Source: Nocardia arthritidis (GTDB lineage Bacteria > Actinomycetota > Actinomycetes > Mycobacteriales > Mycobacteriaceae). Taken from it: DNA of 64,000 nt. This document shows, piece after piece, positions 1 to 64,000 of the stretch (its first letter is position 1; every line of letters starts with the position of its first letter). The DNA lies in contig NZ_CP046172.1 in the NCBI RefSeq assembly GCF_011801145.1, forward strand, positions 2,170,001 to 2,234,000, given 5' to 3'. The position numbers and the translations under genes are program-made. The notes under the pieces were generated by a model. The model was not told where the DNA came from. It saw only the letters and a list, made by a program, of their open reading frames with translations, and searched no databases.

Positions 1-106
1 CGTGACGCACATATACGGTGTCATGCGCAGGAGCGACATCGACGCAGCCTTCCCCGTTCCCGCTGTAGCTGGACGTCCGCCATGCAAGGCGGTCTGCGGT
101 GCTCAT
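1..106 (-). CDS. DUF397 domain protein, 3' part cut by window edge
   Basis: Reading the minus strand from an ATG at 104-106 gives a 35-residue open frame running off the window. It has the DUF397 pattern: W-R-T-S-S-Y-S near residue 9, then a G-x-C-V-D-V-A box, then V-Y-V-R. DUF397 proteins are small partners of XRE/DUF5753 regulators in actinomycetes, and such a regulator lies 10 bp upstream on the same strand, so the two probably form one transcript. The family is often annotated as toxin-like or regulatory, without an agreed biochemical role. The C-terminus lies outside the window. Confidence 0.8.
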   Translation of the reverse strand, partial: MSTADRLAWRTSSYSGNGEGCVDVAPAHDTVYVRH

Positions 107-116
107 CGCTTGCTCC

Positions 117-986
117 CTATTTCCCAAGTTTCGCCAGCCGACTCTTGATTGCATCGACGGAGTCGGGCTCGGACAGTGCGGCTGCGCACATCCGATCGAT
201 TGCCATCTTATACAACTCGACCTGGTCCTCTTCCTGTACGTAAAGGGCTCCAGCCGGATACTCGATGTAACCGATGCTGCGGGCGGATTCGAAATTCAAC
301 ACGATGAAGTCGCCGTCCAGGCCATCGTGTACCGCAACGGTTATCGGCATGACGTGCAGCTCGACATTGGGCAGTTTGGTCAGCTTGAGCAGGTGTTTCA
401 GCTGAGGACCCATAACCTCCGGCCCGCCTGCAGCTCGGTCGAGCACGTACTCTTCGATAATTACGCGCAGGTGCAACGGATGTTCGCCAGTGAGACGCTG
501 ACGCGCCATGCGTGCGCGAACCACCTGTGATGCGTCGGCGGGGGCGACCCGCAAATGACCTTCCAGAAGGGCTGCGGCGTACTCGGGTGTTTGCAGCTGT
601 CCGGGCAGATGCAGTGACGTGTAGCAGAACTGGCTCTCGGCCAAGCCTTCCAGACCAACGAACGTCTTGAACCAGTTGGGAAAGGCCGGACTGAAGGGCG
701 CCCACCACGTAGTCTGATCTGCTTGCGCCGCGAGGGCCGAGATCCGTTCGACGTGAATGCGATCGGCTCCGTACGCCTCCAGCAGCACTGCGACCTCGCT
801 CGGCTGCTGCATAGTCTTGCCCGTCTCGAGGTAGTTGATCTTGGTGGCTGTGCAGTCGATTCGCTCGCCAGCCTGCTTTTGCGACATACGTGCGCGTTCA
901 CGTGCATCTTTGAGTTCCCGGCCGATCAGGAACCGGAGAGCGTTGGGATCGGCACGCCTGCCCGCCTCAGTCAATTCGACCTCCAT
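117..986 (-). CDS. XRE-family helix-turn-helix regulator with DUF5753 sensor domain
   Basis: Residues about 15-70 form an XRE helix-turn-helix (R-E-L-K-D-A-R-E-R-A, then the turn S-Q-K-Q-A-G-E-R-I). The remaining 200 or so residues match the DUF5753 domain, including an E-E-Y-V-L-D-R box and the C-terminal S-I-G-Y-I-E-Y stretch. Such proteins pair with DUF397 genes, as here, and are thought to act as DNA-binding regulators, some within Scr1/toxin-antitoxin-like systems. I chose the ATG at 986 (289 aa) because family members begin close to the XRE domain; an in-frame GTG at 1049 would add 21 atypical residues and start beside the palindrome at 1050-1063. Neither start has a clear Shine-Dalgarno, so leaderless translation is possible. 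Confidence 0.9.
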   Translation of the reverse strand: MEVELTEAGRRADPNALRFLIGRELKDARERARMSQKQAGERIDCTATKINYLETGKTMQQPSEVAVLLEAYGADRIHVERISALAAQADQTTWWAPFSPAFPNWFKTFVGLEGLAESQFCYTSLHLPGQLQTPEYAAALLEGHLRVAPADASQVVRARMARQRLTGEHPLHLRVIIEEYVLDRAAGGPEVMGPQLKHLLKLTKLPNVELHVMPITVAVHDGLDGDFIVLNFESARSIGYIEYPAGALYVQEEDQVELYKMAIDRMCAAALSEPDSVDAIKSRLAKLGK

Positions 987-1049
987 GTCTACGTCAGCTG
1001 TTAGCACGATAACGCGACGCAGCGAGCATTCGATCGTGCGTATTGCCAC

Positions 1050-1063
1050 ATGTAAATTTACAT
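1050..1063. promoter_or_regulatory. Perfect 14-bp AT-rich palindrome, candidate operator of the XRE gene
   Basis: The sequence ATGTAAATTTACAT is its own reverse complement. It lies 64-77 bp upstream of the preferred XRE start, in AT-rich promoter-like DNA. XRE regulators often bind such dyads and repress their own promoter. The role is inferred from position and symmetry only. Confidence 0.45.
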
Positions 1064-1189
1064 AGTAACCTACAGCGCACTATGTGATTCAGATTACACA
1101 AAGGTGTACCAAGCCCTGGTCGTTGGGGGTGCGTGCATCGAACAACGGACCCCGCCCACGGGTTGCGGTGCCGAGCTTTGGAGGGATCG

Positions 1190-1315
1190 ATGAGCATGTC
1201 GGTACGTCTGATCGGATCGTTGATCGTTGGCCACGGCATGCAGCAGTTGGCCTACACGGTTGCCGCTGTGCAACTCGGGACCGAATTCGGCTCCGCCGGG
1301 GGTGTGTTGTGGTGA
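1190..1315 (+). CDS. Small unknown protein (41 aa), coupled to the next gene
   Basis: An ATG follows a G-G-A-G-G-G ribosome site with normal spacing, and the stop overlaps the next gene's GTG by 4 bp (GTGA at 1312-1315), the usual sign of translational coupling. The peptide starts M-S-M-S-V-R-L-I-G, is weakly hydrophobic in the middle and has no motif I recognise. It heads a run of small accessory genes to about 5 kb. It may be the N-terminal part of a split protein or a short translated leader. Confidence 0.5.
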   Translation: MSMSVRLIGSLIVGHGMQQLAYTVAAVQLGTEFGSAGGVLW

Positions 1316-1680
1316 CCGAACGGGTCCTCGGCGTGGTGTGTGCGGATCGGTGCGGGACGCTGCAGCCCAGGATGTTTGCCGATCAGATCGCAGAGTGGGC
1401 CGACGATCCTGAACGCGACGTCGAGTTGATTGATGTGGTTGTCGTCGAGTCGGAGGCCGAGTTCCCGCGGTTGTTCGCCTCGCTTGCGCCAGCCGGAGTT
1501 TCGGTAGTAGTGGTCCCCGCGCTGTGGCATGTGTACGGCTGGATGGGGACCATCCGGGTCGACGCTGATCTGTGGACCCTGCAACCGCAGGAGTGTTGCT
1601 GGCCACGGAAGCCTCTGCCACCCCCAACTCCACCGGCCCGGAATTGGGACCTGTCGTCAGGGCGGCGGTGGCCGCGGTGA
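1312..1680 (+). CDS. Resolvase-N-terminal-like accessory protein, possibly frameshifted at the 3' end
   Basis: The 122-aa product starts at a GTG sharing GTGA with the upstream stop. It has alternating strands and helices resembling a serine-resolvase N-terminal fold (V-L-G-V-V-C-A-D-R-C-G, then V-S-V-V-V-V-P-A-L-W-H), but lacks a convincing catalytic serine context and a DNA-binding tail, so I would not call it a recombinase. From about 1570 the reading shifts from a natural-looking W-T-L-Q-P to a Pro/Arg-rich end. The -1 frame instead reads L-L-A-T-E-A-S-A-T-P and ends at 1721, right at the next possible start. This suggests either a 1-base frameshift or a short overlapping gene. Confidence 0.5.
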   Translation: MTERVLGVVCADRCGTLQPRMFADQIAEWADDPERDVELIDVVVVESEAEFPRLFASLAPAGVSVVVVPALWHVYGWMGTIRVDADLWTLQPQECCWPRKPLPPPTPPARNWDLSSGRRWPR

Positions 1681-1834
1681 CCACCGGGGTCGCCGTGGGC
1701 GACGGGCCTACTAGGGGGTGATGACGGCATCTGAGCATCTACGGGCGACTGCCCCGATCCGGCGTGGTCGCCGCACAGGGTCTCGGCATCCATGTGTACG
1801 TGCCGGGCATTCAGGCAAGGGAGTTGTTCGTGTC

Positions 1835-2239
1835 ATGTTTGAGCATCATCGAAATCGTGATCCGAACGCGGTGAACGATTGCGGCACTGGGCCACTCATC
1901 GGGGGCTCGGTGACGTTGCCGCCGTTGTGTTATGGCTATCTGCGTCTCGATCTTGTTGACGAGGACACGGTGGAGGCGTACGACGCCGCGCTGGCTCGTA
2001 TCGCTTTCGCCGAGTACCAGCATCAGCTCGCCGGCGTGTTCCACGAGTCCTCGCCGCAGAGCTGCCAGCTGCCTCCGGAGTTGGTGCGGTTGGTCGCCGA
2101 GTGCGTTCGCGCGGAAGCGCACATGGTGTTGACCATCGCCGGGCACCTGTCCGGGATGGGAGTGGCCCGCATCTGCGTACTGGACTACATCGCCCGCCAA
2201 GGCCGCGCACACGTGGTGGAGGTCGCCGATGCCCGCTGA
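1835..2239 (+). CDS. Second resolvase-fold-like accessory protein
   Basis: The 134-aa protein starts at an ATG preceded at some distance by A-A-G-G-G-A-G; more upstream in-frame starts exist but encode an Arg-rich, unnatural leader. The core Y-G-Y-L-R-L-D-L-V-D-E-D-T-V, the long helix around A-Y-D-A-A-L-A-R and the terminal R-A-H-V-V-E-V recall the fold of small serine resolvases (V-Y-x-R-x-S...), again without the catalytic Ser/Arg pattern. It overlaps the next gene by 11 bp. Together with 1312-1680 it may form a pair of non-catalytic resolvase-like proteins; function unknown. Confidence 0.6.
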   Translation: MFEHHRNRDPNAVNDCGTGPLIGGSVTLPPLCYGYLRLDLVDEDTVEAYDAALARIAFAEYQHQLAGVFHESSPQSCQLPPELVRLVAECVRAEAHMVLTIAGHLSGMGVARICVLDYIARQGRAHVVEVADAR

Positions 2240-2723
2240 CCCGAACCCGACACCCGACTTCACCGGCGACGTCGAGGATTTGTGCCGCTGGTATCGCCAG
2301 TGCGGGCTGACGACCGCCGCGTGGGTTGACGGTTACCCGAAACTGGAGACCGACGCCTCGATCGGGGCGATCCTGATGCCGGGCGCGGTGAGCCGCGCGA
2401 CCCGCGCCCTGCTCACCGCGGACATCCCGGTGTTCCAGGACCGGCTGTGGGGCCACCATGTGGCGCTGGTCGCCCCCGATCCCCGCCGCCGAATCAGCCC
2501 GGGAACCAGGAAACTGCTGCGCGCTCACGCCGTGATCGTCCTCCCACCGAGAACTCGCCTGCTGCTACCGAGGAAACTGTCGCAGCAAGGCGCGGAGGAG
2601 TTCTGGGTTACCGCCCCCGCCCCCGCCCCCGCCAACTCGATTCCGTCGATGCAGCTGATGCTGGCCCTGATCCGCGAATGCGTCGATCCCCACCTGAAAG
2701 CGCGCACACTACCGACCTCCTGA
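2229..2723 (+). CDS. Uncharacterised actinobacterial accessory protein, paralogue of the gene at 2810
   Basis: 164 aa, ATG start inside the preceding gene (11-bp overlap). It has the layout of a small family common in Nocardia and relatives: an early C-R-W-Y-R-Q-C-G-L-T segment, a G-A-I-L-M-P-G-A-V motif, then a strand W-G-H-H-V-A-L-V-A, a helix, and a conserved end where a V-x-A-P-like motif precedes S-I-P-S-M-Q. The downstream gene shows the same order of motifs, so the two are diverged duplicates. A short CCCGCC repeat (about 2618-2636) encodes an Ala-Pro run. The family has no assigned function; I infer only that it travels with mobile accessory regions. Confidence 0.7.
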   Translation: MPADPNPTPDFTGDVEDLCRWYRQCGLTTAAWVDGYPKLETDASIGAILMPGAVSRATRALLTADIPVFQDRLWGHHVALVAPDPRRRISPGTRKLLRAHAVIVLPPRTRLLLPRKLSQQGAEEFWVTAPAPAPANSIPSMQLMLALIRECVDPHLKARTLPTS

Positions 2724-2809
2724 TTCCAGTCACTGCGCATCGGTCACGAAAATCCTTTTCCGGTTATCCCGAACTCGAATTAATCAATTATCCCGAAAGG
2801 AGAAATTCG

Positions 2810-3286
2810 ATGCCTACCACAGCCATGCTCGAAACAAGTCATCACATATCGCCTCGAATAGTTGCCGAGCGGTGCGGGGTTTATCAGCGTGAATTCGGTT
2901 TGAACGCCTTCTATACCTATGACGGCATTTACGTGAGCGCCGGTTCGGTGATGGGGTTAACACTGCCGCGTCCACTGGCGGCGCGGGTGGTCGCCACCGA
3001 GGGTGTGGCACCGGTGCCGGTGGTCTCGATTCATCCGACGGTGTGGATGCTGCTGGCCGACGGCCCGGCCTCGATGGGGCAGTCCCAACGGATCGCGATG
3101 CGGCTGTTGCGATTCGGGGTGATGGTCGTGGTACCACGCGGGCTGATCGGGTTACCGACCCCCGGCGACGCGACCCGGGTGTGGATACGCCCGCCGCAGG
3201 GCCGGACCCGGCCCAGCATCACCGCCCTGGCGGATGCTGTCGCTGACACTGCCGCCGAGTTCGGGGACCGTCGTCGTGTCCGGTGA
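2810..3286 (+). CDS. Uncharacterised actinobacterial accessory protein, paralogue of the gene at 2229
   Basis: 158 aa, ATG preceded by A-A-A-G-G-A-G at good spacing. It aligns by motif order with the protein at 2229-2723: C-G-V-Y-Q-R-E-F-G-L near residue 25, M-G-L-T-L-P-R-P-L near 50, V-W-M-L-L-A-D-G-P near 80, R-F-G-V-M-V-V-V-P-R near 105, and R-P-S-I-T-A-L near the end. The 86-bp gap before it is AT-richer and may hold a promoter. The stop overlaps the next gene by 11 bp. Function unknown. Confidence 0.7.
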   Translation: MPTTAMLETSHHISPRIVAERCGVYQREFGLNAFYTYDGIYVSAGSVMGLTLPRPLAARVVATEGVAPVPVVSIHPTVWMLLADGPASMGQSQRIAMRLLRFGVMVVVPRGLIGLPTPGDATRVWIRPPQGRTRPSITALADAVADTAAEFGDRRRVR

Positions 3287-3635
3287 CCGGTGGCCTCCGC
3301 ATCTGTTCGTGACCGCCGAGAGCCGGTTCGCGGAAGTGCTGTGCCGGGTCGAGTTCTGCGAACCACTCACCCGGGCCCGCGCACACCAGCTCCACGACCT
3401 GCACCCCCATCATCCGCCCGACGACTGCCTGGTCCGGCTGGCCAGCCTCATCCGCCTGGCCGAAGGCGACACAGACGAGCTGTTGTTCGACATGGACACA
3501 GCCACGGCCACAACCGATTTCGCCGAACCCGCGCAGCAGGACACCGAAATCCGGTGCACCCGAATCGAATCCCACCGAATGTCTCGGACGGCTACCCGGA
3601 AACCACTGAAGGAGATACCTCGTCGTGAATGCTGA
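3276..3635 (+). CDS. Small unknown protein (119 aa)
   Basis: A GTG at 3276 lies within the end of the previous gene, and the product overlaps the following GTG start by 11 bp, so it sits in the same translational chain. The sequence is His- and Asp-rich (H-D-L-H-P-H-H-P-P-D-D) with the pattern L-V-R-L-A-S-L-I-R-L-A-E-G-D that could form an amphipathic helix. No domain recognised. The last 25 or so residues are basic and look unconstrained. A slightly longer start at 3234 is possible but less consistent with the overlap pattern. Confidence 0.55.
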   Translation: MSGDRWPPHLFVTAESRFAEVLCRVEFCEPLTRARAHQLHDLHPHHPPDDCLVRLASLIRLAEGDTDELLFDMDTATATTDFAEPAQQDTEIRCTRIESHRMSRTATRKPLKEIPRREC

Positions 3636-4608
3636 ACCCGTTTCCCCCGTCACCCCGGCCGAGTTCGTCGGGCCCCTGGCGGCTATCGCGCCGACCCCGG
3701 TCGGTGACGATGCGCAGGTCTATGTGCTCGACAGCCAAATCGGTTACGACATCGACGAGTTGATCGCGTTGTGGGTGGCCGCGCGCACCATGAACCGGTT
3801 GATCGTGATCACCTCCGACGAGACCCGCGGGCGGCGCGCCGCGCTGGCGAGGCTGGTGCTGGATCTCCTCGGCCGCCCCGAAGTGCCCGTCGTCGCGGGC
3901 AGCGAACTGCCCGACAGCGACACCCGCTTCCTCTTCGCCGACTACCCCCTGCCCGTGGTCCCGGCAACCTATACCGATGCCGCCGAGGTCGTGGCCGTGC
4001 ACGCCGAACACGCCCCGACCACGGTGATCGGGTTGGGCGCGCTGACCAATATCGCCGCAGTGTTGTGCCTGCACCCGCATCTGAGCGAGCAGATTCAGAT
4101 CGTGCTGCAAGGCGGATGGCTCGACCACTACCGCAAACCCGATCGCGCCAGCCACAACCTGCACATCGACCAAACCGCCGCCGGAATCACCCTGCGCATG
4201 GCACACCGGCCCCGCCTGGTGCTGTCGACCCACACCAACCACGACCGGCTCCGCCTCACCCCGGACTCACCCCTGGTGACCTGGTTCCACACCACCGACA
4301 CCCCCTTCGCCCAGCTGGCTGCGACCTACTGCGACCGCTGGTTCGCCCGCCGCCCACACGGCAGCTGGCAAGCCGACTCGGTCGCAGTCGCCGTCGCCCT
4401 CGGCGCCCGAGTCGCCCAGTTCCTCACCGAACCGATCCTCACCGGCCCCGACGCCCGCCTCTACCGGCACCCGACCGGGAAACTCCTCACCGTCACAACC
4501 TCGATCGACCACACCTCCTTCGACCACTGGCTGGCACGAGTCATCCCGCAAACCCGCCCCGACAACCCCGCCGCCGAAGCGATCAACGGCGGCGACGCCG
4601 ACCGGTGA
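3625..4608 (+). CDS. Nucleoside-hydrolase-like protein with altered metal-binding motif
   Basis: 327 aa; GTG start with A-A-G-G-A-G 10 nt upstream. It keeps the fold signatures of inosine/uridine-preferring nucleoside hydrolases (N-ribohydrolases that cut nucleosides to base and ribose): an N-terminal D-S-Q-I-G-Y-D-I-D-E box, G-L-G-A-L-T-N-I-A, Q-G-G-W, N-L-H-I-D-Q-T-A-A and a C-terminal A-D-S-V-A-V-A-V. In the family the first box is D-T-D-x-G-x-D-x-D-D and binds calcium with its aspartates; here one Asp is Gln and another is Glu. It may be inactive, use another ligand set, or act as a binding protein. It sits in the small-gene string and is followed by a cold-shock-like gene. Confidence 0.75.
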   Translation: MNAEPVSPVTPAEFVGPLAAIAPTPVGDDAQVYVLDSQIGYDIDELIALWVAARTMNRLIVITSDETRGRRAALARLVLDLLGRPEVPVVAGSELPDSDTRFLFADYPLPVVPATYTDAAEVVAVHAEHAPTTVIGLGALTNIAAVLCLHPHLSEQIQIVLQGGWLDHYRKPDRASHNLHIDQTAAGITLRMAHRPRLVLSTHTNHDRLRLTPDSPLVTWFHTTDTPFAQLAATYCDRWFARRPHGSWQADSVAVAVALGARVAQFLTEPILTGPDARLYRHPTGKLLTVTTSIDHTSFDHWLARVIPQTRPDNPAAEAINGGDADR

Positions 4609-4679
4609 CCAACCCTTCTCCAGCTCACCCGTATCTCCTGCCCCCATCCGACGAAATGACTGACAAGGAGCCTGTTCCC

Positions 4680-4946
4680 ATGCCGACCGGTGTCATCAAG
4701 TTCTACCTCCCACAACGGGGCTACGGATTCATCGCCGGAACCGACGACGCTCCCGATATGTATGTGCCCGCCGCCGGACTGGCCGACCCCGACGCTGCCC
4801 CACCACAGGAAGGGGACACCGTCACCTACACCATCGCCCACGACGATCGCGGACGCCCCCGCGCCGACCACGTCCTGATCGTCCACCGCGCCTCGACCCC
4901 GACCACCTCGGCCCGGAAGCGAACCGGCCAGCAAGGACAACCATGA
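4680..4946 (+). CDS. Cold-shock-domain-like small protein
   Basis: 88 aa; ATG preceded by A-A-G-G-A-G. The start P-T-G-V-I-K-F-Y-L-P-Q-R-G-Y-G-F-I parallels the cold-shock box G-x-V-K-W-F-N-x-x-K-G-Y-G-F-I, and E-G-D-T-V-T-Y-T-I matches the later beta strand. This is an OB-fold nucleic-acid binder. The first RNP motif is recognisable, but the second (F-V-H-F) is replaced by M-Y-V-P, so RNA binding may be weak. The C-terminal 20 residues are basic. Another ATG 24 bp upstream is possible. Its stop overlaps the next ATG (ATGA). Confidence 0.75.
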   Translation: MPTGVIKFYLPQRGYGFIAGTDDAPDMYVPAAGLADPDAAPPQEGDTVTYTIAHDDRGRPRADHVLIVHRASTPTTSARKRTGQQGQP

Positions 4947-5077
4947 CGCAAGCCCAGATCTTGACCCATCACGATCGTCGCCAAGACCCGTCGAGCCTGT
5001 CCCGTCACGCCCGGCGGGCCCAGATCATCGTCCAACAGCGGTGGGCGCTGAAAAGCGCAGCACATCAATGCATTTGA
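4943..5077 (+). CDS. Small unknown protein (44 aa) coupled to the cold-shock-like gene
   Basis: The ATG overlaps the preceding stop (ATGA at 4943-4946). The product is basic, with R-R-A-Q-I-I-V-Q-Q-R-W-A-L near its middle, and has no recognised domain. The overlap argues for translation; coding sense cannot be proven at this length. Confidence 0.45.
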   Translation: MTQAQILTHHDRRQDPSSLSRHARRAQIIVQQRWALKSAAHQCI

Positions 5078-5129
5078 GGAATGAGAGGAGTTCTGAGTTG
5101 TGCAAGGTGATCGGTGAGGTGTGGTGGTC

Positions 5130-5591
5130 ATGACAACGCCTCTGCCTTCGAAAGACATGATTCTGCAGGCGTGCGCCGGGACGGTAACCATCGACCATCC
5201 AGTGCTCCTGGCCGCATACGAGCTGATCAGCCTGCATGAAGCACGCCGTGACGCAGCCCCGGACGCGGTGGGCGTGATTGATCGCGAGCGTTCCCGATGG
5301 GTGCGCGCAATCGATAGCTGGGTTGATGGAGAGAAGCCTCCAACATTCAGCGCCGCATGTGTACATACCGAAACCGTGGGCATGGTTGTAGACCGCCTCG
5401 CCGAGTTCGCGGTCGCCGCGCGCGACACCCCGGCCTCGGATCCATCGGGTGAGCGAGTCCGCTCCGCACAACATCGACTCGATGAGCTGGCGCTTGCCTA
5501 CAGTGACCTCGCTTTCGAGATCGCTTCCGGAGTGCGGCGTCTTCCGGACTTCGGATTCCCTGCAGAAGACCAAGATTCGAACCGCGCATAG
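5130..5591 (+). CDS. DUF4254 family protein
   Basis: 153 aa. The protein carries the family's pattern: L-P-S-K-D-M-I-L-Q-A-C near the start, L-H-E-A-R, I-D-R-E-R, the R-A-I-D-S-W-V box, then V-H-T-E-T-V-G-M-V-V-D-R-L-A and a C-terminal L-A-Y-S-D-L. DUF4254 proteins are all-helical, occur in several copies in Nocardia genomes and have no established function. An in-frame GTG 9 bp upstream is an alternative start. It converges with the EspG-like gene; the 110-bp gap contains no obvious terminator hairpin. Confidence 0.85.
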   Translation: MTTPLPSKDMILQACAGTVTIDHPVLLAAYELISLHEARRDAAPDAVGVIDRERSRWVRAIDSWVDGEKPPTFSAACVHTETVGMVVDRLAEFAVAARDTPASDPSGERVRSAQHRLDELALAYSDLAFEIASGVRRLPDFGFPAEDQDSNRA

Positions 5592-5701
5592 GTATGGATC
5601 CACTGGCTTGTGGTCGGCGCGGCGCCATAGCTCCGGGCGCTCGGTGAGGAGAAGCAGGTTCGAATGCCGAGTGGGCGGAATCGCCGCTGCACCAAAGCAA
5701 T

Positions 5702-6463
5702 TCAAGCATGAGCAAGTCGTGCGCGCTGAGTCAACTCGCGGGCGATGGTCGCTGCGGAGGCCGGGATGACGACACATTCGTCGTTATCGACGGTGATCAG
5801 GTAGCGGCCCGCCGCGGGTAGTCCGTCACGGATGTCGATCCAGCTCGAATAGGACGGAGGATGTTGGTGTCGAGCGTGTGGTGACTGTTCGATGCGGAGA
5901 TGGCCTTCGGCGTTGCGTGGTAGGCGCAGTAGGGCGCGAATTCGCTCCTCCGGCGGATATTCGCCGCTGCGCGCTGGTGTCCATGACGTGGGGGGTTCGT
6001 CGCCTCGGACACGTGGGGTGTAGCCGATCATCTTTTCCACGGTGCCAGCGGGTGCGGGCGGCATGGTGGCGGCGATGTGTTTGCCGAGGTTGTGGCGTTG
6101 GGTGACTACCAGTTTGATGTCGCCGCCGAAATCGGCTGTGGTGCCGGACTTTTGGAACAGGATGACCCCGAGGTCGGCGACTGCGAGGCCGAGGGCGCGG
6201 ACTCGCTTGTGGGAGTTGTGGGATAGGCCTTTGCAGACAATGCGTACGTCGGGGTTGGCGAGCGCTCGGAGCGGCCCGGTCAGATCCGGGTCGGCGTGGC
6301 GAGGATAGCGTGTGCTGATTTCCGCGGTTAAGCGCGCGTATTCGTCTGTGGTGGTTGGTGTTTCGATGATCCTGATTGGATCCGGGTACTCGTCGAGCCC
6401 GGTTTCGGCCCAGACCCAGGCGAATTCGTCCGGAGTGAAGTTCCAGACCGTCTGTGTCTTCAC
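5702..6463 (-). CDS. EspG-like ESX secretion chaperone
   Basis: 253 aa. EspG proteins are cytosolic chaperones that bind PE/PPE-type substrates and hand them to a type VII (ESX) secretion machine. Seen here: the N-terminal W-N-F-T-P-D-E-F-A-W-V-W pattern, the P-D-P-I-R-I box, the central L-R-A-L-A-N-P-D-V-R-I-V and a late strand/helix with N-D-E-C-V-V-I-P. The GTG start shares GTGA (6460-6463) with the stop of the upstream PPE-like gene, so chaperone and presumed client are translationally coupled. No EccC, EccD or other core ESX component is in the window, so the client would need an ESX machine encoded elsewhere. Confidence 0.85.
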   Translation of the reverse strand: MKTQTVWNFTPDEFAWVWAETGLDEYPDPIRIIETPTTTDEYARLTAEISTRYPRHADPDLTGPLRALANPDVRIVCKGLSHNSHKRVRALGLAVADLGVILFQKSGTTADFGGDIKLVVTQRHNLGKHIAATMPPAPAGTVEKMIGYTPRVRGDEPPTSWTPARSGEYPPEERIRALLRLPRNAEGHLRIEQSPHARHQHPPSYSSWIDIRDGLPAAGRYLITVDNDECVVIPASAATIARELTQRARLAHA

Positions 6464-8154
6464 CGATCGGTGCTCGCAGGTGGAGGGGTCTGCTCGGTGC
6501 CCGGTTCGGTTGCCGCAGACGAGGTTGTTTCCATGCTCCAGCCGTATTCGGCCAGTAGATCATCGATCGCCGGTCCGGTCCCGGAGAACCCTCCGGTGTC
6601 GGAATTGCTTGCAGCGCTGTCGGTTTCACCGCCACCAGGCGTCGCGGTGCTTGGTGCAGGAGGTATAGGGGCGGGCGGGATCGGCGGGTTGGCCGGTGGA
6701 GGTGTGGTCGGGTAGTCGACGCTCGCCACGCTCGGTGTCGACGCAACGGATAGCACCGGCGGCGGTGGTAGCGGATCTGTCCTGAACAAGGGGTCGTCTT
6801 CATGGATCAGGTCGGCGCCGATGACGCCCACCGGTGTCTCCAACCCGGCGGTCCAGTCGTCGGCGACTCCGCGCAGGTAATCGGGTGCGCGGTGTTCGCC
6901 TTCGTCGTCCTCTTTGCGTCGGCCAGCCGCACCTGGTGCCATCGGTCCTGTCGATGTGCGGGTCGCTGCTGATCGTGCGGCTTTCGATGTTCCCGGCAGC
7001 GGTGCGCCCGTTCCCGGCACGCCTGGGATGGGTGCGCCAGGGCGTGGGGTGCCGGGGCTTCCCGTTCGGGCGTCGGTTCGCGGTGTGTTGGATACCGGCT
7101 GGCCAGGGCTGGTGCGCGTAGGGCTGGGCGTTCCCGGTGAGGTGGGGGAGGGGCTGAGCCCAGCAGGTGTTGTCGTCGTGGCCGGGCTGGTCGGTGTTGC
7201 AGAGGGTTGTCCGGTCCTGGTGGGGTTGACGGTCGACGGGTTGGTGCTGGACGGGTTCGTCGAGGTCGGTTGAGTACCGGTGGGATCCTTGGGATTTTGA
7301 CTGGACGGGTCTTGCGGCGCGGCAGGGTCTTTGCCGGGAGTCTTGCTCGGATCGTTCGAGTCCGTCGGGTGCGGGCCGGTGCTCGGATCAGGGCTCGTTG
7401 TCGGGCTGCCGACGTTCGCGTCGGGGTTGGCCGCTACCTGCGCCACATCGGCATAAGTGGGCACCCCGGATCCAGACGGAGGGAAGCTTCCCTTGTAGAT
7501 CGTGTTCAGGGCGCGGATAGCGGCTTGGCGTGCTTGCTCTTTGGCGGAGTCCTGCTGATCGGAGAAGCTGGGGTTGATCAGCCCCGGCAGTATCGACTCC
7601 ACCTGGTTGTTCGGGTCGGGGGTCACGGTCGTGGTGGCGGGTGGTGCCTGGACCGCGAGCTTGACCGCCTCGGCTGCCCAGGCGAGGCCATCGAGGCGGG
7701 AGCTCATGGATTCGAAAACGCGTCCGACCTGATTGGCGACATGCCCGTACAGCTGCGACGCGGACTGTGCCGCGCTGCCGCTGGCACCTTGCCAGAGGCC
7801 GTTGCCGAAGACTCGGTTCATACCCATGAGGTTGAAGGACGCGGCATTGACCACATCGGAATAGCAGTCGTACCAGGTCTGTCGCATCGAATGCAGACCG
7901 GCCGCGTCCATCCCGCCGCTGCCGTCGGCACCGCCATGCACCGCGGCGTACAGGGCCTCGAGCGTCATGCCCTCGAAGTGTTCATCGGTCTGGACGTAAT
8001 CCGGGTCGGTTCCGGCACCGAGCTCGGCATCGTGGCGCTGGGTGGTGGCCTTCGCGTCCGCGGCTTTCTGCACTGCTGCCTGAGCGCTGCCCTGGTCGAT
8101 GACATCCTGCAGACCTACTGCCGAAAGCCCGGTCGGCTTGTCGTGATCGCCCAT
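6460..8154 (-). CDS. PPE-like ESX substrate with long Pro/Ser/Thr linker
   Basis: 564 aa; ATG at 8154 preceded by G-G-G-G-G-A-G. Residues about 60-170 are helical and contain the W-Q-G turn (W121-x-G123) with G-S-A-A-Q-S-A-S-Q-L-Y, typical of PPE/WXG substrates. About 215-440 is low-complexity Pro/Thr/Ser, likely an extended wall-spanning or disordered linker. The C-terminal third holds the E-H-R-A-P-D-Y-L-R box and W-T-A-G-L-E-T-P-x-G-V-I-G-A, which I associate with Nocardia ESX-linked proteins, then another Pro-rich tail. It is the natural client of the coupled EspG-like gene. A start 27 bp upstream is possible but lacks the spacing. Confidence 0.8.
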   Translation of the reverse strand: MGDHDKPTGLSAVGLQDVIDQGSAQAAVQKAADAKATTQRHDAELGAGTDPDYVQTDEHFEGMTLEALYAAVHGGADGSGGMDAAGLHSMRQTWYDCYSDVVNAASFNLMGMNRVFGNGLWQGASGSAAQSASQLYGHVANQVGRVFESMSSRLDGLAWAAEAVKLAVQAPPATTTVTPDPNNQVESILPGLINPSFSDQQDSAKEQARQAAIRALNTIYKGSFPPSGSGVPTYADVAQVAANPDANVGSPTTSPDPSTGPHPTDSNDPSKTPGKDPAAPQDPSSQNPKDPTGTQPTSTNPSSTNPSTVNPTRTGQPSATPTSPATTTTPAGLSPSPTSPGTPSPTRTSPGQPVSNTPRTDARTGSPGTPRPGAPIPGVPGTGAPLPGTSKAARSAATRTSTGPMAPGAAGRRKEDDEGEHRAPDYLRGVADDWTAGLETPVGVIGADLIHEDDPLFRTDPLPPPPVLSVASTPSVASVDYPTTPPPANPPIPPAPIPPAPSTATPGGGETDSAASNSDTGGFSGTGPAIDDLLAEYGWSMETTSSAATEPGTEQTPPPASTDR

Positions 8155-8389
8155 GTGGTTCTCCCCCTTGATGAGCTGCAAGGCCAGTACCCCTGAGCGG
8201 TCAGACTAACACGGCTGCCGGACAACGGATCTCGATGAGACGGGCTTCGAGCACGCCAGTACATGTTGACGGGCATGTCGCGCCAAAAGCTAAGCCCGCC
8301 ATGGCATTCGGCCTGGTCGCGGGTAGACCCGCGATGCTAGGGTGGCCTCGTTCATGCCGGTTGGAGTCACCGCTGACGAGGGGGGCTTT

Positions 8390-8710
8390 GTGGATACGTT
8401 CAAGGCGGATCTGGAGATCCTGGGCAAGCTCGGGTCGACACTGCGGGAGTTGGCGCGCGACGCCGACGCGGTCAAGCCCAAGCGAGACCACGACGCATCG
8501 AAGCATTCACCGCTGTTGTCGGCCACCGCGGCCGACCTGATCGAGCGGGAGCTGTTCCTGGAAACGCTTATGCCGACCATCACCGAACGGCTGACCGAAA
8601 CCGGGGACGTCATGGCCAGCGTGGCTCGGCAGTACAAGGACAGCGACGGGAGCAACGCGGACATGATCCTGGACCTGTATCGCAAATCGACCGGCGACTG
8701 GACCGCATAA
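8390..8710 (+). CDS. Small helical ESX-associated (WXG100-like) protein
   Basis: 106 aa, chosen GTG start preceded by a strong G-A-G-G-G-G-G-G. It starts V-D-T-F-K-A-D-L-E-I-L and is built of two long helices with heptad-like hydrophobics, the size and shape of WXG100/EsxA-like or DUF2580-type partners, though no W-x-G turn is present. It lies 12 bp upstream of the large WXG-type gene and is transcribed divergently from the PPE-like gene (235-bp gap). It probably forms a helical bundle with the downstream protein's N-terminus. Confidence 0.7.
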   Translation: MDTFKADLEILGKLGSTLRELARDADAVKPKRDHDASKHSPLLSATAADLIERELFLETLMPTITERLTETGDVMASVARQYKDSDGSNADMILDLYRKSTGDWTA

Positions 8711-8722
8711 AGGACACCGCAC

Positions 8723-11068
8723 GTGACCCCGAAATCCTGGATCGAGCAGTGTGATCCGTCCGTCCTGACCGCAACCGGCGACTCGTGGATCGCCTTCGGG
8801 ACCGACCTCGAGCACCTCTTCGACCGCTATGTCGACGCGGTCACCAAGGTCAACGGCACCTACTGGGAAGGCCAGTGTGCCCAAGCCGCCCACGACCGCG
8901 CTACCGCGGACCGGAAGACGATCCAGACGATCGCCGAGAAGATCAACGCGGTCGCTCAGCGCGCCAAGCAAGGCTACGACGAGATCGACGCTCCGTTGCG
9001 TCGCGCCCGCGGTGCCCTCATCGAGGCCAACCGCCGCGGCTACACCATCGCCGACAACCTCGCCCTGAGCATTCCACCAGGCAAATCCGTCTCTGAGGAT
9101 GACAAACGCGCGCTGCTCGAGCTACAGAACGAACTGAACGGGGCATTCCGCTCCACTGTCGACGCTGATAACAAGGTTCGCGAAGACCTCAACAACGCCC
9201 GCGCCGGGTTGCGTGCCGCGTTCGTCTCTACAGCCGCGCTGGGCGCCGACAAGGGCAAATCCGACGGCACAGACCTGACCACCCAACCAGTCAACCTCTC
9301 GGCAGAGGGGATCCAGCGCCTCATCGACGCCGGCCAACTCACACCGGATCAGATCACTGCCTTGCAGCGCGGAGATACCGCGACCATCCCCGCCTCGCAA
9401 ATGGAATACCTCAACGGGCTCAGCCGAGCACTCGACGGCAAGAGTCCACAGGAAATCCAGCAGATCATGAGCAAGCTGCCGCCGGACGCACAAAAGGCGC
9501 TCGCGAATTCATTCCAGATCATCTCAAACCCGTCGATCAACGCCGGAGCCGTCGACGACACGAAGCTACCCAACAACGGCAAAGGCTCCTTGGGATTGCT
9601 GCCCAAGCAGATCCGGGAGTCACTGACCCGCGAGGACCTGGTCACCAACAAGTCGAAATACCTCGTCGACCACGAGATCAACCTCAACGGCGTCGCCGAC
9701 AACCAAGCCATCGCCAAAATGATCGGCACCGGTGATCCGCAGTACCGACTCGGCAGCGATGTCGACCGCAAACTGCTCGAGGTCGGCTCGAAGTACCTCG
9801 ACGGATACGAGCAGTACAAAAACTCCTCCCACGGCCTGATCGACGGGACCTCACTCAAGGTCGATGGCGGCGACGGCAACCAATTCCTCACCCAACGCGG
9901 GATGCGCATCTCCGAGGACATGTTCGACGCTGCGGGCAAGGACAAGGCCGCCGTCCAAGAACTGGTCACCGGCAAAGACCACGACAAGCTATTCAAGAAC
10001 ATCTTCACCCACGAGTGGACCGATCAGGGGACCGCTGTGTCGTCGATGTTCAAATTCAGCGATAATGACGCGGTTGTCCATGATCCGAACAATTCGGTCG
10101 AGGTGAAGACTTCGGAGCGGCAGGGCAAAATCATGAGCTCTGTTGCCGAGTACATCGCCGGGGAGGGCGACCCCGATAAGCGATGGAAGGAACTGACCGG
10201 CATTGATTACCAAGGAAAACATAATGCTGGCGCGCTCAACCCAGAACTCATCAAAGGGCTCTCCGATGGGATGTCCCCATATGTTGATGCGCTAGCGGGT
10301 CATCAGCGTCCCGAATTACCGGGTTTCGACATCCCGCGCCATGTCAATGGTGACAAAGTGACAAGCTGGCTCGACCCCGAAGGTAACCGGACCTACAGGG
10401 GCACAGCCAATATCTTCGCGTTGATGGACACGAACGACAAGGCCGGCAACCAATTCAACAGCGCCGCTCTCGCGAGCGTCGTACGCAACGAGGCGGCCTA
10501 CGCGCTGAACCCGAATCTGCCAGGAGCCACCGACGGATTGATGACGGCCGGCAGACTCAGCGGTTTGGTGGACAAAGGTTTGTTCATGGATTCCAAGGCC
10601 CAGCATGATGGAGACTATGCCGACGCAAAGGACATGTGGGAACGTCGACGCAACGCCTACGATGGGATCAAATCGGTACTGGGTCGCGGATTCACGGAGT
10701 CACTGCCGTTCGGGAAGAGTGTCGGTGACATCATCACAGCTGGTGGCGACGATATGAAAGCTGGCTATACCGGCGAAAAACCCGAGGTAGCCGAGACACG
10801 CACGGTAGCGCCGCCGAACTTCACCCAACGTAACTACGAGGTGCTATCTTTCGCCCAAATCCCTCCAGAACTCCAAAACAACTATCAGGATCTCTTCGAG
10901 AATGGAAAACTCAAGTCCTGGGAGTCGATTCAACTGGACCCGAAACAGGAACGCCTGACCTCCGAGGTTGCCGAACTGTTCAACATGCTCGGACGGCATG
11001 ACGGCCACGGCGAAACGTTCCGAAACTCCTACAGCGATATCGTTCGGGGCATCCAGGGGGCCAAGTGA
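8723..11068 (+). CDS. Large WXG/LXG-type secreted protein related to mycobacterial TPR-repeat-region proteins
   Basis: 781 aa; GTG start 12 bp after the upstream stop. Residues 1-110 are helical with a W48-E-G50 turn, the signal used by WXG100-class ESX substrates. A middle segment (about 190-260) is rich in short helices (I-D-A-G-Q-L-T-P-D-Q-I, then L-P-P-D-A-Q-K-A-L). The following 500 residues (D-H-E-I-N-L-N-G-V-A-D onward, with conserved-looking E-W-T-D-Q-G and N-E-A-A-Y-A-L-N-P) resemble the uncharacterised body of proteins such as Rv0026. It could be a polymorphic toxin or a surface enzyme; no catalytic motif is certain. The stop overlaps the next gene (GTGA). Confidence 0.75.
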   Translation: MTPKSWIEQCDPSVLTATGDSWIAFGTDLEHLFDRYVDAVTKVNGTYWEGQCAQAAHDRATADRKTIQTIAEKINAVAQRAKQGYDEIDAPLRRARGALIEANRRGYTIADNLALSIPPGKSVSEDDKRALLELQNELNGAFRSTVDADNKVREDLNNARAGLRAAFVSTAALGADKGKSDGTDLTTQPVNLSAEGIQRLIDAGQLTPDQITALQRGDTATIPASQMEYLNGLSRALDGKSPQEIQQIMSKLPPDAQKALANSFQIISNPSINAGAVDDTKLPNNGKGSLGLLPKQIRESLTREDLVTNKSKYLVDHEINLNGVADNQAIAKMIGTGDPQYRLGSDVDRKLLEVGSKYLDGYEQYKNSSHGLIDGTSLKVDGGDGNQFLTQRGMRISEDMFDAAGKDKAAVQELVTGKDHDKLFKNIFTHEWTDQGTAVSSMFKFSDNDAVVHDPNNSVEVKTSERQGKIMSSVAEYIAGEGDPDKRWKELTGIDYQGKHNAGALNPELIKGLSDGMSPYVDALAGHQRPELPGFDIPRHVNGDKVTSWLDPEGNRTYRGTANIFALMDTNDKAGNQFNSAALASVVRNEAAYALNPNLPGATDGLMTAGRLSGLVDKGLFMDSKAQHDGDYADAKDMWERRRNAYDGIKSVLGRGFTESLPFGKSVGDIITAGGDDMKAGYTGEKPEVAETRTVAPPNFTQRNYEVLSFAQIPPELQNNYQDLFENGKLKSWESIQLDPKQERLTSEVAELFNMLGRHDGHGETFRNSYSDIVRGIQGAK

Positions 11069-11865
11069 AGTGGGAGCGCCTACTCAAGCGGTGGCCATGG
11101 GCGGTGGCATTTTTTTCCGTCGCTCTTGTTGGCTCTCAGGTGTACGCGTGTGCCACTAAGCCAGCACCGCCGGAGTCGGATATCCCATATGCCAATATAT
11201 GGTCGGCTGATGCTGGAGTCGATCTCTTCGCGCGTGGAGCGGAACTCATTCGTGCTTCCCATGAGTCCGCGTGGCTGGTCAAGAACGGTGGTCTGAGTCG
11301 CGCGTATTCCGGGTATCGTGAGGCATTGGTCGATATCGGCAATGAATCAAAAATGGAGTACTTCTTCACCCAGACCGAAAAGGGAACGGAGGGCCCCGAC
11401 TGGGTCAAGGATGCGAACGAGAACTTCTACAATCACATCACCGCATACTCTGCCGACGACAAGACGGTTACCGCGACCGTCTGCCGATACGTTGTACCTA
11501 CTAAGGGGTTGGAAAAAGGGCAGACACAGTCGAATATCTTGACCCTCGACATGTCAGTTGTCGACATTCGATTGGAAAACTCGTCTAGTCAGCCTGGAAA
11601 GGCTGGAATTGCCAACCGAGACCCAGCCACACACGACCCAGCGGCCCACCGGCCGCCGGGATGGAATGTGTTCGGAACATGGAAGATCACCAGGATCAGC
11701 AGGAACCGGGACTTCGACCCAGAAGGCTGCAAAGCTTGGTTCAAGCAGCAACTTCCAGACCTACGAGAAGTACCCGAATCGAAGCTACTGAAGGTGCCTG
11801 ATTCTTTCGAGATCCCACCCAGGGCGCTCGCCGCCCAATACCCCGAATGGATCCGACAACAGTAA
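11065..11865 (+). CDS. Membrane-anchored or lipid-modified partner of the WXG-type protein
   Basis: 266 aa; GTG start shares GTGA with the preceding stop. Residues 8-28 are a hydrophobic signal segment ending V-Y-A-C, a near-lipobox, so it may be a lipoprotein or a single-pass membrane protein. The rest is extracytoplasmic: an L-I-R-A-S-H-E-S-A-W region, a central V-T-A-T-V-C-R-Y strand, and a late W-K-I-T-R-I-S plus G-C-K-A-W-F box with a possible disulphide. By position it could be an immunity or anchoring protein for the 781-aa protein. Family not recognised. Confidence 0.65.
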   Translation: MKWERLLKRWPWAVAFFSVALVGSQVYACATKPAPPESDIPYANIWSADAGVDLFARGAELIRASHESAWLVKNGGLSRAYSGYREALVDIGNESKMEYFFTQTEKGTEGPDWVKDANENFYNHITAYSADDKTVTATVCRYVVPTKGLEKGQTQSNILTLDMSVVDIRLENSSSQPGKAGIANRDPATHDPAAHRPPGWNVFGTWKITRISRNRDFDPEGCKAWFKQQLPDLREVPESKLLKVPDSFEIPPRALAAQYPEWIRQQ

Positions 11866-11893
11866 ATTAGTCCTCGGTTCGGGCGGTAGCCCT

Positions 11894-12496
11894 CTATGCG
11901 GAGCCCAAGGTCGGCTCTATAAGCCCGGCGACATCGCGGATCCGGTCGCACGGCTTTTCGCTGGTGAACGGCCCACTTACGCTTGTCTGGACGTCCAGGG
12001 ATCCATCATTTGTCTTCATAACTATGAAGCAGGATTCCGCATCCGGTCGGTTGTAAGTGATCGCATCCCGGCCGTTAACCTTTATTTCGGTAGCCGAGAT
12101 GCCTTCTCGTTTGCGGAATTCATCCAGAGTGATGTTCGTCGAGCTGATCGTCAGCGTGCGAGTAGGAACATTCTGCCCTCGTACTACTTCTTTGTGGTCA
12201 AATTTGCAACCGATGAATGAGTAGGTGTCGTGGATTTCGTCGTCTCTCTCGCGGGTGCTGGGGTCGAATCCCGCCTGCGATACAACGGTGTCACTTACAT
12301 TTGTGCATGGATCAAAATTTATAGACTGCCGACCCTGATTGTACTGCGTCGGAGCAGGCTTGACAGAAACTGAGATGCTTGGCGGCCTCGGCGTGGACGA
12401 CGCACTCGGAGATTTGTTTTCCGTTTCGCTTGATGAGCATCCGGTGATGAGCAGGGCAATGGAGATCAGCGGCGTCACGATCAAGATGCGACTCAT
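11894..12496 (-). CDS. DUF3558 lipoprotein
   Basis: 200 aa with a clear lipobox L-I-T-G-C (Cys20) after a short hydrophobic signal, then a Ser/Pro-rich spacer and a DUF3558-type domain: F-D-P-C-T, two further cysteines (F-I-G-C-K-F and E-S-C-F-I), and a final P-C-D-R. DUF3558 proteins are abundant surface lipoproteins of Nocardia and Mycobacterium without assigned activity. Its start overlaps the upstream helical protein's stop (ATGA at 12493-12496), so both are expressed together and converge on the plus-strand WXG operon 28 bp away. Confidence 0.85.
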   Translation of the reverse strand: MSRILIVTPLISIALLITGCSSSETENKSPSASSTPRPPSISVSVKPAPTQYNQGRQSINFDPCTNVSDTVVSQAGFDPSTRERDDEIHDTYSFIGCKFDHKEVVRGQNVPTRTLTISSTNITLDEFRKREGISATEIKVNGRDAITYNRPDAESCFIVMKTNDGSLDVQTSVSGPFTSEKPCDRIRDVAGLIEPTLGSA

Positions 12497-12891
12497 AGGC
12501 GCGTGTCATTCCTCATTGTGGATTCGTTCAAGAACTTGAGCGTATCGGCGTTGCGCTGATCCGCCTCTTCTATCAGACCGCCTGCACGGAGGTAGGCTTC
12601 CTGCAACCTCATCGCACCTTCGATGAGCTGGCTGATGACCTTGATGCCCTCGCCTGCTTTTCCGGAGAAGCCGGCCTGTAGCTCTTGCCCTGAAGAAAAC
12701 CCTCCAAAGCCTTTGCGGTCGCGTAGTGTATTGAGCTTGTTTCGTACGCCAATCAGTTGCTTGATCATCGTGTCGTACAGCCGCACAGCCTCCCGTACAG
12801 CCTGCTCATCGAACTTGATGCTCCCTGCCCGCGCGGCTTCGTTGAATGCCTTGATCTCGTTGCTGCCGAAGTTGATCTGCACGTCGGCCAT
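12493..12891 (-). CDS. Small helical protein, possible ESX-type secreted partner
   Basis: 132 aa from an ATG preceded by G-G-G-G-G-T. It is predicted to be almost all helix: the pattern A-V-R-E-A-V-R-L-Y-D-T-M-I-K-Q-L-I is followed by a G-F-G-G-F turn and a second long helix with A-M-R-L-Q-E-A-Y-L. This helix-turn-helix layout resembles WXG100 proteins, but the turn is G-F-G-G-F instead of W-x-G. Coupled to the DUF3558 lipoprotein gene. A longer upstream frame to 12984 exists but lacks a ribosome site. Confidence 0.65.
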   Translation of the reverse strand: MADVQINFGSNEIKAFNEAARAGSIKFDEQAVREAVRLYDTMIKQLIGVRNKLNTLRDRKGFGGFSSGQELQAGFSGKAGEGIKVISQLIEGAMRLQEAYLRAGGLIEEADQRNADTLKFLNESTMRNDTRL

Positions 12892-13418
12892 CGCTACCCC
12901 CGATCGAGTGTCTTGGTCGAGGCTATCAGCCGCCCAGCGCGGCGAGCCTGCTTGTCTTTCATGACACGCTCCGAGGTTCCTCATGGACCACGAGCCGTCA
13001 ACTCCGGCGCTGCGGCATCAGACCAGTCTGGCGGTACAACAAGCTCGGACTTGGAGACTGCACCTACATTTTCTTCCGTGGGCAACCTTGTCACCGCATC
13101 GAACTCGCAATGTCGAGGGGCTGACCTGGCAATTTGCTATCGGGTTGCGCTGTCGAGTGATCGGTCTTACATTGGATGTGCGTCCTCTTCTTGAGGGTTC
13201 CCGGTGATCGCTGGCAGCGGATCCGGATGTAGCGCCACAAGAGCACGAACAGCGCGGTAAACGCGTAGTTGTGCTGTGGCTTCCCGACACGTGAGGTGAC
13301 CGGCGCTGTTGCGTCGGAGCCGCTGGTCGGTGCGCATTCGCCTCGATCCTGTTCGAGCATCGTGTGCCGCGAACGGCGTTGATCGCCTGCGGTTTTCGCG
13401 GTCGTCGGCGGGGTCGCC
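12892..13418. other. Stretch without a supported gene between the ESX island and the conjugation operon
   Basis: Several overlapping frames are open on both strands but none has a good start, codon pattern or family. The least implausible is a minus-strand frame ending at 13091 with a single hydrophobic segment (A-F-T-A-L-F-V-L-L-W), and another minus-strand frame (13167-13697) with a helix-turn-helix-like L-G-Y-R-E-I-A-A-R-F. These may be worn remnants. Confidence 0.4.
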
Positions 13419-13826
13419 GTGGAAGTGGGTCCGCCAATGCGGGAGTCCAGTCGCGATCAACGTCCCCGTTGTCGTCGAGTTTTCATTGCCAGTGCGTTGC
13501 CGGTCGCTGCTGCCGAAGCGTGCAGCGATCTCGCGGTAGCCGAGTCCGGGCAGGTCGGCGTCCTGTCTGGTCAATCGGGTGTGGCCGGGCCCGTCATGCC
13601 CAGTGGCGGGACAGTGTCCGGTGTTGAGGCCGTGGTGTGTCAGGTCCGTGGGATGGTCGTCGAGATCACGCGACAGTTCGCGCAGGTGAGACGGCACATT
13701 GACCGGTTGGTGGATGCCGCCTTAGTCCGCCTGATGTCCGGACTCGCGCGGCGGGTGCGGCGACAGCTGTATGGACAGCTGGGCCGGCCACGCCCCAGCG
13801 CCGACGGGTGGCTCGGCGATGACTAG
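13419..13826 (+). CDS. Possible small protein at the head of the conjugation operon
   Basis: The last 65 or so residues (V-R-G-M-V-V-E-I-T-R-Q-F, then H-I-D-R-L-V-D-A-A-L) look coding, with high third-position GC and amphipathic helices, and the stop overlaps the next gene's ATG by 8 bp. The first half is less convincing, and the true start could be the ATG near 13596 or another codon. No family recognised. A minus-strand frame covers the same DNA, so one of the two is a shadow. Confidence 0.35.
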   Translation: MEVGPPMRESSRDQRPRCRRVFIASALPVAAAEACSDLAVAESGQVGVLSGQSGVAGPVMPSGGTVSGVEAVVCQVRGMVVEITRQFAQVRRHIDRLVDAALVRLMSGLARRVRRQLYGQLGRPRPSADGWLGDD

Positions 13827-14247
13827 CACGCAAGGGCCGCTGGATGGCTTCCTCACCGCGTTGGATCTGGAGCGAGTGGCTGCGACAGAGCTGCGTCACC
13901 TCGCGGACGCCGACACACAGGGCAGCAGGGTTTCCGACCTGACCGATTTGTCTGAGGACCTCGACGTTCGTTGGACGCAGATCGAGTCTCGGCGAGCACG
14001 TGACGGCGCCGTTAGAACTCGTCGCAGACTCGCGCTGACTGTGGTGAGCGTGTGCGTGGTGACCGGCGTGGTCGCCATAGTCGTATTCCTGCACGACACC
14101 GACCGAATCGGTGCGCCTATCCGCCCCCCGATGGCCACGGACCTGAACAGCTCGGGGCAGGGTCCCGCTGCGCAGGCGGGCAGGCAGACCATGACCACCA
14201 CGGTCGTGGACGGCGGGGTCCTGATCACGGGGATCAATGCGCGATGA
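13819..14247 (+). CDS. Single-pass membrane protein of the conjugation operon
   Basis: 142 aa from the ATG overlapping the upstream frame. A charged cytosolic N-terminal half (L-D-L-E-R-V-A-A-T-E-L-R) is followed by a transmembrane segment at about residues 71-92 (L-A-L-T-V-V-S-V-C-V-V-T) and a short extracytoplasmic tail. It is coupled by ATGA to the MinD-like gene. It could be an accessory subunit of the secretion channel or a membrane tether for that protein; no domain recognised. Confidence 0.65.
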   Translation: MTSTQGPLDGFLTALDLERVAATELRHLADADTQGSRVSDLTDLSEDLDVRWTQIESRRARDGAVRTRRRLALTVVSVCVVTGVVAIVVFLHDTDRIGAPIRPPMATDLNSSGQGPAAQAGRQTMTTTVVDGGVLITGINAR

Positions 14248-15011
14248 GCACCGCGTTCGAACTCGAAGAGCTGGCGTTCCCGCAGCAGATCGCTCCTGCG
14301 GTCCTGGTTGTCGGGACGGGCGGCGGCGCAGGCGTGACCACCACGACGTGGGGACTGGCGGCGGCCATCGGTGCGACCACCGACTGGGACGCGGTCGCCG
14401 TCGATGCGACTACCGCCGGCGACGACCTCGGCCTGCGCGGAGCCGACGAGCTGATGCGGCCGATGTCGTTGCAATCCTGGCTGAACGAAATCGCCGACGG
14501 CGCAACGTCGATCACGCGCGAACTGCTGCTGTCATCAAGCATCGGCGCGGGGTTGCTATGGCGAGACGACACAGCGTTGCCCGCACGAACCACCATCGGC
14601 ACGACCGCGCGACTGCTGAGGATGTCGGGCTATCTGGGCATCTACGACGGCGGCGGGCACGTCTCGGCTAGGCGGCTGCTGCCGCTGATCTGCGACGGCC
14701 ACACCCGCCTGATTGTCGCGACCCCGGCTCGACGCGGCGCCGCGAACCGGTTGTTTGCAAGTCTGAAATGGCTTGAGCACAACCTCGGCGGCGACGTCGT
14801 CGCCGACACCACAGTTGTTGTGACGCACCAGGATCAGCGAACGGAATCCGTCGCTGACGAGATCCGCCGAAGCCTGAGCGGCTGGGTGCGTGACGTGTTC
14901 GAGATTCCCTACGACCCGCATCTGGCGGGTGGGGTCGCTATCAGCGTCGACCAGCTGCATTCCTCAACCACCACGGCCTACGCCGACATCGTGATGGGAG
15001 TCGGCCTGTGA
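14244..15011 (+). CDS. MinD/ParA-like protein with degenerate P-loop (first copy)
   Basis: 255 aa. The region at residues 20-45 is the strand-loop-helix of a MinD/ParA ATPase (V-L-V-V-G-T-G-G-G-A-G-V-T-T-T-T), followed by V-A-V-D-A-T-T-A-G-D-D-L-G, the switch-like position, and later A-T-P-A-R-R-G-A and V-V-V-T-H. The P-loop lysine of G-K-T is valine here and the deviant Walker lysine before it is missing, so ATP hydrolysis is doubtful. The operon encodes a second such protein at 18585. In conjugation loci, members of this family position the substrate or the machine; that is inference. Coupled on both sides (ATGA, GTGA). Confidence 0.75.
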   Translation: MSTAFELEELAFPQQIAPAVLVVGTGGGAGVTTTTWGLAAAIGATTDWDAVAVDATTAGDDLGLRGADELMRPMSLQSWLNEIADGATSITRELLLSSSIGAGLLWRDDTALPARTTIGTTARLLRMSGYLGIYDGGGHVSARRLLPLICDGHTRLIVATPARRGAANRLFASLKWLEHNLGGDVVADTTVVVTHQDQRTESVADEIRRSLSGWVRDVFEIPYDPHLAGGVAISVDQLHSSTTTAYADIVMGVGL

Positions 15012-17032
15012 AGCGACCGATCGCCACCCCCGCAATCTGGATTGCGGCACTCGCCGCGACCGCAATGCTCGCCGGAACGACACCCGCCGTCGCCGCACCT
15101 GCACCGGCAGACCCGAGCGGATCGGGATGCCCCTCGGTGGCGGGGATCTTTGTGCCCGGCACGTGGGAAACCAACCCGCAGGCCGACCCCGCACGCCCGA
15201 TCGGGCTGCTCGCTCCGATCGGCACCGGACTCGCCGAGCGGTTTGGTGAGCGGTTCCTGGCCCGATTTCCCGGCTATAGCGCCTCAGCGTGGGACCGCGG
15301 GATGAGCTACGGCGCCAGTGAGGCCACTGGCATCACGGCCGCCAGCGCAGAGATCACCGATCTCGCTCAACGCTGCGGCGCAGCGAAATTCGTGTTGTCC
15401 GGTTACAGCCAGGGCGCCGACATCATCGGCGACCTCGCCGCGAGCATCGGCTGCGGCAAAGGACCGATCCCGCCGGAACGTGTGATCGCGGTCGGGTTGA
15501 TCGCCGACCCGAAGCAAGGCACGGCGGGCGGCAAAGTCGTCGGCCCTGCACTGGACGGGCAGGGCATCGCCGGACCGCGCCCTGGCGGGTTTTGCCAGCT
15601 GTCGGCCGTGACCGCGCAATTGTGCGATCCACGGGACAAGTACTGCAACACCAACGCCGCGACCAACCCGATCCTGGCCGGCCTGGGCCGGATCCTCAGC
15701 GGGAAAAACGACCAACCCTCCGCGCCTGGGCCCGACGGCGCGCTAGCCGTCGGCGACAACCCGGCAGGTGCCACCGACCAGGCGGGTGCGCTCGGCGTCG
15801 ATGCGGGGCAACTGCAGGCACTGACCCAGTCGCTGATATCCGATTTCGGGCGCGGCGATCTGCCGAAGCTGGCTGCCGATCTCAATACCGTTGTCTCACA
15901 GGCCCTGTCCGGACGAATCGACCCCGGCGCGGTCACGGCGGTGCAGGACACATTGCGGTCTCTGACTGATCTGCTCGGCTGGACAGGCGGCAATCCATCG
16001 GCGACCGAACGGCTCGCACACGCACCGGCCGGGTCGCCCGAACACCAGGCGAGCCAGGTGCTGACCGCTGCGAAGAACAGCGACCTCGGCACGGCCCTGG
16101 ATTCGTTGGCCACGATCGCTACGCAGGCTACACAGGCCAGCGGAGGTCCCGCGCCCGATGTCGCCGGAGCGGCGAACGCATTGGTGTCCTCGACCGCGCC
16201 GCTGACCGCGATGTCCGCGGACACCTTGTCGCAAGCGACGACGGTGTTGTCGATCCTGAAACCGTCGATGGTGTTCGAGCAGGTGGTCAACGTCGCGACC
16301 AACACCCTCGGCTTCGCCACCAATGTCCCGAAGATTCTGGACACCCTGCGCCAGATCGCCACCATCGTCGCGGACGGCGGCATAGACCTGCCCGCGAAAG
16401 TCCGTGGCCTACACGAGCAGTTCGGCACCTTGAACAACCTGTGCAACCCCCTGGTGAAAATGGCCGCTGGGGTCGACCTGCACGCGGTGTCGAAGCTGCT
16501 GGCAGTGATCCCAGACCCACAGGGCGTCGCCCAGATCGCGTCGGTGATCGTCGGCATCCTGGCGAACCTGGACGTCGTCAAGCTCGCGTTGCAGGTCGGC
16601 GGGCTCCAAGAACAACTCTGGGGCATCGCTGAGGCGATCACCGGCGGCGGCGACCTCGTCGACATCGGCGCCCGGCTCGTCGGCCTGATTCCGACGTTGC
16701 TCGGGTTCGCCACCACCGCGGTGAACACACTGACTGGAGCCGCCAAGACCCCCACTGCCGCGCTCGATACCCCGCAGTCGGGCGCACCGACAGCCTCGAT
16801 GAGCGGCGCGTCGAACCTGGCGGGACTGGCCGAGTCCTTGGTCAACAGCGCATCGCGAGGCGCGGCTGACCTCGGCCAACTGATCGCCGACGGCGTCTCT
16901 GCTGCATCGTTCTTCGCCTCGGGCGCGCATCAGGGCTACGACCGATTCGTCGTCGATGAGTCCGGGCGCACCGCTGTCACGTGGCTGACGGACTGGTTCG
17001 CCGGGCGTATCCGGCAGGTCGGAGCCGTGTGA
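15008..17032 (+). CDS. Cutinase-family secreted hydrolase with a very large internal insertion
   Basis: 674 aa with a Sec signal peptide ending A-V-A-A (about residue 30). The cutinase core is visible: paired cysteines, the nucleophile elbow G-Y-S-Q-G (Ser134), and an R-P-G-G-F-C plus L-C-D-P-R-D-K-Y-C region carrying the Asp (207 or 210). The usual H-x-x-Y motif does not follow; instead about 420 residues of mostly helical sequence intervene, and G-A-H-Q-G-Y-D (His641) with G-R-T-A-V-T-W appears at the C-terminus, as in a complete cutinase end. Cutinases hydrolyse esters, including envelope lipids in mycolate bacteria, so it may open the outer layer for DNA transfer. Overlaps neighbours by 4 and 1 bp. 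Confidence 0.8.
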   Translation: MKRPIATPAIWIAALAATAMLAGTTPAVAAPAPADPSGSGCPSVAGIFVPGTWETNPQADPARPIGLLAPIGTGLAERFGERFLARFPGYSASAWDRGMSYGASEATGITAASAEITDLAQRCGAAKFVLSGYSQGADIIGDLAASIGCGKGPIPPERVIAVGLIADPKQGTAGGKVVGPALDGQGIAGPRPGGFCQLSAVTAQLCDPRDKYCNTNAATNPILAGLGRILSGKNDQPSAPGPDGALAVGDNPAGATDQAGALGVDAGQLQALTQSLISDFGRGDLPKLAADLNTVVSQALSGRIDPGAVTAVQDTLRSLTDLLGWTGGNPSATERLAHAPAGSPEHQASQVLTAAKNSDLGTALDSLATIATQATQASGGPAPDVAGAANALVSSTAPLTAMSADTLSQATTVLSILKPSMVFEQVVNVATNTLGFATNVPKILDTLRQIATIVADGGIDLPAKVRGLHEQFGTLNNLCNPLVKMAAGVDLHAVSKLLAVIPDPQGVAQIASVIVGILANLDVVKLALQVGGLQEQLWGIAEAITGGGDLVDIGARLVGLIPTLLGFATTAVNTLTGAAKTPTAALDTPQSGAPTASMSGASNLAGLAESLVNSASRGAADLGQLIADGVSAASFFASGAHQGYDRFVVDESGRTAVTWLTDWFAGRIRQVGAV

Positions 17033-18588
17033 TGAGCGCGGACATGACGGTGACTTCCGGCGGCAAGGCGATCATGGTCATCGGACTGGTTGTCTTGGCG
17101 GTCGTCATGCTGATCATCGTCTCCGGTCGATCCCGGCATACCGACCCCACCTGTCTTCCCGACATGCCCCGGGGCGAGACGTCTCGTGGGACCGCCCGTG
17201 TCGTGATGCCGATGGCGGCAGGCACTTTCGTTCCGAGTTCGCCGTACGGGCCTCGGGGAGGAGAGTTTCATCGCGGACAGGATTTCGCCGCCGCGGTCGG
17301 CACGCCGATCTACTCGGCCACCGACGGCACGGTGGTGGCAGCCGGGCCTGCCGACGGGTTCGGGAATTGGATCGTCATCGACACCACGGATAGTGACGGC
17401 CGGACTGTCTCGACGGTCTACGGGCACATGTCGGCCGCGGGCGTGCTTGTCCACACGGGCGACACCGTGCGAGCAGGCCAGCACATCGCCGATGTCGGCA
17501 ATGAGGGCGAATCGTCCGGGCCGCACCTGCATTTCGAAGTCGTGCCCGGGGGACGGCTGTCCGGCGGCAAACAGACCGATCCGATGCGATGGCTAACCAG
17601 CCGCGGTGCGGACGGCACCGCGACGGACGCCGCCGTCCTGGTCGCCAACCGCGGCGGGTTGATCGGGCGACCCGGTTACCGCAGCGGGTGTGGCCCTTCG
17701 CCGGGTGCGGCGCGACTGAAGGTGGGCTCGGTGCCGGGGGCGTTCGAGCCGTGGATCGCCCGCGCGGCCGCACTGTGCCCGGAGGTGACCGCGCCGCTGC
17801 TGGCCGCCCAGTTGCAGCAGGAGTCCGGGTTCAACGTGGACGCGCGCAGCCCCGCAGGCGCGGTCGGGCCTGCCCAGTTCATGCCCGGGACGTGGGACGC
17901 GCACGGAGTCGACGCCGACGGCGACGGCCGAAAGGATCCCCGTAGCATCCCCGACGCCGTCTTGAGCCAGGGCCGCTACGACTGCGAACTGGCCGCCACC
18001 GCGAAACATGGCCTGGCAGAAGGCGCATTGCGCGGCGACCTCACCGAACTGTGGCTGTCGATGTACAACTGCGGCGCCGGGGAGACCCTGCGGCAGGGAC
18101 AGGTCTGCCAGAACGACGAGACCCGCAATTACGTGCGCGCCATCCCGGCCGCCGCCCGCGCGTTCGCCAGCAGTGAATCGGTCGGCTCCTCGGTCGGCGC
18201 GGCGATCGTCGCCGAGGCGATGCACTGGAGTGGATACCCCTACGTGTGGGGCGGCGGCGGGCCAGACGGACCCACCGCAGCCCAAGGCGGCGCGCCCGGA
18301 TTCGACTGCTCCGGCCTCACCATGCGCGCGGTCGCCGTCGCCACCGGAGGCCGGATCATCCTGCCGCGCACCAGCCAGGAACAAGTCGACGATCCGCGTG
18401 GGACTCCCGTACCGGAATCGGAGATCCAGCCGGGAGACCTGGTCTTCCCCGCCGGGCCCGCGCCGGGCCACGTCGCCGTCTACGTGGGCGACAAAACCGT
18501 CGTGCATGCCCCGCACACAGGCGACGTTGTCAAGACCGCCCCCATGAGCGTTGTCGGCTCCAACCCGTCAGTCAGGAGATTCGGATGA
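17032..18588 (+). CDS. Three-domain cell-wall hydrolase: M23 peptidase - lytic transglycosylase - NlpC/P60
   Basis: 518 aa. A signal anchor at residues 12-31 is followed by an M23/LytM domain with zinc ligands H80, D84 and H-L-H (165-167). Next is an SLT-like transglycosylase: the catalytic Glu264 in Q-Q-E-S-G-F-N, and A-G-A-V-G-P-A-Q-F-M-P. The C-terminal NlpC/P60 domain has F-D-C-S-G (Cys426), G-H-V-A-V-Y-V-G (His480) and a third polar residue near 492-495. Each domain cuts peptidoglycan at a different bond. Gram-positive conjugation systems use such VirB1-like enzymes to pass the wall; having all three in one chain is unusual. Start ATG overlaps the cutinase stop by 1 bp; the end overlaps the next ATG. 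Confidence 0.92.
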   Translation: MSADMTVTSGGKAIMVIGLVVLAVVMLIIVSGRSRHTDPTCLPDMPRGETSRGTARVVMPMAAGTFVPSSPYGPRGGEFHRGQDFAAAVGTPIYSATDGTVVAAGPADGFGNWIVIDTTDSDGRTVSTVYGHMSAAGVLVHTGDTVRAGQHIADVGNEGESSGPHLHFEVVPGGRLSGGKQTDPMRWLTSRGADGTATDAAVLVANRGGLIGRPGYRSGCGPSPGAARLKVGSVPGAFEPWIARAAALCPEVTAPLLAAQLQQESGFNVDARSPAGAVGPAQFMPGTWDAHGVDADGDGRKDPRSIPDAVLSQGRYDCELAATAKHGLAEGALRGDLTELWLSMYNCGAGETLRQGQVCQNDETRNYVRAIPAAARAFASSESVGSSVGAAIVAEAMHWSGYPYVWGGGGPDGPTAAQGGAPGFDCSGLTMRAVAVATGGRIILPRTSQEQVDDPRGTPVPESEIQPGDLVFPAGPAPGHVAVYVGDKTVVHAPHTGDVVKTAPMSVVGSNPSVRRFG

Positions 18589-19997
18589 GCACCGAACACC
18601 ACCACCAGCAGCAACCCCAGCCGGACGACATGTCGGCGGCCACCCAACCGGCCCACGGCCAGGGCGGCACAACGGAATACAACGCCGAGGCGATCGTAGA
18701 CCTGCGCCGCCAGCGCCTGCGTCCAAGCCCGGGATCAGGCGGGCCGTTGGAGCCGGACGGTGCCGTCGAGGATCCCGACGAGGCCATCGGAGACCTGGAG
18801 GAGTCGATCCCGGACCCGTACGGGGTCGGGCAACACAATCTGCGGCCCGACACCATTCCCGGAGACGATGGCCACCGGGCTCGTCCGGTCGTGCTCAAAC
18901 AGGCCGACGGCGTAGACACCGACCCGGCCGAATGGGGCTGGCGCGGCCGGGTCAACGCGTTCGGGGTCCGGCTGCGTCCCCCTCGCGACGGCAGCGAGGT
19001 CGCCTATCGGCGCGCAGTCGAACGGATCCGGCAACCATTGCCGGGCACCCCGGTGATCCTGGTCGCCAACCCCAAAGGCGGCACAGGAGTCACCCCGGTG
19101 ACGATCGTGCTGGCCAACATCTTCGGCGTGCACCGCGGCGGCAGCGTCGTGGCTTGGGACGCCAACGAATCCCGCGGCACCCTCGCCGCGCGCGCCGCGG
19201 TCACCACAGACACCGAGCCGACCGTGGTCGACGTGTTGGCCAATGCACGCGCGTTGTGCTCCCCGGCTGCGGACGCCTCGAGCCTGGCGCGGTACCTGCG
19301 ACTGCAACCCACTCTCGACGAAGTCCTGGCCTCGGATCACTCGGGCCGCCTTGAGGTGATCGGGCGTAACGAGTGCGCGGCGATCATGGCGGTGCTGAGA
19401 CGGCACCGGTCCATGGTGGTGATCGACAGCGGCGACAACGACCGTGCAGAACCGTTTTCCTGGTCGGTCGATAACGCCACTCAGCTGGTTGTGCCGCTGG
19501 TGTGCCGCCGCGACGTCGCCTACATGGCGCTGAAAATGCTCGACACGATCGCCGCGGACGGGCGCCGGGACCTGGTGACCGGAGCGGTGGTCACCCTCGC
19601 CGCACAATCCGGGGCCGAACCGGCCGCACGCGAGGCGATCGTCGGCGCGCTCGAACACGCAGGCATCACCCGAATCGTGGATGTGCCGCACGACCCGGTG
19701 CTGGCGGGAGGTGAGCGCATCGTGTGGTCGCGCCTGGCGGCCTCGTCGGCACGCGCATGGACACAGGTGGCCGCGTCGGTCGCAGACGGGCTCGCTGAAG
19801 CGTTGACTCGCATGTCGGCACCGCTGGAAGCGGCCTACCTTCCCGACAGCTACCGCACCCCGAGCAGCCTCGACCCCCAGCGCTGCCGCCGCTGCACCCC
19901 CGATGACACGCACACCGGCACGCGGTGCGGATCCGGCTGTCCGAGCGCGAACGTCGCGGTCCCCCACCACGGCCGGCCCTACGGCGAACGGCGGTGA
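18585..19997 (+). CDS. MinD/ParA-like protein with degenerate P-loop (second copy)
   Basis: 470 aa. Residues 1-150 form a disordered, acidic and Pro-rich extension. A ParA/MinD-like domain follows: I-L-V-A-N-P-K-G-G-T-G-V-T-P (Lys164 kept, but the G-K-T lysine is Val169), V-A-W-D-A-N-E-S-R-G-T-L, V-V-I-D-S-G-D-N, and V-V-P-L-V-C-R. The tail after residue 420 has a C-x-x-C / C-x-x-x-C cluster that could bind zinc. The layout resembles EspI/MinD-like proteins of ESX loci and the ParA-like proteins of actinobacterial conjugation loci. It sits between wall-lysis and channel genes, consistent with a role in substrate delivery. Confidence 0.78.
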   Translation: MSTEHHHQQQPQPDDMSAATQPAHGQGGTTEYNAEAIVDLRRQRLRPSPGSGGPLEPDGAVEDPDEAIGDLEESIPDPYGVGQHNLRPDTIPGDDGHRARPVVLKQADGVDTDPAEWGWRGRVNAFGVRLRPPRDGSEVAYRRAVERIRQPLPGTPVILVANPKGGTGVTPVTIVLANIFGVHRGGSVVAWDANESRGTLAARAAVTTDTEPTVVDVLANARALCSPAADASSLARYLRLQPTLDEVLASDHSGRLEVIGRNECAAIMAVLRRHRSMVVIDSGDNDRAEPFSWSVDNATQLVVPLVCRRDVAYMALKMLDTIAADGRRDLVTGAVVTLAAQSGAEPAAREAIVGALEHAGITRIVDVPHDPVLAGGERIVWSRLAASSARAWTQVAASVADGLAEALTRMSAPLEAAYLPDSYRTPSSLDPQRCRRCTPDDTHTGTRCGSGCPSANVAVPHHGRPYGERR

Positions 19998-20047
19998 ACG
20001 CCATGACAACCCAACCGCACCCACCGTCACGCAGAAAGGTCACACCC

Positions 20048-20443
20048 ATGACAACCATGACCCGGTCACAACGGCTGCGCACCGCCTGGCGAACTGCGGT
20101 AAGCGCTGCCGTAGCGTGCCTGATCGTCACGATCAGCGCCGCGACAGCCGAAGCGGCGATCCCCAACCCACTCGGGGGCGTCGCCCCCGATTTCGGGCTG
20201 TTCGGACAGGCCATGGACTCCACCTGGAAACGCCTCGTTGCGTTCATCTGGGCCCTGGTACTGATCGGCTGTGTCGTGCGAGTGATCGTCGGCGCCTTCA
20301 AAGTGCGCCGCGCCAAAGCCCGCGGCTATACCAACGACCTGGCCGAAGGCTCCGAGGAACTACAAGACGCCCTGATCGCCCTCGGTCTAGTCGCGCTGGC
20401 CTCGCCGATGATCGGCACCGTCCTGTTCGTCGTCGGCGGCTGA
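20048..20443 (+). CDS. VirB2/TrbC-like small membrane protein
   Basis: 131 aa; the ATG at 20048 is chosen because A-A-A-G-G lies upstream, although an in-frame ATG at 20004 exists. Residues 14-36 are a signal or first membrane helix ending A-E-A-A, then a glycine/proline loop (P-N-P-L-G-G-V-A-P-D-F-G-L-F), a membrane helix at about 60-80, a charged loop (R-R-A-K-A-R-G-Y) and a final helix. This two-helix layout with a cleaved leader is that of VirB2/TrbC pilin-like subunits. It is followed by VirB8- and VirB6-like genes, the expected order in a channel operon. Confidence 0.72.
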   Translation: MTTMTRSQRLRTAWRTAVSAAVACLIVTISAATAEAAIPNPLGGVAPDFGLFGQAMDSTWKRLVAFIWALVLIGCVVRVIVGAFKVRRAKARGYTNDLAEGSEELQDALIALGLVALASPMIGTVLFVVGG

Positions 20444-20471
20444 GCCCGGCCGTACACCGAAGGGAAACCCT

Positions 20472-21212
20472 ATGAGCACCACAGGATTCGGGTCACTCTC
20501 GCCCGACGCCGAGTCGCCGTCCACACCACCGGCACGCCCGGGAGCGGCAGGCTCGCGACGACGTAGGCTCGCACCACCAGTATCGATGCGGTGGCTGCTG
20601 GCCGCGGGCGCCGCCGGTCTGCTCTTCATAGTGGCCCCGTTGTCGATGCACGGCTGCAGCGACAACAGTCCGGGCGGCGGGCAAGTCCGCGCGGGACACG
20701 GACCGACCAACGTGACCGGTGGGGTGCCGACCGGCTACACCCGTGACCGGGCAGGCGCGGCTACCGCAGCGGTCAACATCGTGCAGGCGCTGACGCAGGC
20801 CGGGCAAGGCCGCGTGACAGCGTCCGCGGTGCGGTCGGCGTTGGCCGCGTCGAATCCCGGACCGGGGTTGACGAAATCGCTGGACATCGCGTCCGGAGGT
20901 GAGCACGACAGCAATGTCCTCAACGTGCTGCCCGCGGCGGTCACCGTCAAATCGGTGAACGCCGACACCGCCCAGGTCGCGGTCTGGACCGTCGCGGTCT
21001 CACGAGACTCGATCGCCCCCGGTGACCCGGTTTCGGTCATGACGCTGTGGTCGAGCACCACCGTGTCGCTGGTCTGGGAACACGGCGACTGGAAAGCCAA
21101 AGACCTCGTCACCCACAACGGACCGACTCCGGACCAGGTCGTGGCCCCCGGCTCCGGATCACCGCTGACCCGTCCTCTCCAGGGCGGCTACTACACCTTC
21201 TACGTCGACTAG
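20472..21212 (+). CDS. VirB8/TcpC-like bitopic channel protein
   Basis: 246 aa; ATG with A-A-G-G-G-A. A 35-residue Pro/Arg-rich cytosolic start, one membrane helix (about 39-60, W-L-L-A-A-G-A-A-G-L-L) and a 170-residue outer domain: G-Y-T-R-D-R-A-G-A-A-T-A-A-V-N, then alternating strands (A-V-T-V-K-S-V-N, A-Q-V-A-V-W-T-V) and S-L-V-W-E-H-G-D-W-K near the end. This is the NTF2-like domain plan of VirB8 and TcpC, which nucleate the Gram-positive conjugation channel. It precedes the VirB6-like gene by 9 bp. Confidence 0.75.
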   Translation: MSTTGFGSLSPDAESPSTPPARPGAAGSRRRRLAPPVSMRWLLAAGAAGLLFIVAPLSMHGCSDNSPGGGQVRAGHGPTNVTGGVPTGYTRDRAGAATAAVNIVQALTQAGQGRVTASAVRSALAASNPGPGLTKSLDIASGGEHDSNVLNVLPAAVTVKSVNADTAQVAVWTVAVSRDSIAPGDPVSVMTLWSSTTVSLVWEHGDWKAKDLVTHNGPTPDQVVAPGSGSPLTRPLQGGYYTFYVD

Positions 21213-21221
21213 GGGCCCGTG

Positions 21222-23384
21222 ATGCGGCGAGTTCTGATGCTCTTGATCGTCACAGCGCTGTCCGCGCTGACACTGGTCGGCGCGGGCGCAGCCGGGGCGG
21301 ACCCCGAGCCTGGCCAGGTCGCCCCGTCGGGGTCACTGCCGAACGGATTCCCCGCGGACCTGCGCAAGTTCATCGGCAACACCCTCGAATTCAAAGCGGC
21401 GTGGTTCGCGGGGACGTGCAAGGACCGCGGCGGTGACATCGGCGCCTACATCAACGCCGCGATGGCCAACGAGGACCGCCTCATCTACTGGTCGATGACC
21501 GAAGAACAGAAGAAGAGCCTGCTCTACGTCGGCGCGGGCAGGGTGCTTGGTCCCGGCCAGATGGACCCTCGGCTGGCAGCCGACGTCGAGGCAGGGCGAG
21601 AACCGCCGAAAGAGTTGCTGCCCAGGGTATTCCCGTCAGGCGACCCGGCTTACGCGTTGCCGCAGCCGGCGTGTGCGGACGACCTGAAGCGATGGGCGAA
21701 TCCCCAATGGAATACATGGGGTTTCGCCTGGTCGGCTACACCGGACAAACAATCCCTGACCGAAATGCGCAAGACGAGCGGCGCGGACACGGTGCCCGAC
21801 GAGGCATGGACCGCGCCATGCAGCAGCGGTCTGCCCGGAAACTACTGCACCCACGCGTTTTTCGTGAACTGCGAGCAGGCCGATGCACCGAGCGGAGACC
21901 AGCGCAACTGTGTCGCGTGGAACACGCCCGTGGCGCGTCTGTTCGCCGGTACCGCGAACTGGATTGACCAGAACAAATCGCTATCCGACCGGATCGACGA
22001 CACATTGCGCGACACGGGCGTGTACGCGGCCGGCAATGCGATTGTCAGCGCGTTCAGCTGGGTGTTCGGCACCGCGATTCCGACCGCGATCAAATTCGTC
22101 GCCGACCCGCAGTCCGTAATCGACGACTGGGCCAACGCCACCAAAGCCTCAGCCGTCGACCTGAGCAGCAAGATTCTACACGGCCTCGTCGCCGTGGGCG
22201 CCTTCGACCCCTCCCAGGGATGGTTTCTACGCTGGTACGCGCTGTCCACCGCTATCGGCATCGCCGTCATGGGCCTGATGACCCTGCTCGCGTTGTGGCG
22301 AGCGGCATCCAAAGGCGAAACCGCGAAAACCATCGCCGCCGACCTGTTCGGATACCTCCCGGCAGGCGTCCTGCTCATGCTGTTCGCACCGTTCCTCGCG
22401 CAGCTGATCGTCGGCGCAGCAAACGCCATGTCCGAGAGCATCGTCCACATCTCCGGCCCGGACATGGGCGAAATGGTGAGCAACCTGGAACACTTCAGCG
22501 GCCAACTCACCGCGCCCGCGCTGCCCGGCGGTGTCGTCGTCGGACTCATCCTGTTCCTACTGCTCATCGCGGGTTCACTCGCCGTGTTCTTCGGCCTGTT
22601 GATGCACGCTGTCGCATTGCCAGCCTTGGCGATCGCGTCCGGCATCGGGTTCGGCATGTGGGTCCACCCGAAATGGCGGACCAAGGCCCTACGTCCAGTG
22701 CTGCTGTTCATCGGCCTGGTCGTCTCCAAACCTCTGCTGTTCCTACTGCTTGCGCTCGAGACATCCGTGGTCAATGCGGCCCTGACGGGGCAACCGGCCG
22801 GGCAAGGGAACCTCGGCACCCTCGGGCAACTGTGCCTGGTCGTGGTCGCCTTCATCGTCGTCGGTCTCGCACCGTGGTCACTGCTGCGGTACGCGCCGCT
22901 GCTGCCTTCACGCAGCGACGCCAACGGATTCGGCGGTCACTCCAGCTCCCTGCTCGCCGGCGCCGTGGGCGGACTCGGCGCGCACGCCCTGTCACGACGG
23001 TCCCGCCACGACTCCTCGATGTCGGACACCGAGACATCGAAGGGACAGAAGGACCGGCAAGGCGGTACTGACGGCGGCGATCCGAGTTGGCGGACCGCCG
23101 ACCGGGACGACGGCCGCAGCCCGACCGAAGCCCATCTGGGCGCCACGATGGGCAGCCGCCGAAACGACGCGAGCTCCACCTCGCAAGCCGGACATAGTGA
23201 CCGCAGCAGCGGGGGGATCGGCAGGAAGCTGGCGTCCGGCCTTGGCAGCGGTCTCGGCAAGGGCGCGGCGATCGTCGGTGCCGCAGGCGCGGTGGCCATT
23301 CCCGTCGCGGTGGCCGGAGCCGCGGCGGCCCTGGAGAAGGGCCGTGCCGCCGCCGAAGCCGCACCCGGGGAGGCCGAGGAATGA
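21222..23384 (+). CDS. VirB6/TrbL-like polytopic membrane protein
   Basis: 720 aa (a GTG codon directly before the ATG is an alternative start). A signal peptide is followed by a cysteine-containing outer domain (about 30-270, with C-S-S-G-L-P-G-N-Y-C and F-V-N-C), then a block of about six membrane helices (310-560; for instance G-I-A-V-M-G-L-M-T-L-L and V-V-G-L-I-L-F-L-L-L-I). The cytosolic tail (about 570-680) is long, charged and low-complexity, and ends in an Ala/Gly-rich helix. VirB6-like proteins form the inner-membrane pore of type IV secretion. Stop overlaps the next ATG (ATGA). Confidence 0.8.
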   Translation: MRRVLMLLIVTALSALTLVGAGAAGADPEPGQVAPSGSLPNGFPADLRKFIGNTLEFKAAWFAGTCKDRGGDIGAYINAAMANEDRLIYWSMTEEQKKSLLYVGAGRVLGPGQMDPRLAADVEAGREPPKELLPRVFPSGDPAYALPQPACADDLKRWANPQWNTWGFAWSATPDKQSLTEMRKTSGADTVPDEAWTAPCSSGLPGNYCTHAFFVNCEQADAPSGDQRNCVAWNTPVARLFAGTANWIDQNKSLSDRIDDTLRDTGVYAAGNAIVSAFSWVFGTAIPTAIKFVADPQSVIDDWANATKASAVDLSSKILHGLVAVGAFDPSQGWFLRWYALSTAIGIAVMGLMTLLALWRAASKGETAKTIAADLFGYLPAGVLLMLFAPFLAQLIVGAANAMSESIVHISGPDMGEMVSNLEHFSGQLTAPALPGGVVVGLILFLLLIAGSLAVFFGLLMHAVALPALAIASGIGFGMWVHPKWRTKALRPVLLFIGLVVSKPLLFLLLALETSVVNAALTGQPAGQGNLGTLGQLCLVVVAFIVVGLAPWSLLRYAPLLPSRSDANGFGGHSSSLLAGAVGGLGAHALSRRSRHDSSMSDTETSKGQKDRQGGTDGGDPSWRTADRDDGRSPTEAHLGATMGSRRNDASSTSQAGHSDRSSGGIGRKLASGLGSGLGKGAAIVGAAGAVAIPVAVAGAAAALEKGRAAAEAAPGEAEE

Positions 23385-24955
23385 CCGACCAGCAGCGCAC
23401 CTACATGCTCGGCGGCGAGATCGCCCGCCGCTCCTGGCTCGGCCTGTCACAGCCCGTGCTGGCCACCTGGGGATGCTCGATCCTCGCCGCGATCGCGCTG
23501 TATGTGATCGGTGGCGGAGCGACCTGGTCGATCATCGTCATCGCTGTCGGGCTGTCCTCGGTGTTCGCCGCGACTATGGAATTCGGCGCCAAACGATCCT
23601 TGGCATCGCGGTGGCTGCACGCGCTGCGGACCTGGACGCGTCGCCGCCGCGGCGAACACGTCTACCGCAACCCCGCCGACCCCGCCTACGGCCGCCCCGG
23701 GCTCGACCCCGGCTGGACGGAGCCGCCGCCGTTGGCGAACACCAATCCGCTGGACGTGGCCGGAACCGGCCTGGACGAGATGTTCATCCTGCGCACCGCG
23801 AACCCGGGAGAGCGGACCTTCTTCACCGTGATGCTGGCTGTGGAAGGTGTGGCAGGTGGACTGCGCGGCGACGCCGCCTACGCCGCGACCTCGGCGGCGT
23901 TCGGTAGCCTGCAGGCACAGCTGGCCCGACCGGGCAGCTTCATCCGCGGGATGCAACTGGTCCACCGGTCGGTGCCACTGGACATGGCTCCCCACCAACG
24001 GTGGGCGGAAGAGCAGGTCGGCAGGCTCGGCGACCGACGGTTGCTGCCCGCGGTCGAGTCCTACGGTGCCTTGATCGACGTGCTCGCCCCGCTCGCCGAA
24101 GAGCATCGGGTCTTCGTCGTGCTGCGTATCCCGCAAACCGACGAGTTCATGGCCGCCACCGCACGGGCGGCGCGGGCGAAGAACGCGCCGATCGAAGGTG
24201 GGATCGCCGCGGTAATCCGCGACGAGGTCGAACGCGCCGCACGCCTGCTGGTGCTGTCCGGGATGGGTCGTGTCGAGGTCTACGGACGCAAACGTGCCTG
24301 CGCGGTGCTGCGCGGCTGTATCGATCCCGACTACCGGCTGGGCCGGCACGCCGACTCCGAGTGGGACACCTGCTGGCCCAGCTACATCGGCGGAACCGAC
24401 TGCGTGGCGATCGGCGCTGCGGGCGCCTGGCGCACCCGAGTCGGGTTCATCCCGCCGAGCGCCATCGAACCGGTCCCACTCGGCCCGCTGTGGCTATCAC
24501 CGTTGTTGACCGGTGTGGACGCCGATCCCGGCGACGACGAAACGCCGCCGATGCCGACCATCCGCACGGTGTCGGTGCGCATCGACTTCGTCCCCTCACA
24601 CAAGGCCCGCGCCGCCGCCAAAGGCGACTTCACCGCCGACGAAGCCCGAAAACAGAAGGAACGCGCCAAAGGCAAGATCAGCGACGGCTCCGCCGAAGTG
24701 CTGGCCTCCGCATCCGACCGCCGCCGCCAGGACTTGATGCCCGGCTCCGGGTACCACGGCGCGGTCTACGCCATCACGGTCGCCGTCACCGGCCGCGACG
24801 CCGACGACCTCGACCGCGCCTGCCTGCGCGTCACCGAAGCCGCAACAGAATCCGCGCTCGCCGAAATCCGCTGGTGCTCAGGGGATCACGACGTCGCCCT
24901 GTTCTCCACGCTGCCGCTCGGGCGCGGCCTGGCCGAAACGAGGCACACCCGATGA
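23381..24955 (+). CDS. SCO6880-like conjugation protein
   Basis: 524 aa. Two close membrane helices (residues about 20-68) lead into a cytosolic domain. SCO6880-like proteins regularly precede a VirB4-type ATPase gene in actinobacterial conjugation loci and seem to supply the VirB3-like membrane anchor and N-terminal part of VirB4, so VirB4 function is split between this gene and the next. Motifs seen: R-N-P-A-D-P, F-F-T-V-M-L-A-V-E-G-V, V-F-V-V-L-R-I-P-Q, and a lysine-rich helix (A-A-A-K-G-D-F-T-A-D-E-A-R-K). Both ends overlap neighbours by 4 bp. Confidence 0.82.
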   Translation: MTDQQRTYMLGGEIARRSWLGLSQPVLATWGCSILAAIALYVIGGGATWSIIVIAVGLSSVFAATMEFGAKRSLASRWLHALRTWTRRRRGEHVYRNPADPAYGRPGLDPGWTEPPPLANTNPLDVAGTGLDEMFILRTANPGERTFFTVMLAVEGVAGGLRGDAAYAATSAAFGSLQAQLARPGSFIRGMQLVHRSVPLDMAPHQRWAEEQVGRLGDRRLLPAVESYGALIDVLAPLAEEHRVFVVLRIPQTDEFMAATARAARAKNAPIEGGIAAVIRDEVERAARLLVLSGMGRVEVYGRKRACAVLRGCIDPDYRLGRHADSEWDTCWPSYIGGTDCVAIGAAGAWRTRVGFIPPSAIEPVPLGPLWLSPLLTGVDADPGDDETPPMPTIRTVSVRIDFVPSHKARAAAKGDFTADEARKQKERAKGKISDGSAEVLASASDRRRQDLMPGSGYHGAVYAITVAVTGRDADDLDRACLRVTEAATESALAEIRWCSGDHDVALFSTLPLGRGLAETRHTR

Positions 24956-26445
24956 CTCGCAGACTCACTCGCAAATGCAACCGCGCCCAGCGCTCCGACA
25001 AGACTGGTGGTAAGCCGCGATTCGGCCTAAAACTCCCGTGGCGCGCACGCCGGGGTCGCAGAGCCACATCGGTGGCCCAGCACGCCGAGCAGCCGCGCCG
25101 CAGCGTGCCGAGACGACGGCGGCTGCTCGACAGGTACGGCTGGTACGAGCAACGGCCCGAAGGGGCGTGGACCACGACCCGCCAAGCCGAGGCGCTCAAT
25201 CTGGCCACCAGCCGCCGCTCCTCGCGGCACGAAGGCGTGGTCGCGGGACTCAACATCGTCTCCGGCGAACTCGAGATCCTCGACCCGTTCGCTCTCTACG
25301 GCGACGCGATCTCCGGCATCAACGTCTGCGTCATCGGCGATATCGGCCAAGGAAAATCCGCCCTGATCAAAACCGCGTTCGGGCTGCGCCAACTCGTCGC
25401 CGACCGGCAAGTCGTCGTCCTGGACAAGAAACCGCAATCCGGGCGCGGCGAGTACACACCGATCGCCCGGACGCTCGGGGCGGCGTCGATCCGATTCCGA
25501 GCCGGCGGCGGTGGAGCGTGCGTCAACCTGCTCGATCCTGCGATCAGCACCGGCGGCGAACATGTCGGCGGCCTGTCGGGCATCGTGCCCGCCGGCCAAG
25601 AAGCGCTCGTGCTGGCGGTGCTGGCCGACAGCATGGGCCGCGAGCTCGACGAACGAGAGAAATCCGCCGTCGGACTCGCGCTCGAACTCGTCAATGTCGA
25701 CGCCCGCGACCAAGGCCGCGCCCCCGTAATCCGAGAGTTGGCGATACGACTGCTCGATCCGCACACGGGCGACTTCGACACCGTCGGCGGTCGATGGGCC
25801 GGCCGCGGTCTCGAGTGGGGCCTCGAGCCCGGCCTCGCGTTGCTGCGACTGGCCGACCGCGACCTCAAGGGGCTGGTCGACGCGGAAACCAGCCCGGAAA
25901 TCCGCGACAGCCTCGACACCCACCCTCTGGTCCATTTCGACCTGTCCGCCCTGCCGACCGACGGGCCCGCACTGCGGGTCGTGATGACCGTGATCAACAC
26001 CTGGCTGGCCAACCGGCTCGCCGCCCGCTCCTCGCGCTTCGCCCAAACCATTCTCGTGGTCGAAGAAGGCTGGCACGTCGCCCAGGGCAGCACCGGCGAG
26101 GTGTTCCAGACGAACATGAAACTGTCCCGCGGGCTCGGTCTGTGCACCGTCTCGGCATTCCACCACATCAGCGACCTGCCGACAGACTCACCGGCGCGGG
26201 CACTTATGCAGGAAGCCTCGATCGTCGTGCTCATGGGGCAAGGCCGCGAAGACGACGTCCGCGAAACCTGCCGCATGTACCGGCTCCCACCGGGCACCGA
26301 GGAAACCCTGATGCGCCTGGGCCGCGGCCAAGCCCTGGTCAAAATCGGACGCCGCGACCCATTCCTGTTGCAGCACATCCGATCCCCGCTGGAGGTCGAA
26401 CTCACCGACACCGATCGCGCGGTGAAAGGGGTTTCCGCAGCATGA
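24952..26445 (+). CDS. VirB4-like conjugation ATPase
   Basis: 497 aa. A basic N-terminal 60 residues is followed by a RecA-like motor: Walker A G-D-I-G-Q-G-K-S-A (Lys135), V-V-V-L-D-K-K-P-Q, and Walker B I-L-V-V-E-E-G-W-H. Next come the family's sensor-like R-G-L-G-L-C-T-V-S-A-F-H-H and the C-terminal G-Q-A-L-V-K-I-G. VirB4 ATPases energise channel assembly and transfer. The protein is shorter than full VirB4 because its N-terminal part corresponds to the preceding SCO6880-like gene. Confidence 0.9.
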   Translation: MTRRLTRKCNRAQRSDKTGGKPRFGLKLPWRARRGRRATSVAQHAEQPRRSVPRRRRLLDRYGWYEQRPEGAWTTTRQAEALNLATSRRSSRHEGVVAGLNIVSGELEILDPFALYGDAISGINVCVIGDIGQGKSALIKTAFGLRQLVADRQVVVLDKKPQSGRGEYTPIARTLGAASIRFRAGGGGACVNLLDPAISTGGEHVGGLSGIVPAGQEALVLAVLADSMGRELDEREKSAVGLALELVNVDARDQGRAPVIRELAIRLLDPHTGDFDTVGGRWAGRGLEWGLEPGLALLRLADRDLKGLVDAETSPEIRDSLDTHPLVHFDLSALPTDGPALRVVMTVINTWLANRLAARSSRFAQTILVVEEGWHVAQGSTGEVFQTNMKLSRGLGLCTVSAFHHISDLPTDSPARALMQEASIVVLMGQGREDDVRETCRMYRLPPGTEETLMRLGRGQALVKIGRRDPFLLQHIRSPLEVELTDTDRAVKGVSAA

Positions 26446-26936
26446 CCACCCAACGACCGCTACCCAATCCCATCCGCATGGAACCGGTCCTTCCGGCCGG
26501 GGTCGTGCTCGGCCTGCACATCGTCTGCGGCGGGTTCGTCGCCGTGTTCGGCGGCGGGGCCCTTTCTGCGTTGCTGTGTCTGCGCGGCCCTGCCGCTCCT
26601 GGCTGGCATGAACTCACCCCTACGCTGGCCCGGCTGACCGAACACTGGAGTGATCCCGCCGCCGCGTGGCCAGCCGACCCGCGACCCGGCCCCGCCTGGC
26701 TGACGTGGATCTGCATGATCCTCGTTGCCATCGCCTGGTGCAGCGCAGTGGCGATCGTCGGCGCCGAAATCGACTCCCGCCGCCGTCACCGCCGCCGCCG
26801 TGTCGGGCTGGCAACCCGTGGTGACCTGCGCCGGATCGGACTCGACCCGCACACGGCCGCCCGCAAATCCGCCGCCGAGTTCCCCGAACAAGCACGGCGC
26901 GAGCCGCGCTGGCATCGACGGAGGTGGCGGCGATGA
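26442..26936 (+). CDS. Two-helix membrane protein, probable membrane half of a split VirD4
   Basis: 164 aa. Two transmembrane helices (about 17-45 and 84-108) with a 38-residue outer loop, then a basic cytosolic tail with L-A-T-R-G-D-L-R-R-I-G, a motif I associate with the segment that links membrane helices and motor in actinobacterial TraD/VirD4 proteins. The next gene encodes a motor without membrane helices and is coupled by ATGA. The simplest reading is a coupling protein split into two polypeptides. Confidence 0.75.
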   Translation: MTTQRPLPNPIRMEPVLPAGVVLGLHIVCGGFVAVFGGGALSALLCLRGPAAPGWHELTPTLARLTEHWSDPAAAWPADPRPGPAWLTWICMILVAIAWCSAVAIVGAEIDSRRRHRRRRVGLATRGDLRRIGLDPHTAARKSAAEFPEQARREPRWHRRRWRR

Positions 26937-28327
26937 ACCTCCGCAATCGACTCCGTCGACGGCCGGTAGCGCCGGACCGGCTGACCGTCCGGGTCGGGGT
27001 CCTGGCTACCGATCCCCGATCATGGGTATGCCTGTCACCTCGCGACGGCGTCATCGTCTACGGCCCCACCGGATCCGGCAAGACCTGGCGGCTGGCGTAC
27101 CAGCGTGTGTGCGACGCACCCGGATTCGTCGCCGCCACCTCGACCAAAACCGATCTGATGGCGTCGACGTTCCTCGACCGTGCAAGGCAGGGCCGCATCG
27201 CGGTGTTCGACCCCGAAGATCTCTCGGGATGGCCCGGGAAAATCCGATGGTCACTGCTGTCCGGCTGCGCGGACCCCGACGTAGCGATCCGCCGCGCCGA
27301 AGCGCTCACCAAAGCGATGCCGCTGGAAGGCACCAAGAACGGCGGCTACTTCGAATCCAAAGCCGCCACCCTGCTGCGCTGCTACCTCCACGCCGCCGCC
27401 CTCGACGACCGCTCGATTCGCGACGTTCGCGTCTGGGTGCCCAGCCGCACCAATCGCACTGCGGTCGACATCCTCGGCGCCCACCTCCCCGATTGGGCCG
27501 CCGAACTCGAACAGATCCTGGGCTCCAGCTCCGAATCCAGCGACGACGTCCTAGCCGCCGCCGCACGCCTGCTCGAACCCCTCGCCTCACCGAAAATGCT
27601 CGCTGCGGTGGACGTTCCCGGCGCGGAGTCCTTCGATGTCGAGTCGTTCGTCTTGGACACCGCGCACGCGAACACCCTCTACCTGCTGTCCAAAGGCACG
27701 TCACAGAGCATGGCCCCGTTCGTCGCCGCCCTGGCCGCCGAGGTCCACCACGTCGCCGACCGCGCCTCACAGAAACGGCCCGGCAAACGGCTCGACCCGC
27801 CCGTGCGGCTGGTCCTCGACGAAGTCAACAACGTCGCGCCCATCCCGGAACTGCCCAGCATCATGACCGACAGCGGCGGCAAAGGCATCACCGTCTGGGC
27901 GTTCGCGCACAACCAATCCCAGAACGAACTGCGCTGGGGCCAGATCGGCGGGCGCATGCTCGGCCAATCACCACCGGCCATGCTGCTGCTGCCCGGTCTG
28001 CGCGGCGACGAACTCGAAGCCGTCTCCCGGCTACTCGGGCAACGCAAACAATGGGAAGCCAGCCTGTCACGGACCATGGGCCGCAGCTATCAGCAACGCG
28101 ACGAACCGGTCCTGCGCGCCGACGAAATCCGCGAACTCGACCAAGACCAAGGGCTGCTCATCTATCGCCACGCACCCGCCGCTGTACTGCGACTACCGAG
28201 CGTATGGGACGCCACCCACACCCAACGGCAGGTCCGGGTGGCGCTGGAGACCTTCGAAACCATCGTCGCCACAGGCGAAGTCCCACCACACCTGCGGCAC
28301 GACGCATCGGAAGCGGGGCGGGAATGA
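26933..28327 (+). CDS. VirD4/TraD-type coupling ATPase
   Basis: 464 aa; ATG at 26933 inside the previous stop (ATGA). Walker A G-P-T-G-S-G-K-T (Lys50), an early S-T-K-T-D-L substrate-ring motif, V-F-D-P-E-D, Walker B V-R-L-V-L-D-E-V-N, the sensor-like V-W-A-F-A-H-N-Q-S-Q and a late L-L-L-P-G-L-R. These are TraD/TraG coupling-protein signatures: the hexamer that recruits DNA-relaxase complexes to the channel. No relaxase is in the window, so it must lie outside or be a type I do not recognise. Confidence 0.9.
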   Translation: MNLRNRLRRRPVAPDRLTVRVGVLATDPRSWVCLSPRDGVIVYGPTGSGKTWRLAYQRVCDAPGFVAATSTKTDLMASTFLDRARQGRIAVFDPEDLSGWPGKIRWSLLSGCADPDVAIRRAEALTKAMPLEGTKNGGYFESKAATLLRCYLHAAALDDRSIRDVRVWVPSRTNRTAVDILGAHLPDWAAELEQILGSSSESSDDVLAAAARLLEPLASPKMLAAVDVPGAESFDVESFVLDTAHANTLYLLSKGTSQSMAPFVAALAAEVHHVADRASQKRPGKRLDPPVRLVLDEVNNVAPIPELPSIMTDSGGKGITVWAFAHNQSQNELRWGQIGGRMLGQSPPAMLLLPGLRGDELEAVSRLLGQRKQWEASLSRTMGRSYQQRDEPVLRADEIRELDQDQGLLIYRHAPAAVLRLPSVWDATHTQRQVRVALETFETIVATGEVPPHLRHDASEAGRE

Positions 28328-29001
28328 CCATCGAGCCGTACACACCCCAGGACACGACGCTCGACCGCCCCCACCGAAGCACCGGCCGCGACGGCGCCTG
28401 CCGATTCAGCTGGGTCGACCTCGGCACCGACACCGCCGCTCAGCTGTGGCGTGAACTCGCCGACTGGGTCGACTGGCTGCGCCATCGTTACCAACTCGGC
28501 AGCCGCATCCCCACCTGCTGGTACCGGCACGGCAGCGCCGTGGAAACGCTCACCGCGCTCATGGCCGCACACCACGCCGCCTACCTACCCGGACCCGACC
28601 AATACGACACGCCCCGAGAAGACCTCATCGCCTGGCACCAGCAATGGCTCTGGCCAGCCATCGACCAACTCACCCGCATCAGCGACTTCTCCAGCTGCGG
28701 GCCGGGACGCTGCGGCTATCGCACCCATCCCCAACCCACGCATCCCGGATTCGACGACTTCGTCGACAGCGACCTCGTCGACCGACCCCAACCCGCGCAC
28801 GATCCTGCCGTGGCGGAGGAGATCACCGGACCGGAACTCCTCGGCGACGAGGACATGGCCGAACTCATCGCAACCCAATCCGCGCAAGCGATCCAAGCAG
28901 CCGGACGCACCGTCGCTGTCCGCTACGACGGCCGCGTCTGGGTGTACTCACGCATCGCCGGCGGCTGGATCCCCGAACGCAGCAGCAGGCGCGGGCCATG
29001 A
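28324..29001 (+). CDS. Conserved conjugation-linked protein of unknown function
   Basis: 225 aa. It carries F-S-W-V-D-L-G-T-D-T-A, L-W-R-E-L-A-D-W-V-D-W-L, the aromatic box R-I-P-T-C-W-Y-R-H and L-T-A-L-M-A-A-H. I have seen this pattern in unnamed proteins next to TraD genes of actinobacteria. The second half is acidic, and its end (V-A-V-R-Y-D-G-R-V-W-V-Y) looks like a small beta unit. Overlaps the VirD4 stop (ATGA) and the next mini-frame (ATGA). No enzymatic motif is visible. Confidence 0.75.
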   Translation: MTIEPYTPQDTTLDRPHRSTGRDGACRFSWVDLGTDTAAQLWRELADWVDWLRHRYQLGSRIPTCWYRHGSAVETLTALMAAHHAAYLPGPDQYDTPREDLIAWHQQWLWPAIDQLTRISDFSSCGPGRCGYRTHPQPTHPGFDDFVDSDLVDRPQPAHDPAVAEEITGPELLGDEDMAELIATQSAQAIQAAGRTVAVRYDGRVWVYSRIAGGWIPERSSRRGP

Positions 29002-29042
29002 CCATCAACCGACCACACCCCGACTATCGCGAAAGGCGTTGA
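28998..29042 (+). CDS. Fourteen-codon coupled mini-frame upstream of the DUF1173 gene
   Basis: ATGA overlap with the preceding stop, then 14 codons, then a stop 6 bp before the DUF1173 ATG. It probably serves only to carry ribosomes across the gap (translational relay) rather than making a functional peptide. The CGAAAGGCG inside it supplies the ribosome site of the next gene. Confidence 0.35.
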   Translation: MTINRPHPDYRERR

Positions 29043-29048
29043 CAGCCA

Positions 29049-30317
29049 ATGTATGTCATCAACGGACAGGTCCTCGACGGTGGCCCGGGCAACGCCCAAG
29101 CGGTACTTGCTACAGCACACGCGACCGGGACCCGGCCACGCTGCACGTGCCAAGACGGCGACGGTGCCGACATGTACATCGCCAAGGTCAGTGGCCGATA
29201 CCTGATCAAGCGAATGCCCGGCACCGGATCAACCCACGACCCGATGTGTACCTCCTACGCACCGCCACCCGAAGTCTCCGGACTGGCGCACCTACTGGGA
29301 AAGGCAGTGAAGGAGCAACCGGAAGGCACCCGGATCACCCTCGGATTCCCTCTTACCCACCACGGACGCAGCGCCGCGACCACAGCTGCGGCGACCGAGG
29401 TCGATGACAGCGGCGGCGATCCGACCAAGCTGACCCTGCGCGGTCTGCTGCACCTGCTGTGGGACGACGCCGGATTCACCCGGTGGACACCAGGCATGCT
29501 CGGCAAACGCAACTGGGCCACCATCCGCAAGTATCTACTCTGCGCCGCAGAAGACAAGACGACCAACCGGACCCCGCTGGTCGATCGGCTCTGGATACCC
29601 GAAACGTTCAACTCCGAGCGCAAGGCCGAGATCATCGCCCGGCGCACGGGCACCCTGTCCCACATCACCGGCGACCGATCGCACCGTCGGCTCATGATCG
29701 CCGTCGGCGAGATCAAACGCATCACGCCGACCACGACCGGCGCCGCACTGCTGTTCAAGCATGTACCCGACCTTCCGCTACACATCGCGAACGAGACGTA
29801 CACGCGGATGGTCGCGACGTTCCACACCGAACTGTCGCTGCGAGCCGGCAACCCCGAAACGCATCTGATCGGAATCCTCACCTTCGGTGAATCCGGCACG
29901 GGCACAACCGATGTCGAACAGATCGCGGTCATGACCGTGACCCAGCACTGGATCCCCGTCAGCACACCCACCGAAAAGCACCTCGTCGACAGGCTCACCG
30001 ACGATCAACGACGGTTCGTGAAATCGCTTCGCTACAACCAGGGCCCGGACATCCCCATGGCAGCGCTCACCCTCATCGATACCTCCCCGGTCACGGCGTG
30101 CTACATCATCGGCCCCGAGGACAGCGGCCTGCTGCGCAGCGGCATCGACGCGCTCATCTCGACATCGCAGCTGGATTCATGGATCTTCGACGCCGCCAAT
30201 GAAACGCCCCCACCAGCGGTGGCACCGCGTGACCGTCGATCTCACGACGAACCCGACCAGCCCACCCTCGACGTCGAACTCCCAGACCCGCCTGAAGGGA
30301 ATCACGGCGATGAGTGA
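29049..30317 (+). CDS. DUF1173 family protein
   Basis: 422 aa. It has the family's N-terminal cysteine region (R-C-T-C-Q-D-G, then Y-L-I-K-R-M-P-G-T-G, then D-P-M-C-T-S-Y) and a body with L-R-G-L-L-H-L-L-W, a R-N-W-A-T-I-R-K-Y-L box and a C-terminal I-Y-x-P-like region. DUF1173 genes usually sit in conjugative elements; the paired cysteines suggest metal binding, but the reaction is unknown. Stop overlaps the next ATG by 8 bp. Confidence 0.8.
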   Translation: MYVINGQVLDGGPGNAQAVLATAHATGTRPRCTCQDGDGADMYIAKVSGRYLIKRMPGTGSTHDPMCTSYAPPPEVSGLAHLLGKAVKEQPEGTRITLGFPLTHHGRSAATTAAATEVDDSGGDPTKLTLRGLLHLLWDDAGFTRWTPGMLGKRNWATIRKYLLCAAEDKTTNRTPLVDRLWIPETFNSERKAEIIARRTGTLSHITGDRSHRRLMIAVGEIKRITPTTTGAALLFKHVPDLPLHIANETYTRMVATFHTELSLRAGNPETHLIGILTFGESGTGTTDVEQIAVMTVTQHWIPVSTPTEKHLVDRLTDDQRRFVKSLRYNQGPDIPMAALTLIDTSPVTACYIIGPEDSGLLRSGIDALISTSQLDSWIFDAANETPPPAVAPRDRRSHDEPDQPTLDVELPDPPEGNHGDE

Positions 30318-32805
30318 GTTCGAATTCTGGCGCGACGTCATCGGCGACGACCCGGTGGTCGACGGCGTGGTCTACTCCGCGACCGAATGGGAGAGCGACG
30401 GCGAAGGCGGCGTCCAACGGATCGCCGACCGGGTTCGTCGGGAACTCGGCGAGCGATTCGACCCGGAGGTGCGGGCGCACGCGGACCTGACCGATCTGCT
30501 CGACTCGCCGTTCTCCGTTACCTTCGCCGCATCGGCGTCCGCCGCCGACAACCGAGTCATTCAGATCGCCTTCTACCACGTATGGACCGCATTCGAGCTG
30601 GAAGCGCAAGCGGGCCGACTACCCGAAATCGGCTCGAGCGCAATTGGTCCGTACGACCCGGCAGACCTACGGGTCGCTGGCGAATATCGAATCGAGAGCG
30701 AATCGCTGGACCGGCTGCTGCAGTACCTGGCCACCGAACCGGTACTCCAGGACCACAGTTCCCCGACCGACCAGACGACCGAACGACCGCCCATCGTCGT
30801 GCCGGAGAAGGAACGAACGGTCCTGCAACAACATCAGAGCCGGATCGACACCCTTCGTGACGCAGTACGCAGCGCCCGCAGTCCCGCAACGCTCGCGGCG
30901 GCACGGGAACAGGTCGTCGCAGAACTGCGGCGCCACGAGGCATCAGCACCCGGCCTGCACGGCGGCGCGTCCGATGTCGACACTGCCGTCTACGACATCA
31001 CCCGCGACGAGTACCGGACCTTGGTCGCGTCGCTGGACGACCGCATCCAGCGGCGATCCAGCGCGCAAGCCGAGCCGACAACTCAGATGGGCGCGCAGAG
31101 AGCACGCCCCGCCGCAGTGGGCGAGCAGAACAGGGCACTCGTCCTCGCCACGAAGGAGCGTGCGCTCCGCGAAGACGAAATCATCGCTCTGCCTGATGAT
31201 CTCGCAGACGCGGCCGAGGTTGTTAATCCGGGTGTCGCGAACCTTGGTGCAGCAGTGAGAACTCAGCCGACCGATGCGACGGTCCGCGATCACCGCAGTC
31301 GGATACGGGCACGCTTCGATCCGCAGTACGAGGCGTATTCCGAGCTCGAGAAGGTGCGCGGCCAGGGAGTGAGCGTCGTATTCGCCGCCGCGACCGACGC
31401 CCAGCCGCACCGCGTCGTCCAGATCACCTTCACCAAGCATCATGAGTTCGCTGCCCGAGAACTGGTCGCAGATCCCGAGTGGGTGCCCTCGCCATCGGCA
31501 CCCACATCCATGTATCTCGACGGCGTTGCTTTGCGTCCGATCGGCGACTACCGCTTGGACGACGCGGAACGTCTGGGTGCGGTGGTGGACCAACTCAGGA
31601 GGGGGCCAACGCTCAACGGCGAGCAACCATCCCGCAGCGCGCCGGTCGTGGTTCCGGCGGCGCACGAAGCAATCCTTCTCGGGTTCTTGACCGATCTCGA
31701 CAACCACCTCGGCCGAGTTCAGGCAAAGGGCACATTGGACGCACTACTTGCTGCTCATCAGGCCGTGAGTAGCGAAATGGGCGTCATGCGACTTGAGGAT
31801 ATGCACCCGGAGATCTACTGGGAGTGCGAGGTATTACAGGCCGAGCTCGACGAAAGGATCGGGCGGGTCCTGAACGGTCTCGAGCCTCTCGATGAAAAGG
31901 CAACGGGATACATCGATTCCGACCCATGGCGCGCCTACCCGGATTCACCGACCGCCGGTCTCATAGACTCCGCCGACACCAGGTCGGCGCAGATCGCCGA
32001 TCGGATAGAGATTGCCGTTCGACAGCGGTTCGACCCGACATACCCGCAGTGGAAAGCACTCCACGACGCCGAAACCCGCGGGGCCTATGTCGAATTCGCC
32101 GCGCCGGCGGCCGGTAATCCCGGACGACGCGTCTCGATCACCTACAACAGCGGTGCCGGGCAGTGGCAAGCCCGCGAATACCGGCGCGAACACAACGAGC
32201 ACATCAACCTGACAGAGTACGTCGGTGAATACCGGGTTGACTCCGGAGTGCACCCGTGGCTTGGCGAATTCCTCGACGGTCTGGAAACCAGGCCCGTCCT
32301 GATCGACGCCCGGACAGGAGAAGCGATTCCGCGTCCGGCGGTCCACCCTCCCGACGAGGCACAAGCACAGCTGTGGAAATACGCGACCGACGTCGCCGAC
32401 CTCGCGACCGGGCTAGACAGAGCACGCGAAACAACAAGTTACCGCGCCGCTTACAAGGAGCTGGTCGACTCGATCACCGAGCCAGGACACAGCGCAGAGT
32501 GGAGCCACGCCGCCGCACAGCTGCTGTATGAATTCGGCGGCCGGATCGCGATTTCCGACGCCTTCCGCGAATCGTCCGATTGCGCAACCGACGTTATCGG
32601 CGACCGAGTGAGGCCACCCGAACCGACCAATCGCGGGGGCCGACTCTCCGACGGCTCCCGTAATGGGGCACGAGGTGGTGACCACACGCAAGGCGGCCCA
32701 GCAGAGCGCGCCGAAGCAACGAGTCCTGACTCCACCAAATCGTGGGCGCAGCGCATACGCAGGGGCCGGTCGAAACCCCCGGCGCACCGGCACCGCCGCA
32801 TCTGA
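30310..32805 (+). CDS. Large unknown protein with three diverged internal repeats
   Basis: 831 aa. Three copies of a unit of about 60-70 residues recur near residues 40-95, 326-385 and 564-630. Each opens with a helix ending R-F-D-P or R-A-R-F-D-P, then a short helix, a strand pattern V-x-F-A-A (S-V-T-F-A-A, S-V-V-F-A-A, Y-V-E-F-A-A) and R-V-(I/V/S)-(Q/I)-I. Between copies are helical spacers with matching V-V-P-(E/A) motifs. The likely fold is alternating alpha/beta modules. No known domain; it is placed after the DUF1173 gene in the element's 3' part. The last 70 residues are basic and disordered. Confidence 0.7.
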   Translation: MSEFEFWRDVIGDDPVVDGVVYSATEWESDGEGGVQRIADRVRRELGERFDPEVRAHADLTDLLDSPFSVTFAASASAADNRVIQIAFYHVWTAFELEAQAGRLPEIGSSAIGPYDPADLRVAGEYRIESESLDRLLQYLATEPVLQDHSSPTDQTTERPPIVVPEKERTVLQQHQSRIDTLRDAVRSARSPATLAAAREQVVAELRRHEASAPGLHGGASDVDTAVYDITRDEYRTLVASLDDRIQRRSSAQAEPTTQMGAQRARPAAVGEQNRALVLATKERALREDEIIALPDDLADAAEVVNPGVANLGAAVRTQPTDATVRDHRSRIRARFDPQYEAYSELEKVRGQGVSVVFAAATDAQPHRVVQITFTKHHEFAARELVADPEWVPSPSAPTSMYLDGVALRPIGDYRLDDAERLGAVVDQLRRGPTLNGEQPSRSAPVVVPAAHEAILLGFLTDLDNHLGRVQAKGTLDALLAAHQAVSSEMGVMRLEDMHPEIYWECEVLQAELDERIGRVLNGLEPLDEKATGYIDSDPWRAYPDSPTAGLIDSADTRSAQIADRIEIAVRQRFDPTYPQWKALHDAETRGAYVEFAAPAAGNPGRRVSITYNSGAGQWQAREYRREHNEHINLTEYVGEYRVDSGVHPWLGEFLDGLETRPVLIDARTGEAIPRPAVHPPDEAQAQLWKYATDVADLATGLDRARETTSYRAAYKELVDSITEPGHSAEWSHAAAQLLYEFGGRIAISDAFRESSDCATDVIGDRVRPPEPTNRGGRLSDGSRNGARGGDHTQGGPAERAEATSPDSTKSWAQRIRRGRSKPPAHRHRRI

Positions 32806-32839
32806 ACTCCGCATAACCCGCAGCGAAGGAGGCTTCGCG

Positions 32840-32920
32840 ATGACAACACCATTCACATCCCGGATCGGCGCGCACTGCGCCGTCGAGCGGCAGGGGCACG
32901 GACCATGGCCGAGCCGCTGA
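32840..32920 (+). CDS. Possible 26-aa leader peptide with strong ribosome site
   Basis: An ATG follows a near-perfect G-A-A-G-G-A-G-G, better than most sites nearby, and the 26-codon frame ends 16 bp inside the next gene. This is the geometry of a translated leader that couples to the downstream CDS. Sequence M-T-T-P-F-T-S-R with one cysteine; no function suggested by itself. Confidence 0.4.
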   Translation: MTTPFTSRIGAHCAVERQGHGPWPSR

Positions 32921-34284
32921 TCGACCGGGACATCGAAGCCATCTCCGCGGTCGCCGCCCTGGTGAACTCCGGTGACCTGCGCCGCGCCAAACAGCAGGTA
33001 CGCGAACTCGCCAAGACGATCGACCGTGAGCGGCTCGGCATGATCTGGCAGTGCGTCTCGATCTGGGAGCGCCACCCCTACGAGGAGGCCAAAGCCGAGA
33101 TGAGACAGCTCTGGCACAACAACCCGGCACAGCGCGCGCTCATCGAAAAACTAGTGCCACCAACCGATCCCCACCTCCACGAGGCACCAGGCAACCCGCT
33201 TCCCGCACGACCAGCCGGAGGACGCAGCGTGCGAGCCAGTGCCACGAACTCCAACGGCAGCGACTTCTACCGACCACCCCGCGACACCCGCCGTCGCGTA
33301 GACCCGACGCTGCGGACCCGCCCGACCCGGCCGTCCAATCGCGAGGAACCCGGGGTCGTCGACGCGTACTTCGGCGACACCGCCGCCGACCAGCACACCC
33401 GGGCCGCCGCATTACGTCACCGCAAGCGCGCGGGCGAGGACACGATCGACGACACCGAGCTGGTGAACGAGGTGCCGGATGGGCGGGCAGGTGTCGACGG
33501 CGACAAACCGTACGCCCGCGACAGTCGAAAACCCTTCGCGTCGCTGGATATTCAGTATGACAACGACTACGACGACGACCGCTACAAGGAGGTTGAGGAC
33601 TACTACCGAGACCAGGACAAGGAAGACGCTGCCCCCACGCTGCGTGGGCTGCCGTGCGTGGGCTGCCGCCTCGAACGCGCGGCACTCGATGCCAGCACCT
33701 CGCCCTACGGGCTGCCGTACAACGAACGCATCCGATCCGGACGAGGCGACGATGGGCTGTGCAACCCATGCCGGATCGACGGCGTGACGGGAATCAGGGA
33801 ACTTCCACTGGGACACAGCAGGATCGACGCCATCAACGCCCGATGCGAATTCATCGCCGAACACAGCGGCCCGGCCGCGCGCAGCGTCCTTCGGCAGGAA
33901 TGGCGCCTGTGCAGGGATATGGGTCACGTCGGATACCGCGCCATCGAAACCTGGGTCCGCGACCACCCCGAACTGCCGCAGTCGCCGGAACAGCCGACAC
34001 CGCGCCGCTCGATCACGGGCTTCGAGCCGGTGCCGATGAGCAACGGATGGTGCGAGGGCTGCAGCGAGTTCCGCCAAGTGACCGACGGACAGTGCGTCGA
34101 CTGCCGTCCCGCCTCGACTGCTCCACCCAGCAGGCTGCTCAAAGCAGGTGACGTGCGCAACCGAAGCGAGCGCATCGTGCGCACACAACAGCCCGGCGCG
34201 GCCGTCACGGCAGACCAACGGCGCCAACGACTCTGGCGAACCCAATCCGCGGCCCGGCAGAGCGGCCAGCGCCGCCACCTGTAA
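32905..34284 (+). CDS. Unknown protein with two zinc-ribbon-like CxxC pairs
   Basis: 459 aa. An N-terminal helical domain (about 1-75; R-D-I-E-A-I-S-A-V-A-A-L-V) is followed by a disordered Arg/Pro-rich and then very acidic middle (D-N-D-Y-D-D-D-R). Two cysteine clusters follow: L-P-C-V-G-C with L-C-N-P-C (near 250-290) and W-C-E-G-C with Q-C-V-D-C (near 380-395). Each pair could form a zinc ribbon. The C-terminus is basic. It may bind nucleic acid or act in element maintenance; no family recognised. Confidence 0.7.
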   Translation: MAEPLIDRDIEAISAVAALVNSGDLRRAKQQVRELAKTIDRERLGMIWQCVSIWERHPYEEAKAEMRQLWHNNPAQRALIEKLVPPTDPHLHEAPGNPLPARPAGGRSVRASATNSNGSDFYRPPRDTRRRVDPTLRTRPTRPSNREEPGVVDAYFGDTAADQHTRAAALRHRKRAGEDTIDDTELVNEVPDGRAGVDGDKPYARDSRKPFASLDIQYDNDYDDDRYKEVEDYYRDQDKEDAAPTLRGLPCVGCRLERAALDASTSPYGLPYNERIRSGRGDDGLCNPCRIDGVTGIRELPLGHSRIDAINARCEFIAEHSGPAARSVLRQEWRLCRDMGHVGYRAIETWVRDHPELPQSPEQPTPRRSITGFEPVPMSNGWCEGCSEFRQVTDGQCVDCRPASTAPPSRLLKAGDVRNRSERIVRTQQPGAAVTADQRRQRLWRTQSAARQSGQRRHL

Positions 34285-34315
34285 ATCGTATCCGACTCAC
34301 CCATCGAGGACCATC

Positions 34316-35209
34316 ATGACCACGAGAGAAGCTCGGCGAGGCACCTCCTACCTGGCCGCATTCGCAATCCTCGCCGACCCTGCCCGGCCGCACGAAACAC
34401 CCAAACCCAGCAGTGCCGAGTTCGACACGCTGTACGAGGCGCTGACGTGGCTGCACGACCGCGCGCACGACGACACGTCGGCGTCCGGACCAACCCTGGC
34501 CGCGGCAGCCGTGTACGCGCGATCTGCCGGCCGACAAAAATTCGCCCCGATACGCCGATTCGGTGTCGGCACCGGCTCCGTGATCGCCGACATAATCCGG
34601 ACGATGGTCACGACAACTCGGGCCGCTCAACAGCCGAAAGGGCGGATGAGGTCGACCGCTGGCGATCCCGCCACCGAGGCCGCTCAAGCGCTGGACCACG
34701 CCCTCGCAGGCGGAATCAGCATCCAGTTCACCGATCCAGCTGAACCCAGCCGAATCCTCACCGTCGGCCTGATCGATCGGGAATGGACGACCGTCGAGCA
34801 CCGGCAAGACCATCCGCGCGGCAGTGAACTCCGTGAAATCGGCCGCGTCGGCGTCCCGCACTACGCGCGAGTCACCGACATGCTCGGCGACCTTGCCATC
34901 GGCGCGCCCTACCTCGGCACCGCGCGCGTCGGACAGCACCTGCCCGCAGTGACCGTGCCGGCCGACATCGTCGAAGACCTCTGCGCGTTCCAAGCCCGCC
35001 TCGATGCGCTAGCGGCGAGGGCACGGATATGCGCGTGCGACCACCCGGAGATCCTGGCGGCCAGGGCACTCGGCGGCGCCGTCGTAGCAGCGGAACCCGA
35101 AACCGCTGCGATCAGCACCCGCCTCGACGACGCGGCGCGCGGTCGACGCAAGACGCACGGACGGCGCCACACGGCTGGGGCGCGAGTACGACGAAAGGCA
35201 CGGTTATGA
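34316..35209 (+). CDS. Unknown element-encoded protein (297 aa)
   Basis: ATG with G-A-G-G-A. The N-terminal half is helical (Y-E-A-L-T-W-L-H-D-R, G-S-V-I-A-D-I-I-R-T-M-V); the middle has a strand-rich unit (I-S-I-Q-F-T-D-P, R-I-L-T-V-G-L-I-D-R, L-R-E-I-G-R-V-G-V) resembling the beta units of the 831-aa protein two genes upstream. The end is strongly basic. Its stop overlaps a 16-codon frame (ATGA). No domain recognised; part of the same operon by spacing. Confidence 0.65.
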   Translation: MTTREARRGTSYLAAFAILADPARPHETPKPSSAEFDTLYEALTWLHDRAHDDTSASGPTLAAAAVYARSAGRQKFAPIRRFGVGTGSVIADIIRTMVTTTRAAQQPKGRMRSTAGDPATEAAQALDHALAGGISIQFTDPAEPSRILTVGLIDREWTTVEHRQDHPRGSELREIGRVGVPHYARVTDMLGDLAIGAPYLGTARVGQHLPAVTVPADIVEDLCAFQARLDALAARARICACDHPEILAARALGGAVVAAEPETAAISTRLDDAARGRRKTHGRRHTAGARVRRKARL

Positions 35210-35256
35210 GCGGCAGGCGACCTACTTCGCCGCCCGATGATGCCCTCACGCAATAA
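35206..35256 (+). CDS. Sixteen-codon coupled mini-frame
   Basis: Starts at an ATGA overlap with the previous gene and ends 24 bp before the next possible start. Probably a relay or chance frame; listed because it repeats the pattern seen at 28998 and 32840. Confidence 0.25.
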   Translation: MSGRRPTSPPDDALTQ

Positions 35257-35280
35257 CTCTGACTTCACGCGCAATGGCGT

Positions 35281-35520
35281 GTGAACACCAGCAAGGAGGT
35301 CGCGATTACCATCAAGAAGACCGTGCAAGCACTACTGGACTTCTCTTATGTCCCAGAGGGCAGCACCATGCCGCTGATGCGGATCGATGAAGTCGAGATC
35401 ACTGTTGCCCCCATCGGAACGGAATGCTCGCACAGAGAAACTATTTGCCCCGACTGCGCCGAACAATGGCAGGCCGGGCTCGTGCTCACCGAGCGTCTCC
35501 CGTGGGAACTCACAAAATAG
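35281..35520 (+). CDS. Small zinc-finger-like protein, possible ATT start
   Basis: 79 aa from GTG 35281 or 71 aa from an ATT at 35305. The GTG has no ribosome site, whereas a full AAGGAGG (35293-35299) lies inside the frame, 5 nt before the in-frame ATT. The protein has C-S-H-R-E-T-I-C-P-D-C, a compact C-x-H / C-x-x-C knuckle that could bind zinc, and ends W-E-L-T-K. It is the last recognisable gene of the conjugation operon. The function is unknown; small zinc proteins at this position could be transcriptional modulators. Confidence 0.55.
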   Translation: MNTSKEVAITIKKTVQALLDFSYVPEGSTMPLMRIDEVEITVAPIGTECSHRETICPDCAEQWQAGLVLTERLPWELTK

Positions 35521-35604
35521 ACCAGACCACGAAAGAAATGACACACCAACCGATTATCGCGCTTATTCATCGTTGGGGTGCAACAGTTCTGGCGTTCCAG
35601 GCGT

Positions 35605-36018
35605 TTACCGTGATGATCCACCGACGTGACTCATGTCCTCCGATTCGGCGTTTCCGGATCGGAGGCAGTACAGCCTGCACGCGAAGTAGGTGATCACCGT
35701 GACCATCTTCAATTGAGCCGCGACCATTCCAACGTCGGCGGAGATCCGCAGCCTTTCGCGGTCCGATCCATGAGGGGCGATGGCCGCGAATTCCATCGAC
35801 CAGAGTCCGCCATGCGCGACTCCGCTTTGCATGTTCCACATTCCGCGCAGGATTGAGCCTGCGCCTGGGTTTGCGCCGATAGCAGAGTCATGGCCGTTCA
35901 CGAGCCGGTCGACTTCGGTGATTGTCTCCGCTGACCTGCAGGCACCCAGGTGGCGTTGCGGTTTGCCGCATTGCTGCGGGCATTCAAGATCATGGATTTG
36001 ACTGACAGAGTGATCCAT
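35605..36018 (-). pseudogene. Probable fragment of an actinobacterial membrane-associated protein
   Basis: On the minus strand, the segment I-L-R-G-M-W-N-M-Q-S-G-V-A-H-G-G-L-W-S followed by a hydrophobic stretch (V-I-T-Y-F-A-C-R-L-Y) looks like the C-terminal part of a known type of uncharacterised actinobacterial protein with an S-G-x-A-H-G box. The first residues are unnatural and there is no ribosome site, so it is likely the tail of a gene whose front was lost. Confidence 0.35.
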
Positions 36019-36034
36019 CGAGGCCAGCTCGGTA

Positions 36035-36292
36035 TTGAACCACTACTTCCACGTAGTCGGCCGCGCGAAACCCTCGGTTTGGCCACCGAACCGGGGGAGG
36101 ACGCACCCGCAGCCGCCCCTGCTCGCGTTTCCACCGACGTCACTGACTCCAGTGATAGCCAACTGGATCGGCAAAGATCCAGCTTGGATCGACTGGCAGC
36201 GTCAAGGCGATACCGAACTGATCCATCACGACGACTGGGCTGCTCTGTGTCGGACTACAGTCATGCTCGAAGCGGGACTGCCGGAACAGTGA
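36035..36292 (+). pseudogene. Possible gene fragment (85 codons)
   Basis: The second half (W-I-G-K-D-P-A-W-I-D-W-Q-R-Q-G-D-T, then A-A-L-C-R-T-T-V-M-L-E-A-G-L) has natural composition, while the start does not and lacks a ribosome site. It could be the remains of an accessory gene truncated at the element border. No family recognised. Confidence 0.25.
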
Positions 36293-36638
36293 AGCCGTTA
36301 CTTCGGCCCGAATTCGAGCTCACACTGACTCCGGCTGGCAGCCGGTCACAACCGCTTCGCGCCGATACCCAGGCGAGGTCGGCAGCCGCCTGCACATCAT
36401 CCGAATTACCAAGACCGACTACTGATTGAGGTGCCCTGCGGATCCGGGCAGCGGCCTGAAGGGCTATTTTATGCTGCTGTCCGTCGATTGGGTCTCGGCA
36501 CAAATCCGAGCGGGATGCACCCAGGTCGGGTCCTGAATACCGTTCCATCGAAGCTCTCCGCAGGATTAAATTAGTAGCGGCACGCTCCTCAACTTGCATG
36601 AAAATTTGTCATCTATCAGCTCTCATCGGGGAGAAAAA

Positions 36639-37451
36639 TCATGCTATTCCTGCAAACAGGTCATCTTCGGGTGTCGACGCACCCGTAGAGTTGTATATCC
36701 GAATGTGTTCCTCCGTGCGAAAAACTTCAGACCATTCACCTGCGGGTACTTTCGCGGCGGTTGAGTTATGGATCTGACTCCTGTGAGAGTAGAGCGCCGC
36801 CCGCTTACGCTCAAGCACCGAGGAGATATCAAGACTGGTTGTTATTTCTCGGTCGATTCTATCTGTGACCTGCAAGCGTTCGATACCCGGCTTCGGCCGG
36901 GCGATGCCGTTGCGGGCAAGGGCGCGACGAATACGTTCCCAATATGTTGTTCCGTGTGCGGTATAATAAAACTTCATGGGTATGTTCGTAACTTCGACAG
37001 CCATGGTTGTCGCTTGCGAGGCGTGACGGTGGTCTGGGTGACGGGTACTAGTCGGTTCGTGAGTAAGTACGACTTGAGGCCGATACTCTCGCAGGAGCGC
37101 AGTAATTTCGGAAGCTACTTCTTCCAGAGGCATGTTGCAGAATGCTATGGCCTTGTTTTTGTAATCCCATTCAACAGTGCCGGAATCGTGGTAGCCAAGT
37201 AGTTCAAGGTCGCTGACCAACAAGTGTTCGCAAGCGAGTCGCAGTTCTTCCACGCGGATGGCAGCTACTGCCTGTGTGTCGTGACCAGGACCGGGTTTGA
37301 TTCCATACGGACGGTCCCCGTACTCGCCGTTGGTGCATGTTACAAGGATGGTGCGAACGCCCCGAGACGCGTAGAATGCTAGCGTTCCACCGAGAGTGGT
37401 TGATTCATCATCAGGATGCGCTAAGACTGCCATCAACGTTCTATGAGCCAT
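36639..37451 (-). CDS. PIG-L (LmbE/MshB-like) zinc-dependent deacetylase
   Basis: 270 aa from ATG 37451 (A-A-G-G-T-G upstream; a GTG 12 bp earlier is possible). Family hallmarks: A-H-P-D-D-E near residue 11-16, which supplies zinc ligands and the catalytic Asp, a central H-E-P-T-S-T-R-H-P-D-H-R-H box with the third ligand, and C-T-N-G-E-Y-G. PIG-L enzymes remove acetyl from N-acetylglucosamine-type substrates or open amide-like bonds (MshB, Mca, antibiotic tailoring enzymes). It is divergent from the XRE gene (93-bp gap) at the left side of the peptide cluster, so it could be a tailoring, self-protection or mycothiol-detoxification enzyme. Confidence 0.88.
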   Translation of the reverse strand: MAHRTLMAVLAHPDDESTTLGGTLAFYASRGVRTILVTCTNGEYGDRPYGIKPGPGHDTQAVAAIRVEELRLACEHLLVSDLELLGYHDSGTVEWDYKNKAIAFCNMPLEEVASEITALLREYRPQVVLTHEPTSTRHPDHRHASQATTMAVEVTNIPMKFYYTAHGTTYWERIRRALARNGIARPKPGIERLQVTDRIDREITTSLDISSVLERKRAALYSHRSQIHNSTAAKVPAGEWSEVFRTEEHIRIYNSTGASTPEDDLFAGIA

Positions 37452-37544
37452 CGGTTTATGCACCTTCCGATCTTGCGGTATTTGGGCTACGCTGTGGGTC
37501 GGGTACGAGAGTTGTAATAGTATCGAAAGGCGCTGTCCGAGACA

Positions 37545-37940
37545 ATGGCCGATGACGATGCTTCTGAATTATCGCCAACATGGCTGGCGGCGATGCTGCG
37601 AGAATTGCTGGAGGAGCGATACGGCCGTGGCAGGGTTCCTGGGGTCTTGCGTATATCCAAGGATATAGGTGAAGCAAATCGTGGCGAAACGATATCCCAC
37701 ACTCAACTGCATAATATTTTAACAGGGAAGACGGGGAGTATATCGGAAAATACAAAAGTTATTTTAAGCAAATTCTTCGGTAGGCGGCCGAGCTATTTTT
37801 CTCCACCGCAGGATTCTGGAAGATGGAGCGCCGACTCGGTTAATGCCTTGGCGGCTCGGATCGCGAAGCTCGATGCGGCTCAGATCGCCGCAATCAGGCA
37901 GGTTATCGATTTGGTCGAAGGAGACGGGATCGGAGAGTAG
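37545..37940 (+). CDS. XRE-like helix-turn-helix regulator of the XRE/ImmA-IrrE/MAB_1171c trio
   Basis: 131 aa. The N-terminal 75 residues are helical with a turn I-S-H-T-Q-L-H-N-I-L-T-G-K-T and N-T-K-V-I-L-S-K-F-F-G of the kind found in SinR/XRE-type binders next to ImmA/IrrE peptidases. A C-terminal helix (L-A-A-R-I-A-K-L-D-A-A-Q-I) may mediate dimerisation. In paired systems the peptidase cleaves or displaces the XRE repressor on a signal. The gene is AT-rich compared with the rest of the window. Confidence 0.75.
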   Translation: MADDDASELSPTWLAAMLRELLEERYGRGRVPGVLRISKDIGEANRGETISHTQLHNILTGKTGSISENTKVILSKFFGRRPSYFSPPQDSGRWSADSVNALAARIAKLDAAQIAAIRQVIDLVEGDGIGE

Positions 37941-38026
37941 GGGAGGGCGCTCGCGGGCCGTTGCGTCACTTCTATGCGGAAGTTAACATGAGCAGAAGAT
38001 GCCTGGATCAGGGAGGGGGCGGGCCG

Positions 38027-38512
38027 ATGATGTCGTCGAGCCGCATCGACGAGATCGTAACGTCATTGATTGATCAACTTCCCTTAGAGCCGCGGCCGGC
38101 GAGCGTTCGGGATTTGTGTCGTCGTGTGGCTGAACAAAGAGCCAGGCCGCTATTTGTGCGTTCTGTCAATGTGCCAGCGCTGCCATTCGGTTTATGGTAC
38201 TGTGACGGGAAGCGTGATTACATCCTTTACCGTGCTGGTTGTTCAGGGTATCACTGCGATCACATTATTCTGCACGAAATATGCCACATGTTCGCCGAGG
38301 ATAATCTCCGTCCGTCTTCATATACGGACGGAGGCGATGTACTAGAAGTGATCGAGTATGCAGCAACGAATCCTCGGACAGATCTTCAGGAAGAAGTTGC
38401 TGAGACCTTTGCGGCAAGAGTGCTAAAACTCCTCGACCACAGTTGGAGTCGGGAGCCGAGCGAGTTCGAGCGACGAGCAGCGGCTATGCTCGGAGCCGTA
38501 GATGTTCGCTGA
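38027..38512 (+). CDS. ImmA/IrrE-like zinc metallopeptidase
   Basis: 161 aa, start chosen at the double ATG after G-G-G-A-G-G-G. The HExxH zinc motif is H-E-I-C-H (residues 83-87) in the context I-I-L-H-E-I-C-H-M-F, with a downstream E-E-V-A-E-T-F-A supplying a possible third ligand. ImmA/IrrE peptidases cleave partner repressors in mobile-element and stress control. Upstream is the XRE gene; downstream a membrane protein overlaps by 11 bp. Confidence 0.85.
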   Translation: MMSSSRIDEIVTSLIDQLPLEPRPASVRDLCRRVAEQRARPLFVRSVNVPALPFGLWYCDGKRDYILYRAGCSGYHCDHIILHEICHMFAEDNLRPSSYTDGGDVLEVIEYAATNPRTDLQEEVAETFAARVLKLLDHSWSREPSEFERRAAAMLGAVDVR

Positions 38513-39680
38513 GATCATACGTGAAGTAGTCTTTGCTTTAGTATGGGTCGTACTCATTGTGCGCACCCCGGTTATGATCCGTGATAAGAACCAACATCCT
38601 TTGTGGGCGGCTCTAATCGTTATCGCGTGTGGATCCATTTTTATCCAATCATGGTTTGGAACCGCGGTAAACGCAGCCAGCGGCATAGCGGACCTAAATA
38701 ACTTACTTCAAGGCATGCTGGCCGTCGTTGATGTGTCAGTGATGCTTGAGCTCGTTATTTATATGACAGTTTGGGGTGGTTCGGATAGGACTAAACAGCG
38801 TGCATTCCGGATCGCTGTAGTTGGTATTATTTTGGCGGGGATGGCGGTGTCGTTTGCCTTTACGCCGCCTAAAGACCGATTCAAACCACTCAATGGGGTG
38901 GAACCGTTTGCGTGGTATGTCATTCTGGTTGGGCTCTATCTTTTCCTAGCTTCAATGGCTGTAACCTGGATAATTTGGCGTCATCTAACTCATGTGCAGG
39001 ATGGAACAATATACGCTGCACTTGTCATGATCATGCTCGGCAGTGCGGCCGAGATACCATTCATTATGATCCGAACCTTAGACCGTTGGGATCATTTCGC
39101 GGTGCCTGGAGCGAAGAGAGCAGCGTTTATCTTGAGCACTTTTCGGTTTATGCTCGTTCCTCTAGGCTGCGTCCTGGTCGTGGTAGGACCGATTGTCAAA
39201 AATATCGGGTATATATACCGTCATGCGCGTTTGTACCCCATATGGTATCTTCTGCGCGGCGCTACTCCGAATCTGGTCCTTACCTCGGAGGAGGTTAACC
39301 GGTCTTCTATCTCGCTGGTCTCACGAGACCCTTGGGAAGGGTTGCATCGTCGCGTTATCGAGATACGAGATAGTGTCTTCTACTTGCTGGATAGATGGGC
39401 GTGGCCGGCGTTGCTAGAGGAAGCTGTTCGGTGCAGTCGAGTCGAACCTGATCCGAAATGGCGGAAAATGGTCGCGACCGCATGCTGGCTGGAAGTGTCC
39501 AGGCGTCTCGCCTTATCTGGGCAGGCGGCACTCGACCAACACGTCGACAGAAGTTTGCTCCCTGAAATTGTCGCTACGCGATCGACTCTCCCTGCAGAAA
39601 CTAAGTACTTGCTCGCTATTCATCGTTGTATGCAATCGCGAGTGGTCAGGGATTTTGCCGATCGGATCGCACCTCCATGA
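38502..39680 (+). CDS. MAB_1171c-like membrane protein (DUF6545 type)
   Basis: 392 aa. Seven or so membrane helices occupy residues 1-230 (for example F-A-L-V-W-V-V-L-I, V-I-A-C-G-S-I-F-I), followed by a cytosolic domain whose entry is L-Y-P-I-W-Y-L-L-R, which I associate with the MAB_1171c/DUF6545 family, and an R-V-I-E-I-R-D box. Annotation pipelines often call these putative transporters, but a sensor role fits the company: genes of this type regularly follow XRE and ImmA/IrrE genes in actinomycetes. The trio may sense a ligand and release repression of the cluster. Strongly AT-rich. Confidence 0.75.
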   Translation: MFAEIIREVVFALVWVVLIVRTPVMIRDKNQHPLWAALIVIACGSIFIQSWFGTAVNAASGIADLNNLLQGMLAVVDVSVMLELVIYMTVWGGSDRTKQRAFRIAVVGIILAGMAVSFAFTPPKDRFKPLNGVEPFAWYVILVGLYLFLASMAVTWIIWRHLTHVQDGTIYAALVMIMLGSAAEIPFIMIRTLDRWDHFAVPGAKRAAFILSTFRFMLVPLGCVLVVVGPIVKNIGYIYRHARLYPIWYLLRGATPNLVLTSEEVNRSSISLVSRDPWEGLHRRVIEIRDSVFYLLDRWAWPALLEEAVRCSRVEPDPKWRKMVATACWLEVSRRLALSGQAALDQHVDRSLLPEIVATRSTLPAETKYLLAIHRCMQSRVVRDFADRIAPP

Positions 39681-40077
39681 CCCGTCATAAAGTATGTTTT
39701 TGTGAAAGACTCGAACTGAGTATATCAACTAGTCATAAACCGCCGGTTGACAAGGAGTAGGTCTGCGAGTACGGTTTAGGACCAACGACGGGTTTCCGGC
39801 AGCGACGACTCGACCGGAACACGTTTGGAGCCTGTGACCTACAGATCCTTCAATAGTTCGTAGAATTAATCGACTACAAAATGCGGACCTTTGAGCGGTC
39901 GGCAGTGCTTATGATGTGTGGCAATCGTCAAAATGACTGTGTCGGCTCGACGACCGCACGGTTGACAGGTCCGTATGGCAAGCCCAGGCGGTCGGCGAAA
40001 TATAACGACGGCAAGTCAGGCAACCTCGACCTAAGATCCTGGGCGCGGGCTTCACGATGTAGATCCGAGGGGGATCT
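39681..40077. other. Non-coding gap upstream of the StrR-like gene
   Basis: AT-rich; no credible gene. It holds the promoter candidate listed separately and a short frame (39881-40081) with unnatural composition that I do not accept. The distance of about 300 bp from the promoter to the regulator's ATG leaves room for a long 5' leader or for operator sites. Confidence 0.5.
39747..39775 (+). promoter_or_regulatory. Candidate housekeeping promoter for the StrR-like gene
   Basis: TTGACA (39747-39752), a 17-bp spacer, and TACGGT (39770-39775). This matches the -35 and the TAnnnT -10 of actinobacterial vegetative promoters. It lies 303 bp upstream of the ATG, so the transcript would have a long leader; another promoter nearer the gene cannot be excluded. 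Confidence 0.4.
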
Positions 40078-41094
40078 ATGAGTAGCGCTATGAGTGCCGG
40101 TTTATCCGACGAGGGCGCCTTTTCCGCAGCGAGTTCAATCCACGAGCTGCCGTTATGCTCGAATATCGTCGACCTTCCGATATCTGATGTGCTGCCCTCG
40201 GACTCACCGCCGCGAGCAGCAGGGTTGAACGCGGCTCATGTACGAATGCTCGCCGATTCGGCAACCGCGTTTCCTCCGATTGTCGTCCACCGGGGAACGA
40301 TGCAGGTCATCGACGGCTGGCATCGGCTGCGTGCGGTGCAGTTGCGTGGTGAAGCGACCATTTCTGCAGTGCTTTTCGATGGAGGTCAGTCCGAAGCTTT
40401 CATCCTGGCGGTGAAACTGAATGCGGCACACGGGTTGCCGTTGTCGCTTGCCGATCGCAAGGCTGCTGCGCTCCGTATCCTCTTGCTCTATCCGGACTGG
40501 TCAGACAGATCGGTTGCCACGATAGCTGGGATCTCCCGCGGGACGGTCGCAGTGATCCGGAACAGGTCGACTGGCAAATTTGGACAGTCGACCGGTCGGA
40601 TAGCGCGCAACGGAGTGCTGCACCGGCCCAACGTGCAGCAGGGCCGTCGACGTGCTGCCGAACTCTTCGCTGCCGACCCGAGCGCCTCGACGCGGAAGGT
40701 AGCTATGGCAGCGGGTATCTCGGTCACCACGGCCAAGGACGTTCGCAAACAGCTACGGGTCGGCGAGCAGCCCATATCATCTCGCAGGTCTGACAATGGC
40801 GCCGCTTCTATGCACGGACCTATGGGCCGGTCTGTCAGGAATGTACCGACGTCTGCCCCACGGAAGATTGACGCCGACGAAACGTTGCAGCGGCTGCGGA
40901 GAGACCCTTCGCTCCGATTTACCGAAACAGGGCGGAAGCTGTTGCGCTGGCTGGAGATCCCCTTCGAGCGTGGAGTTGATTGGAGCGCTATCGTCCGCAG
41001 CCTTCCGGATCACTGCACCCATGGCATCGCTGAACTTGCGCGACAACGCTCCGAGGAGTGGCGGCAGTTGGCGTACCTACTCGACCAACGATAA
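40078..41094 (+). CDS. StrR-like ParB-domain pathway-specific activator
   Basis: 338 aa; ATG with G-A-G-G-G-G-G-A. Residues about 28-110 form a ParB/sulfiredoxin-type domain (I-S-D-V-L-P-S-D-S-P-P, V-I-D-G-W-H-R-L-R-A-V), residues 120-165 a helix-turn-helix (D-W-S-D-R-S-V-A-T-I-A-G-I-S-R-G-T-V), and 195-225 a second one (S-T-R-K-V-A-M-A-A-G-I-S). This is the layout of StrR, the streptomycin activator, and relatives in glycopeptide and aminocoumarin clusters, which switch on their own cluster. Codon 9 is TTA (40102-40104), a rare leucine codon that makes such activators depend on the bldA tRNA in streptomycetes. Confidence 0.88.
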   Translation: MSSAMSAGLSDEGAFSAASSIHELPLCSNIVDLPISDVLPSDSPPRAAGLNAAHVRMLADSATAFPPIVVHRGTMQVIDGWHRLRAVQLRGEATISAVLFDGGQSEAFILAVKLNAAHGLPLSLADRKAAALRILLLYPDWSDRSVATIAGISRGTVAVIRNRSTGKFGQSTGRIARNGVLHRPNVQQGRRRAAELFAADPSASTRKVAMAAGISVTTAKDVRKQLRVGEQPISSRRSDNGAASMHGPMGRSVRNVPTSAPRKIDADETLQRLRRDPSLRFTETGRKLLRWLEIPFERGVDWSAIVRSLPDHCTHGIAELARQRSEEWRQLAYLLDQR

Positions 41095-41778
41095 AAACTC
41101 TTTAGCTGCAGGATTCAATTCTATGCGAGGTCAGTTATACAGGATGCTGGAGGAAATTGTGGCGGTGTAGGAACCAGCATATTATGCATCGTGCAATCAG
41201 ATAGCCGCCGCGTGTTCGGGGCCAGTCGACGTACTGTGCTATTAGTTGTTTTTGCTCAACGTGATACTTGGGGCATGTAAATCGCAAGATGCGGTGTTTT
41301 TGCAGGCGATCTGCGGCTCGTGCCGCAATGCAGGGGAGGTGCCTGAAGGATCGACGCGCAGAACGCCAATCTCAATTCATGAGACTGTCGTTTCTTTTGC
41401 GACCTTAAATTCTCGAATAGTCCTTTGTGTATACAAAAACGGCTTGAGAAAATGATGGCCACAATCGGCATATTGGGAGATGTTCACGCCGCGTATAGAG
41501 TGCACAGTGCCTTTTTCGGAATCGCGGAGTAGCCTCCGCCCCAGAGATGGACCTTCGCAATTGTCAGTTTCTGACGAAATCTGGACTCCCAGGATTAAGT
41601 ACTGCGATGCTGGAAAGTCCACGATGTTTGCGAAGTTGCTCGTTGCTCGATCTGGCCATGCTTTATGGAGTCTGCATTGGAGAACTGGGAACACGTCAGG
41701 CCTGAAAATGAATGACTCGCAAATTTCATTTAAGCTGCTGAGCGCGATGTAATGTGCGCCATACTAGGGAGGCCACAA
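41095..41778. other. AT-rich stretch without a supported gene between regulator and P450
   Basis: About 680 bp; open frames on both strands are short, lack ribosome sites and use codons unlike neighbours. A CCAGTCGAC around 41221-41229 matches half of a StrR-type GTTCGAC/CAGTCGAAC site, but the partner arm was not found. A promoter for the P450-led operon is expected here. Confidence 0.4.
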
Positions 41779-42969
41779 ATGCGGCACGGAACCTACGACC
41801 TTACGGACCCCGCGCTGTACTCGCATGGAGATCCACATCTCGTGTGGCGGAGGATGCGGGAGGAATGTCCAATTGGTTGGCATCATCGCCACGGCGCGGA
41901 CGGGTTCTGGTCAGTCACCGGCTACGAGCCTGGAAATGTAGTTCTGCACACCGCTAGCACCTATTCGTCAGAGCGTGGCGTCCAGTTGCGCTCGCGGTTG
42001 TCCGTGCCCAACTCTGCCGCAGGCCGAACCTTGGTCCTGGTCGATCCGCCAAAGCATGGCAAGTTGAGGGGACCGCTTCGGAAGCTGTTTACGCCGAGAT
42101 CGATCGCGGTGATGGAACCGCGCGCTCGCCGTGTTATCAGATCGTTACTCAGGACTGTGTCGGGCGCCGGTCCGTGTGACTTTGTCGGCACTGTGGCTTC
42201 ACGCATTCCTATGGCGGTTATGGCCGAACTCTTGGGTGTTGAGCCGAAAGATGTCGAGACCATGGCTACTCTAGCCGACGCTGCGGGTGATGAGTCGCTG
42301 GATTGCAATGGTTTGACGACACAGGAAGCCCATATCGCTATTCTCATGTATTATACGGATTTGCTGGAGGTGCGTCGTTGTCAACGATCTGACGACGTGA
42401 TGTCCGCACTTATTGGTGCACAGGAGAGCGGTGCCGCGATCACCGACGATGAAATCGTCCTCACTTGTGAAAACGTTTTCACGGCATCCGTAGACACGAC
42501 CAAATCCGCGATCGGGTCGGCTTTGCTGACGTTGCTCGATCATCCCGAGCAGTGGTCAAGGTTGGGCGGCGGGGTCTCCTTAGACGCGGCCGTCGAGGAG
42601 ATTCTACGATGGGTCGCGCCTGTCACTCACGTGCTGCGTACTGCGTCGACCCCGGCAGTACTCGGCGGCGTCGACATCGCGGCAGGAGATGGAGTTGCCG
42701 TGTGGCTTCCGTCAATGAACAGGGACGACGCAGTCTTCCCGGACGCCGATAAACTGCGCCTCGACCGCATTCGCAATCCGCACCGCACGTTCGGCGCCGG
42801 GCCGCACTTTTGCATCGGTGCTCCTATCGTTCGTCTCATCCTGCGCGTGTTCCTTGAGGAACTTAGGTTGGGCGTCGGAAAGATCGCGGCTGCCGGAAAA
42901 CCAAGCTTCTTTCCTTCCTATATTCTCAGCGGCCCGGCCGCTCTTCCTGTCGAACTGGGCTCCCGCTAG
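41779..42969 (+). CDS. Cytochrome P450 monooxygenase
   Basis: 396 aa; ATG 41779 with G-G-G-A-G-G (upstream in-frame start at 41752 rejected). Heme loop F-G-A-G-P-H-F-C-I-G (Cys345), E-E-I-L-R for the ExxR motif, and I-helix F-T-A-S-V-D-T-T where the usual A-G-x-D/E-T-T glycine is serine. The N-terminal L-T-D-P-A-L-Y-S-H-G-D-P and V-W-R-R-M-R-E are of the type seen in antibiotic-cluster P450s that hydroxylate carrier-bound amino acids. Being 24 bp upstream of the A-T gene, it is a good candidate for beta-hydroxylation of that carrier's residue; the substrate is inference. Confidence 0.9.
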   Translation: MRHGTYDLTDPALYSHGDPHLVWRRMREECPIGWHHRHGADGFWSVTGYEPGNVVLHTASTYSSERGVQLRSRLSVPNSAAGRTLVLVDPPKHGKLRGPLRKLFTPRSIAVMEPRARRVIRSLLRTVSGAGPCDFVGTVASRIPMAVMAELLGVEPKDVETMATLADAAGDESLDCNGLTTQEAHIAILMYYTDLLEVRRCQRSDDVMSALIGAQESGAAITDDEIVLTCENVFTASVDTTKSAIGSALLTLLDHPEQWSRLGGGVSLDAAVEEILRWVAPVTHVLRTASTPAVLGGVDIAAGDGVAVWLPSMNRDDAVFPDADKLRLDRIRNPHRTFGAGPHFCIGAPIVRLILRVFLEELRLGVGKIAAAGKPSFFPSYILSGPAALPVELGSR

Positions 42970-42993
42970 GCGAGCCGGAAGTACGGAGGTTCG

Positions 42994-44883
42994 ATGTCAC
43001 GAATGCGAGTACCCCGAGAGAGCTACAGCGCAACGACGTCCGGTTGCGGATGCTCCACAATTCCGACCCAGTTCGAGGCGCAGGTTGCCCGGACACCTGG
43101 GGCTATCGCGGTTGCCGGGCCGGCAGGTGTCCTCGCGGATGGGGTGCTGACCTATCGTGAATTGAATTCCCGGGCCAACCAGCTCGCCAGGTACCTCGTT
43201 GCCCATGACGCAGGTCCAGAGCGGCTTGTCGGTCTCGTTCTGGATCGCACCGTCGACGCTGTCATCGCGATCCTCGCAACCTTGAAGGCAGGCGCTGCGT
43301 ATCTGCCGATCGATCCTGTCAGCCCCCCCGGCAGGATTTTGGGTCTGCTTGCCGATGCCTGCCCAGTTCATATTTTGATGACTGCGAATGTTTCGATTCC
43401 GAACATGTCGACAACATGGCTAGCGGGCGGTGTTTTTCTTGAGAGGCTACGTGCTTATGACGACTCCGATCTGGCTCCTTCTCTGTTGCCGGATAATCCC
43501 GCGTACGTGATCTACACCTCTGGCTCCGCAGGTGAGCCGAAAGGGGTCGTGGTAACACATAAGAACGTCGCTCGTCTGTTCGGTGAGATCGACCGTTTGT
43601 TTCGGTTTCGTGCCGATGATGTTTGGGTGTTGTTCCATTCATACGCGTTCGACTTCTCGGTTTGGGAGCTATGGGGATCTTTGCTCAACGGCGGCAGGCT
43701 AGTTGTGGTGCCGTACATGGTATCGAGGTCACCACGCGCATTCTTAAAGATGTTGCGTCGTGAGAAGGTGACCATTCTGAACCAGACGCCATCAGCTTTC
43801 TATCAACTCATGGACGCCGATCAGGTGGAGGCAGATTCCGAGTCCTTGGAACTCAAGGATTCCCTCGCGCTTCGGTACGTATTTTTCGGGGGGGAAACGC
43901 TCGACCTAAAACGGCTTGTAGGCTGGTACACCCGACACTCGGACAGCACTCCGACTCTGGTCAATATGTACGGCATCACCGAGACCACGGTGCATGTCAC
44001 TTATATCGCACTAAATCGCCAATTGATAGCCGATGCTCAGGGGAGTTTGATCGGCGCCGCCATTCCAGATCTTGAGCTACACCTACTAGATGACAAAATG
44101 GAGCCCGTGCCGCCCGGAGTTCCTGGGGAAGTTTATGTGTCAGGTGGAGGTCTTGCGCGGGGGTATCTTAATCGACCGAGTTTGACAGCTACGCGGTTTG
44201 TGTCGAATCCGTTTGGTGGTGCTGGTTCTCGATTGTATCGGACAGGGGACGTAGCGCGAATTCAGCTCAATGGTGCGATCGAGTTTCTTGGTCGCGCTGA
44301 TTACCAGGTAAAGGTTCGCGGTCATCGGATTGAGTTGAGGGAGATTGAAGAGGTATTGCGGAGCTGCACATTGGTGGACGACGCAGTTGTCGTAGCGCGG
44401 GAGGATCGAGCTGGAGATCGGCGTTTGGTGGCCTACGTGACCGGACCCGGTGTTTCCAATGTCGGAGTGTATGAATGGGCACGGAGCTGGTTGCCGGACT
44501 ACATGGTGCCATCGGCATATGTAGTGCTTGACAGCTTTCCATTGACAGTAAATGGAAAATTGGACCGGCAATCATTGCCGGCACCGAGTGGGGGAGACGT
44601 GCCATCGGACGTTGATTTCGTGGCGCCGTCATCGCGGGTGGAGATGATGCTGGCGGAAATTTGGGAGGAGGTGCTGGGTATCGAACGAATAGGTATCGAT
44701 GATAACTTCTTCACTCTAGGTGGGCATTCGCTATTGGCAGCGCAGATAATTTCGCGAGTGCGAGAACGCTTAGGGGTAGATATTCCTTTGCAGATATTGT
44801 ACGGGGCGCCGACTATAGCTGAACTCGCCAACCGAATAGCTGGCGATGCGCCCGGACAGGAGCCTACGATCGAAGTCCTGTGA
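42994..44883 (+). CDS. NRPS adenylation-thiolation didomain, threonine-like code
   Basis: 629 aa; ATG with A-C-G-G-A-G-G. Adenylation cores: Y-T-S-G-S-A-G-E-P-K-G (A3), A-F-D-F-S-V-W (A4), Y-G-I-T-E-T-T-V-H (A5), Y-R-T-G-D (A7), A8 with R-G-H-R-I-E-L, N-G-K-L-D-R (A10). Carrier: D-N-F-F-T-L-G-G-H-S (Ser579 takes phosphopantetheine). My hand alignment to GrsA gives the pocket D-F-W-N-F-G-M-V-H-K; the classical threonine code is D-F-W-N-I-G-M-V-H-K, one change. It thus probably loads L-Thr or a close analogue. No condensation domain, so it works as an initiation module or in trans with the T-C protein. Coupled (GTGA) to the thioesterase gene. Confidence 0.92.
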   Translation: MSRMRVPRESYSATTSGCGCSTIPTQFEAQVARTPGAIAVAGPAGVLADGVLTYRELNSRANQLARYLVAHDAGPERLVGLVLDRTVDAVIAILATLKAGAAYLPIDPVSPPGRILGLLADACPVHILMTANVSIPNMSTTWLAGGVFLERLRAYDDSDLAPSLLPDNPAYVIYTSGSAGEPKGVVVTHKNVARLFGEIDRLFRFRADDVWVLFHSYAFDFSVWELWGSLLNGGRLVVVPYMVSRSPRAFLKMLRREKVTILNQTPSAFYQLMDADQVEADSESLELKDSLALRYVFFGGETLDLKRLVGWYTRHSDSTPTLVNMYGITETTVHVTYIALNRQLIADAQGSLIGAAIPDLELHLLDDKMEPVPPGVPGEVYVSGGGLARGYLNRPSLTATRFVSNPFGGAGSRLYRTGDVARIQLNGAIEFLGRADYQVKVRGHRIELREIEEVLRSCTLVDDAVVVAREDRAGDRRLVAYVTGPGVSNVGVYEWARSWLPDYMVPSAYVVLDSFPLTVNGKLDRQSLPAPSGGDVPSDVDFVAPSSRVEMMLAEIWEEVLGIERIGIDDNFFTLGGHSLLAAQIISRVRERLGVDIPLQILYGAPTIAELANRIAGDAPGQEPTIEVL

Positions 44884-45896
44884 AGATGCGCTGCAGGTAT
44901 GTTTCGAGTACGTATTTAAATTCGGCTGACTCCACGAAATGTTTAGAGATGGTAGATATGGCGCTAAACGCCCACGGAGGTCCGCGAGGGCATTCAGTGG
45001 TTGACTGGCTGCTATCAGAGGTGAGACGCAGGCGGATTAGAATTTGGGTCGATAATGGCCAGATTCAATACACTGCGTCCAAGGATGTGATGGATGCTGG
45101 CTTCCTAGCGGTGCTGCGAGAGCATCGGGAGGAACTCAAGAGCCGCCTTGAATACACGAGTTCCGGAAATCTGTGGCTCAGGCGTTTCACCTCCGGGGCT
45201 GGTAGCGATAGAGTTGTTTTCGTGTTGCCGGCGGCCGGATCCGGTCCAAGCGCATTTCGAAAGTGGCGACAGGCTGCACCGGCTGAGGTGGAGATTGTTG
45301 TGGTGCATCTGCCAGGGCGGGAGGAGCGAATCGAGGATGTTCCGTTCACGGACGTCGACCCCTTGGCGGATCGGATTGCCGAGCAGATTCTCGACTACGG
45401 GAAACGTCCGTTCGCCATCTTCGGCCATTGCATGGGCGCCTTGGTCGGGCGTGAGGTCGCTAAGCGGATCGATAGCCCGTACCTACGAATGCTTGCTGCC
45501 GCAGCGGCGACTCCGCCGGACATGGTCGAAGCGGACGGTGACCCGAGTGATAACGATTTGGTAGAAACTCTGCTCAAATGGGGCGAGGCGCCGGTTCAGT
45601 TGTTGTCTGATCCCAGCGTAAGGACCGTCTTACTGGCACCGCTCCGAACGGACCTGTCGGTGATGGCTACTTGCCGGAAGCCGTTGTCGAATGCTGAGAA
45701 AATCGGTATTCCAGTGGTCGCCTTCGCGGGGTCCAACGATGATTTCATCCCCGTCGAAAAATGTGCACGGTGGGCCGAATGGACGAACTCCTCATTTGAG
45801 CTTCAGACGATCAGCGGCGGCCACTTCTTTCCGGTACACCAGGCGGCGAAAGTGTTGACGGCCATCTCTGAGTATATGGACCGGGATTTGGCATGA
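44880..45896 (+). CDS. TubC-type docking domain fused to a thioesterase with cysteine nucleophile
   Basis: 338 aa; GTG start in GTGA overlap. Residues 37-92 (V-V-D-W-L-L-S-E-V-R-R, I-R-I-W-V-D-N-G-Q-I-Q-Y, L-R-E-H-R-E-E-L) match the TubC N-terminal docking domain, which NRPS subunits use to bind a partner's C-terminus. Residues 105-335 are an alpha/beta thioesterase like type II editing enzymes, but the elbow is G-H-C-M-G (Cys184) instead of G-H-S-M-G; Asp287/288 and His315 (S-G-G-H-F-F) complete the triad. Cys nucleophiles occur in some product-releasing thioesterases such as that for the beta-lactone obafluorin. It may dock to a synthetase and release or edit an intermediate. Confidence 0.85.
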   Translation: MKMRCRYVSSTYLNSADSTKCLEMVDMALNAHGGPRGHSVVDWLLSEVRRRRIRIWVDNGQIQYTASKDVMDAGFLAVLREHREELKSRLEYTSSGNLWLRRFTSGAGSDRVVFVLPAAGSGPSAFRKWRQAAPAEVEIVVVHLPGREERIEDVPFTDVDPLADRIAEQILDYGKRPFAIFGHCMGALVGREVAKRIDSPYLRMLAAAAATPPDMVEADGDPSDNDLVETLLKWGEAPVQLLSDPSVRTVLLAPLRTDLSVMATCRKPLSNAEKIGIPVVAFAGSNDDFIPVEKCARWAEWTNSSFELQTISGGHFFPVHQAAKVLTAISEYMDRDLA

Positions 45897-46002
45897 TTTG
45901 GTTGGTGCTCCACCCTCGCGGCTATTTGCGGCACTCAACTATGCAAATTGCCTTGTCGCGTAATGTGGGTAGATGTGCACGGGTTACGGAAGGATTCATG
46001 CA

Positions 46003-46866
46003 GTGCATTCACATCTGATAGGCAAGTTTGAAATCGATCACAACAAGGTTGCCATCGAACTTGACCCGAGAAGGGGCCTGCCTTTTATTGAGCCATACGA
46101 GGAATTCAACTGCGGACGCTCTACGCGAGGTGAAGGTCAGCTTATGCTATGTTCCCCCGGCGGAGAGATTGGTGACGGAATTATCACCAATTATGATCCG
46201 GGTGCCTCATCGGGGTTCACCGCGTATGGCGAACAGTTGCCGTATGTGTCAACGATCATCGAGCAGGTGCTTTGCGTCGAACACATTCGCTTTGCGCGCA
46301 TCGTTTGTATGACTTCCAACGTGCTGATTCCGCACCGTGACTACCTGGAATTCGACTCTTCAAACTCGCGGCAGCGCCCCATGCATAGGCTGCATATTCC
46401 GCTTATTACTAATGAAGATTGCATGTTCAGCGATAACAACACGGTTTATCGTATGAAGCCAGGAGAGGTGTGGTTTCTCGACGCAACGCAAGTGCACACT
46501 GCGGCTGCACTGACAACGCTGTCGCGAATGCATTTGATAGTCGACTTCAACGATGTGCAGGATCGTTCAGAGCTGTTGAACATTGACGCGCTCGAAGAAG
46601 AAGGTATCCCCCTGTCAAGTATTGTAGTTCGCCCTCCTCTGTCAAATGCGGAGCGTTTGGCATTGCATTCATTGGCAGCTCTTATCACCGAGGCCAATAT
46701 ACTCGACATATTCGGTATTATCGCTAAAACGCATTTTCGGCGAGACGGCGGCGAAGATTTTTTCTGGAATACAGTCGGCGAGATTGAAGATCAGCTTGAT
46801 GACCGTGATCTCGCTAAGCGGCTTGATGAACTTCGGGTCTATTACGTGATGGACCGGGATAGATGA
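46003..46866 (+). CDS. Proline-3-hydroxylase-like Fe(II)/2-oxoglutarate oxygenase
   Basis: 287 aa from GTG 46003, which has G-G-A-A-G-G at 9 nt and gives the start V-H-S-H-L-I-G-K-F-E-I-D, closely like the S-H-I-L-G-R-I-E-L-D of Streptomyces proline 3-hydroxylase. Iron ligands H111-R-D113 (V-L-I-P-H-R-D) and His165 (Q-V-H-T-A), 2-oxoglutarate Arg175 (S-R-M-H-L). The M-K-P-G-E-V-W-F-L-D box and C-terminal helical region also match that family. Known members hydroxylate free L-proline (or pipecolate-like rings) at C3. The substrate here may be proline or a ring amino acid made by the cluster. AT-richer than its downstream neighbours. Confidence 0.85.
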   Translation: MHSHLIGKFEIDHNKVAIELDPRRGLPFIEPYEEFNCGRSTRGEGQLMLCSPGGEIGDGIITNYDPGASSGFTAYGEQLPYVSTIIEQVLCVEHIRFARIVCMTSNVLIPHRDYLEFDSSNSRQRPMHRLHIPLITNEDCMFSDNNTVYRMKPGEVWFLDATQVHTAAALTTLSRMHLIVDFNDVQDRSELLNIDALEEEGIPLSSIVVRPPLSNAERLALHSLAALITEANILDIFGIIAKTHFRRDGGEDFFWNTVGEIEDQLDDRDLAKRLDELRVYYVMDRDR

Positions 46867-46911
46867 TTGCTAGCCGAATGATTGCCAAGAGCGGAGGTAA
46901 GGTGGATTTGA

Positions 46912-47820
46912 GTGCGCTACGGAATTGTTATCTTGCCAGATGGTTCGTGGTCTCAGTCCGGCAAGAGGTGGCGGCTGGCTGAGGAGTTCGGGTTCGACCA
47001 CGCTTGGACCTTTGACCACCTGACTTGGCGTTGGTTGCAGGGCTTGCCGTGGCACTCGGCGGTGCCTACCTTGGCGGCCGCGGCCGCGTCGACTACTCGT
47101 ATTCGGCTCGGGACAATGGTGGCAAGCCCAAACCTGCGGAACCCGGTCACCTTTGCCAAGGAGATGATGACCTTGGATGACATCTCCGCCGGACGGGCGA
47201 TCTGTGGGATCGGTGCGGGAGCTGAAGGTCACGACTCCAAGGTGTTTGGGTCCTACCCATTGTCCCGGAGCGATCGTGCTCGTCGGTTCCATGAGTTTGT
47301 CGAGCTGACTGATCTGCTATTGCGAAACGAGAGGACTTCGTACGATGGCGACTTCTACCAGGCCAGGGACGCGCATATGTATCCCGGCTGTGTGCAGCGT
47401 CCTCGGACGCCTTTAGCGATCGCGGCCGCAGGTTCCCGAGGGATGAGACTTGTGGCTCGGGCCGCGGATGCCTGGATCACTACGGGCGTGCCCGGCCGGT
47501 TTGAGCCAAACCGGTTTGATCGGGCGATCGGTCCGCTCCGTGACCAGCTTGCAAACCTTGCCGAGGGTTGTGCTGCTGAGGGACGGAATTTCGATTCGCT
47601 CGACAAGATCGTCGTCGCAGGGGTTCAGTTGGGCGGAGTGCTCGCATCCAAGGCGGCGTTCCTCGACGCCAGAGGACTGTTTGCGGAGCTTGGGTTTACG
47701 GACATGGTGGTGTTTTGGCCAAGGCAGACCTTCCCATTCGAGGGGCAGGTTAGCGTACTCGACGACATCGCCCCGCTCCTCCTGCATCGGGGTCTGGATG
47801 CTGTGGGAGCCAAACGATGA
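46912..47820 (+). CDS. LLM-class F420-dependent oxidoreductase
   Basis: 302 aa; GTG with G-A-G-G-T-A-A-G-G. Luciferase-like TIM-barrel signatures: the early A-E-E-F-G-F-D-H-A-W, T-R-I-R-L-G-T-M-V-A-S-P, the R-N-P-V-T-F-A-K-E box, A-I-C-G-I-G-A-G, and P-L-A-I-A-A-A-G-S-R-G. The F420-type members reduce C=N or C=C bonds. Two uses fit the cluster: reduction of a pyrroline/dehydroproline (as LmbY-like enzymes of alkylproline pathways) or of dehydropiperazate. It is coupled by ATGA to a ThDP enzyme, so the two may act on one intermediate. Confidence 0.85.
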   Translation: MRYGIVILPDGSWSQSGKRWRLAEEFGFDHAWTFDHLTWRWLQGLPWHSAVPTLAAAAASTTRIRLGTMVASPNLRNPVTFAKEMMTLDDISAGRAICGIGAGAEGHDSKVFGSYPLSRSDRARRFHEFVELTDLLLRNERTSYDGDFYQARDAHMYPGCVQRPRTPLAIAAAGSRGMRLVARAADAWITTGVPGRFEPNRFDRAIGPLRDQLANLAEGCAAEGRNFDSLDKIVVAGVQLGGVLASKAAFLDARGLFAELGFTDMVVFWPRQTFPFEGQVSVLDDIAPLLLHRGLDAVGAKR

Positions 47821-49370
47821 ACGGCGCCCAGTCCCTGATGGGCTCGCTGGACGCGGCGGGCGTCACGGTGTGTTTCGCGAATCCCGGTACCTCTGAACTG
47901 CACTTGGTCGCGGCTCTTGACGAGACGCCAGGAATACGGGGCGTGCTCTGCTTGTTCGAGGGTGTTGCCACAGGCGCGGCGGACGGATTCGCCCGGATGT
48001 CGTCCAATCCGGCGGCTACGCTGCTTCATCAAGGGCCAGGATTGGCGAATGGATTGGCAAATCTGCACAATGCCCAGCGGGCACGCACGCCCGTCCTCAA
48101 TATTGTCGGAGCCAGCGCCACTACCCATCGGGCGCTTAACGCGCCGCTAGAGTCCGACGTGCCTGCCCTGGCCGCGCCGATGTCGCGATGGGTCCGGACA
48201 GCAGCGAGCGCCGAAGCAGTTGGAGCGGATGCTGTCGCGGCGCTGCAGGCAGCGCATCGCTATCCGCGAGGGGTGGCCACACTTATCGTGCCCGCGGACG
48301 TAGCTTGGTCACCAAACGGCGAAGTGTCGCTCCCTGTAGCCGACGTTCCACCCTCCACTGTTCCAACCTGCGAAGTCAACCGGGTAGCGAACCTGCTCCG
48401 GCGCGGTTCAGGAACGACATTGCTCCTCGGCGGCACCGCACTTCGGCAGGCGGGGCTCGCCGCTGCCAGGAGAATTGGCGAGGCGACCGGCATTCAGGTC
48501 ATGGCTGAGGCGTTTCCGGCTCGATTCCAACGCGGGGCCGGTGTTTCTCAGGTACCGCAACTCAGCGGGGACTCGATCCGAGCGCGGGTTCAGTTGGCCA
48601 ACACTCGGCTACTGGTCCTGGTCGATGCAACGATGCCGGTAGCTGCCTTCGGTGCCCCAGGTGTGCGTGGCGAACTGATTCCACTTGACTGCGTTGTGGA
48701 CCGGCTTGGCAACGAGGGAGACGATGTAGTTACGGCACTGGCCGAACTGGCTGACGTTTTGGCACCGAATAGGCCGCTCCGCGGAACCTCTAATCGACCG
48801 CCGCCACGGACCCGGACTGCCCCGCAATCCATCCTGGCTGCTATCGCTGAGCCCATCGCCACGCTGCTGCCTGAAGACGCCATCGTCGTTGACGAGGCGA
48901 ATACCGCGAGTCCGGCGCTGTCCGCCGCGATGGACTCGGCGGCTCGTCACGACCTTCTCTCGGTGTGCGGGTTCGCGATTGGCGAGGGACTTCCGCTGTC
49001 GATTGGCGCCGCGATGGCCTGTCCCCAGCGTCAAGTGGTCTGCCTTCAGGCGGATGGGAGTGCGATGTACACCATTAGCGCCCTATGGACACAGGCGCGG
49101 GAACGATTGAACGTCACCACCATCGTGATGAACAACTGCGGCTACTCGATTCTGCGCCGCGAGGACCTGCGAATCCGCGGTGTGGAAGCCGCCGCGTCGG
49201 AATTGTTCGACCTAACGGAGCCCAATCTGGATTTCGTGGCCTTGAGTATTGGTATGGGTGTCCCAGCTGTGAGGGCGCGGTCGGCGAACGAACTGGCCAA
49301 CTGCCTCAGGCGAGCGTTCGCCGAGCCGGGACCACACCTGATTGACGTATCCATAGCTGATTATGTTTGA
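47817..49370 (+). CDS. ThDP-dependent acetolactate-synthase-like enzyme
   Basis: 517 aa, typical length. Cofactor Glu48 in L-C-L-F-E-G-V-A-T-G, A-N-P-G-T-S-E-L, H-Q-G-P-G-L-A-N-G, and the ThDP/Mg motif Q-A-D-G-S-A-M-Y ending I-V-M-N-N. It resembles the IlvX/MdlC-like branch of biosynthetic and decarboxylating enzymes more than anabolic IlvB, and no small subunit is encoded. Possible roles: decarboxylating a 2-oxo acid or joining an acyl unit to make a monomer. Both ends overlap neighbours (ATGA; 8 bp with the T-C gene), tying it to the peptide pathway. Confidence 0.85.
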   Translation: MNGAQSLMGSLDAAGVTVCFANPGTSELHLVAALDETPGIRGVLCLFEGVATGAADGFARMSSNPAATLLHQGPGLANGLANLHNAQRARTPVLNIVGASATTHRALNAPLESDVPALAAPMSRWVRTAASAEAVGADAVAALQAAHRYPRGVATLIVPADVAWSPNGEVSLPVADVPPSTVPTCEVNRVANLLRRGSGTTLLLGGTALRQAGLAAARRIGEATGIQVMAEAFPARFQRGAGVSQVPQLSGDSIRARVQLANTRLLVLVDATMPVAAFGAPGVRGELIPLDCVVDRLGNEGDDVVTALAELADVLAPNRPLRGTSNRPPPRTRTAPQSILAAIAEPIATLLPEDAIVVDEANTASPALSAAMDSAARHDLLSVCGFAIGEGLPLSIGAAMACPQRQVVCLQADGSAMYTISALWTQARERLNVTTIVMNNCGYSILRREDLRIRGVEAAASELFDLTEPNLDFVALSIGMGVPAVRARSANELANCLRRAFAEPGPHLIDVSIADYV

Positions 49371-50994
49371 TCGGAATTTGCTCATGTCAAAGGCACGCAC
49401 TGATCTGACCGTCGAGTATCAAGAACTGAGCAGGCTGTTTGCGGAATGTCTTGAGCTCGGGGTGGTCCAGGCCGACGACGACTTCTTCGAGCTTGGAGGG
49501 TCCTCCCAGTCTGCGGTGAGGCTAGCCGCGGAGATCAGAAGAGTCTTTGGGTTGGAGGTGACAATCGCGGACGTGTTCCGCCACCCGAGCATCCGTAAGC
49601 TGAGCGCGATGTTAGAGACGATTGAGCCGACCGCTCAGCCGATAACTCGGGCCGATCGTCATGGCAATCTGCCGGTCTCGTTCGCCCAGGAGCGCCTGTG
49701 GATTACGGATGCCTTCAGCGGTCCCAACATTCTCTATAATGTTCCTCTTCTCATCGATCTTCATGGTGATTTGGACGTCGATGCTCTGAGCGCCGCAGTC
49801 GGAGACGTCGTTGGACGGCACGAGGCGCTGCGCACCTGTATCGTCATGAATGACCTCGATCTGCACCAAGTGGTATTACCTCCGGTCGCCATAGGTATGC
49901 GGATCGTATCCTCGACCACAGACACAGTTCGTCGGGATGTGCTCGCCACGGCGAGCAGGCCGTTCGACCTCAGCACCGGGATACCATTGCGAGCGGAGCT
50001 GTTCAAATGTGGCCCGGATCGGCATGTCCTTCTACTATTGATTCACCACATTGCTGTCGATGGCTGGTCTCTCAAGGCTATGGTCAATGACCTTGGGTTC
50101 GCATACACGATGCGTCTAGCCGGCGCGGAACCAGCCTGGCCGCCGCTGCCAGTGCAGTATGCCGATTTTACTGTGTGGCAGCGCCGAATGTTTGACCTCG
50201 ACAATCCATCTGAAAATTGCCTGCGACACACAGCCTTCTGGCGTGCGACGCTTGACGGGATGCCGGAAGTGACCACGATGGACACCGACCGACCGCGCCC
50301 GGCAGTGCGAAGCCACAGGGGGAGGCAGGTCGAAATCGTGATCGATCGTGCTCGCCATCAGGCGCTCGCTGATTTTGCGCGCGGTAAAGGGCTCACAGTT
50401 TTCGTCCTTGTGCACGCTGCCATCGTGGTGTTGCTGCGACTGCGGAACTCCGGAGACGATATCGCAGTCGGCGCGACGGTAGCGGGCCGCCCCGACACGG
50501 CGTTGGAAAACCTCATCGGCTTCTTCGTGAATACGGTGATCCTGCGCGTGAATCTGTCCGGTAACCCTAAGATCAGTGAGGTGCTTCAGCGGGTATATCA
50601 AACGGATCTCACAGCCATGGACCATCAGGAGTACCCGTTCAACCATGCCATTGCGTTGCTGAACCCAACCCGATCCATGGCATACCATCCGGGGATTCAG
50701 ATACTGCTCGCCTTCCAAGTGGGACAACTTCTCCCGCCCCGTATGCCGGGGCTGCGGGCCGAGGTGGAACAGTTTGACTTGGGGATCGCAAAGTTTGATC
50801 TCACTTTCGATCTCACTGAGTATTTCGAGGAATCGTCGTTGCCGGATGGAATTCGCGGGCATCTGGAGTTCTCTACGGACCTCTTCGATCTCTCGACAGC
50901 CGAGTCCATAGTCCATGATCTCGATCGTCTGCTTGGCGTGATTGTGCATGAGCCGGAACTCTGTCTGGACGAAGTCTTTGCCGAGGGCTACTGA
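49363..50994 (+). CDS. NRPS thiolation-condensation (T-C) didomain
   Basis: 543 aa; ATG inside the end of the ThDP gene. The carrier domain (15-90) has D-D-D-F-F-E-L-G-G-S-S (Ser48). The condensation domain (100-540) has S-F-A-Q-E-R-L-W, an intact catalytic H-H-I-A-V-D-G (228-234), Y-A-D-F-T-V-W-Q, V-A-G-R-P-D and I-G-F-F-V-N-T. This is the LCL-like type by look. There is no adenylation domain, so the carrier is loaded in trans by another protein, perhaps a free A domain or an acyl unit, and then condensed to a downstream carrier. Confidence 0.92.
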   Translation: MFDRNLLMSKARTDLTVEYQELSRLFAECLELGVVQADDDFFELGGSSQSAVRLAAEIRRVFGLEVTIADVFRHPSIRKLSAMLETIEPTAQPITRADRHGNLPVSFAQERLWITDAFSGPNILYNVPLLIDLHGDLDVDALSAAVGDVVGRHEALRTCIVMNDLDLHQVVLPPVAIGMRIVSSTTDTVRRDVLATASRPFDLSTGIPLRAELFKCGPDRHVLLLLIHHIAVDGWSLKAMVNDLGFAYTMRLAGAEPAWPPLPVQYADFTVWQRRMFDLDNPSENCLRHTAFWRATLDGMPEVTTMDTDRPRPAVRSHRGRQVEIVIDRARHQALADFARGKGLTVFVLVHAAIVVLLRLRNSGDDIAVGATVAGRPDTALENLIGFFVNTVILRVNLSGNPKISEVLQRVYQTDLTAMDHQEYPFNHAIALLNPTRSMAYHPGIQILLAFQVGQLLPPRMPGLRAEVEQFDLGIAKFDLTFDLTEYFEESSLPDGIRGHLEFSTDLFDLSTAESIVHDLDRLLGVIVHEPELCLDEVFAEGY

Positions 50995-51127
50995 TGTTTC
51001 GTATCTGCAGATCGACAGGGGTGCACTGAGTATGGGGTGGTCGCGTTTCGCGAGAGCTAACAGGAGCTTGCGTACCGAAGAATGGGGTATTGGTCGACAA
51101 GGAGGACTTAGAGCCCGGTTATGGAGC

Positions 51128-52384
51128 ATGACGCCGCCTCTGCTGCAGCAGACTTCCTTCCGTCGATTCTGGACGGCGCAGACGATTTCATACTTCGGCG
51201 ACCAGATTACCTTTGTAGCATTGCCGCTAACTGCGGTCCTCGCACTCCACGCGAACGCCGCTCAGGTGGGGCTGTTGTCCGCGGCGGGTTCGCTGCCGAG
51301 CCTGATATTTGCGTTGCACGCTGGCGCGTTCGTTGACCAGTTCGGGAGACGGCGCAAAATGATGATCTTGGCCGACCTACTTCGCGCTGCTTTACTGCTT
51401 ACGGTCCCGATAACTTACTGGCTCGGCCAGCTGACCATACAGCACCTGTACATCGTCGCCTTTCTGACTGGGTCTCTCGCAGTCGTATTCGGCATCTGCG
51501 CAAATAGTCTGTTCGTCGCTCTGGTGCCGAGAGATGATTTTGTGCGAGGAAACTCGCTAGTCAAAGGAAGCTATTATCTTTCATGGGTAGCCGGTCCGAC
51601 CGCAGGTGGTGCGCTGATACAGGCCGTCTCTGGTCCGATTTCTATTTTGTGTGATGTTGTATCGTTCATCGGTTCAGCCTTGTTACTCAGGTCTATATCG
51701 CCCGAAGAACCGCCGCGGATAAAAGCGGGGCGCGGGCATCTAAGCGAAGGATTCTTGTTCATTCGCCGCGCGTCTGCTCTGTTGGCGAAGTTTTTCATCG
51801 ATGCCAGTTTGAATTTCTTCTACACAATCTACTTCACCCTCCTTTTCCTATTCGCGGCAAAGGAGTTGCGGTTGTCGGCTCTCGCTATCGGCCTTGTACT
51901 CGCCGCTGGGGCAGTTGGTGCAGTTGTTGGGTCGGCACTGACCACGCGCGTGAGCCTGCGCATCGGGGTTGGCCCCGCCTTCCTTGTCGGGTCTTTCATC
52001 TATCCTGGGGCGCTAGTTCTTGCTCCTATTGCCGGCGGGCCGCAGTGGTTGGCTGCGGGCCTATTGGTCATTGCGGAATTCACCTCTGGCGTTGGCTTGA
52101 TGATCTGTGATATCTCCGGGAGCTCTATCCAGCAAGCATTGACACCGGACCGGCTGCGTGGTCGCGTACAAGGGGCGTTCATGTTATTCAACAACGGATT
52201 TCGGCCGTTTGGAGCTTTGCTGGGTGGCGCGCTCGGCACGTGGCTCGGACTACGGCCGACCTTGTGGGTTGCCTCGATTGGAGGTGTTCTCAGTGTCATG
52301 CTGATTTTGCCGTCGTCGATTCGTCGAATGCGTACACTTCCGGAGGAAGCCGACTTTCCGGTTGTCGATTCGGCAGATGCGTAG
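51128..52384 (+). CDS. MFS exporter
   Basis: 418 aa with about 12 hydrophobic helices. Signatures of the MFS_3/EntS-like group: F-W-T-A-Q-T-I-S-Y-F-G-D-Q-I at the start, the inter-helix loop D-Q-F-G-R-R-R-K-M, and R-G-R-V-Q-G-A-F in the second half. Exporters of this type move siderophores and peptides out of the producer. The start at 51128 is tentative: a good AAGGAGG lies 22 nt upstream, but no in-frame start follows it closely. It lies 133 bp after the T-C gene. Confidence 0.88.
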   Translation: MTPPLLQQTSFRRFWTAQTISYFGDQITFVALPLTAVLALHANAAQVGLLSAAGSLPSLIFALHAGAFVDQFGRRRKMMILADLLRAALLLTVPITYWLGQLTIQHLYIVAFLTGSLAVVFGICANSLFVALVPRDDFVRGNSLVKGSYYLSWVAGPTAGGALIQAVSGPISILCDVVSFIGSALLLRSISPEEPPRIKAGRGHLSEGFLFIRRASALLAKFFIDASLNFFYTIYFTLLFLFAAKELRLSALAIGLVLAAGAVGAVVGSALTTRVSLRIGVGPAFLVGSFIYPGALVLAPIAGGPQWLAAGLLVIAEFTSGVGLMICDISGSSIQQALTPDRLRGRVQGAFMLFNNGFRPFGALLGGALGTWLGLRPTLWVASIGGVLSVMLILPSSIRRMRTLPEEADFPVVDSADA

Positions 52385-52611
52385 GCCGCCAAGCGGCTCG
52401 ATTATTCTTCGCGGCATCGCCTGTGGCTTCGGGTCTAGCTCTGATTACTGAAGTGTGCACGTTGCGAAGGCTCAATACCGCGGACTGGTGGAGTCGGTGC
52501 CCATCTGATGTGATAACGGAAGGAAGTGTGTGACTCTCACAGGTGATGGCAACTAGGCGGCAGCAGGTATGTTCTGCCAAGTTCAATTTAACTGCATTAA
52601 TAGGGGTTATA

Positions 52612-53994
52612 ATGATATCCATTGCGGAGCGAAAGAATCGCGAGCGCGTACGAGCTCTTACGATGAGAGAGAATGCGCTGGTTGTACAACGGACCAGGAA
52701 ATCAGCAAAGATGCTTGAGGTCGCCAGTCGTTCTTTGTCTGGTGGAGTCGCCTCATCTTATCAATTCCGTAAACCATGTCCAATCTATATAGACCGCGGC
52801 AACGGTCCAGTCGTATGGGACGTTGATGGAAACGAGATGTGGGACTTCCACAATGGATTCGGCTCGATGATCCAAGGCCACGCACATCCGGCTATTGGTT
52901 ACGCCGTTCGCGATCGCTACACCAAGGGAACCCATTTTGCGGCGCCGACAGAGGACGGAATAATCGTTGCCGATGAACTCCAACGACGCTGGGGACTCGG
53001 GCAGTGGCGGTATACTAATTCGGGTTCCGAGGCCACGATGGATGCGATCAGGATCGCCCGAGGCTTCACCGGCCGTGACACGGTCATGAAGATTTTTGGC
53101 TCATATCACGGTCATCACGATGCGGTCATGGTATCGATCGCAGGCGAGTATGAAACCATTGGACATGCCGATTCGCTTGTGTCCGTGCCATTCGGGGCCG
53201 GGATCCCGAAATCGACGGTCGATTTAACGGTCGCCGTGCCTTATAATGACGCCGCGGCAATGGAGCGTCGGATTGAAAGTTTAATCCGGCAAGGGCGTAA
53301 ACCCGCCTGCGTCATTATGGAGGCCGTGCCGATGAACATGCGGGTAATTCTCCCGGAGCCCGGCTATCTTGAGGCCGTTCGAGAGATCACCAGCCGGTAT
53401 GGCATCGTTCTGATCTTCGATGAGGTCAAGACCGGGTTGAGTATCGCCTCCGGTGGCGCGACGGAACGCTTCGGTGTGCGTCCAGACTTGGTCACGCTGG
53501 CAAAGGCGTTGGGTGCGGGATTGCCGATGGGGGCGGTAGGCGGAACCGAGGATGTGATGTCCGTAGTGAAGGATGGCCGTGTCTACCAGGTGGGTACGTT
53601 TAATGGAAATCCTATGTGCATGTCAGCTGCCCGCGCCAATCTTCTGGAGGTGCTGACGCCAGAGGCCTATACCCGTCTCGAAGAACTTAGTAGACGCTTG
53701 GTTAGCGCCTGTAATTCTGTTCTCGCAGATTCTGCTATTCCTGGGTATTCGCTGGGGCTAGGCGCGAAAGGTTGTGTTACGTTCTCGGCCTCGAAGATAG
53801 TCGACTATCGGAGTTTTCAGGCCAATCGAGACGAAGAACTCAGTCAATTATTCTGGCTCTACTGTTTTAACCGCGGAATATATACCGCGCCAAACCGTGA
53901 TCAGGAGTGGACGCTGTCGGTGGTGCACACTGCGGAGTCCGTCGACGCGTACGCTGCAGTACTGGGTGAGATGGTATCGGACATTGCAGGTTGA
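52612..53994 (+). CDS. Class III aminotransferase, glutamate-1-semialdehyde-aminomutase-like
   Basis: 460 aa; ATG 52612 with A-G-G-G-G-T. PLP features: T-N-S-G-S-E-A-T (phosphate binding), S-Y-H-G-H-H-D, I-F-D-E-V-K-T-G and Lys298 in T-L-A-K-A-L-G-A-G. The sequence follows GSAM/amino-mutase proteins (N-terminal V-A-S-S-Y-Q-F-R-K, D-V-D-G-N-E-M-W-D-F). Within a peptide cluster such enzymes convert aldehydes or keto groups to amines or shift an amino group. It may make an unusual amino acid; it is unlikely to be the cell's heme enzyme because it lies among NRPS genes. Confidence 0.85.
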   Translation: MISIAERKNRERVRALTMRENALVVQRTRKSAKMLEVASRSLSGGVASSYQFRKPCPIYIDRGNGPVVWDVDGNEMWDFHNGFGSMIQGHAHPAIGYAVRDRYTKGTHFAAPTEDGIIVADELQRRWGLGQWRYTNSGSEATMDAIRIARGFTGRDTVMKIFGSYHGHHDAVMVSIAGEYETIGHADSLVSVPFGAGIPKSTVDLTVAVPYNDAAAMERRIESLIRQGRKPACVIMEAVPMNMRVILPEPGYLEAVREITSRYGIVLIFDEVKTGLSIASGGATERFGVRPDLVTLAKALGAGLPMGAVGGTEDVMSVVKDGRVYQVGTFNGNPMCMSAARANLLEVLTPEAYTRLEELSRRLVSACNSVLADSAIPGYSLGLGAKGCVTFSASKIVDYRSFQANRDEELSQLFWLYCFNRGIYTAPNRDQEWTLSVVHTAESVDAYAAVLGEMVSDIAG

Positions 53995-54569
53995 AGAGGT
54001 AGATTTTGCAATCGCCGAGCACGGGCGCCTGGGAGTTATAAGGACCCGTCTGGCAAAATAATCCGCCATACCGGACCTCCGTCATAAATCGCTTCATCGA
54101 CCAGACTATCGGCATGCATTATCGCGAAGGCGTAAGTCAGGGTACTGCTCGCAGCAAGCTATGCGCATTGGCGCTTAAATAGGATGCAATGGTATAGGTG
54201 AGACGTCACTGCTGTACAGCAGTGACGTCTGCTGGTCGGGCGACCTATTTATCATCTGATTCACGGGGCATTGATCGCATTTGATTCGTGAGCCGGATGG
54301 AGCTGTAACTGGCCATGCGACGCATGAGGCGAGGTGATTGGCTGCGCCGGGCTGCGTTGCCGTGCATTATCAATAAAGCCAACCTTGCTTACAGTTTCCC
54401 TGAAACAAGCGGACTATTGACTGCTCGCCAAGGGCTGCCTAGAGTTATTCCTAGATTGTCTGGTGGACGCGGGGCAGGCAGTATTTTGCGTTACTCAGTA
54501 AGCTCTTCCGCCGTGTCGGCGATTCTAGAACCGGTGTGGAATATATCGGCCGGAACGTTGAGAGGTGAA
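53995..54569. other. Regulatory gap before the piperazate/N-hydroxylase operon
   Basis: About 575 bp without a credible gene. It includes the perfect palindrome at 54201-54230, a possible -35/-10 just before it (TTGGCG at 54168, TATAGG at 54193; spacer 19 bp, so weak) and a 255-bp in-frame upstream extension of the next gene that lacks family similarity. Confidence 0.5.
54201..54230. promoter_or_regulatory. Perfect 30-bp palindrome, candidate operator
   Basis: Two 15-bp arms (AGACGTCACTGCTGT and its exact reverse complement) meet without a loop. It starts directly after a TATAGG that could be a -10, so a protein bound here would cover the transcription start, and it lies 340 bp before the N-hydroxylase ATG. 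No T-run follows, which argues against an intrinsic terminator, and arms of medium GC fit an operator better. Confidence 0.5.
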
Positions 54570-56546
54570 ATGAATTCTTCAGCCAACGGTTTCGAAGTTT
54601 CCCAGCTGTATGATCTCGTTGGTGTCGGTTTCGGCCCTTCGAACCTCGCCTTAGCCGTTGCCGCACAGGAGATTGACCCTGTGCTGAACTGCTTGTTCGT
54701 GGAGCGCAGCCCTGAGTTCAGCTGGCATCCAGGGATGATGTTCGAGGGCTCGCGTATGCAGATCTCGTTCCTCAAAGACTTGGTCTTAATGCGCAACTTA
54801 GCTAGTCCATACTCATTCCTGAATTATCTGAAGCAACGAGGTAGACTGGAGGACTTTGTCAACCTCGGCGATATCTATCCCTCGCGCATGGAATACAGCG
54901 ACTATTTGTGTTGGGTTGCGGGCCATTTTGACGATGATGTGGTGTATGGCACTGAGGTGACCAAGGTGTCTTTGGTTGACAGCCGGTTGTTTGAGATTGT
55001 CATGCACGACAACAGTACCAACCGTTCCCGGGTAGTTCGTGCCCGCAATGTGGTAGTAGCTCCCGGTGGAACGCCCAAGCTCCCGCGGGGCGTGGACCTG
55101 GACCATGTCATCCACTCCAGCCGGTTCTTGCCTAATTTCCCGCAGCGGTGGCCAGATCCTGCGACTCCCCGCCGTCTGGTGGTGGCTGGTGATGGCCAGA
55201 GTGCGGCAGAGATCGCGGCGTATGTGTTGCAGCATCATCCCGACACCGAGCTTCACCTGGTGATTGCCAGCTACGCGCTTCGTCCGGCCGACAGCAGTCC
55301 CTTCGTCAATGAGCAGTTCTACTCGACTAACTCTTCGAGCTTCTACCGCGAGTCTAAGAGCCGCAGGGCGGGGCAGCTGGCGGACTTGCGTAACACCAAC
55401 TATGGCGTGGTCGAGACCACAGTGCTCAATGAGCTCTACCGCACCGCGTATCTCGATAAGGTACGTGGCTGCAACAGACTTGTCATCCATCGCTATTCCC
55501 GGATTACCGGAATTCGGTCCGACGGCGGCGCCGTAGTTACCATCGAGGACCGGTTCGACGGGACGATGCGTACCATTGACTGCGACGCTGTGGTGATGGC
55601 GACTGGTTATGAGCGGCAACTGGATTCGAGAATCTTCGAAGAGGTGATACCTCACGTTGCCTATGACGAGGCTGGCGACTTCATCGTCTCCGAGAATTAC
55701 CGGGTTGAGCTGAGTCCTGGCCTTACGGCTGGGCTCTATATCCAAGGACTTGGGGAGCGGTCCTTCGGTATTGGAGATACGCTGTTATCTCTGCTGCCAT
55801 TTCGGTCGGAGCAGATCGTCACTGACATTCGAGATCGCATCGTCACGGCTGTTTATCCGCCAAGACGCCACCTGGAGGAAAACAGCGATAAGCTCTATGC
55901 CGTAATCGAGCGCTTCAAGCTCGCGACAGTAGTTTCCGCTCGCGGGATCGACGATCCGGTCGTCACACGGGTGCCGTTAATCCTGGAGCGCGGACGCGGC
56001 TCGCACGGAGTCCTGTTCGGCCATTTCGACCGTGCCAACCCACATGCTCGGCTACTCGATGGCCGAGTGATCACTGTCCTTTTCCATGGGCCGGATAGCT
56101 ATATCTCATCACACGTTTACGCGACGGATCAGTTGCCAACCTGGAATTCGGTGACCGTCGAGGTGCGGGGTCGAGCCCGGCTCCTGCGTGATCGCGACCG
56201 CATCGTCGCGGGGCTTTGCCGGATCGCGAAGATCTCTGAGCGCTTCGCGGTCCAATCCACACTCCGTTCTGACGACAAGCGGATTGTCCCGCTGTTAGAG
56301 CACATTGTCGCCTTCGAGATTGAGATCACTGACCTCGTGGGGCGTTTCAAGCTCTCCCAGGACCGCGACGAGGAGGACCGGCGGCTGGCCGCCGAGGAGC
56401 TAGCCACCGCAGCCGGTGGGCAGCGCGATCTCATCGGATATCTGGTCGACATGTCACTGGAGCAGAAAAGCCATGACTCCGCATTGGTGAACGGCAGCGT
56501 TGGTCAGCATCTACCCGGAGGTACACACAGTGGACAGCACACGTAA
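54570..56546 (+). CDS. Fusion of ornithine/lysine N-hydroxylase and KtzT/PaiB-type domain: predicted one-chain piperazate synthase
   Basis: 658 aa from ATG 54570 (G-A-G-A-G-G-T-G-A-A upstream). Residues 12-425 form a flavin N-monooxygenase (SidA/PvdA/KtzI type): G-V-G-F-G-P-S-N-L-A for FAD, G-D-G-Q-S-A-A-E for NADPH, A-T-G-Y-E near 344. Residues 428-600 match PaiB-like proteins, the family of piperazate synthase KtzT: G-H-F-D-R-A-N-P-H (484-492), F-H-G-P-D-S-Y-I-S, P-T-W-N-S-V, and G-R-F-K-L-S-Q. KtzI hydroxylates ornithine N5 and the heme enzyme KtzT closes the N-N bond to L-piperazate. Annotation as a negative transcriptional regulator would be wrong here. The C-terminal 30 residues are disordered and overlap the MbtH start. 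Confidence 0.88.
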   Translation: MNSSANGFEVSQLYDLVGVGFGPSNLALAVAAQEIDPVLNCLFVERSPEFSWHPGMMFEGSRMQISFLKDLVLMRNLASPYSFLNYLKQRGRLEDFVNLGDIYPSRMEYSDYLCWVAGHFDDDVVYGTEVTKVSLVDSRLFEIVMHDNSTNRSRVVRARNVVVAPGGTPKLPRGVDLDHVIHSSRFLPNFPQRWPDPATPRRLVVAGDGQSAAEIAAYVLQHHPDTELHLVIASYALRPADSSPFVNEQFYSTNSSSFYRESKSRRAGQLADLRNTNYGVVETTVLNELYRTAYLDKVRGCNRLVIHRYSRITGIRSDGGAVVTIEDRFDGTMRTIDCDAVVMATGYERQLDSRIFEEVIPHVAYDEAGDFIVSENYRVELSPGLTAGLYIQGLGERSFGIGDTLLSLLPFRSEQIVTDIRDRIVTAVYPPRRHLEENSDKLYAVIERFKLATVVSARGIDDPVVTRVPLILERGRGSHGVLFGHFDRANPHARLLDGRVITVLFHGPDSYISSHVYATDQLPTWNSVTVEVRGRARLLRDRDRIVAGLCRIAKISERFAVQSTLRSDDKRIVPLLEHIVAFEIEITDLVGRFKLSQDRDEEDRRLAAEELATAAGGQRDLIGYLVDMSLEQKSHDSALVNGSVGQHLPGGTHSGQHT

Positions 56547-56739
56547 CGACCTGTATGTCGTGGTACGCAACGATGAGGAGGAGTACTCCATTTGGGCGGC
56601 CGGTCGAGCCGTGCCAGCGGGTTGGGAGGTTGTCGGAGATCCCAGGCCGAGAGAGGAGTGTCTCGTCCACATCTGCGAGATCTGGACTGATCTGCGTCCC
56701 GTGAGCCTACGTCGCAACACGCAGGTGGCGGAGTCATGA
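56530..56739 (+). CDS. mbtH: MbtH-like NRPS chaperone
   Basis: 69 aa from GTG 56530 (G-G-A-G-G upstream), starting inside the fusion gene. The consensus is clear: N-D-E-E-E-Y-S-I-W, V-P-A-G-W-E, C-L-V-H-I-C-E-I-W-T-D and L-R-P-V-S-L-R. MbtH proteins bind adenylation domains and are needed for their folding or activity. The usual W-P after the Q-x-S-x motif is W-A. Coupled to the VOC gene (ATGA), it serves the A domains of the downstream synthetases. Confidence 0.93.
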   Translation: MDSTRNDLYVVVRNDEEEYSIWAAGRAVPAGWEVVGDPRPREECLVHICEIWTDLRPVSLRRNTQVAES

Positions 56740-57212
56740 CGCCGATTCCGGCCTTAGCGCCCCCCGTTTTCCATCACGTTGGGGTGCAGACTGCTGACCT
56801 GGAAAATGCGCTCGCCTGGTATGTCGACTTCTTCGGGTGTGAGCCCACTTGGATGCTGACAAGCTTTTCCCCACTCACGATCAGCAGGCTGCCCGGCATC
56901 GGAACCCTGGTTGAGCTGGTAGTCGGCTGTGTGCGGTTCCACTTGTTCGACCGTCAAGAGGCAGTTTCAGAGCCGTCTCACGCAACGGTGCCGCAGTACC
57001 AGCACCTGTGCTTTCAAGTGCGGTCGCCAGACGAGCTGCGCCGCTGGCGCAGGCACTGGCAGGAACTGCATCGGTCTGCTCGCTACATCTTTGTATTGGA
57101 CGAACAGCCGACCGAGGTGGTGGTAGACGCCAACGGGATCGAGTGCTTCTACTGCCGAGACGTCAATGGCCTGGAGTTTGAGTTCACCTATACCCCGGAG
57201 ACCGCGCAGTGA
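56736..57212 (+). CDS. VOC-family protein, probable L-DOPA extradiol dioxygenase (LmbB1-like)
   Basis: 158 aa, two beta-alpha-beta-beta-beta units. Candidate metal ligands are His14 (F-H-H-V-G-V), His90 (Y-Q-H-L-C-F) and Glu147 or 149 (N-G-L-E-F-E-F), the arrangement of VOC metalloenzymes. By sequence alone it is only a VOC protein. Its place directly before an LmbB2-like tyrosine hydroxylase gene, overlapping by 4 bp, suggests L-DOPA 2,3-cleavage as by LmbB1, which is of this size and family. Alternatives: a resistance protein binding the product, or another isomerase. Confidence 0.7.
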   Translation: MTPIPALAPPVFHHVGVQTADLENALAWYVDFFGCEPTWMLTSFSPLTISRLPGIGTLVELVVGCVRFHLFDRQEAVSEPSHATVPQYQHLCFQVRSPDELRRWRRHWQELHRSARYIFVLDEQPTEVVVDANGIECFYCRDVNGLEFEFTYTPETAQ

Positions 57213-58135
57213 CCATGAAAATCCTTGCCGACATGCGTGACCCACAAGTGACGGAATGGAACTACGGTGCATATCGGTATGGGTTGGAGCCGCTCTACCT
57301 GCCAAACTCCAAAGAATGCGTGGAACGAGGCAGGTTCGGCGCTTTGATGCCCAAGCCCTGCGATTTGGATGCCGTGAGGTTAGCGGAGCCACCCGACCTG
57401 GACCTGCTCGACGAGGTGTTCTGGTTCCGATGGATCACCGGTCACCAAATAACCTTCGTCCTTTGGCAGCTAACAGCCCGAATACTGGGACGACCAACCA
57501 TGGACCAGGAGACGGCCGAAGTCCTGACTTTTCTGGCTGAAGGCTACAGCGCCATCCTTCTCTACACGAGCTCCTGCACACGCGACTCCTACGAACGCGT
57601 GATCCGGCCCTCGATGTACCGCCAGCACCACGGCTTCAGCGGGAGCTGGGCACCGGACTACATGTTGGTGAGGTCGCTATACAACGGTCGGGCCCTAGCG
57701 TCGGAACCACGTGACACGACGGAGCGCTTGCACCGGGCTGTGCGGGTGAACCAGCTTGTGCACGCAGCAGTGGCAGCCCGGCTCGTGCCGGGCAGCGAGT
57801 CATTGTTGCGTACCTCCATATCGGAGATTCGGCTGCAACCTCGGTCCACGCTCGGGGTGGTCTACGACCAATTCTTCATGACTGTGCGCGAACCGGTCCC
57901 CGACGAAGAGATCATTAGCCAGCTAATACGGCGCTTGCGCGCCGTATTGATCGACGTGTGGCGCAACGGGCTCTATCCGGGCGGGTCCGAATCCTACGAG
58001 GGACTACCTCCAGAGCTGCGGACACCGTTTATCAGCGAGTGTGAGCACCGGTTCGACGGTATCGCGACCGGGTTGGCGCTGCTGGCCGGCGGCTTAGCGG
58101 AATCGAAGGAACGACAGAGGGTGCGAAATGCTTGA
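57209..58135 (+). CDS. Heme-dependent tyrosine 3-hydroxylase-like protein (LmbB2/SfmD-related family)
   Basis: 308 aa; GTG start in GTGA (an ATG follows 6 bp later). All-helical sequence with W-F-R-W-I-T-G-H-Q (His79), the block R-P-S-M-Y-R-Q-H-H-G-F-S-G-S-W-A (133-148) and N-Q-L-V-H-A-A-V (His185). From memory, LmbB2-type L-tyrosine 3-hydroxylases are single-domain heme proteins of about this length, with one histidine as heme ligand and one as distal base; His79 and His185 are at plausible spacing. They make L-DOPA from tyrosine with peroxide. With the preceding VOC gene this gives the opening pair of the lincomycin/pyrrolobenzodiazepine alkylproline route. Family assignment is by pattern and context. 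Confidence 0.65.
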   Translation: MTMKILADMRDPQVTEWNYGAYRYGLEPLYLPNSKECVERGRFGALMPKPCDLDAVRLAEPPDLDLLDEVFWFRWITGHQITFVLWQLTARILGRPTMDQETAEVLTFLAEGYSAILLYTSSCTRDSYERVIRPSMYRQHHGFSGSWAPDYMLVRSLYNGRALASEPRDTTERLHRAVRVNQLVHAAVAARLVPGSESLLRTSISEIRLQPRSTLGVVYDQFFMTVREPVPDEEIISQLIRRLRAVLIDVWRNGLYPGGSESYEGLPPELRTPFISECEHRFDGIATGLALLAGGLAESKERQRVRNA

Positions 58136-60359
58136 CCGGAAGATGTTCGTTATGCCTCTTTCCTCAGAGGCTAGAGCCGGGTGCGCGATCCTGGCTCAAA
58201 CGAATGGCTGCGATGAGACGATCGTCCTCGCCGCTGCGGTGTGCAGCGTGATATTCCGCCACACTAGAGAAGAGGATTTCGTTGTCTCAGGTCGGGTAAT
58301 GCGCATAACAGACAAGACCCGGTTCCGCGATTTGCTGCTACCTGGCCCCACCGGTTGCGCCGGTCGAGTGGTAGACGTCCGACTAGTACACGAAACGGGC
58401 GAGCTTTACGTCACCGCGGAGGATGGAGCGGCCTGGCAGTCGTCGTTCGACAGTCTCCTGCGACACGCGACGGCCGAGCCGGATTGCCCCGTCGGTTCGT
58501 TGCGGTTGCTTTCTCCTGAGGAGATCAAACGCGCGTTTGCAGAGATCCAGGCCGATGTCGCGCCAGGCTCAAATCCAGAAGTCCTACACGCGCCTTTTGA
58601 GCGATTGGCTCGCGACTACCCAGAACGGTCTGCGCTGATCACCTCCGGAACGACGCTTTCGTATGGTCAACTGAACGAGCGTGCAGATCGTTTCGCTGCC
58701 CACCTCGTACGGCTAGGCGCCGGACCTGATACTCCGGTTGGTGTGCTTGTGGAGCGCTCAGCTGAGCTGGTCGTCGCACTATTGGGGGCCCTCAAGTGCG
58801 GTGCACCGTTTATCCCGCTCGACCGACGGATGCCGTTCGCTAGGGTGCAGGATGTTCTTCGGGCCGCGGGTACGCACCTACTGATTGACCGCGACGCAGT
58901 TTTGGCCGGTACCAGTGTCGAATCCCCGCCCTGCGATACGACCGTAACCCCCGCTCATCCCGCATACATGTATTTCACCTCCGGTTCGACCGGCACGCCC
59001 AAAGGCGTCGTTATCGACCATCGGTGCGCCGCGCTTCGGGTCGACTGGATTGTGAGTCGCTATGGCCTAAGTCGAGACTCGATTGTTCTCCACAAGTGCC
59101 CCCTCATCTTTGATGTGGCGGTAATCGAAATCATGGCGCCGCTGAATTCTGGAGCGGCCTGCAGGATTGCTGAGCCGGATACTGAGGCGGACGTAGAACG
59201 GTTGGCTGGGCTGCTGCAGAACGGTGATGTGACGTTCGTGCACTTCGTCCCCTCAATGCTGAAAACCTTTCTCGCAGGAGTCGGCGATATGAAGTTCCCA
59301 GCAGTGCGGTGGGTCCAAACTTCGGGAGAAGCGATGCCTGCGCGGCTGCTTGACCAGGTCAAGGAGTGTTTCGGCAACGCAGAGTTCCATTCGGTCTACG
59401 GCCAAACCGAGACCTCTGAGGTCGCCTGCTGGTCCGGGACCGACAAGTCGGGTCAGTTGGAGGTTCCAATAGGCAGGCAGGTGGGGGTCTACCGACTGTA
59501 TGTGCTAGACGAGGCACTGAATCCGGTACCGCCGGGAGTCCAGGGAGAGATCTGCATCGCAGGGGTTGGAGGCCTGGCTCGCGGCTACCATAACCAGCCC
59601 GCGCTGACCGCGGAAAGGTTTGTCCCTCATCCTCAGCCGCTTGTCTCCGGAGAGCGGCTGTATCGCACCGGCGACCTAGGAGTCCTGGACGCGACAGGCG
59701 AGATACTGTTCCGTGGCAGAGCTGACACGCAGGCGAAAATCCGGGGAGCCAGGGTCGAACCCGTCGAGGTGGAGGCCATGCTAGCCCAGGCTCCGCGGGT
59801 CCGAGACTGCGCGGTGGTGGTTGTTCAGGATGGTCACGGCGACAACGAGCTGGTCGCGTACGTCGTCGGTGACAAACTGTCTCGCGACGAACTGGATGCC
59901 TGGCTGGTCGCGCGGTTGCCGAGTTACATGGTCCCTGCTGTCTACATGCTCATGGACTCGCTGCCTATGACCGGATCAGGCAAGCTGGACCGTAGCGCAC
60001 TACCGGCACCGACCCCAGCTGACCGGGGGGCCCGGAGCACATCAGGGGAGGCCCGGACGCAGCTGGAAGCTGAGCTATCCGCTCTGGTCGCGTTCGTTCT
60101 AGGGGTTCCCGAGGTGGGCAGGACCGATGGCTTCTTCGCCATCGGTGGTACCTCGTTGAACGCGACCCGGGTTCTGGTGCGGATCAACGCGCTCTTCGGA
60201 GTCACCGTCGATGTTGCCGACTTCTTCGCCGATCCCACCGTTCGAGGTCTGGCCGCACAGGTCGAACGCGGGCTTTTCGAGCTGGTCTCTTCCTTAACGG
60301 AAGCAGAGGCAGCACAGCGTCTCGCTGAGCTCGACTCCGCGGCAGGCGAGACACGATGA
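58128..60359 (+). CDS. NRPS protein: truncated condensation remnant - adenylation - thiolation
   Basis: 743 aa; ATG 8 bp inside the preceding gene. Residues 1-135 look like the C-terminal lobe of a condensation domain (T-I-V-L-A-A-A-V-C-S-V-I-F-R, D-F-V-V-S-G-R) without H-H-x-x-x-D-G. Adenylation cores: F-T-S-G-S-T-G-T-P-K-G, I-F-D-V-A-V-I-E, Y-G-Q-T-E-T-S-E, Y-R-T-G-D, G-S-G-K-L-D-R; carrier F-F-A-I-G-G-T-S (Ser676). My pocket alignment reads D-V-I-H-Q-S-V-E-V-K, a code I do not recognise, which suits a non-standard monomer such as piperazate or an alkylproline. The C remnant cannot condense by itself; it may only support the A domain. ATGA overlap with the next gene. Confidence 0.9.
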   Translation: MLDRKMFVMPLSSEARAGCAILAQTNGCDETIVLAAAVCSVIFRHTREEDFVVSGRVMRITDKTRFRDLLLPGPTGCAGRVVDVRLVHETGELYVTAEDGAAWQSSFDSLLRHATAEPDCPVGSLRLLSPEEIKRAFAEIQADVAPGSNPEVLHAPFERLARDYPERSALITSGTTLSYGQLNERADRFAAHLVRLGAGPDTPVGVLVERSAELVVALLGALKCGAPFIPLDRRMPFARVQDVLRAAGTHLLIDRDAVLAGTSVESPPCDTTVTPAHPAYMYFTSGSTGTPKGVVIDHRCAALRVDWIVSRYGLSRDSIVLHKCPLIFDVAVIEIMAPLNSGAACRIAEPDTEADVERLAGLLQNGDVTFVHFVPSMLKTFLAGVGDMKFPAVRWVQTSGEAMPARLLDQVKECFGNAEFHSVYGQTETSEVACWSGTDKSGQLEVPIGRQVGVYRLYVLDEALNPVPPGVQGEICIAGVGGLARGYHNQPALTAERFVPHPQPLVSGERLYRTGDLGVLDATGEILFRGRADTQAKIRGARVEPVEVEAMLAQAPRVRDCAVVVVQDGHGDNELVAYVVGDKLSRDELDAWLVARLPSYMVPAVYMLMDSLPMTGSGKLDRSALPAPTPADRGARSTSGEARTQLEAELSALVAFVLGVPEVGRTDGFFAIGGTSLNATRVLVRINALFGVTVDVADFFADPTVRGLAAQVERGLFELVSSLTEAEAAQRLAELDSAAGETR

Positions 60360-63300
60360 CTATGACGCCAGAGCAGCGGGAACTGATGCGGCGCATCCTC
60401 GACCGGCGTTTTTCTGCAGCTCGACGGTTACCGACCCGAGAGCGCGGCACTCGGGTGCCGCTGACCCCATCACAGGCTGGCATCTGGTTCTTCACCCAGC
60501 TGTATCCCGACAGCGCCGAGTACAACGTCTTCGATTTACTCGGGGTCCCTATGGTGCTGGGGGCGGCGGACCTGCGCCGCGCACTGGCCAGCATGGTCGA
60601 GCGCCACGACGCGTTGCGGCTTTACATCACGTTGGAGGACGGCAAACCCTATCAGTACGATCGGCCACCCTTCGAACCTCAAGTTGGCTGGCATGACCTG
60701 CGCGATCTGCCAGATGCCGAGGCTATAAGGCGGGCAGAGGACATCGCCAACGGGTGCGCCCAGACCCTGCTGCCGGTTGACGGGTCACCGCTGTTCTGTG
60801 CATCGGGGATCGCGATGCCTGGCAACCGGACACTGGTGGTGCTGGTCCTTCACCACCTCGTCACCGATTACGTATCGTTCACGGTGCTCATCGAGGAGCT
60901 GAGCGCGCTCCTGGCCGGCGGCTCACTGACGCCCGCGCCAGAAGCAGGATTTCTCGACTACGCTGCTTGGCTCGATCGGACCACCGACCCCGGCCGTGTC
61001 GCCGCCGAGCTGGTGTACTGGACCAACAAACTCACAGGCGACCTGCCTGTCCTCGACATGCCTAGTGACCGAGCCCGGCCTGAGCGGTCGAGTCGACGCG
61101 GACACGCGGTCGCTTTCGCCCTCGTGCCGGAGACGGTTGCCGCGCTGCGGCGGCTGGCTGCGGAGGAAGAGACCACGTTGTTCACAGTGGTCCTGGCGGC
61201 CTACAAGGTGCTGCTGATGCGATTGGGCGGCCAGCGTGACGTGATCGTGGGCACCGCGCTTGCGGGCCGCGACCATCCCGATGCCGAACGCATCGTTGGA
61301 TGCTTCATCAAGTCGCTGCCGCTGCGCACGTACATCGACCCCGCAACCACTTTTCGCAAGCTGGTCAGGGCCGTACACACGACTGTAGTCGAAGCACAGG
61401 ACCATCAAACTGTGCCCTTCGCACAGATCGTTGCCGCGCTAGGGGCACCGCATGGCATCGGCGTCCATCCAGTCTTCCAAGCGGAGTTCGGTTTGGTCGC
61501 TCTCGACGGACTGCAGCTTTCTGGAGCCGAGATCAATCCAATCACATTGCTCGACTATAACCAGGCCAAGTGGGACATTTCTGTCACGCTCTGGGATTCG
61601 GCACAGCGCGTTTCGGGCACTATGGAGTGCTCGGCTGACTTGTTCGATCAGCCGACAGTGGCCCGGTTCTGCGAGATCTACCAGCATCTCTGCGGGTTAC
61701 TTGCCGCACAACCGAATTTGGCTGTGGGCCGCCACCCGTTAGTTTCCGACGCCGAGCGCCACCGCATCTTGCATGAATTTGACGGGCGAAGGTCGGTCAC
61801 CATTGCCCAAGCAACCCTAGCTGAGTTGTTCGAAGCTCAGGTGCGGCGAACGCCCGACGCCGTGGCCGTCGAACAAGGCGAACGCACCTTAGCTTACCGG
61901 GAGTTCAACGCGCGGGCCAACCAAGCCGCATGGGCACTGCGGGAGCTAGGAGTCCGGCGCGGAGCGCCGGTGGCGCTGCTCATGCAGCGCAGTATGGACA
62001 TGCTCGTCGCAATCTATGCGGTTACCAAAAGCGGAGGCGTATACGTTCCGCTCGATCCCGAACTACCGGACCTGCGACTGGCTCACATGCTCGAAGACAC
62101 CGCCCCCGAGATCACGATCATCGACAGGCGCCGGGAGGTTCGGGTGCCGGGCCGGGCACTCCCCTACGCCGAGCTGATGGAACTCTCCGCGACCATGTCC
62201 GCGCATGACCCAGTAAACAAAGGTTCCGGCGGCAATCTGTCTCATTTGCTCTACACCTCTGGGTCTACCGGCAAGCCGAAGGCGGTGGCGTGCCCAGTAG
62301 AGACTGCAGTCGCCGACATTCTGTATATGCAACGCCAGCTGAAGTACCAGACGGATGACGCGATCCTGTTCAAGACCTCGTACGGCTTTGACACGTCGCT
62401 GTGGGAGATTTTCTGGCCCCTGTATGTCGGCGCACGCATCGTGGTGTGCCCGCCAGGTGCGGAGCGGGATCCAGCAGGGCTTATCGAGCAGATCGAGAAG
62501 CATAGCGTTACCGTCGTCGATCTGACACCGACAGTGCTGCGTGCGGTGCTCGACCTGCTTGAACCTGGCCGCTGTCCGTCGTTGCGCTACTTGCACACTG
62601 GCGGTGAAATGGTGACTGCAGACCTACGTGATGATTTCTGTTCTCGCTCCGGCGCGGAGTTGGTTAACGGCTATGGCCCGACTGAAACTGGTTGTGCAGT
62701 CACCGCGATTCTGAAGGCATCGCCAGACAACCCCACTGTGCCGCTGGGTCGTCCGCACCCCCACTTCCGTCTATACGTACTAGACGAAGCGTTGAACATG
62801 ATGCCGATCGGAATCCCAGGTGAGGCGTATCTCAGTGCAGAGGTCGGAATCGCGCATGGCTATTTTCAGCGTCCCAGGTTGACCGCCGAGCGATTCCTGC
62901 CTGATCCGTACGGGCCGCCAGGTCGCCGCATGTACCGCACGGGGGATCTCTGCAAGTACATGGCGGACGGCACGGTTACGATCCGCGGCCGCGTGGACTC
63001 GCAGATTAAGGTTCGAGGGCTCCGGGTCGAGCTTGAAGAGATCGAGTCCGTGCTGCGCGGGGCGCCAGGGGTCTCCGAATGCGCTGTGATACCTGTCGGA
63101 GCAGATATGGCTTTAGCGCTAGCCGCATTCGTCGTGATGGAGTTTGGAGAGACCTTGGATGTTGGTGGAGTCCGTGGCTACCTAGCGCAGCGGCTACCTC
63201 GACACATGGTGCCCGCCGGAGTCCAGATCGTAGACAATCTGCCGGTCAATGTCAACGGCAAAATCGACCGACAAGCTCTACTCGGATTGTGGCGGGAGGA

Positions 63301-64000
63301 CACGATCCAGACCAACTCCGCCCTGGTCGCGCCGACCGACGAGTTGGAACGACAGCTAGCCGAGGTCTTTGGCGCAGCCCTCGGCCTCTCGCATGTTGGC
63401 GTGACCGACAGTTTCTTTGACCTCGGCGGCCATTCACTTCTCGTATTTAGGCTGATTGCAGCCTGCCAACGGCAGCTAGGAATCAAGCCACAGGTCCAGG
63501 ACGTATTCGCCGCGCCCACCGTGCGGGAGTTAGCCGACCTGCTACGCACTCAGGGGCCCGATCCGCAACGGAGCCTGGTGGCTCTTGGGCCAAGGCCAGG
63601 AAGGCCGCTGGTCGTGTTCGTTCATGGTTCGGACGGCTCGGCTCTACCCTTCCATAACGTCGCCCGTCATCTCGGCAGGGAGTACTCGGTCCATGCTGTG
63701 AGGGCGGTCGACGGCGAGACATATGCCGACACAATCGAAGAGTTGGCGGCCCAGTACCTGACAGAGATCGACAAGATACGCGGGCTGAGCCCTGTGTGTC
63801 TGGCTGGTTGGTCGGTGGGGGGATGCATCGCACTGGAGATGGCGAGGCAGTGGCGACTGCGTGGAATCAAGGTACCTGCAGTACTAATGCTCGACGCATG
63901 GCCGCCGCTGGCTGTAAACGCCACCGCCGCGGCCCGGGAGTCGGTGCGAGAAGCCATCCACACAACGAGAATCCCGACAGTCGATGCGGAGGAAAAAGGT
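60356..64000 (+). CDS. Terminal NRPS module C-A-T-TE, cut by the window end
   Basis: 1215 codons are open to the edge. C domain (about 35-440) with P-L-T-P-S-Q-A-G-I-W-F and H-H-L-V-T-D-Y (166-172): the second His and Asp are kept but the usual final Gly is Tyr. A domain (about 480-950): Y-T-S-G-S-T-G-K-P-K, G-F-D-T-S-L-W-E, Y-G-P-T-E-T-G-C, Y-R-T-G-D-L, N-G-K-I-D-R. Pocket by eye D-T-W-D-H-G-G-C-A-K, not a code I know. Carrier Ser1027 (D-L-G-G-H-S). Thioesterase from about 1065 with A-G-W-S-V-G-G (Ser1153), which would release the final peptide, linear or cyclic. The TE is incomplete here. Confidence 0.93.
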   Translation, partial: MTMTPEQRELMRRILDRRFSAARRLPTRERGTRVPLTPSQAGIWFFTQLYPDSAEYNVFDLLGVPMVLGAADLRRALASMVERHDALRLYITLEDGKPYQYDRPPFEPQVGWHDLRDLPDAEAIRRAEDIANGCAQTLLPVDGSPLFCASGIAMPGNRTLVVLVLHHLVTDYVSFTVLIEELSALLAGGSLTPAPEAGFLDYAAWLDRTTDPGRVAAELVYWTNKLTGDLPVLDMPSDRARPERSSRRGHAVAFALVPETVAALRRLAAEEETTLFTVVLAAYKVLLMRLGGQRDVIVGTALAGRDHPDAERIVGCFIKSLPLRTYIDPATTFRKLVRAVHTTVVEAQDHQTVPFAQIVAALGAPHGIGVHPVFQAEFGLVALDGLQLSGAEINPITLLDYNQAKWDISVTLWDSAQRVSGTMECSADLFDQPTVARFCEIYQHLCGLLAAQPNLAVGRHPLVSDAERHRILHEFDGRRSVTIAQATLAELFEAQVRRTPDAVAVEQGERTLAYREFNARANQAAWALRELGVRRGAPVALLMQRSMDMLVAIYAVTKSGGVYVPLDPELPDLRLAHMLEDTAPEITIIDRRREVRVPGRALPYAELMELSATMSAHDPVNKGSGGNLSHLLYTSGSTGKPKAVACPVETAVADILYMQRQLKYQTDDAILFKTSYGFDTSLWEIFWPLYVGARIVVCPPGAERDPAGLIEQIEKHSVTVVDLTPTVLRAVLDLLEPGRCPSLRYLHTGGEMVTADLRDDFCSRSGAELVNGYGPTETGCAVTAILKASPDNPTVPLGRPHPHFRLYVLDEALNMMPIGIPGEAYLSAEVGIAHGYFQRPRLTAERFLPDPYGPPGRRMYRTGDLCKYMADGTVTIRGRVDSQIKVRGLRVELEEIESVLRGAPGVSECAVIPVGADMALALAAFVVMEFGETLDVGGVRGYLAQRLPRHMVPAGVQIVDNLPVNVNGKIDRQALLGLWREDTIQTNSALVAPTDELERQLAEVFGAALGLSHVGVTDSFFDLGGHSLLVFRLIAACQRQLGIKPQVQDVFAAPTVRELADLLRTQGPDPQRSLVALGPRPGRPLVVFVHGSDGSALPFHNVARHLGREYSVHAVRAVDGETYADTIEELAAQYLTEIDKIRGLSPVCLAGWSVGGCIALEMARQWRLRGIKVPAVLMLDAWPPLAVNATAAARESVREAIHTTRIPTVDAEEKG

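What the first reader, a model, noticed from the sequence alone, without database searches (positions are those of the whole stretch)
56736..58135. LmbB1/LmbB2-like pair beside a piperazate fusion: two rare monomer routes in one cluster
A VOC protein of LmbB1 size is coupled to a 308-aa protein that looks like the heme tyrosine 3-hydroxylases of lincomycin and pyrrolobenzodiazepine pathways. Together they would turn tyrosine into L-DOPA and then a ring-opened product that closes to a pyrroline amino acid. Together with the piperazate gene just upstream, this predicts a peptide with two nitrogen heterocycles of different origin. I know of no described compound family with both.
Basis: inference. 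Interest (0 to 1): 0.85.

Follow-up and report, generated by a model that had tools for sequence, protein, structure and literature searches.

The report
Tyrosine-to-pyrroline gene pair, probably rerouted
Two neighbouring bacterial genes that turn tyrosine into a ring-shaped peptide building block are really there, and the genes around them suggest that this peptide cluster finishes the block by a route not yet described, leaving a reactive aldehyde end that can become an amine or alcohol.

Summary
The pair is real. 56736-57212 encodes an L-DOPA dioxygenase (LmbB1 type; only PDB match 6on1, E 1.7e-55) and 57209-58135 a heme tyrosine hydroxylase (LmbB2 type; 7kqr, E 1.8e-62); the frames overlap by 4 bases and run on into NRPS genes. 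An LmbY-like F420 reductase gene lies 9 kb upstream. The upstream fusion is an ornithine N-hydroxylase, but its C-terminal heme-type domain lacks piperazate-synthase residues and matches a solved N-hydroxylamine dehydratase slightly better than KtzT, so "piperazate" is unproven. The tyrosine/ornithine combination recurs in at least four other clusters. New lead: the cluster has no LmbA, which normally cuts oxalate from the side chain. A benzoylformate-decarboxylase-like ThDP gene overlaps the reductase gene instead. Across 81 loci, LmbA was found in 58 and the ThDP gene in 10, never both. A specific alcohol dehydrogenase or a class-III aminotransferase lies in the same cluster in 7 of these 10. 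I propose decarboxylation of the keto-acid side chain to an aldehyde, then transamination here. Caveats: a possibly trans-acting LmbA-like gene exists elsewhere in this genome, and the pattern rests on few independent lineages. No enzyme was assayed.

The parts
56736..57212 (+). L-DOPA dioxygenase (LmbB1/HrmF/SibV type), VOC fold, 158 aa
   Evidence: PDB 6on1 E 1.7e-55; 83/145 identical
57209..58135 (+). heme-dependent L-tyrosine 3-hydroxylase (LmbB2/HrmE/SibU type), 308 aa
   Evidence: PDB 7kqr E 1.8e-62; H79 and H185 invariant in 29 rows, motifs aligned with chain residues 90 and 198 of 7kqr
56500..56739 (+). MbtH-like protein (start codon uncertain; stop overlaps the dioxygenase start)
   Evidence: PF03621 E 7.1e-18 for 56518-56736; frame
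54315..56546 (+). ornithine N5-monooxygenase (KtzI-like) fused to an FMN_bind_2 / PaiB-NohD-PZS-type domain
   Evidence: the database protein P0121 starts 66 residues further in
52543..53994 (+). class-III (GSA-aminomutase/GntE-like) aminotransferase; candidate for amination of the aldehyde
   Evidence: PF00202, NF041362 GntE E 4.9e-95, below that model's cut-off
50942..52384 (+). MFS exporter
   Evidence: PF07690; 65% in L005
49363..50994 (+). NRPS T-C protein
   Evidence: PF00550+PF00668
47817..49370 (+). ThDP enzyme, benzoylformate-decarboxylase-like; proposed to replace LmbA
   Evidence: best PDB hits benzoylformate decarboxylases, E 1.9e-36; NCBIfam NF005760 'acetolactate synthase large subunit' above cut-off; locus pattern
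46912..47820 (+). F420-dependent LLM-family reductase, LmbY-like
   Evidence: PF00296; 41-67% to LLM proteins beside other VOC/TyrH pairs; ATGA overlap with 47817
45973..46866 (+). Fe/2OG Asp/Asn- or proline-type hydroxylase; homologue beside VOC/TyrH in 9 of the 80 other loci
   Evidence: PF05118, PF05373
44880..45896 (+). TubC docking domain plus thioesterase
   Evidence: PF18563, PF00975
42994..44883 (+). NRPS A-T (code read as DFWNFGMVHK, threonine-like by recalled landmarks)
41752..42969 (+). cytochrome P450, upstream end of the gene set shared with L005
   Evidence: PF00067; 46% in the extended L005 cluster
58128..60359 (+). NRPS A-T (code DVIHQSVEVK)
60356..64000 (+). NRPS C-A-T-TE (domains by homology and eye), runs past the window end (to position 64282 with the next stretch joined)
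   Evidence: frame listed as open at the window end; 56% to the L005 protein

Best explanation
A mobile-element-borne NRPS cluster that builds a peptide with a tyrosine-derived five-ring amino acid. Strong by homology: TyrH hydroxylates L-tyrosine to L-DOPA, and the dioxygenase cleaves the ring at C2-C3, so that the product closes to a pyrroline carboxylic acid with a CH=CH-CO-COOH side chain. Inferred: instead of LmbA cutting off oxalate, the ThDP enzyme decarboxylates this conjugated 2-oxo acid to an enal. The LmbY-like F420 reductase reduces ring or exocyclic double bonds. The aldehyde is then transaminated here by the GSA-type aminotransferase, or reduced by the zinc alcohol dehydrogenase in sister clusters. 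The result would be a 4-(3-aminopropyl/propenyl)- or 4-(3-hydroxypropyl)-proline-like monomer that keeps a third side-chain carbon without LmbW methylation. The hydroxylase at 45973 probably hydroxylates this or another monomer. The ornithine half gives N5-hydroxyornithine; whether the fused heme-type domain turns this into piperazate or dehydrates it is open.
For: Enzyme identities. LmbA and the ThDP gene were never found together: 58 vs 7 of 81 loci, both 0, neither 16 (10 kb flanks); three of the 16 have the ThDP gene 10.8-15.7 kb off on the same contig, giving 58/10/13. In 50 of the 58 LmbA genomes a whole-genome search found ThDP homologues of at least 45% identity in 11, none within 130 kb of the locus. 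Three genomes with the ThDP gene (L013, L055 - a 3.1-Mb MAG - and L059) gave no LmbA homologue at E<=1e-40. The ThDP gene overlaps the LmbY-like gene here and lies next to one in L005, L054 and L055. The ThDP tree gives two clades of cluster-borne copies, and the trait needs 4 changes on the TyrH tree. Aldehyde handling: a 68-80% identical alcohol dehydrogenase in L005 (extended stretch), L009, L012, L013; class-III aminotransferase in L061 and L058; GSAT here; in the 58 LmbA loci only 26-33% dehydrogenase hits, in 5. L009, L012 and L013 also share a carbamoyltransferase-like family that could cap the alcohol. Same NRPS trio with LmbA in L033/L037/L040 and with ThDP here and in L005. Chemical precedent: a lmbA mutant makes OXO-LIN A, attributed to spontaneous decarboxylation of this intermediate (PMC4780272, passages).
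Against: This genome holds a gamma-GT of 49-52% identity to LmbA proteins at 7.46 Mb; a similar non-cluster enzyme, LmbA2991, did the C-C cleavage in S. lincolnensis (PMC5519988, passages and Discussion). NCBIfam names the ThDP protein acetolactate synthase. With relatedness taken into account only 2 starred independent pairs remain, too few for significance. 13 loci show neither gene in the stretch read: 4 of these lack the dioxygenase too, and 7 of the other 9 have a 58-66% LmbA homologue somewhere in the genome. Two same-genus stretches with LLM, VOC, hydroxylase and TyrH show neither. L059 shows no aldehyde-handling gene in the stretch read, and L054/L055 only a DegT-type aminotransferase whose family also occurs in 3 LmbA loci. 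The carbamoyltransferase family also occurs in 1 LmbA locus; one LmbA stretch of the validation set has a 30% class-III aminotransferase hit (G388). The GSA-type aminotransferase was not found in the L005 cluster. No activity was measured.
Confidence: 0.5

Rival explanations
1. Ordinary 4-alkylproline route: the LmbA2991-like gamma-GT encoded 5.2 Mb away removes oxalate in trans, the F420 enzyme reduces, and the ThDP enzyme serves another monomer or precursor.
For: L086 at 7,461,532 is 49-52% identical to LmbA representatives; 51-57% homologues lie elsewhere in several other ThDP-bearing genomes (L005, L009, L012, L054, L058, L061); published in-trans complementation by LmbA2991, 48.4% identical to LmbA (PMC5519988).
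Against: Does not explain why the ThDP gene was found with VOC/TyrH only where LmbA is missing, nor its overlap with the LmbY-like gene, nor the linked alcohol dehydrogenase and aminotransferases; three ThDP-bearing genomes, one of them a small MAG, showed no LmbA homologue at E<=1e-40.
Confidence: 0.27
2. The ThDP enzyme is a carboligase (acetolactate-synthase type) that adds an acyl carbon unit to, or from, the LmbB1-type product, lengthening the side chain to a hydroxyketone.
For: NCBIfam NF005760 acetolactate synthase, 635.6 bits against a cut-off of 363.
Against: Best solved relatives are benzoylformate decarboxylases; acetolactate synthases score lower (best 60 of 144 shown). All 17 compared sequences keep LLH[QL]G[PA]G, whose His aligns with a His of the solved decarboxylases (that this is His70 is recalled). 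The linked dehydrogenases and aminotransferases fit an aldehyde.
Confidence: 0.12
3. One reading: piperazate from the fusion plus an ordinary pyrroline amino acid, joined in one peptide.
For: KtzI half clear; stand-alone PZS-like protein beside the pair in L033/L037/L040 (the L033 one 225 bits to SbPZS; the others 81-84% identical to it), so sister clusters probably do make piperazate; heme-ligand His, Asn66, Thr102 and Lys173 equivalents kept here.
Against: Fused domain lacks the Tyr150 equivalent and the Met before KLSQ; PaiB keeps the same four residues without N-N activity (PMC13274692, passages); no stand-alone PZS in the cluster, the nearest good one found is about 169 kb away in another PKS/NRPS region.
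Confidence: 0.25
4. The VOC protein is a resistance or glyoxalase protein and the 308-aa protein is unrelated to LmbB2 (the finding's own refutation).
For: Only that the VOC fold is shared.
Against:: both belong to the specific families and lie in one stretch in 77 of 81 loci.
Confidence: 0.01

Closest known systems
4-alkyl-L-(dehydro)proline pathway of lincomycin, hormaomycin, anthramycin, sibiromycin, tomaymycin, porothramycin (PMC4780272 and PMC5519988, passages)
   Same: LmbB2-, LmbB1- and LmbY-type enzymes
   Different: No LmbA, LmbX or LmbW found in the cluster; a ThDP decarboxylase-like gene instead; gene set embedded with an ornithine N-hydroxylase fusion
S. sclerotialus TyrH/L-DOPA dioxygenase (PDB 7kqr, 6on1; producer recalled)
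   Same: Closest solved structures for both proteins by sequence
   Different: No structure or activity for the window proteins
KtzI-KtzT piperazate pairs (kutzneride and others; PMC11705231, passages)
   Same: Ornithine N-hydroxylase plus heme-type FMN_bind_2 partner
   Different: Fused, and the partner fails part of the piperazate-synthase residue test; slightly nearer to NohD and PaiB
Demiguisin (PMC11446937; passages and section 9 part 2 read)
   Same: Peptide with piperazate and a 4-substituted proline, HrmD/GriH-like F420 reductase
   Different: Authors propose serine/oxaloacetate or leucine origin for the proline; the words DOPA and tyrosine do not occur in the main text
Benzoylformate decarboxylase
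   Same: Best solved relatives of the ThDP enzyme; substrate is a conjugated 2-oxo acid (recalled)
   Different: Substrate here unknown; distant in sequence; NCBIfam calls the family acetolactate synthase

Membership tests
LmbB1-type L-DOPA dioxygenase | specific homology to L-DOPA dioxygenase rather than other VOC proteins | tested here: met
   sole PDB hit at E<=0.1 is 6on1
LmbB1-type L-DOPA dioxygenase | ring cleavage of L-DOPA | not testable with these tools
   needs assay
LmbB2-type heme tyrosine hydroxylase | homology to TyrH and the two heme-site His | tested here: met
   (roles of the two His recalled)
4-alkylproline (APD) gene set | LmbB1, LmbB2, LmbY and LmbA-type genes in one cluster (conserved in six known clusters, PMC5519988 passages) | tested here: not met
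   LmbA-type not found in the window and next 60 kb; only two PF01019 genes found genome-wide, both over 3.9 Mb off along the contig; the other three are present
4-alkylproline (APD) gene set | LmbX (PhzF) and LmbW for PPL-type side chains | tested here: not met
   none found in the window plus 60 kb; PhzF genes elsewhere only, weak partial hits to LmbX; LmbW not searched genome-wide; hormaomycin also lacks LmbX and tomaymycin lacks LmbW (Table 1 of PMC4780272)
piperazate synthase | His61, Asn66, Thr102, Lys173 equivalents | tested here: met
   alignment (its printed index table is off by two and was not used; the offset is my inference)
piperazate synthase | Tyr150 equivalent, and KLSQ flanked by Met and Glu (PMC13274692, PMC10888640 passages) | tested here: not met
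   Arg at the 150 position; RFKLSQD; solved SbPZS itself has Asp after KLSQ, so the Glu is not strict
N-hydroxylamine dehydratase (NohD) | closest solved relative by sequence | tested here: inconclusive
   81 bits vs 75 PaiB and 70 SbPZS: margin small; among the 20 of 42 papers listed for the word none is about this enzyme
benzoylformate decarboxylase-type ThDP enzyme | nearest solved relatives and His70 equivalent | tested here: met
   a second active-site His (recalled as His281) found no clear counterpart by eye
benzoylformate decarboxylase-type ThDP enzyme | decarboxylation of the pyrroline 2-oxo acid | not testable with these tools
   needs assay

The most novel reading that the evidence does not exclude
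A second branch of the tyrosine-to-proline pathway: a ThDP decarboxylase replaces the Ntn-hydrolase LmbA, keeps a third side-chain carbon as an aldehyde and hands it to an aminotransferase or alcohol dehydrogenase. It yields amino- or hydroxy-propyl prolines, here combined with a new product of a fused ornithine N-hydroxylase/dehydratase.
Probability: 0.4. Interest if true: 0.8.

Novelty: new variant of a known kind. Interest (0 to 1): 0.62.

Why it matters
LmbA's carbon-carbon cleavage was long the unexplained step of this pathway (PMC4780272, abstract passage). A cluster family that seems to skip it by decarboxylation would widen the set of natural proline analogues (aldehyde-, amine- or alcohol-tailed). 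It gives a directly testable enzyme substitution and a genome-mining rule: pair present, LmbA absent, ThDP gene present.

Tried and rejected
Rejected: resistance or glyoxalase identity of the VOC protein. Rejected as unproven: piperazate synthase label for the fused domain. Considered: plasmid-borne relatives; the tyrosine hydroxylase had no match in the plasmid collection. Led nowhere: all-against-all of unfiltered ORFs timed out and the first clustering was spoiled by antisense ORFs, replaced by a GC-frame filter. The search for the other element end by tRNA-Lys repeat found none in 2,150,001-2,294,000. Literature: no paper held both 'piperazic' and 'DOPA dioxygenase', nor 3 of 4 terms, nor LmbA with decarboxylase, aldehyde and F420; the 20 listed of 2,494 papers do not hold '4-alkyl-L-proline'; one search listed 2 papers, neither opened. 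The library is open-access only, so subscription papers are not covered. Validation set: of 27 genomes with a hit among 392, 16 were new and 15 of these were fetched (16 stretches; G504 was not); 11 stretches hold VOC plus TyrH, 10 with LmbA, 1 with the ThDP gene, none with both, but 10 of the 11 are at least 85% identical in DNA to an earlier locus, so they add little. Against the fusion's importance: in G563, a near twin of L005, the fusion gene is only a remnant and the dehydrogenase is incomplete. Structure prediction was not run.
Full report
WHAT IS THERE. The two ORFs stand at the stated places. The 158-aa VOC protein has one PDB match at E<=0.1, the L-DOPA dioxygenase 6on1 (E 1.7e-55; 83 of 145 aligned residues identical). 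The 308-aa protein matches the heme-dependent tyrosine hydroxylases 7kqr (E 1.8e-62) and 8r2s (E 8e-62). Its two candidate heme-site histidines, H79 and H185, are invariant in 29 relatives and their motifs align with chain residues 90 and 198 of 7kqr; their roles are recalled. The frames overlap as GTGA, the next A-T gene overlaps the hydroxylase by 8 bases, and the C-A-T-TE gene overlaps that one as ATGA. An MbtH-like ORF sits between the fusion and the dioxygenase. The genome is one contig of 10.0 Mb with a single copy of the hydroxylase found. So the pair is real, coupled, and part of an NRPS gene row.

THE CLUSTER. With the next 60 kb fetched, the set runs from the P450 at 41752 to a DUF2461 gene at joined position 72908-73696. 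It holds A-T, TubC-TE, hydroxylase, LLM reductase, ThDP enzyme, T-C, MFS, class-III aminotransferase, ornithine hydroxylase fusion, MbtH, dioxygenase, tyrosine hydroxylase, A-T, C-A-T-TE, TubC-C-A-T-TE, KAS III, AMP ligase and a class-I/II aminotransferase. Streptomyces sp. NRRL B-1347 (L005) has many of the same genes, in part rearranged; the class-III aminotransferase, KAS III and class-I/II aminotransferase were not found there.

THE ORNITHINE HALF. The N-terminal part is a KtzI relative (4tlx, E 8.5e-87). The C-terminal domain is slightly closer to NohD (81 bits) and PaiB (75) than to solved piperazate synthases (SbPZS 70, KtzT 67, PipS 53, LnzB 51). It keeps the residues that PaiB also keeps, and lacks the Tyr150 equivalent and the Met before KLSQ (alignment; criteria from passages of PMC13274692 and PMC10888640). 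L033, L037 and L040 carry, besides a fusion, a stand-alone protein; the L033 one is a clear piperazate synthase relative (225 bits to SbPZS), the other two are 81-84% identical to it. In this genome the best such gene lies about 169 kb away, in another PKS/NRPS region. I therefore do not file the fusion as a piperazate synthase.

HOW COMMON THE COMBINATION IS. Fusion and pair are linked by coordinates in the window, L005 (neighbours), L033 and L037 (about 16 kb apart) and L040 (about 37 kb apart), and in G421, a near copy of L040. Five more records share contig length between the two protein searches, four of them also the strain name; this is an inference, not a coordinate. In the window's genus 20 of 150 genomes have a hydroxylase homologue.

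LMBA IS MISSING, A THDP ENZYME IS PRESENT. One scan of species genomes gave 91 relatives, of which the best 80 were kept. In these plus the window, LmbA-like genes were found in 58, the ThDP gene in 7, both in 0, neither in 16 (10 kb flanks, the window with 60 kb more). Wider searches found the ThDP gene on the same contig 10.8, 10.8 and 15.7 kb from the hydroxylase in L012, L013 and L058, so 10 of 81. Of the remaining 13, 4 have no dioxygenase; of the other 9, 7 have a 58-66% LmbA homologue somewhere in the genome, in L027 on the same contig about 32 kb off. A Fisher test gives p 6e-7 but ignores kinship. On the tree the trait changes 4 times and only 2 well-supported independent pairs exist, never in the contrary direction, too few for significance. 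The ThDP proteins of these loci form two clades, {window, L005, L054, L055} and {L009, L012, L013, L058, L059, L061}, with the 7 generic copies compared outside both.

WHY DECARBOXYLATION. The best solved relatives are benzoylformate decarboxylases, although NCBIfam names the protein acetolactate synthase. The dioxygenase product carries a conjugated 2-oxo acid. In a lmbA mutant this intermediate is thought to decarboxylate spontaneously and to end up in OXO-LIN A (PMC4780272, passages). Loci with the ThDP gene hold aldehyde-handling genes: a 68-80% identical alcohol dehydrogenase in L005 (extended), L009, L012, L013; a class-III aminotransferase in L061 and L058; the GSA-type aminotransferase here. 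That is 7 of 10; within 10 kb flanks it is 5 of 10, against 0 of 58 LmbA loci, where 5 show only 26-33% dehydrogenase hits. ThDP loci were read further out in four cases (L005, L012, L013, L058), which favours them; of the LmbA loci, L033, L037 and L040 were. L009, L012 and L013 share a carbamoyltransferase-like family (also in one LmbA locus, one member scanned), which fits an alcohol.

WHAT SPEAKS AGAINST. A gamma-GT 49-52% identical to LmbA proteins lies at 7.46 Mb. A comparable enzyme complements lmbA in S. lincolnensis (PMC5519988, passages and Discussion), so a trans-acting enzyme could run the classical route. 51-57% homologues also lie in six of the other nine ThDP-bearing genomes (L005, L009, L012, L054, L058, L061), but L013, L055 (a 3.1-Mb MAG) and L059 gave none at E<=1e-40. 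Two same-genus stretches have reductase, dioxygenase, Fe/2OG hydroxylase and tyrosine hydroxylase but neither LmbA nor the ThDP gene. L059 shows no aldehyde-handling gene in its stretch and L054/L055 only a DegT-type one. In G563, a near twin of L005, the fusion is a remnant and the dehydrogenase incomplete.

A-DOMAIN CODES. Read by landmarks recalled for PheA, the A-T at 42994 is threonine-like and the 1382-aa NRPS serine-like. The A-T beside the pair reads DVIHQSVEVK here, DVIHQSAELK in L005 and DVWHQSAEVK in L033/L037/L040: W against I at the third position separates LmbA and ThDP versions of this NRPS family (with V/A and V/L differences inside the ThDP pair). This would fit a changed side chain, but is weak evidence.

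VERDICT. Observation confirmed; interpretation partly supported. The piperazate half is unproven; the tyrosine half is right and probably rerouted. New variant of a known kind.

Noticed in passing
window 36000 to joined position about 105000 (L002-L004): Looks like an integrated conjugative element carrying the cluster: TrwC relaxase at L002:10910-15568, a tyrosine-recombinase-like ORF by eye about 570 bases from a tRNA-Lys at L004:875-948, GC 0.52-0.63 from 36 kb to the window end against 0.64-0.70 in 14-36 kb. The other end was not found.
   Followed up: partly
L003:16740-17975 (-): DpdA-like protein (DNA deazapurine modification, PF23859) on the same presumed element.
   Followed up: no
L033:12781-13464, and equivalents in L037 and L040: Stand-alone piperazate synthase-like gene directly after LmbA in clusters that also hold an ornithine-hydroxylase fusion elsewhere; these clusters probably make piperazate plus a 4-alkylproline.
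   Followed up: partly
L134-L135 (G563): Near twin of the L005 cluster with a remnant of the fusion gene and an incomplete dehydrogenase: a decaying copy or a natural variant.
   Followed up: partly
L107-L110 (same genus as the window): Reductase, dioxygenase, Fe/2OG hydroxylase and tyrosine hydroxylase together with neither LmbA nor the ThDP gene in 36-40 kb: a possible third way of finishing the side chain.
   Followed up: no
window 44880-45896: TubC docking domain joined directly to a thioesterase, the same two end domains as in the 1382-aa C-A-T-TE protein at L002:242-4387; possibly a copy that lost its middle.
   Followed up: no
L009, L012 (L102), L013 (L103), L058 (L104), L059, L061: TauD-family dioxygenase, 76-86% identical between loci, in the stretches with the second clade of ThDP genes; another likely tailoring step of the rerouted monomer.
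   Followed up: partly
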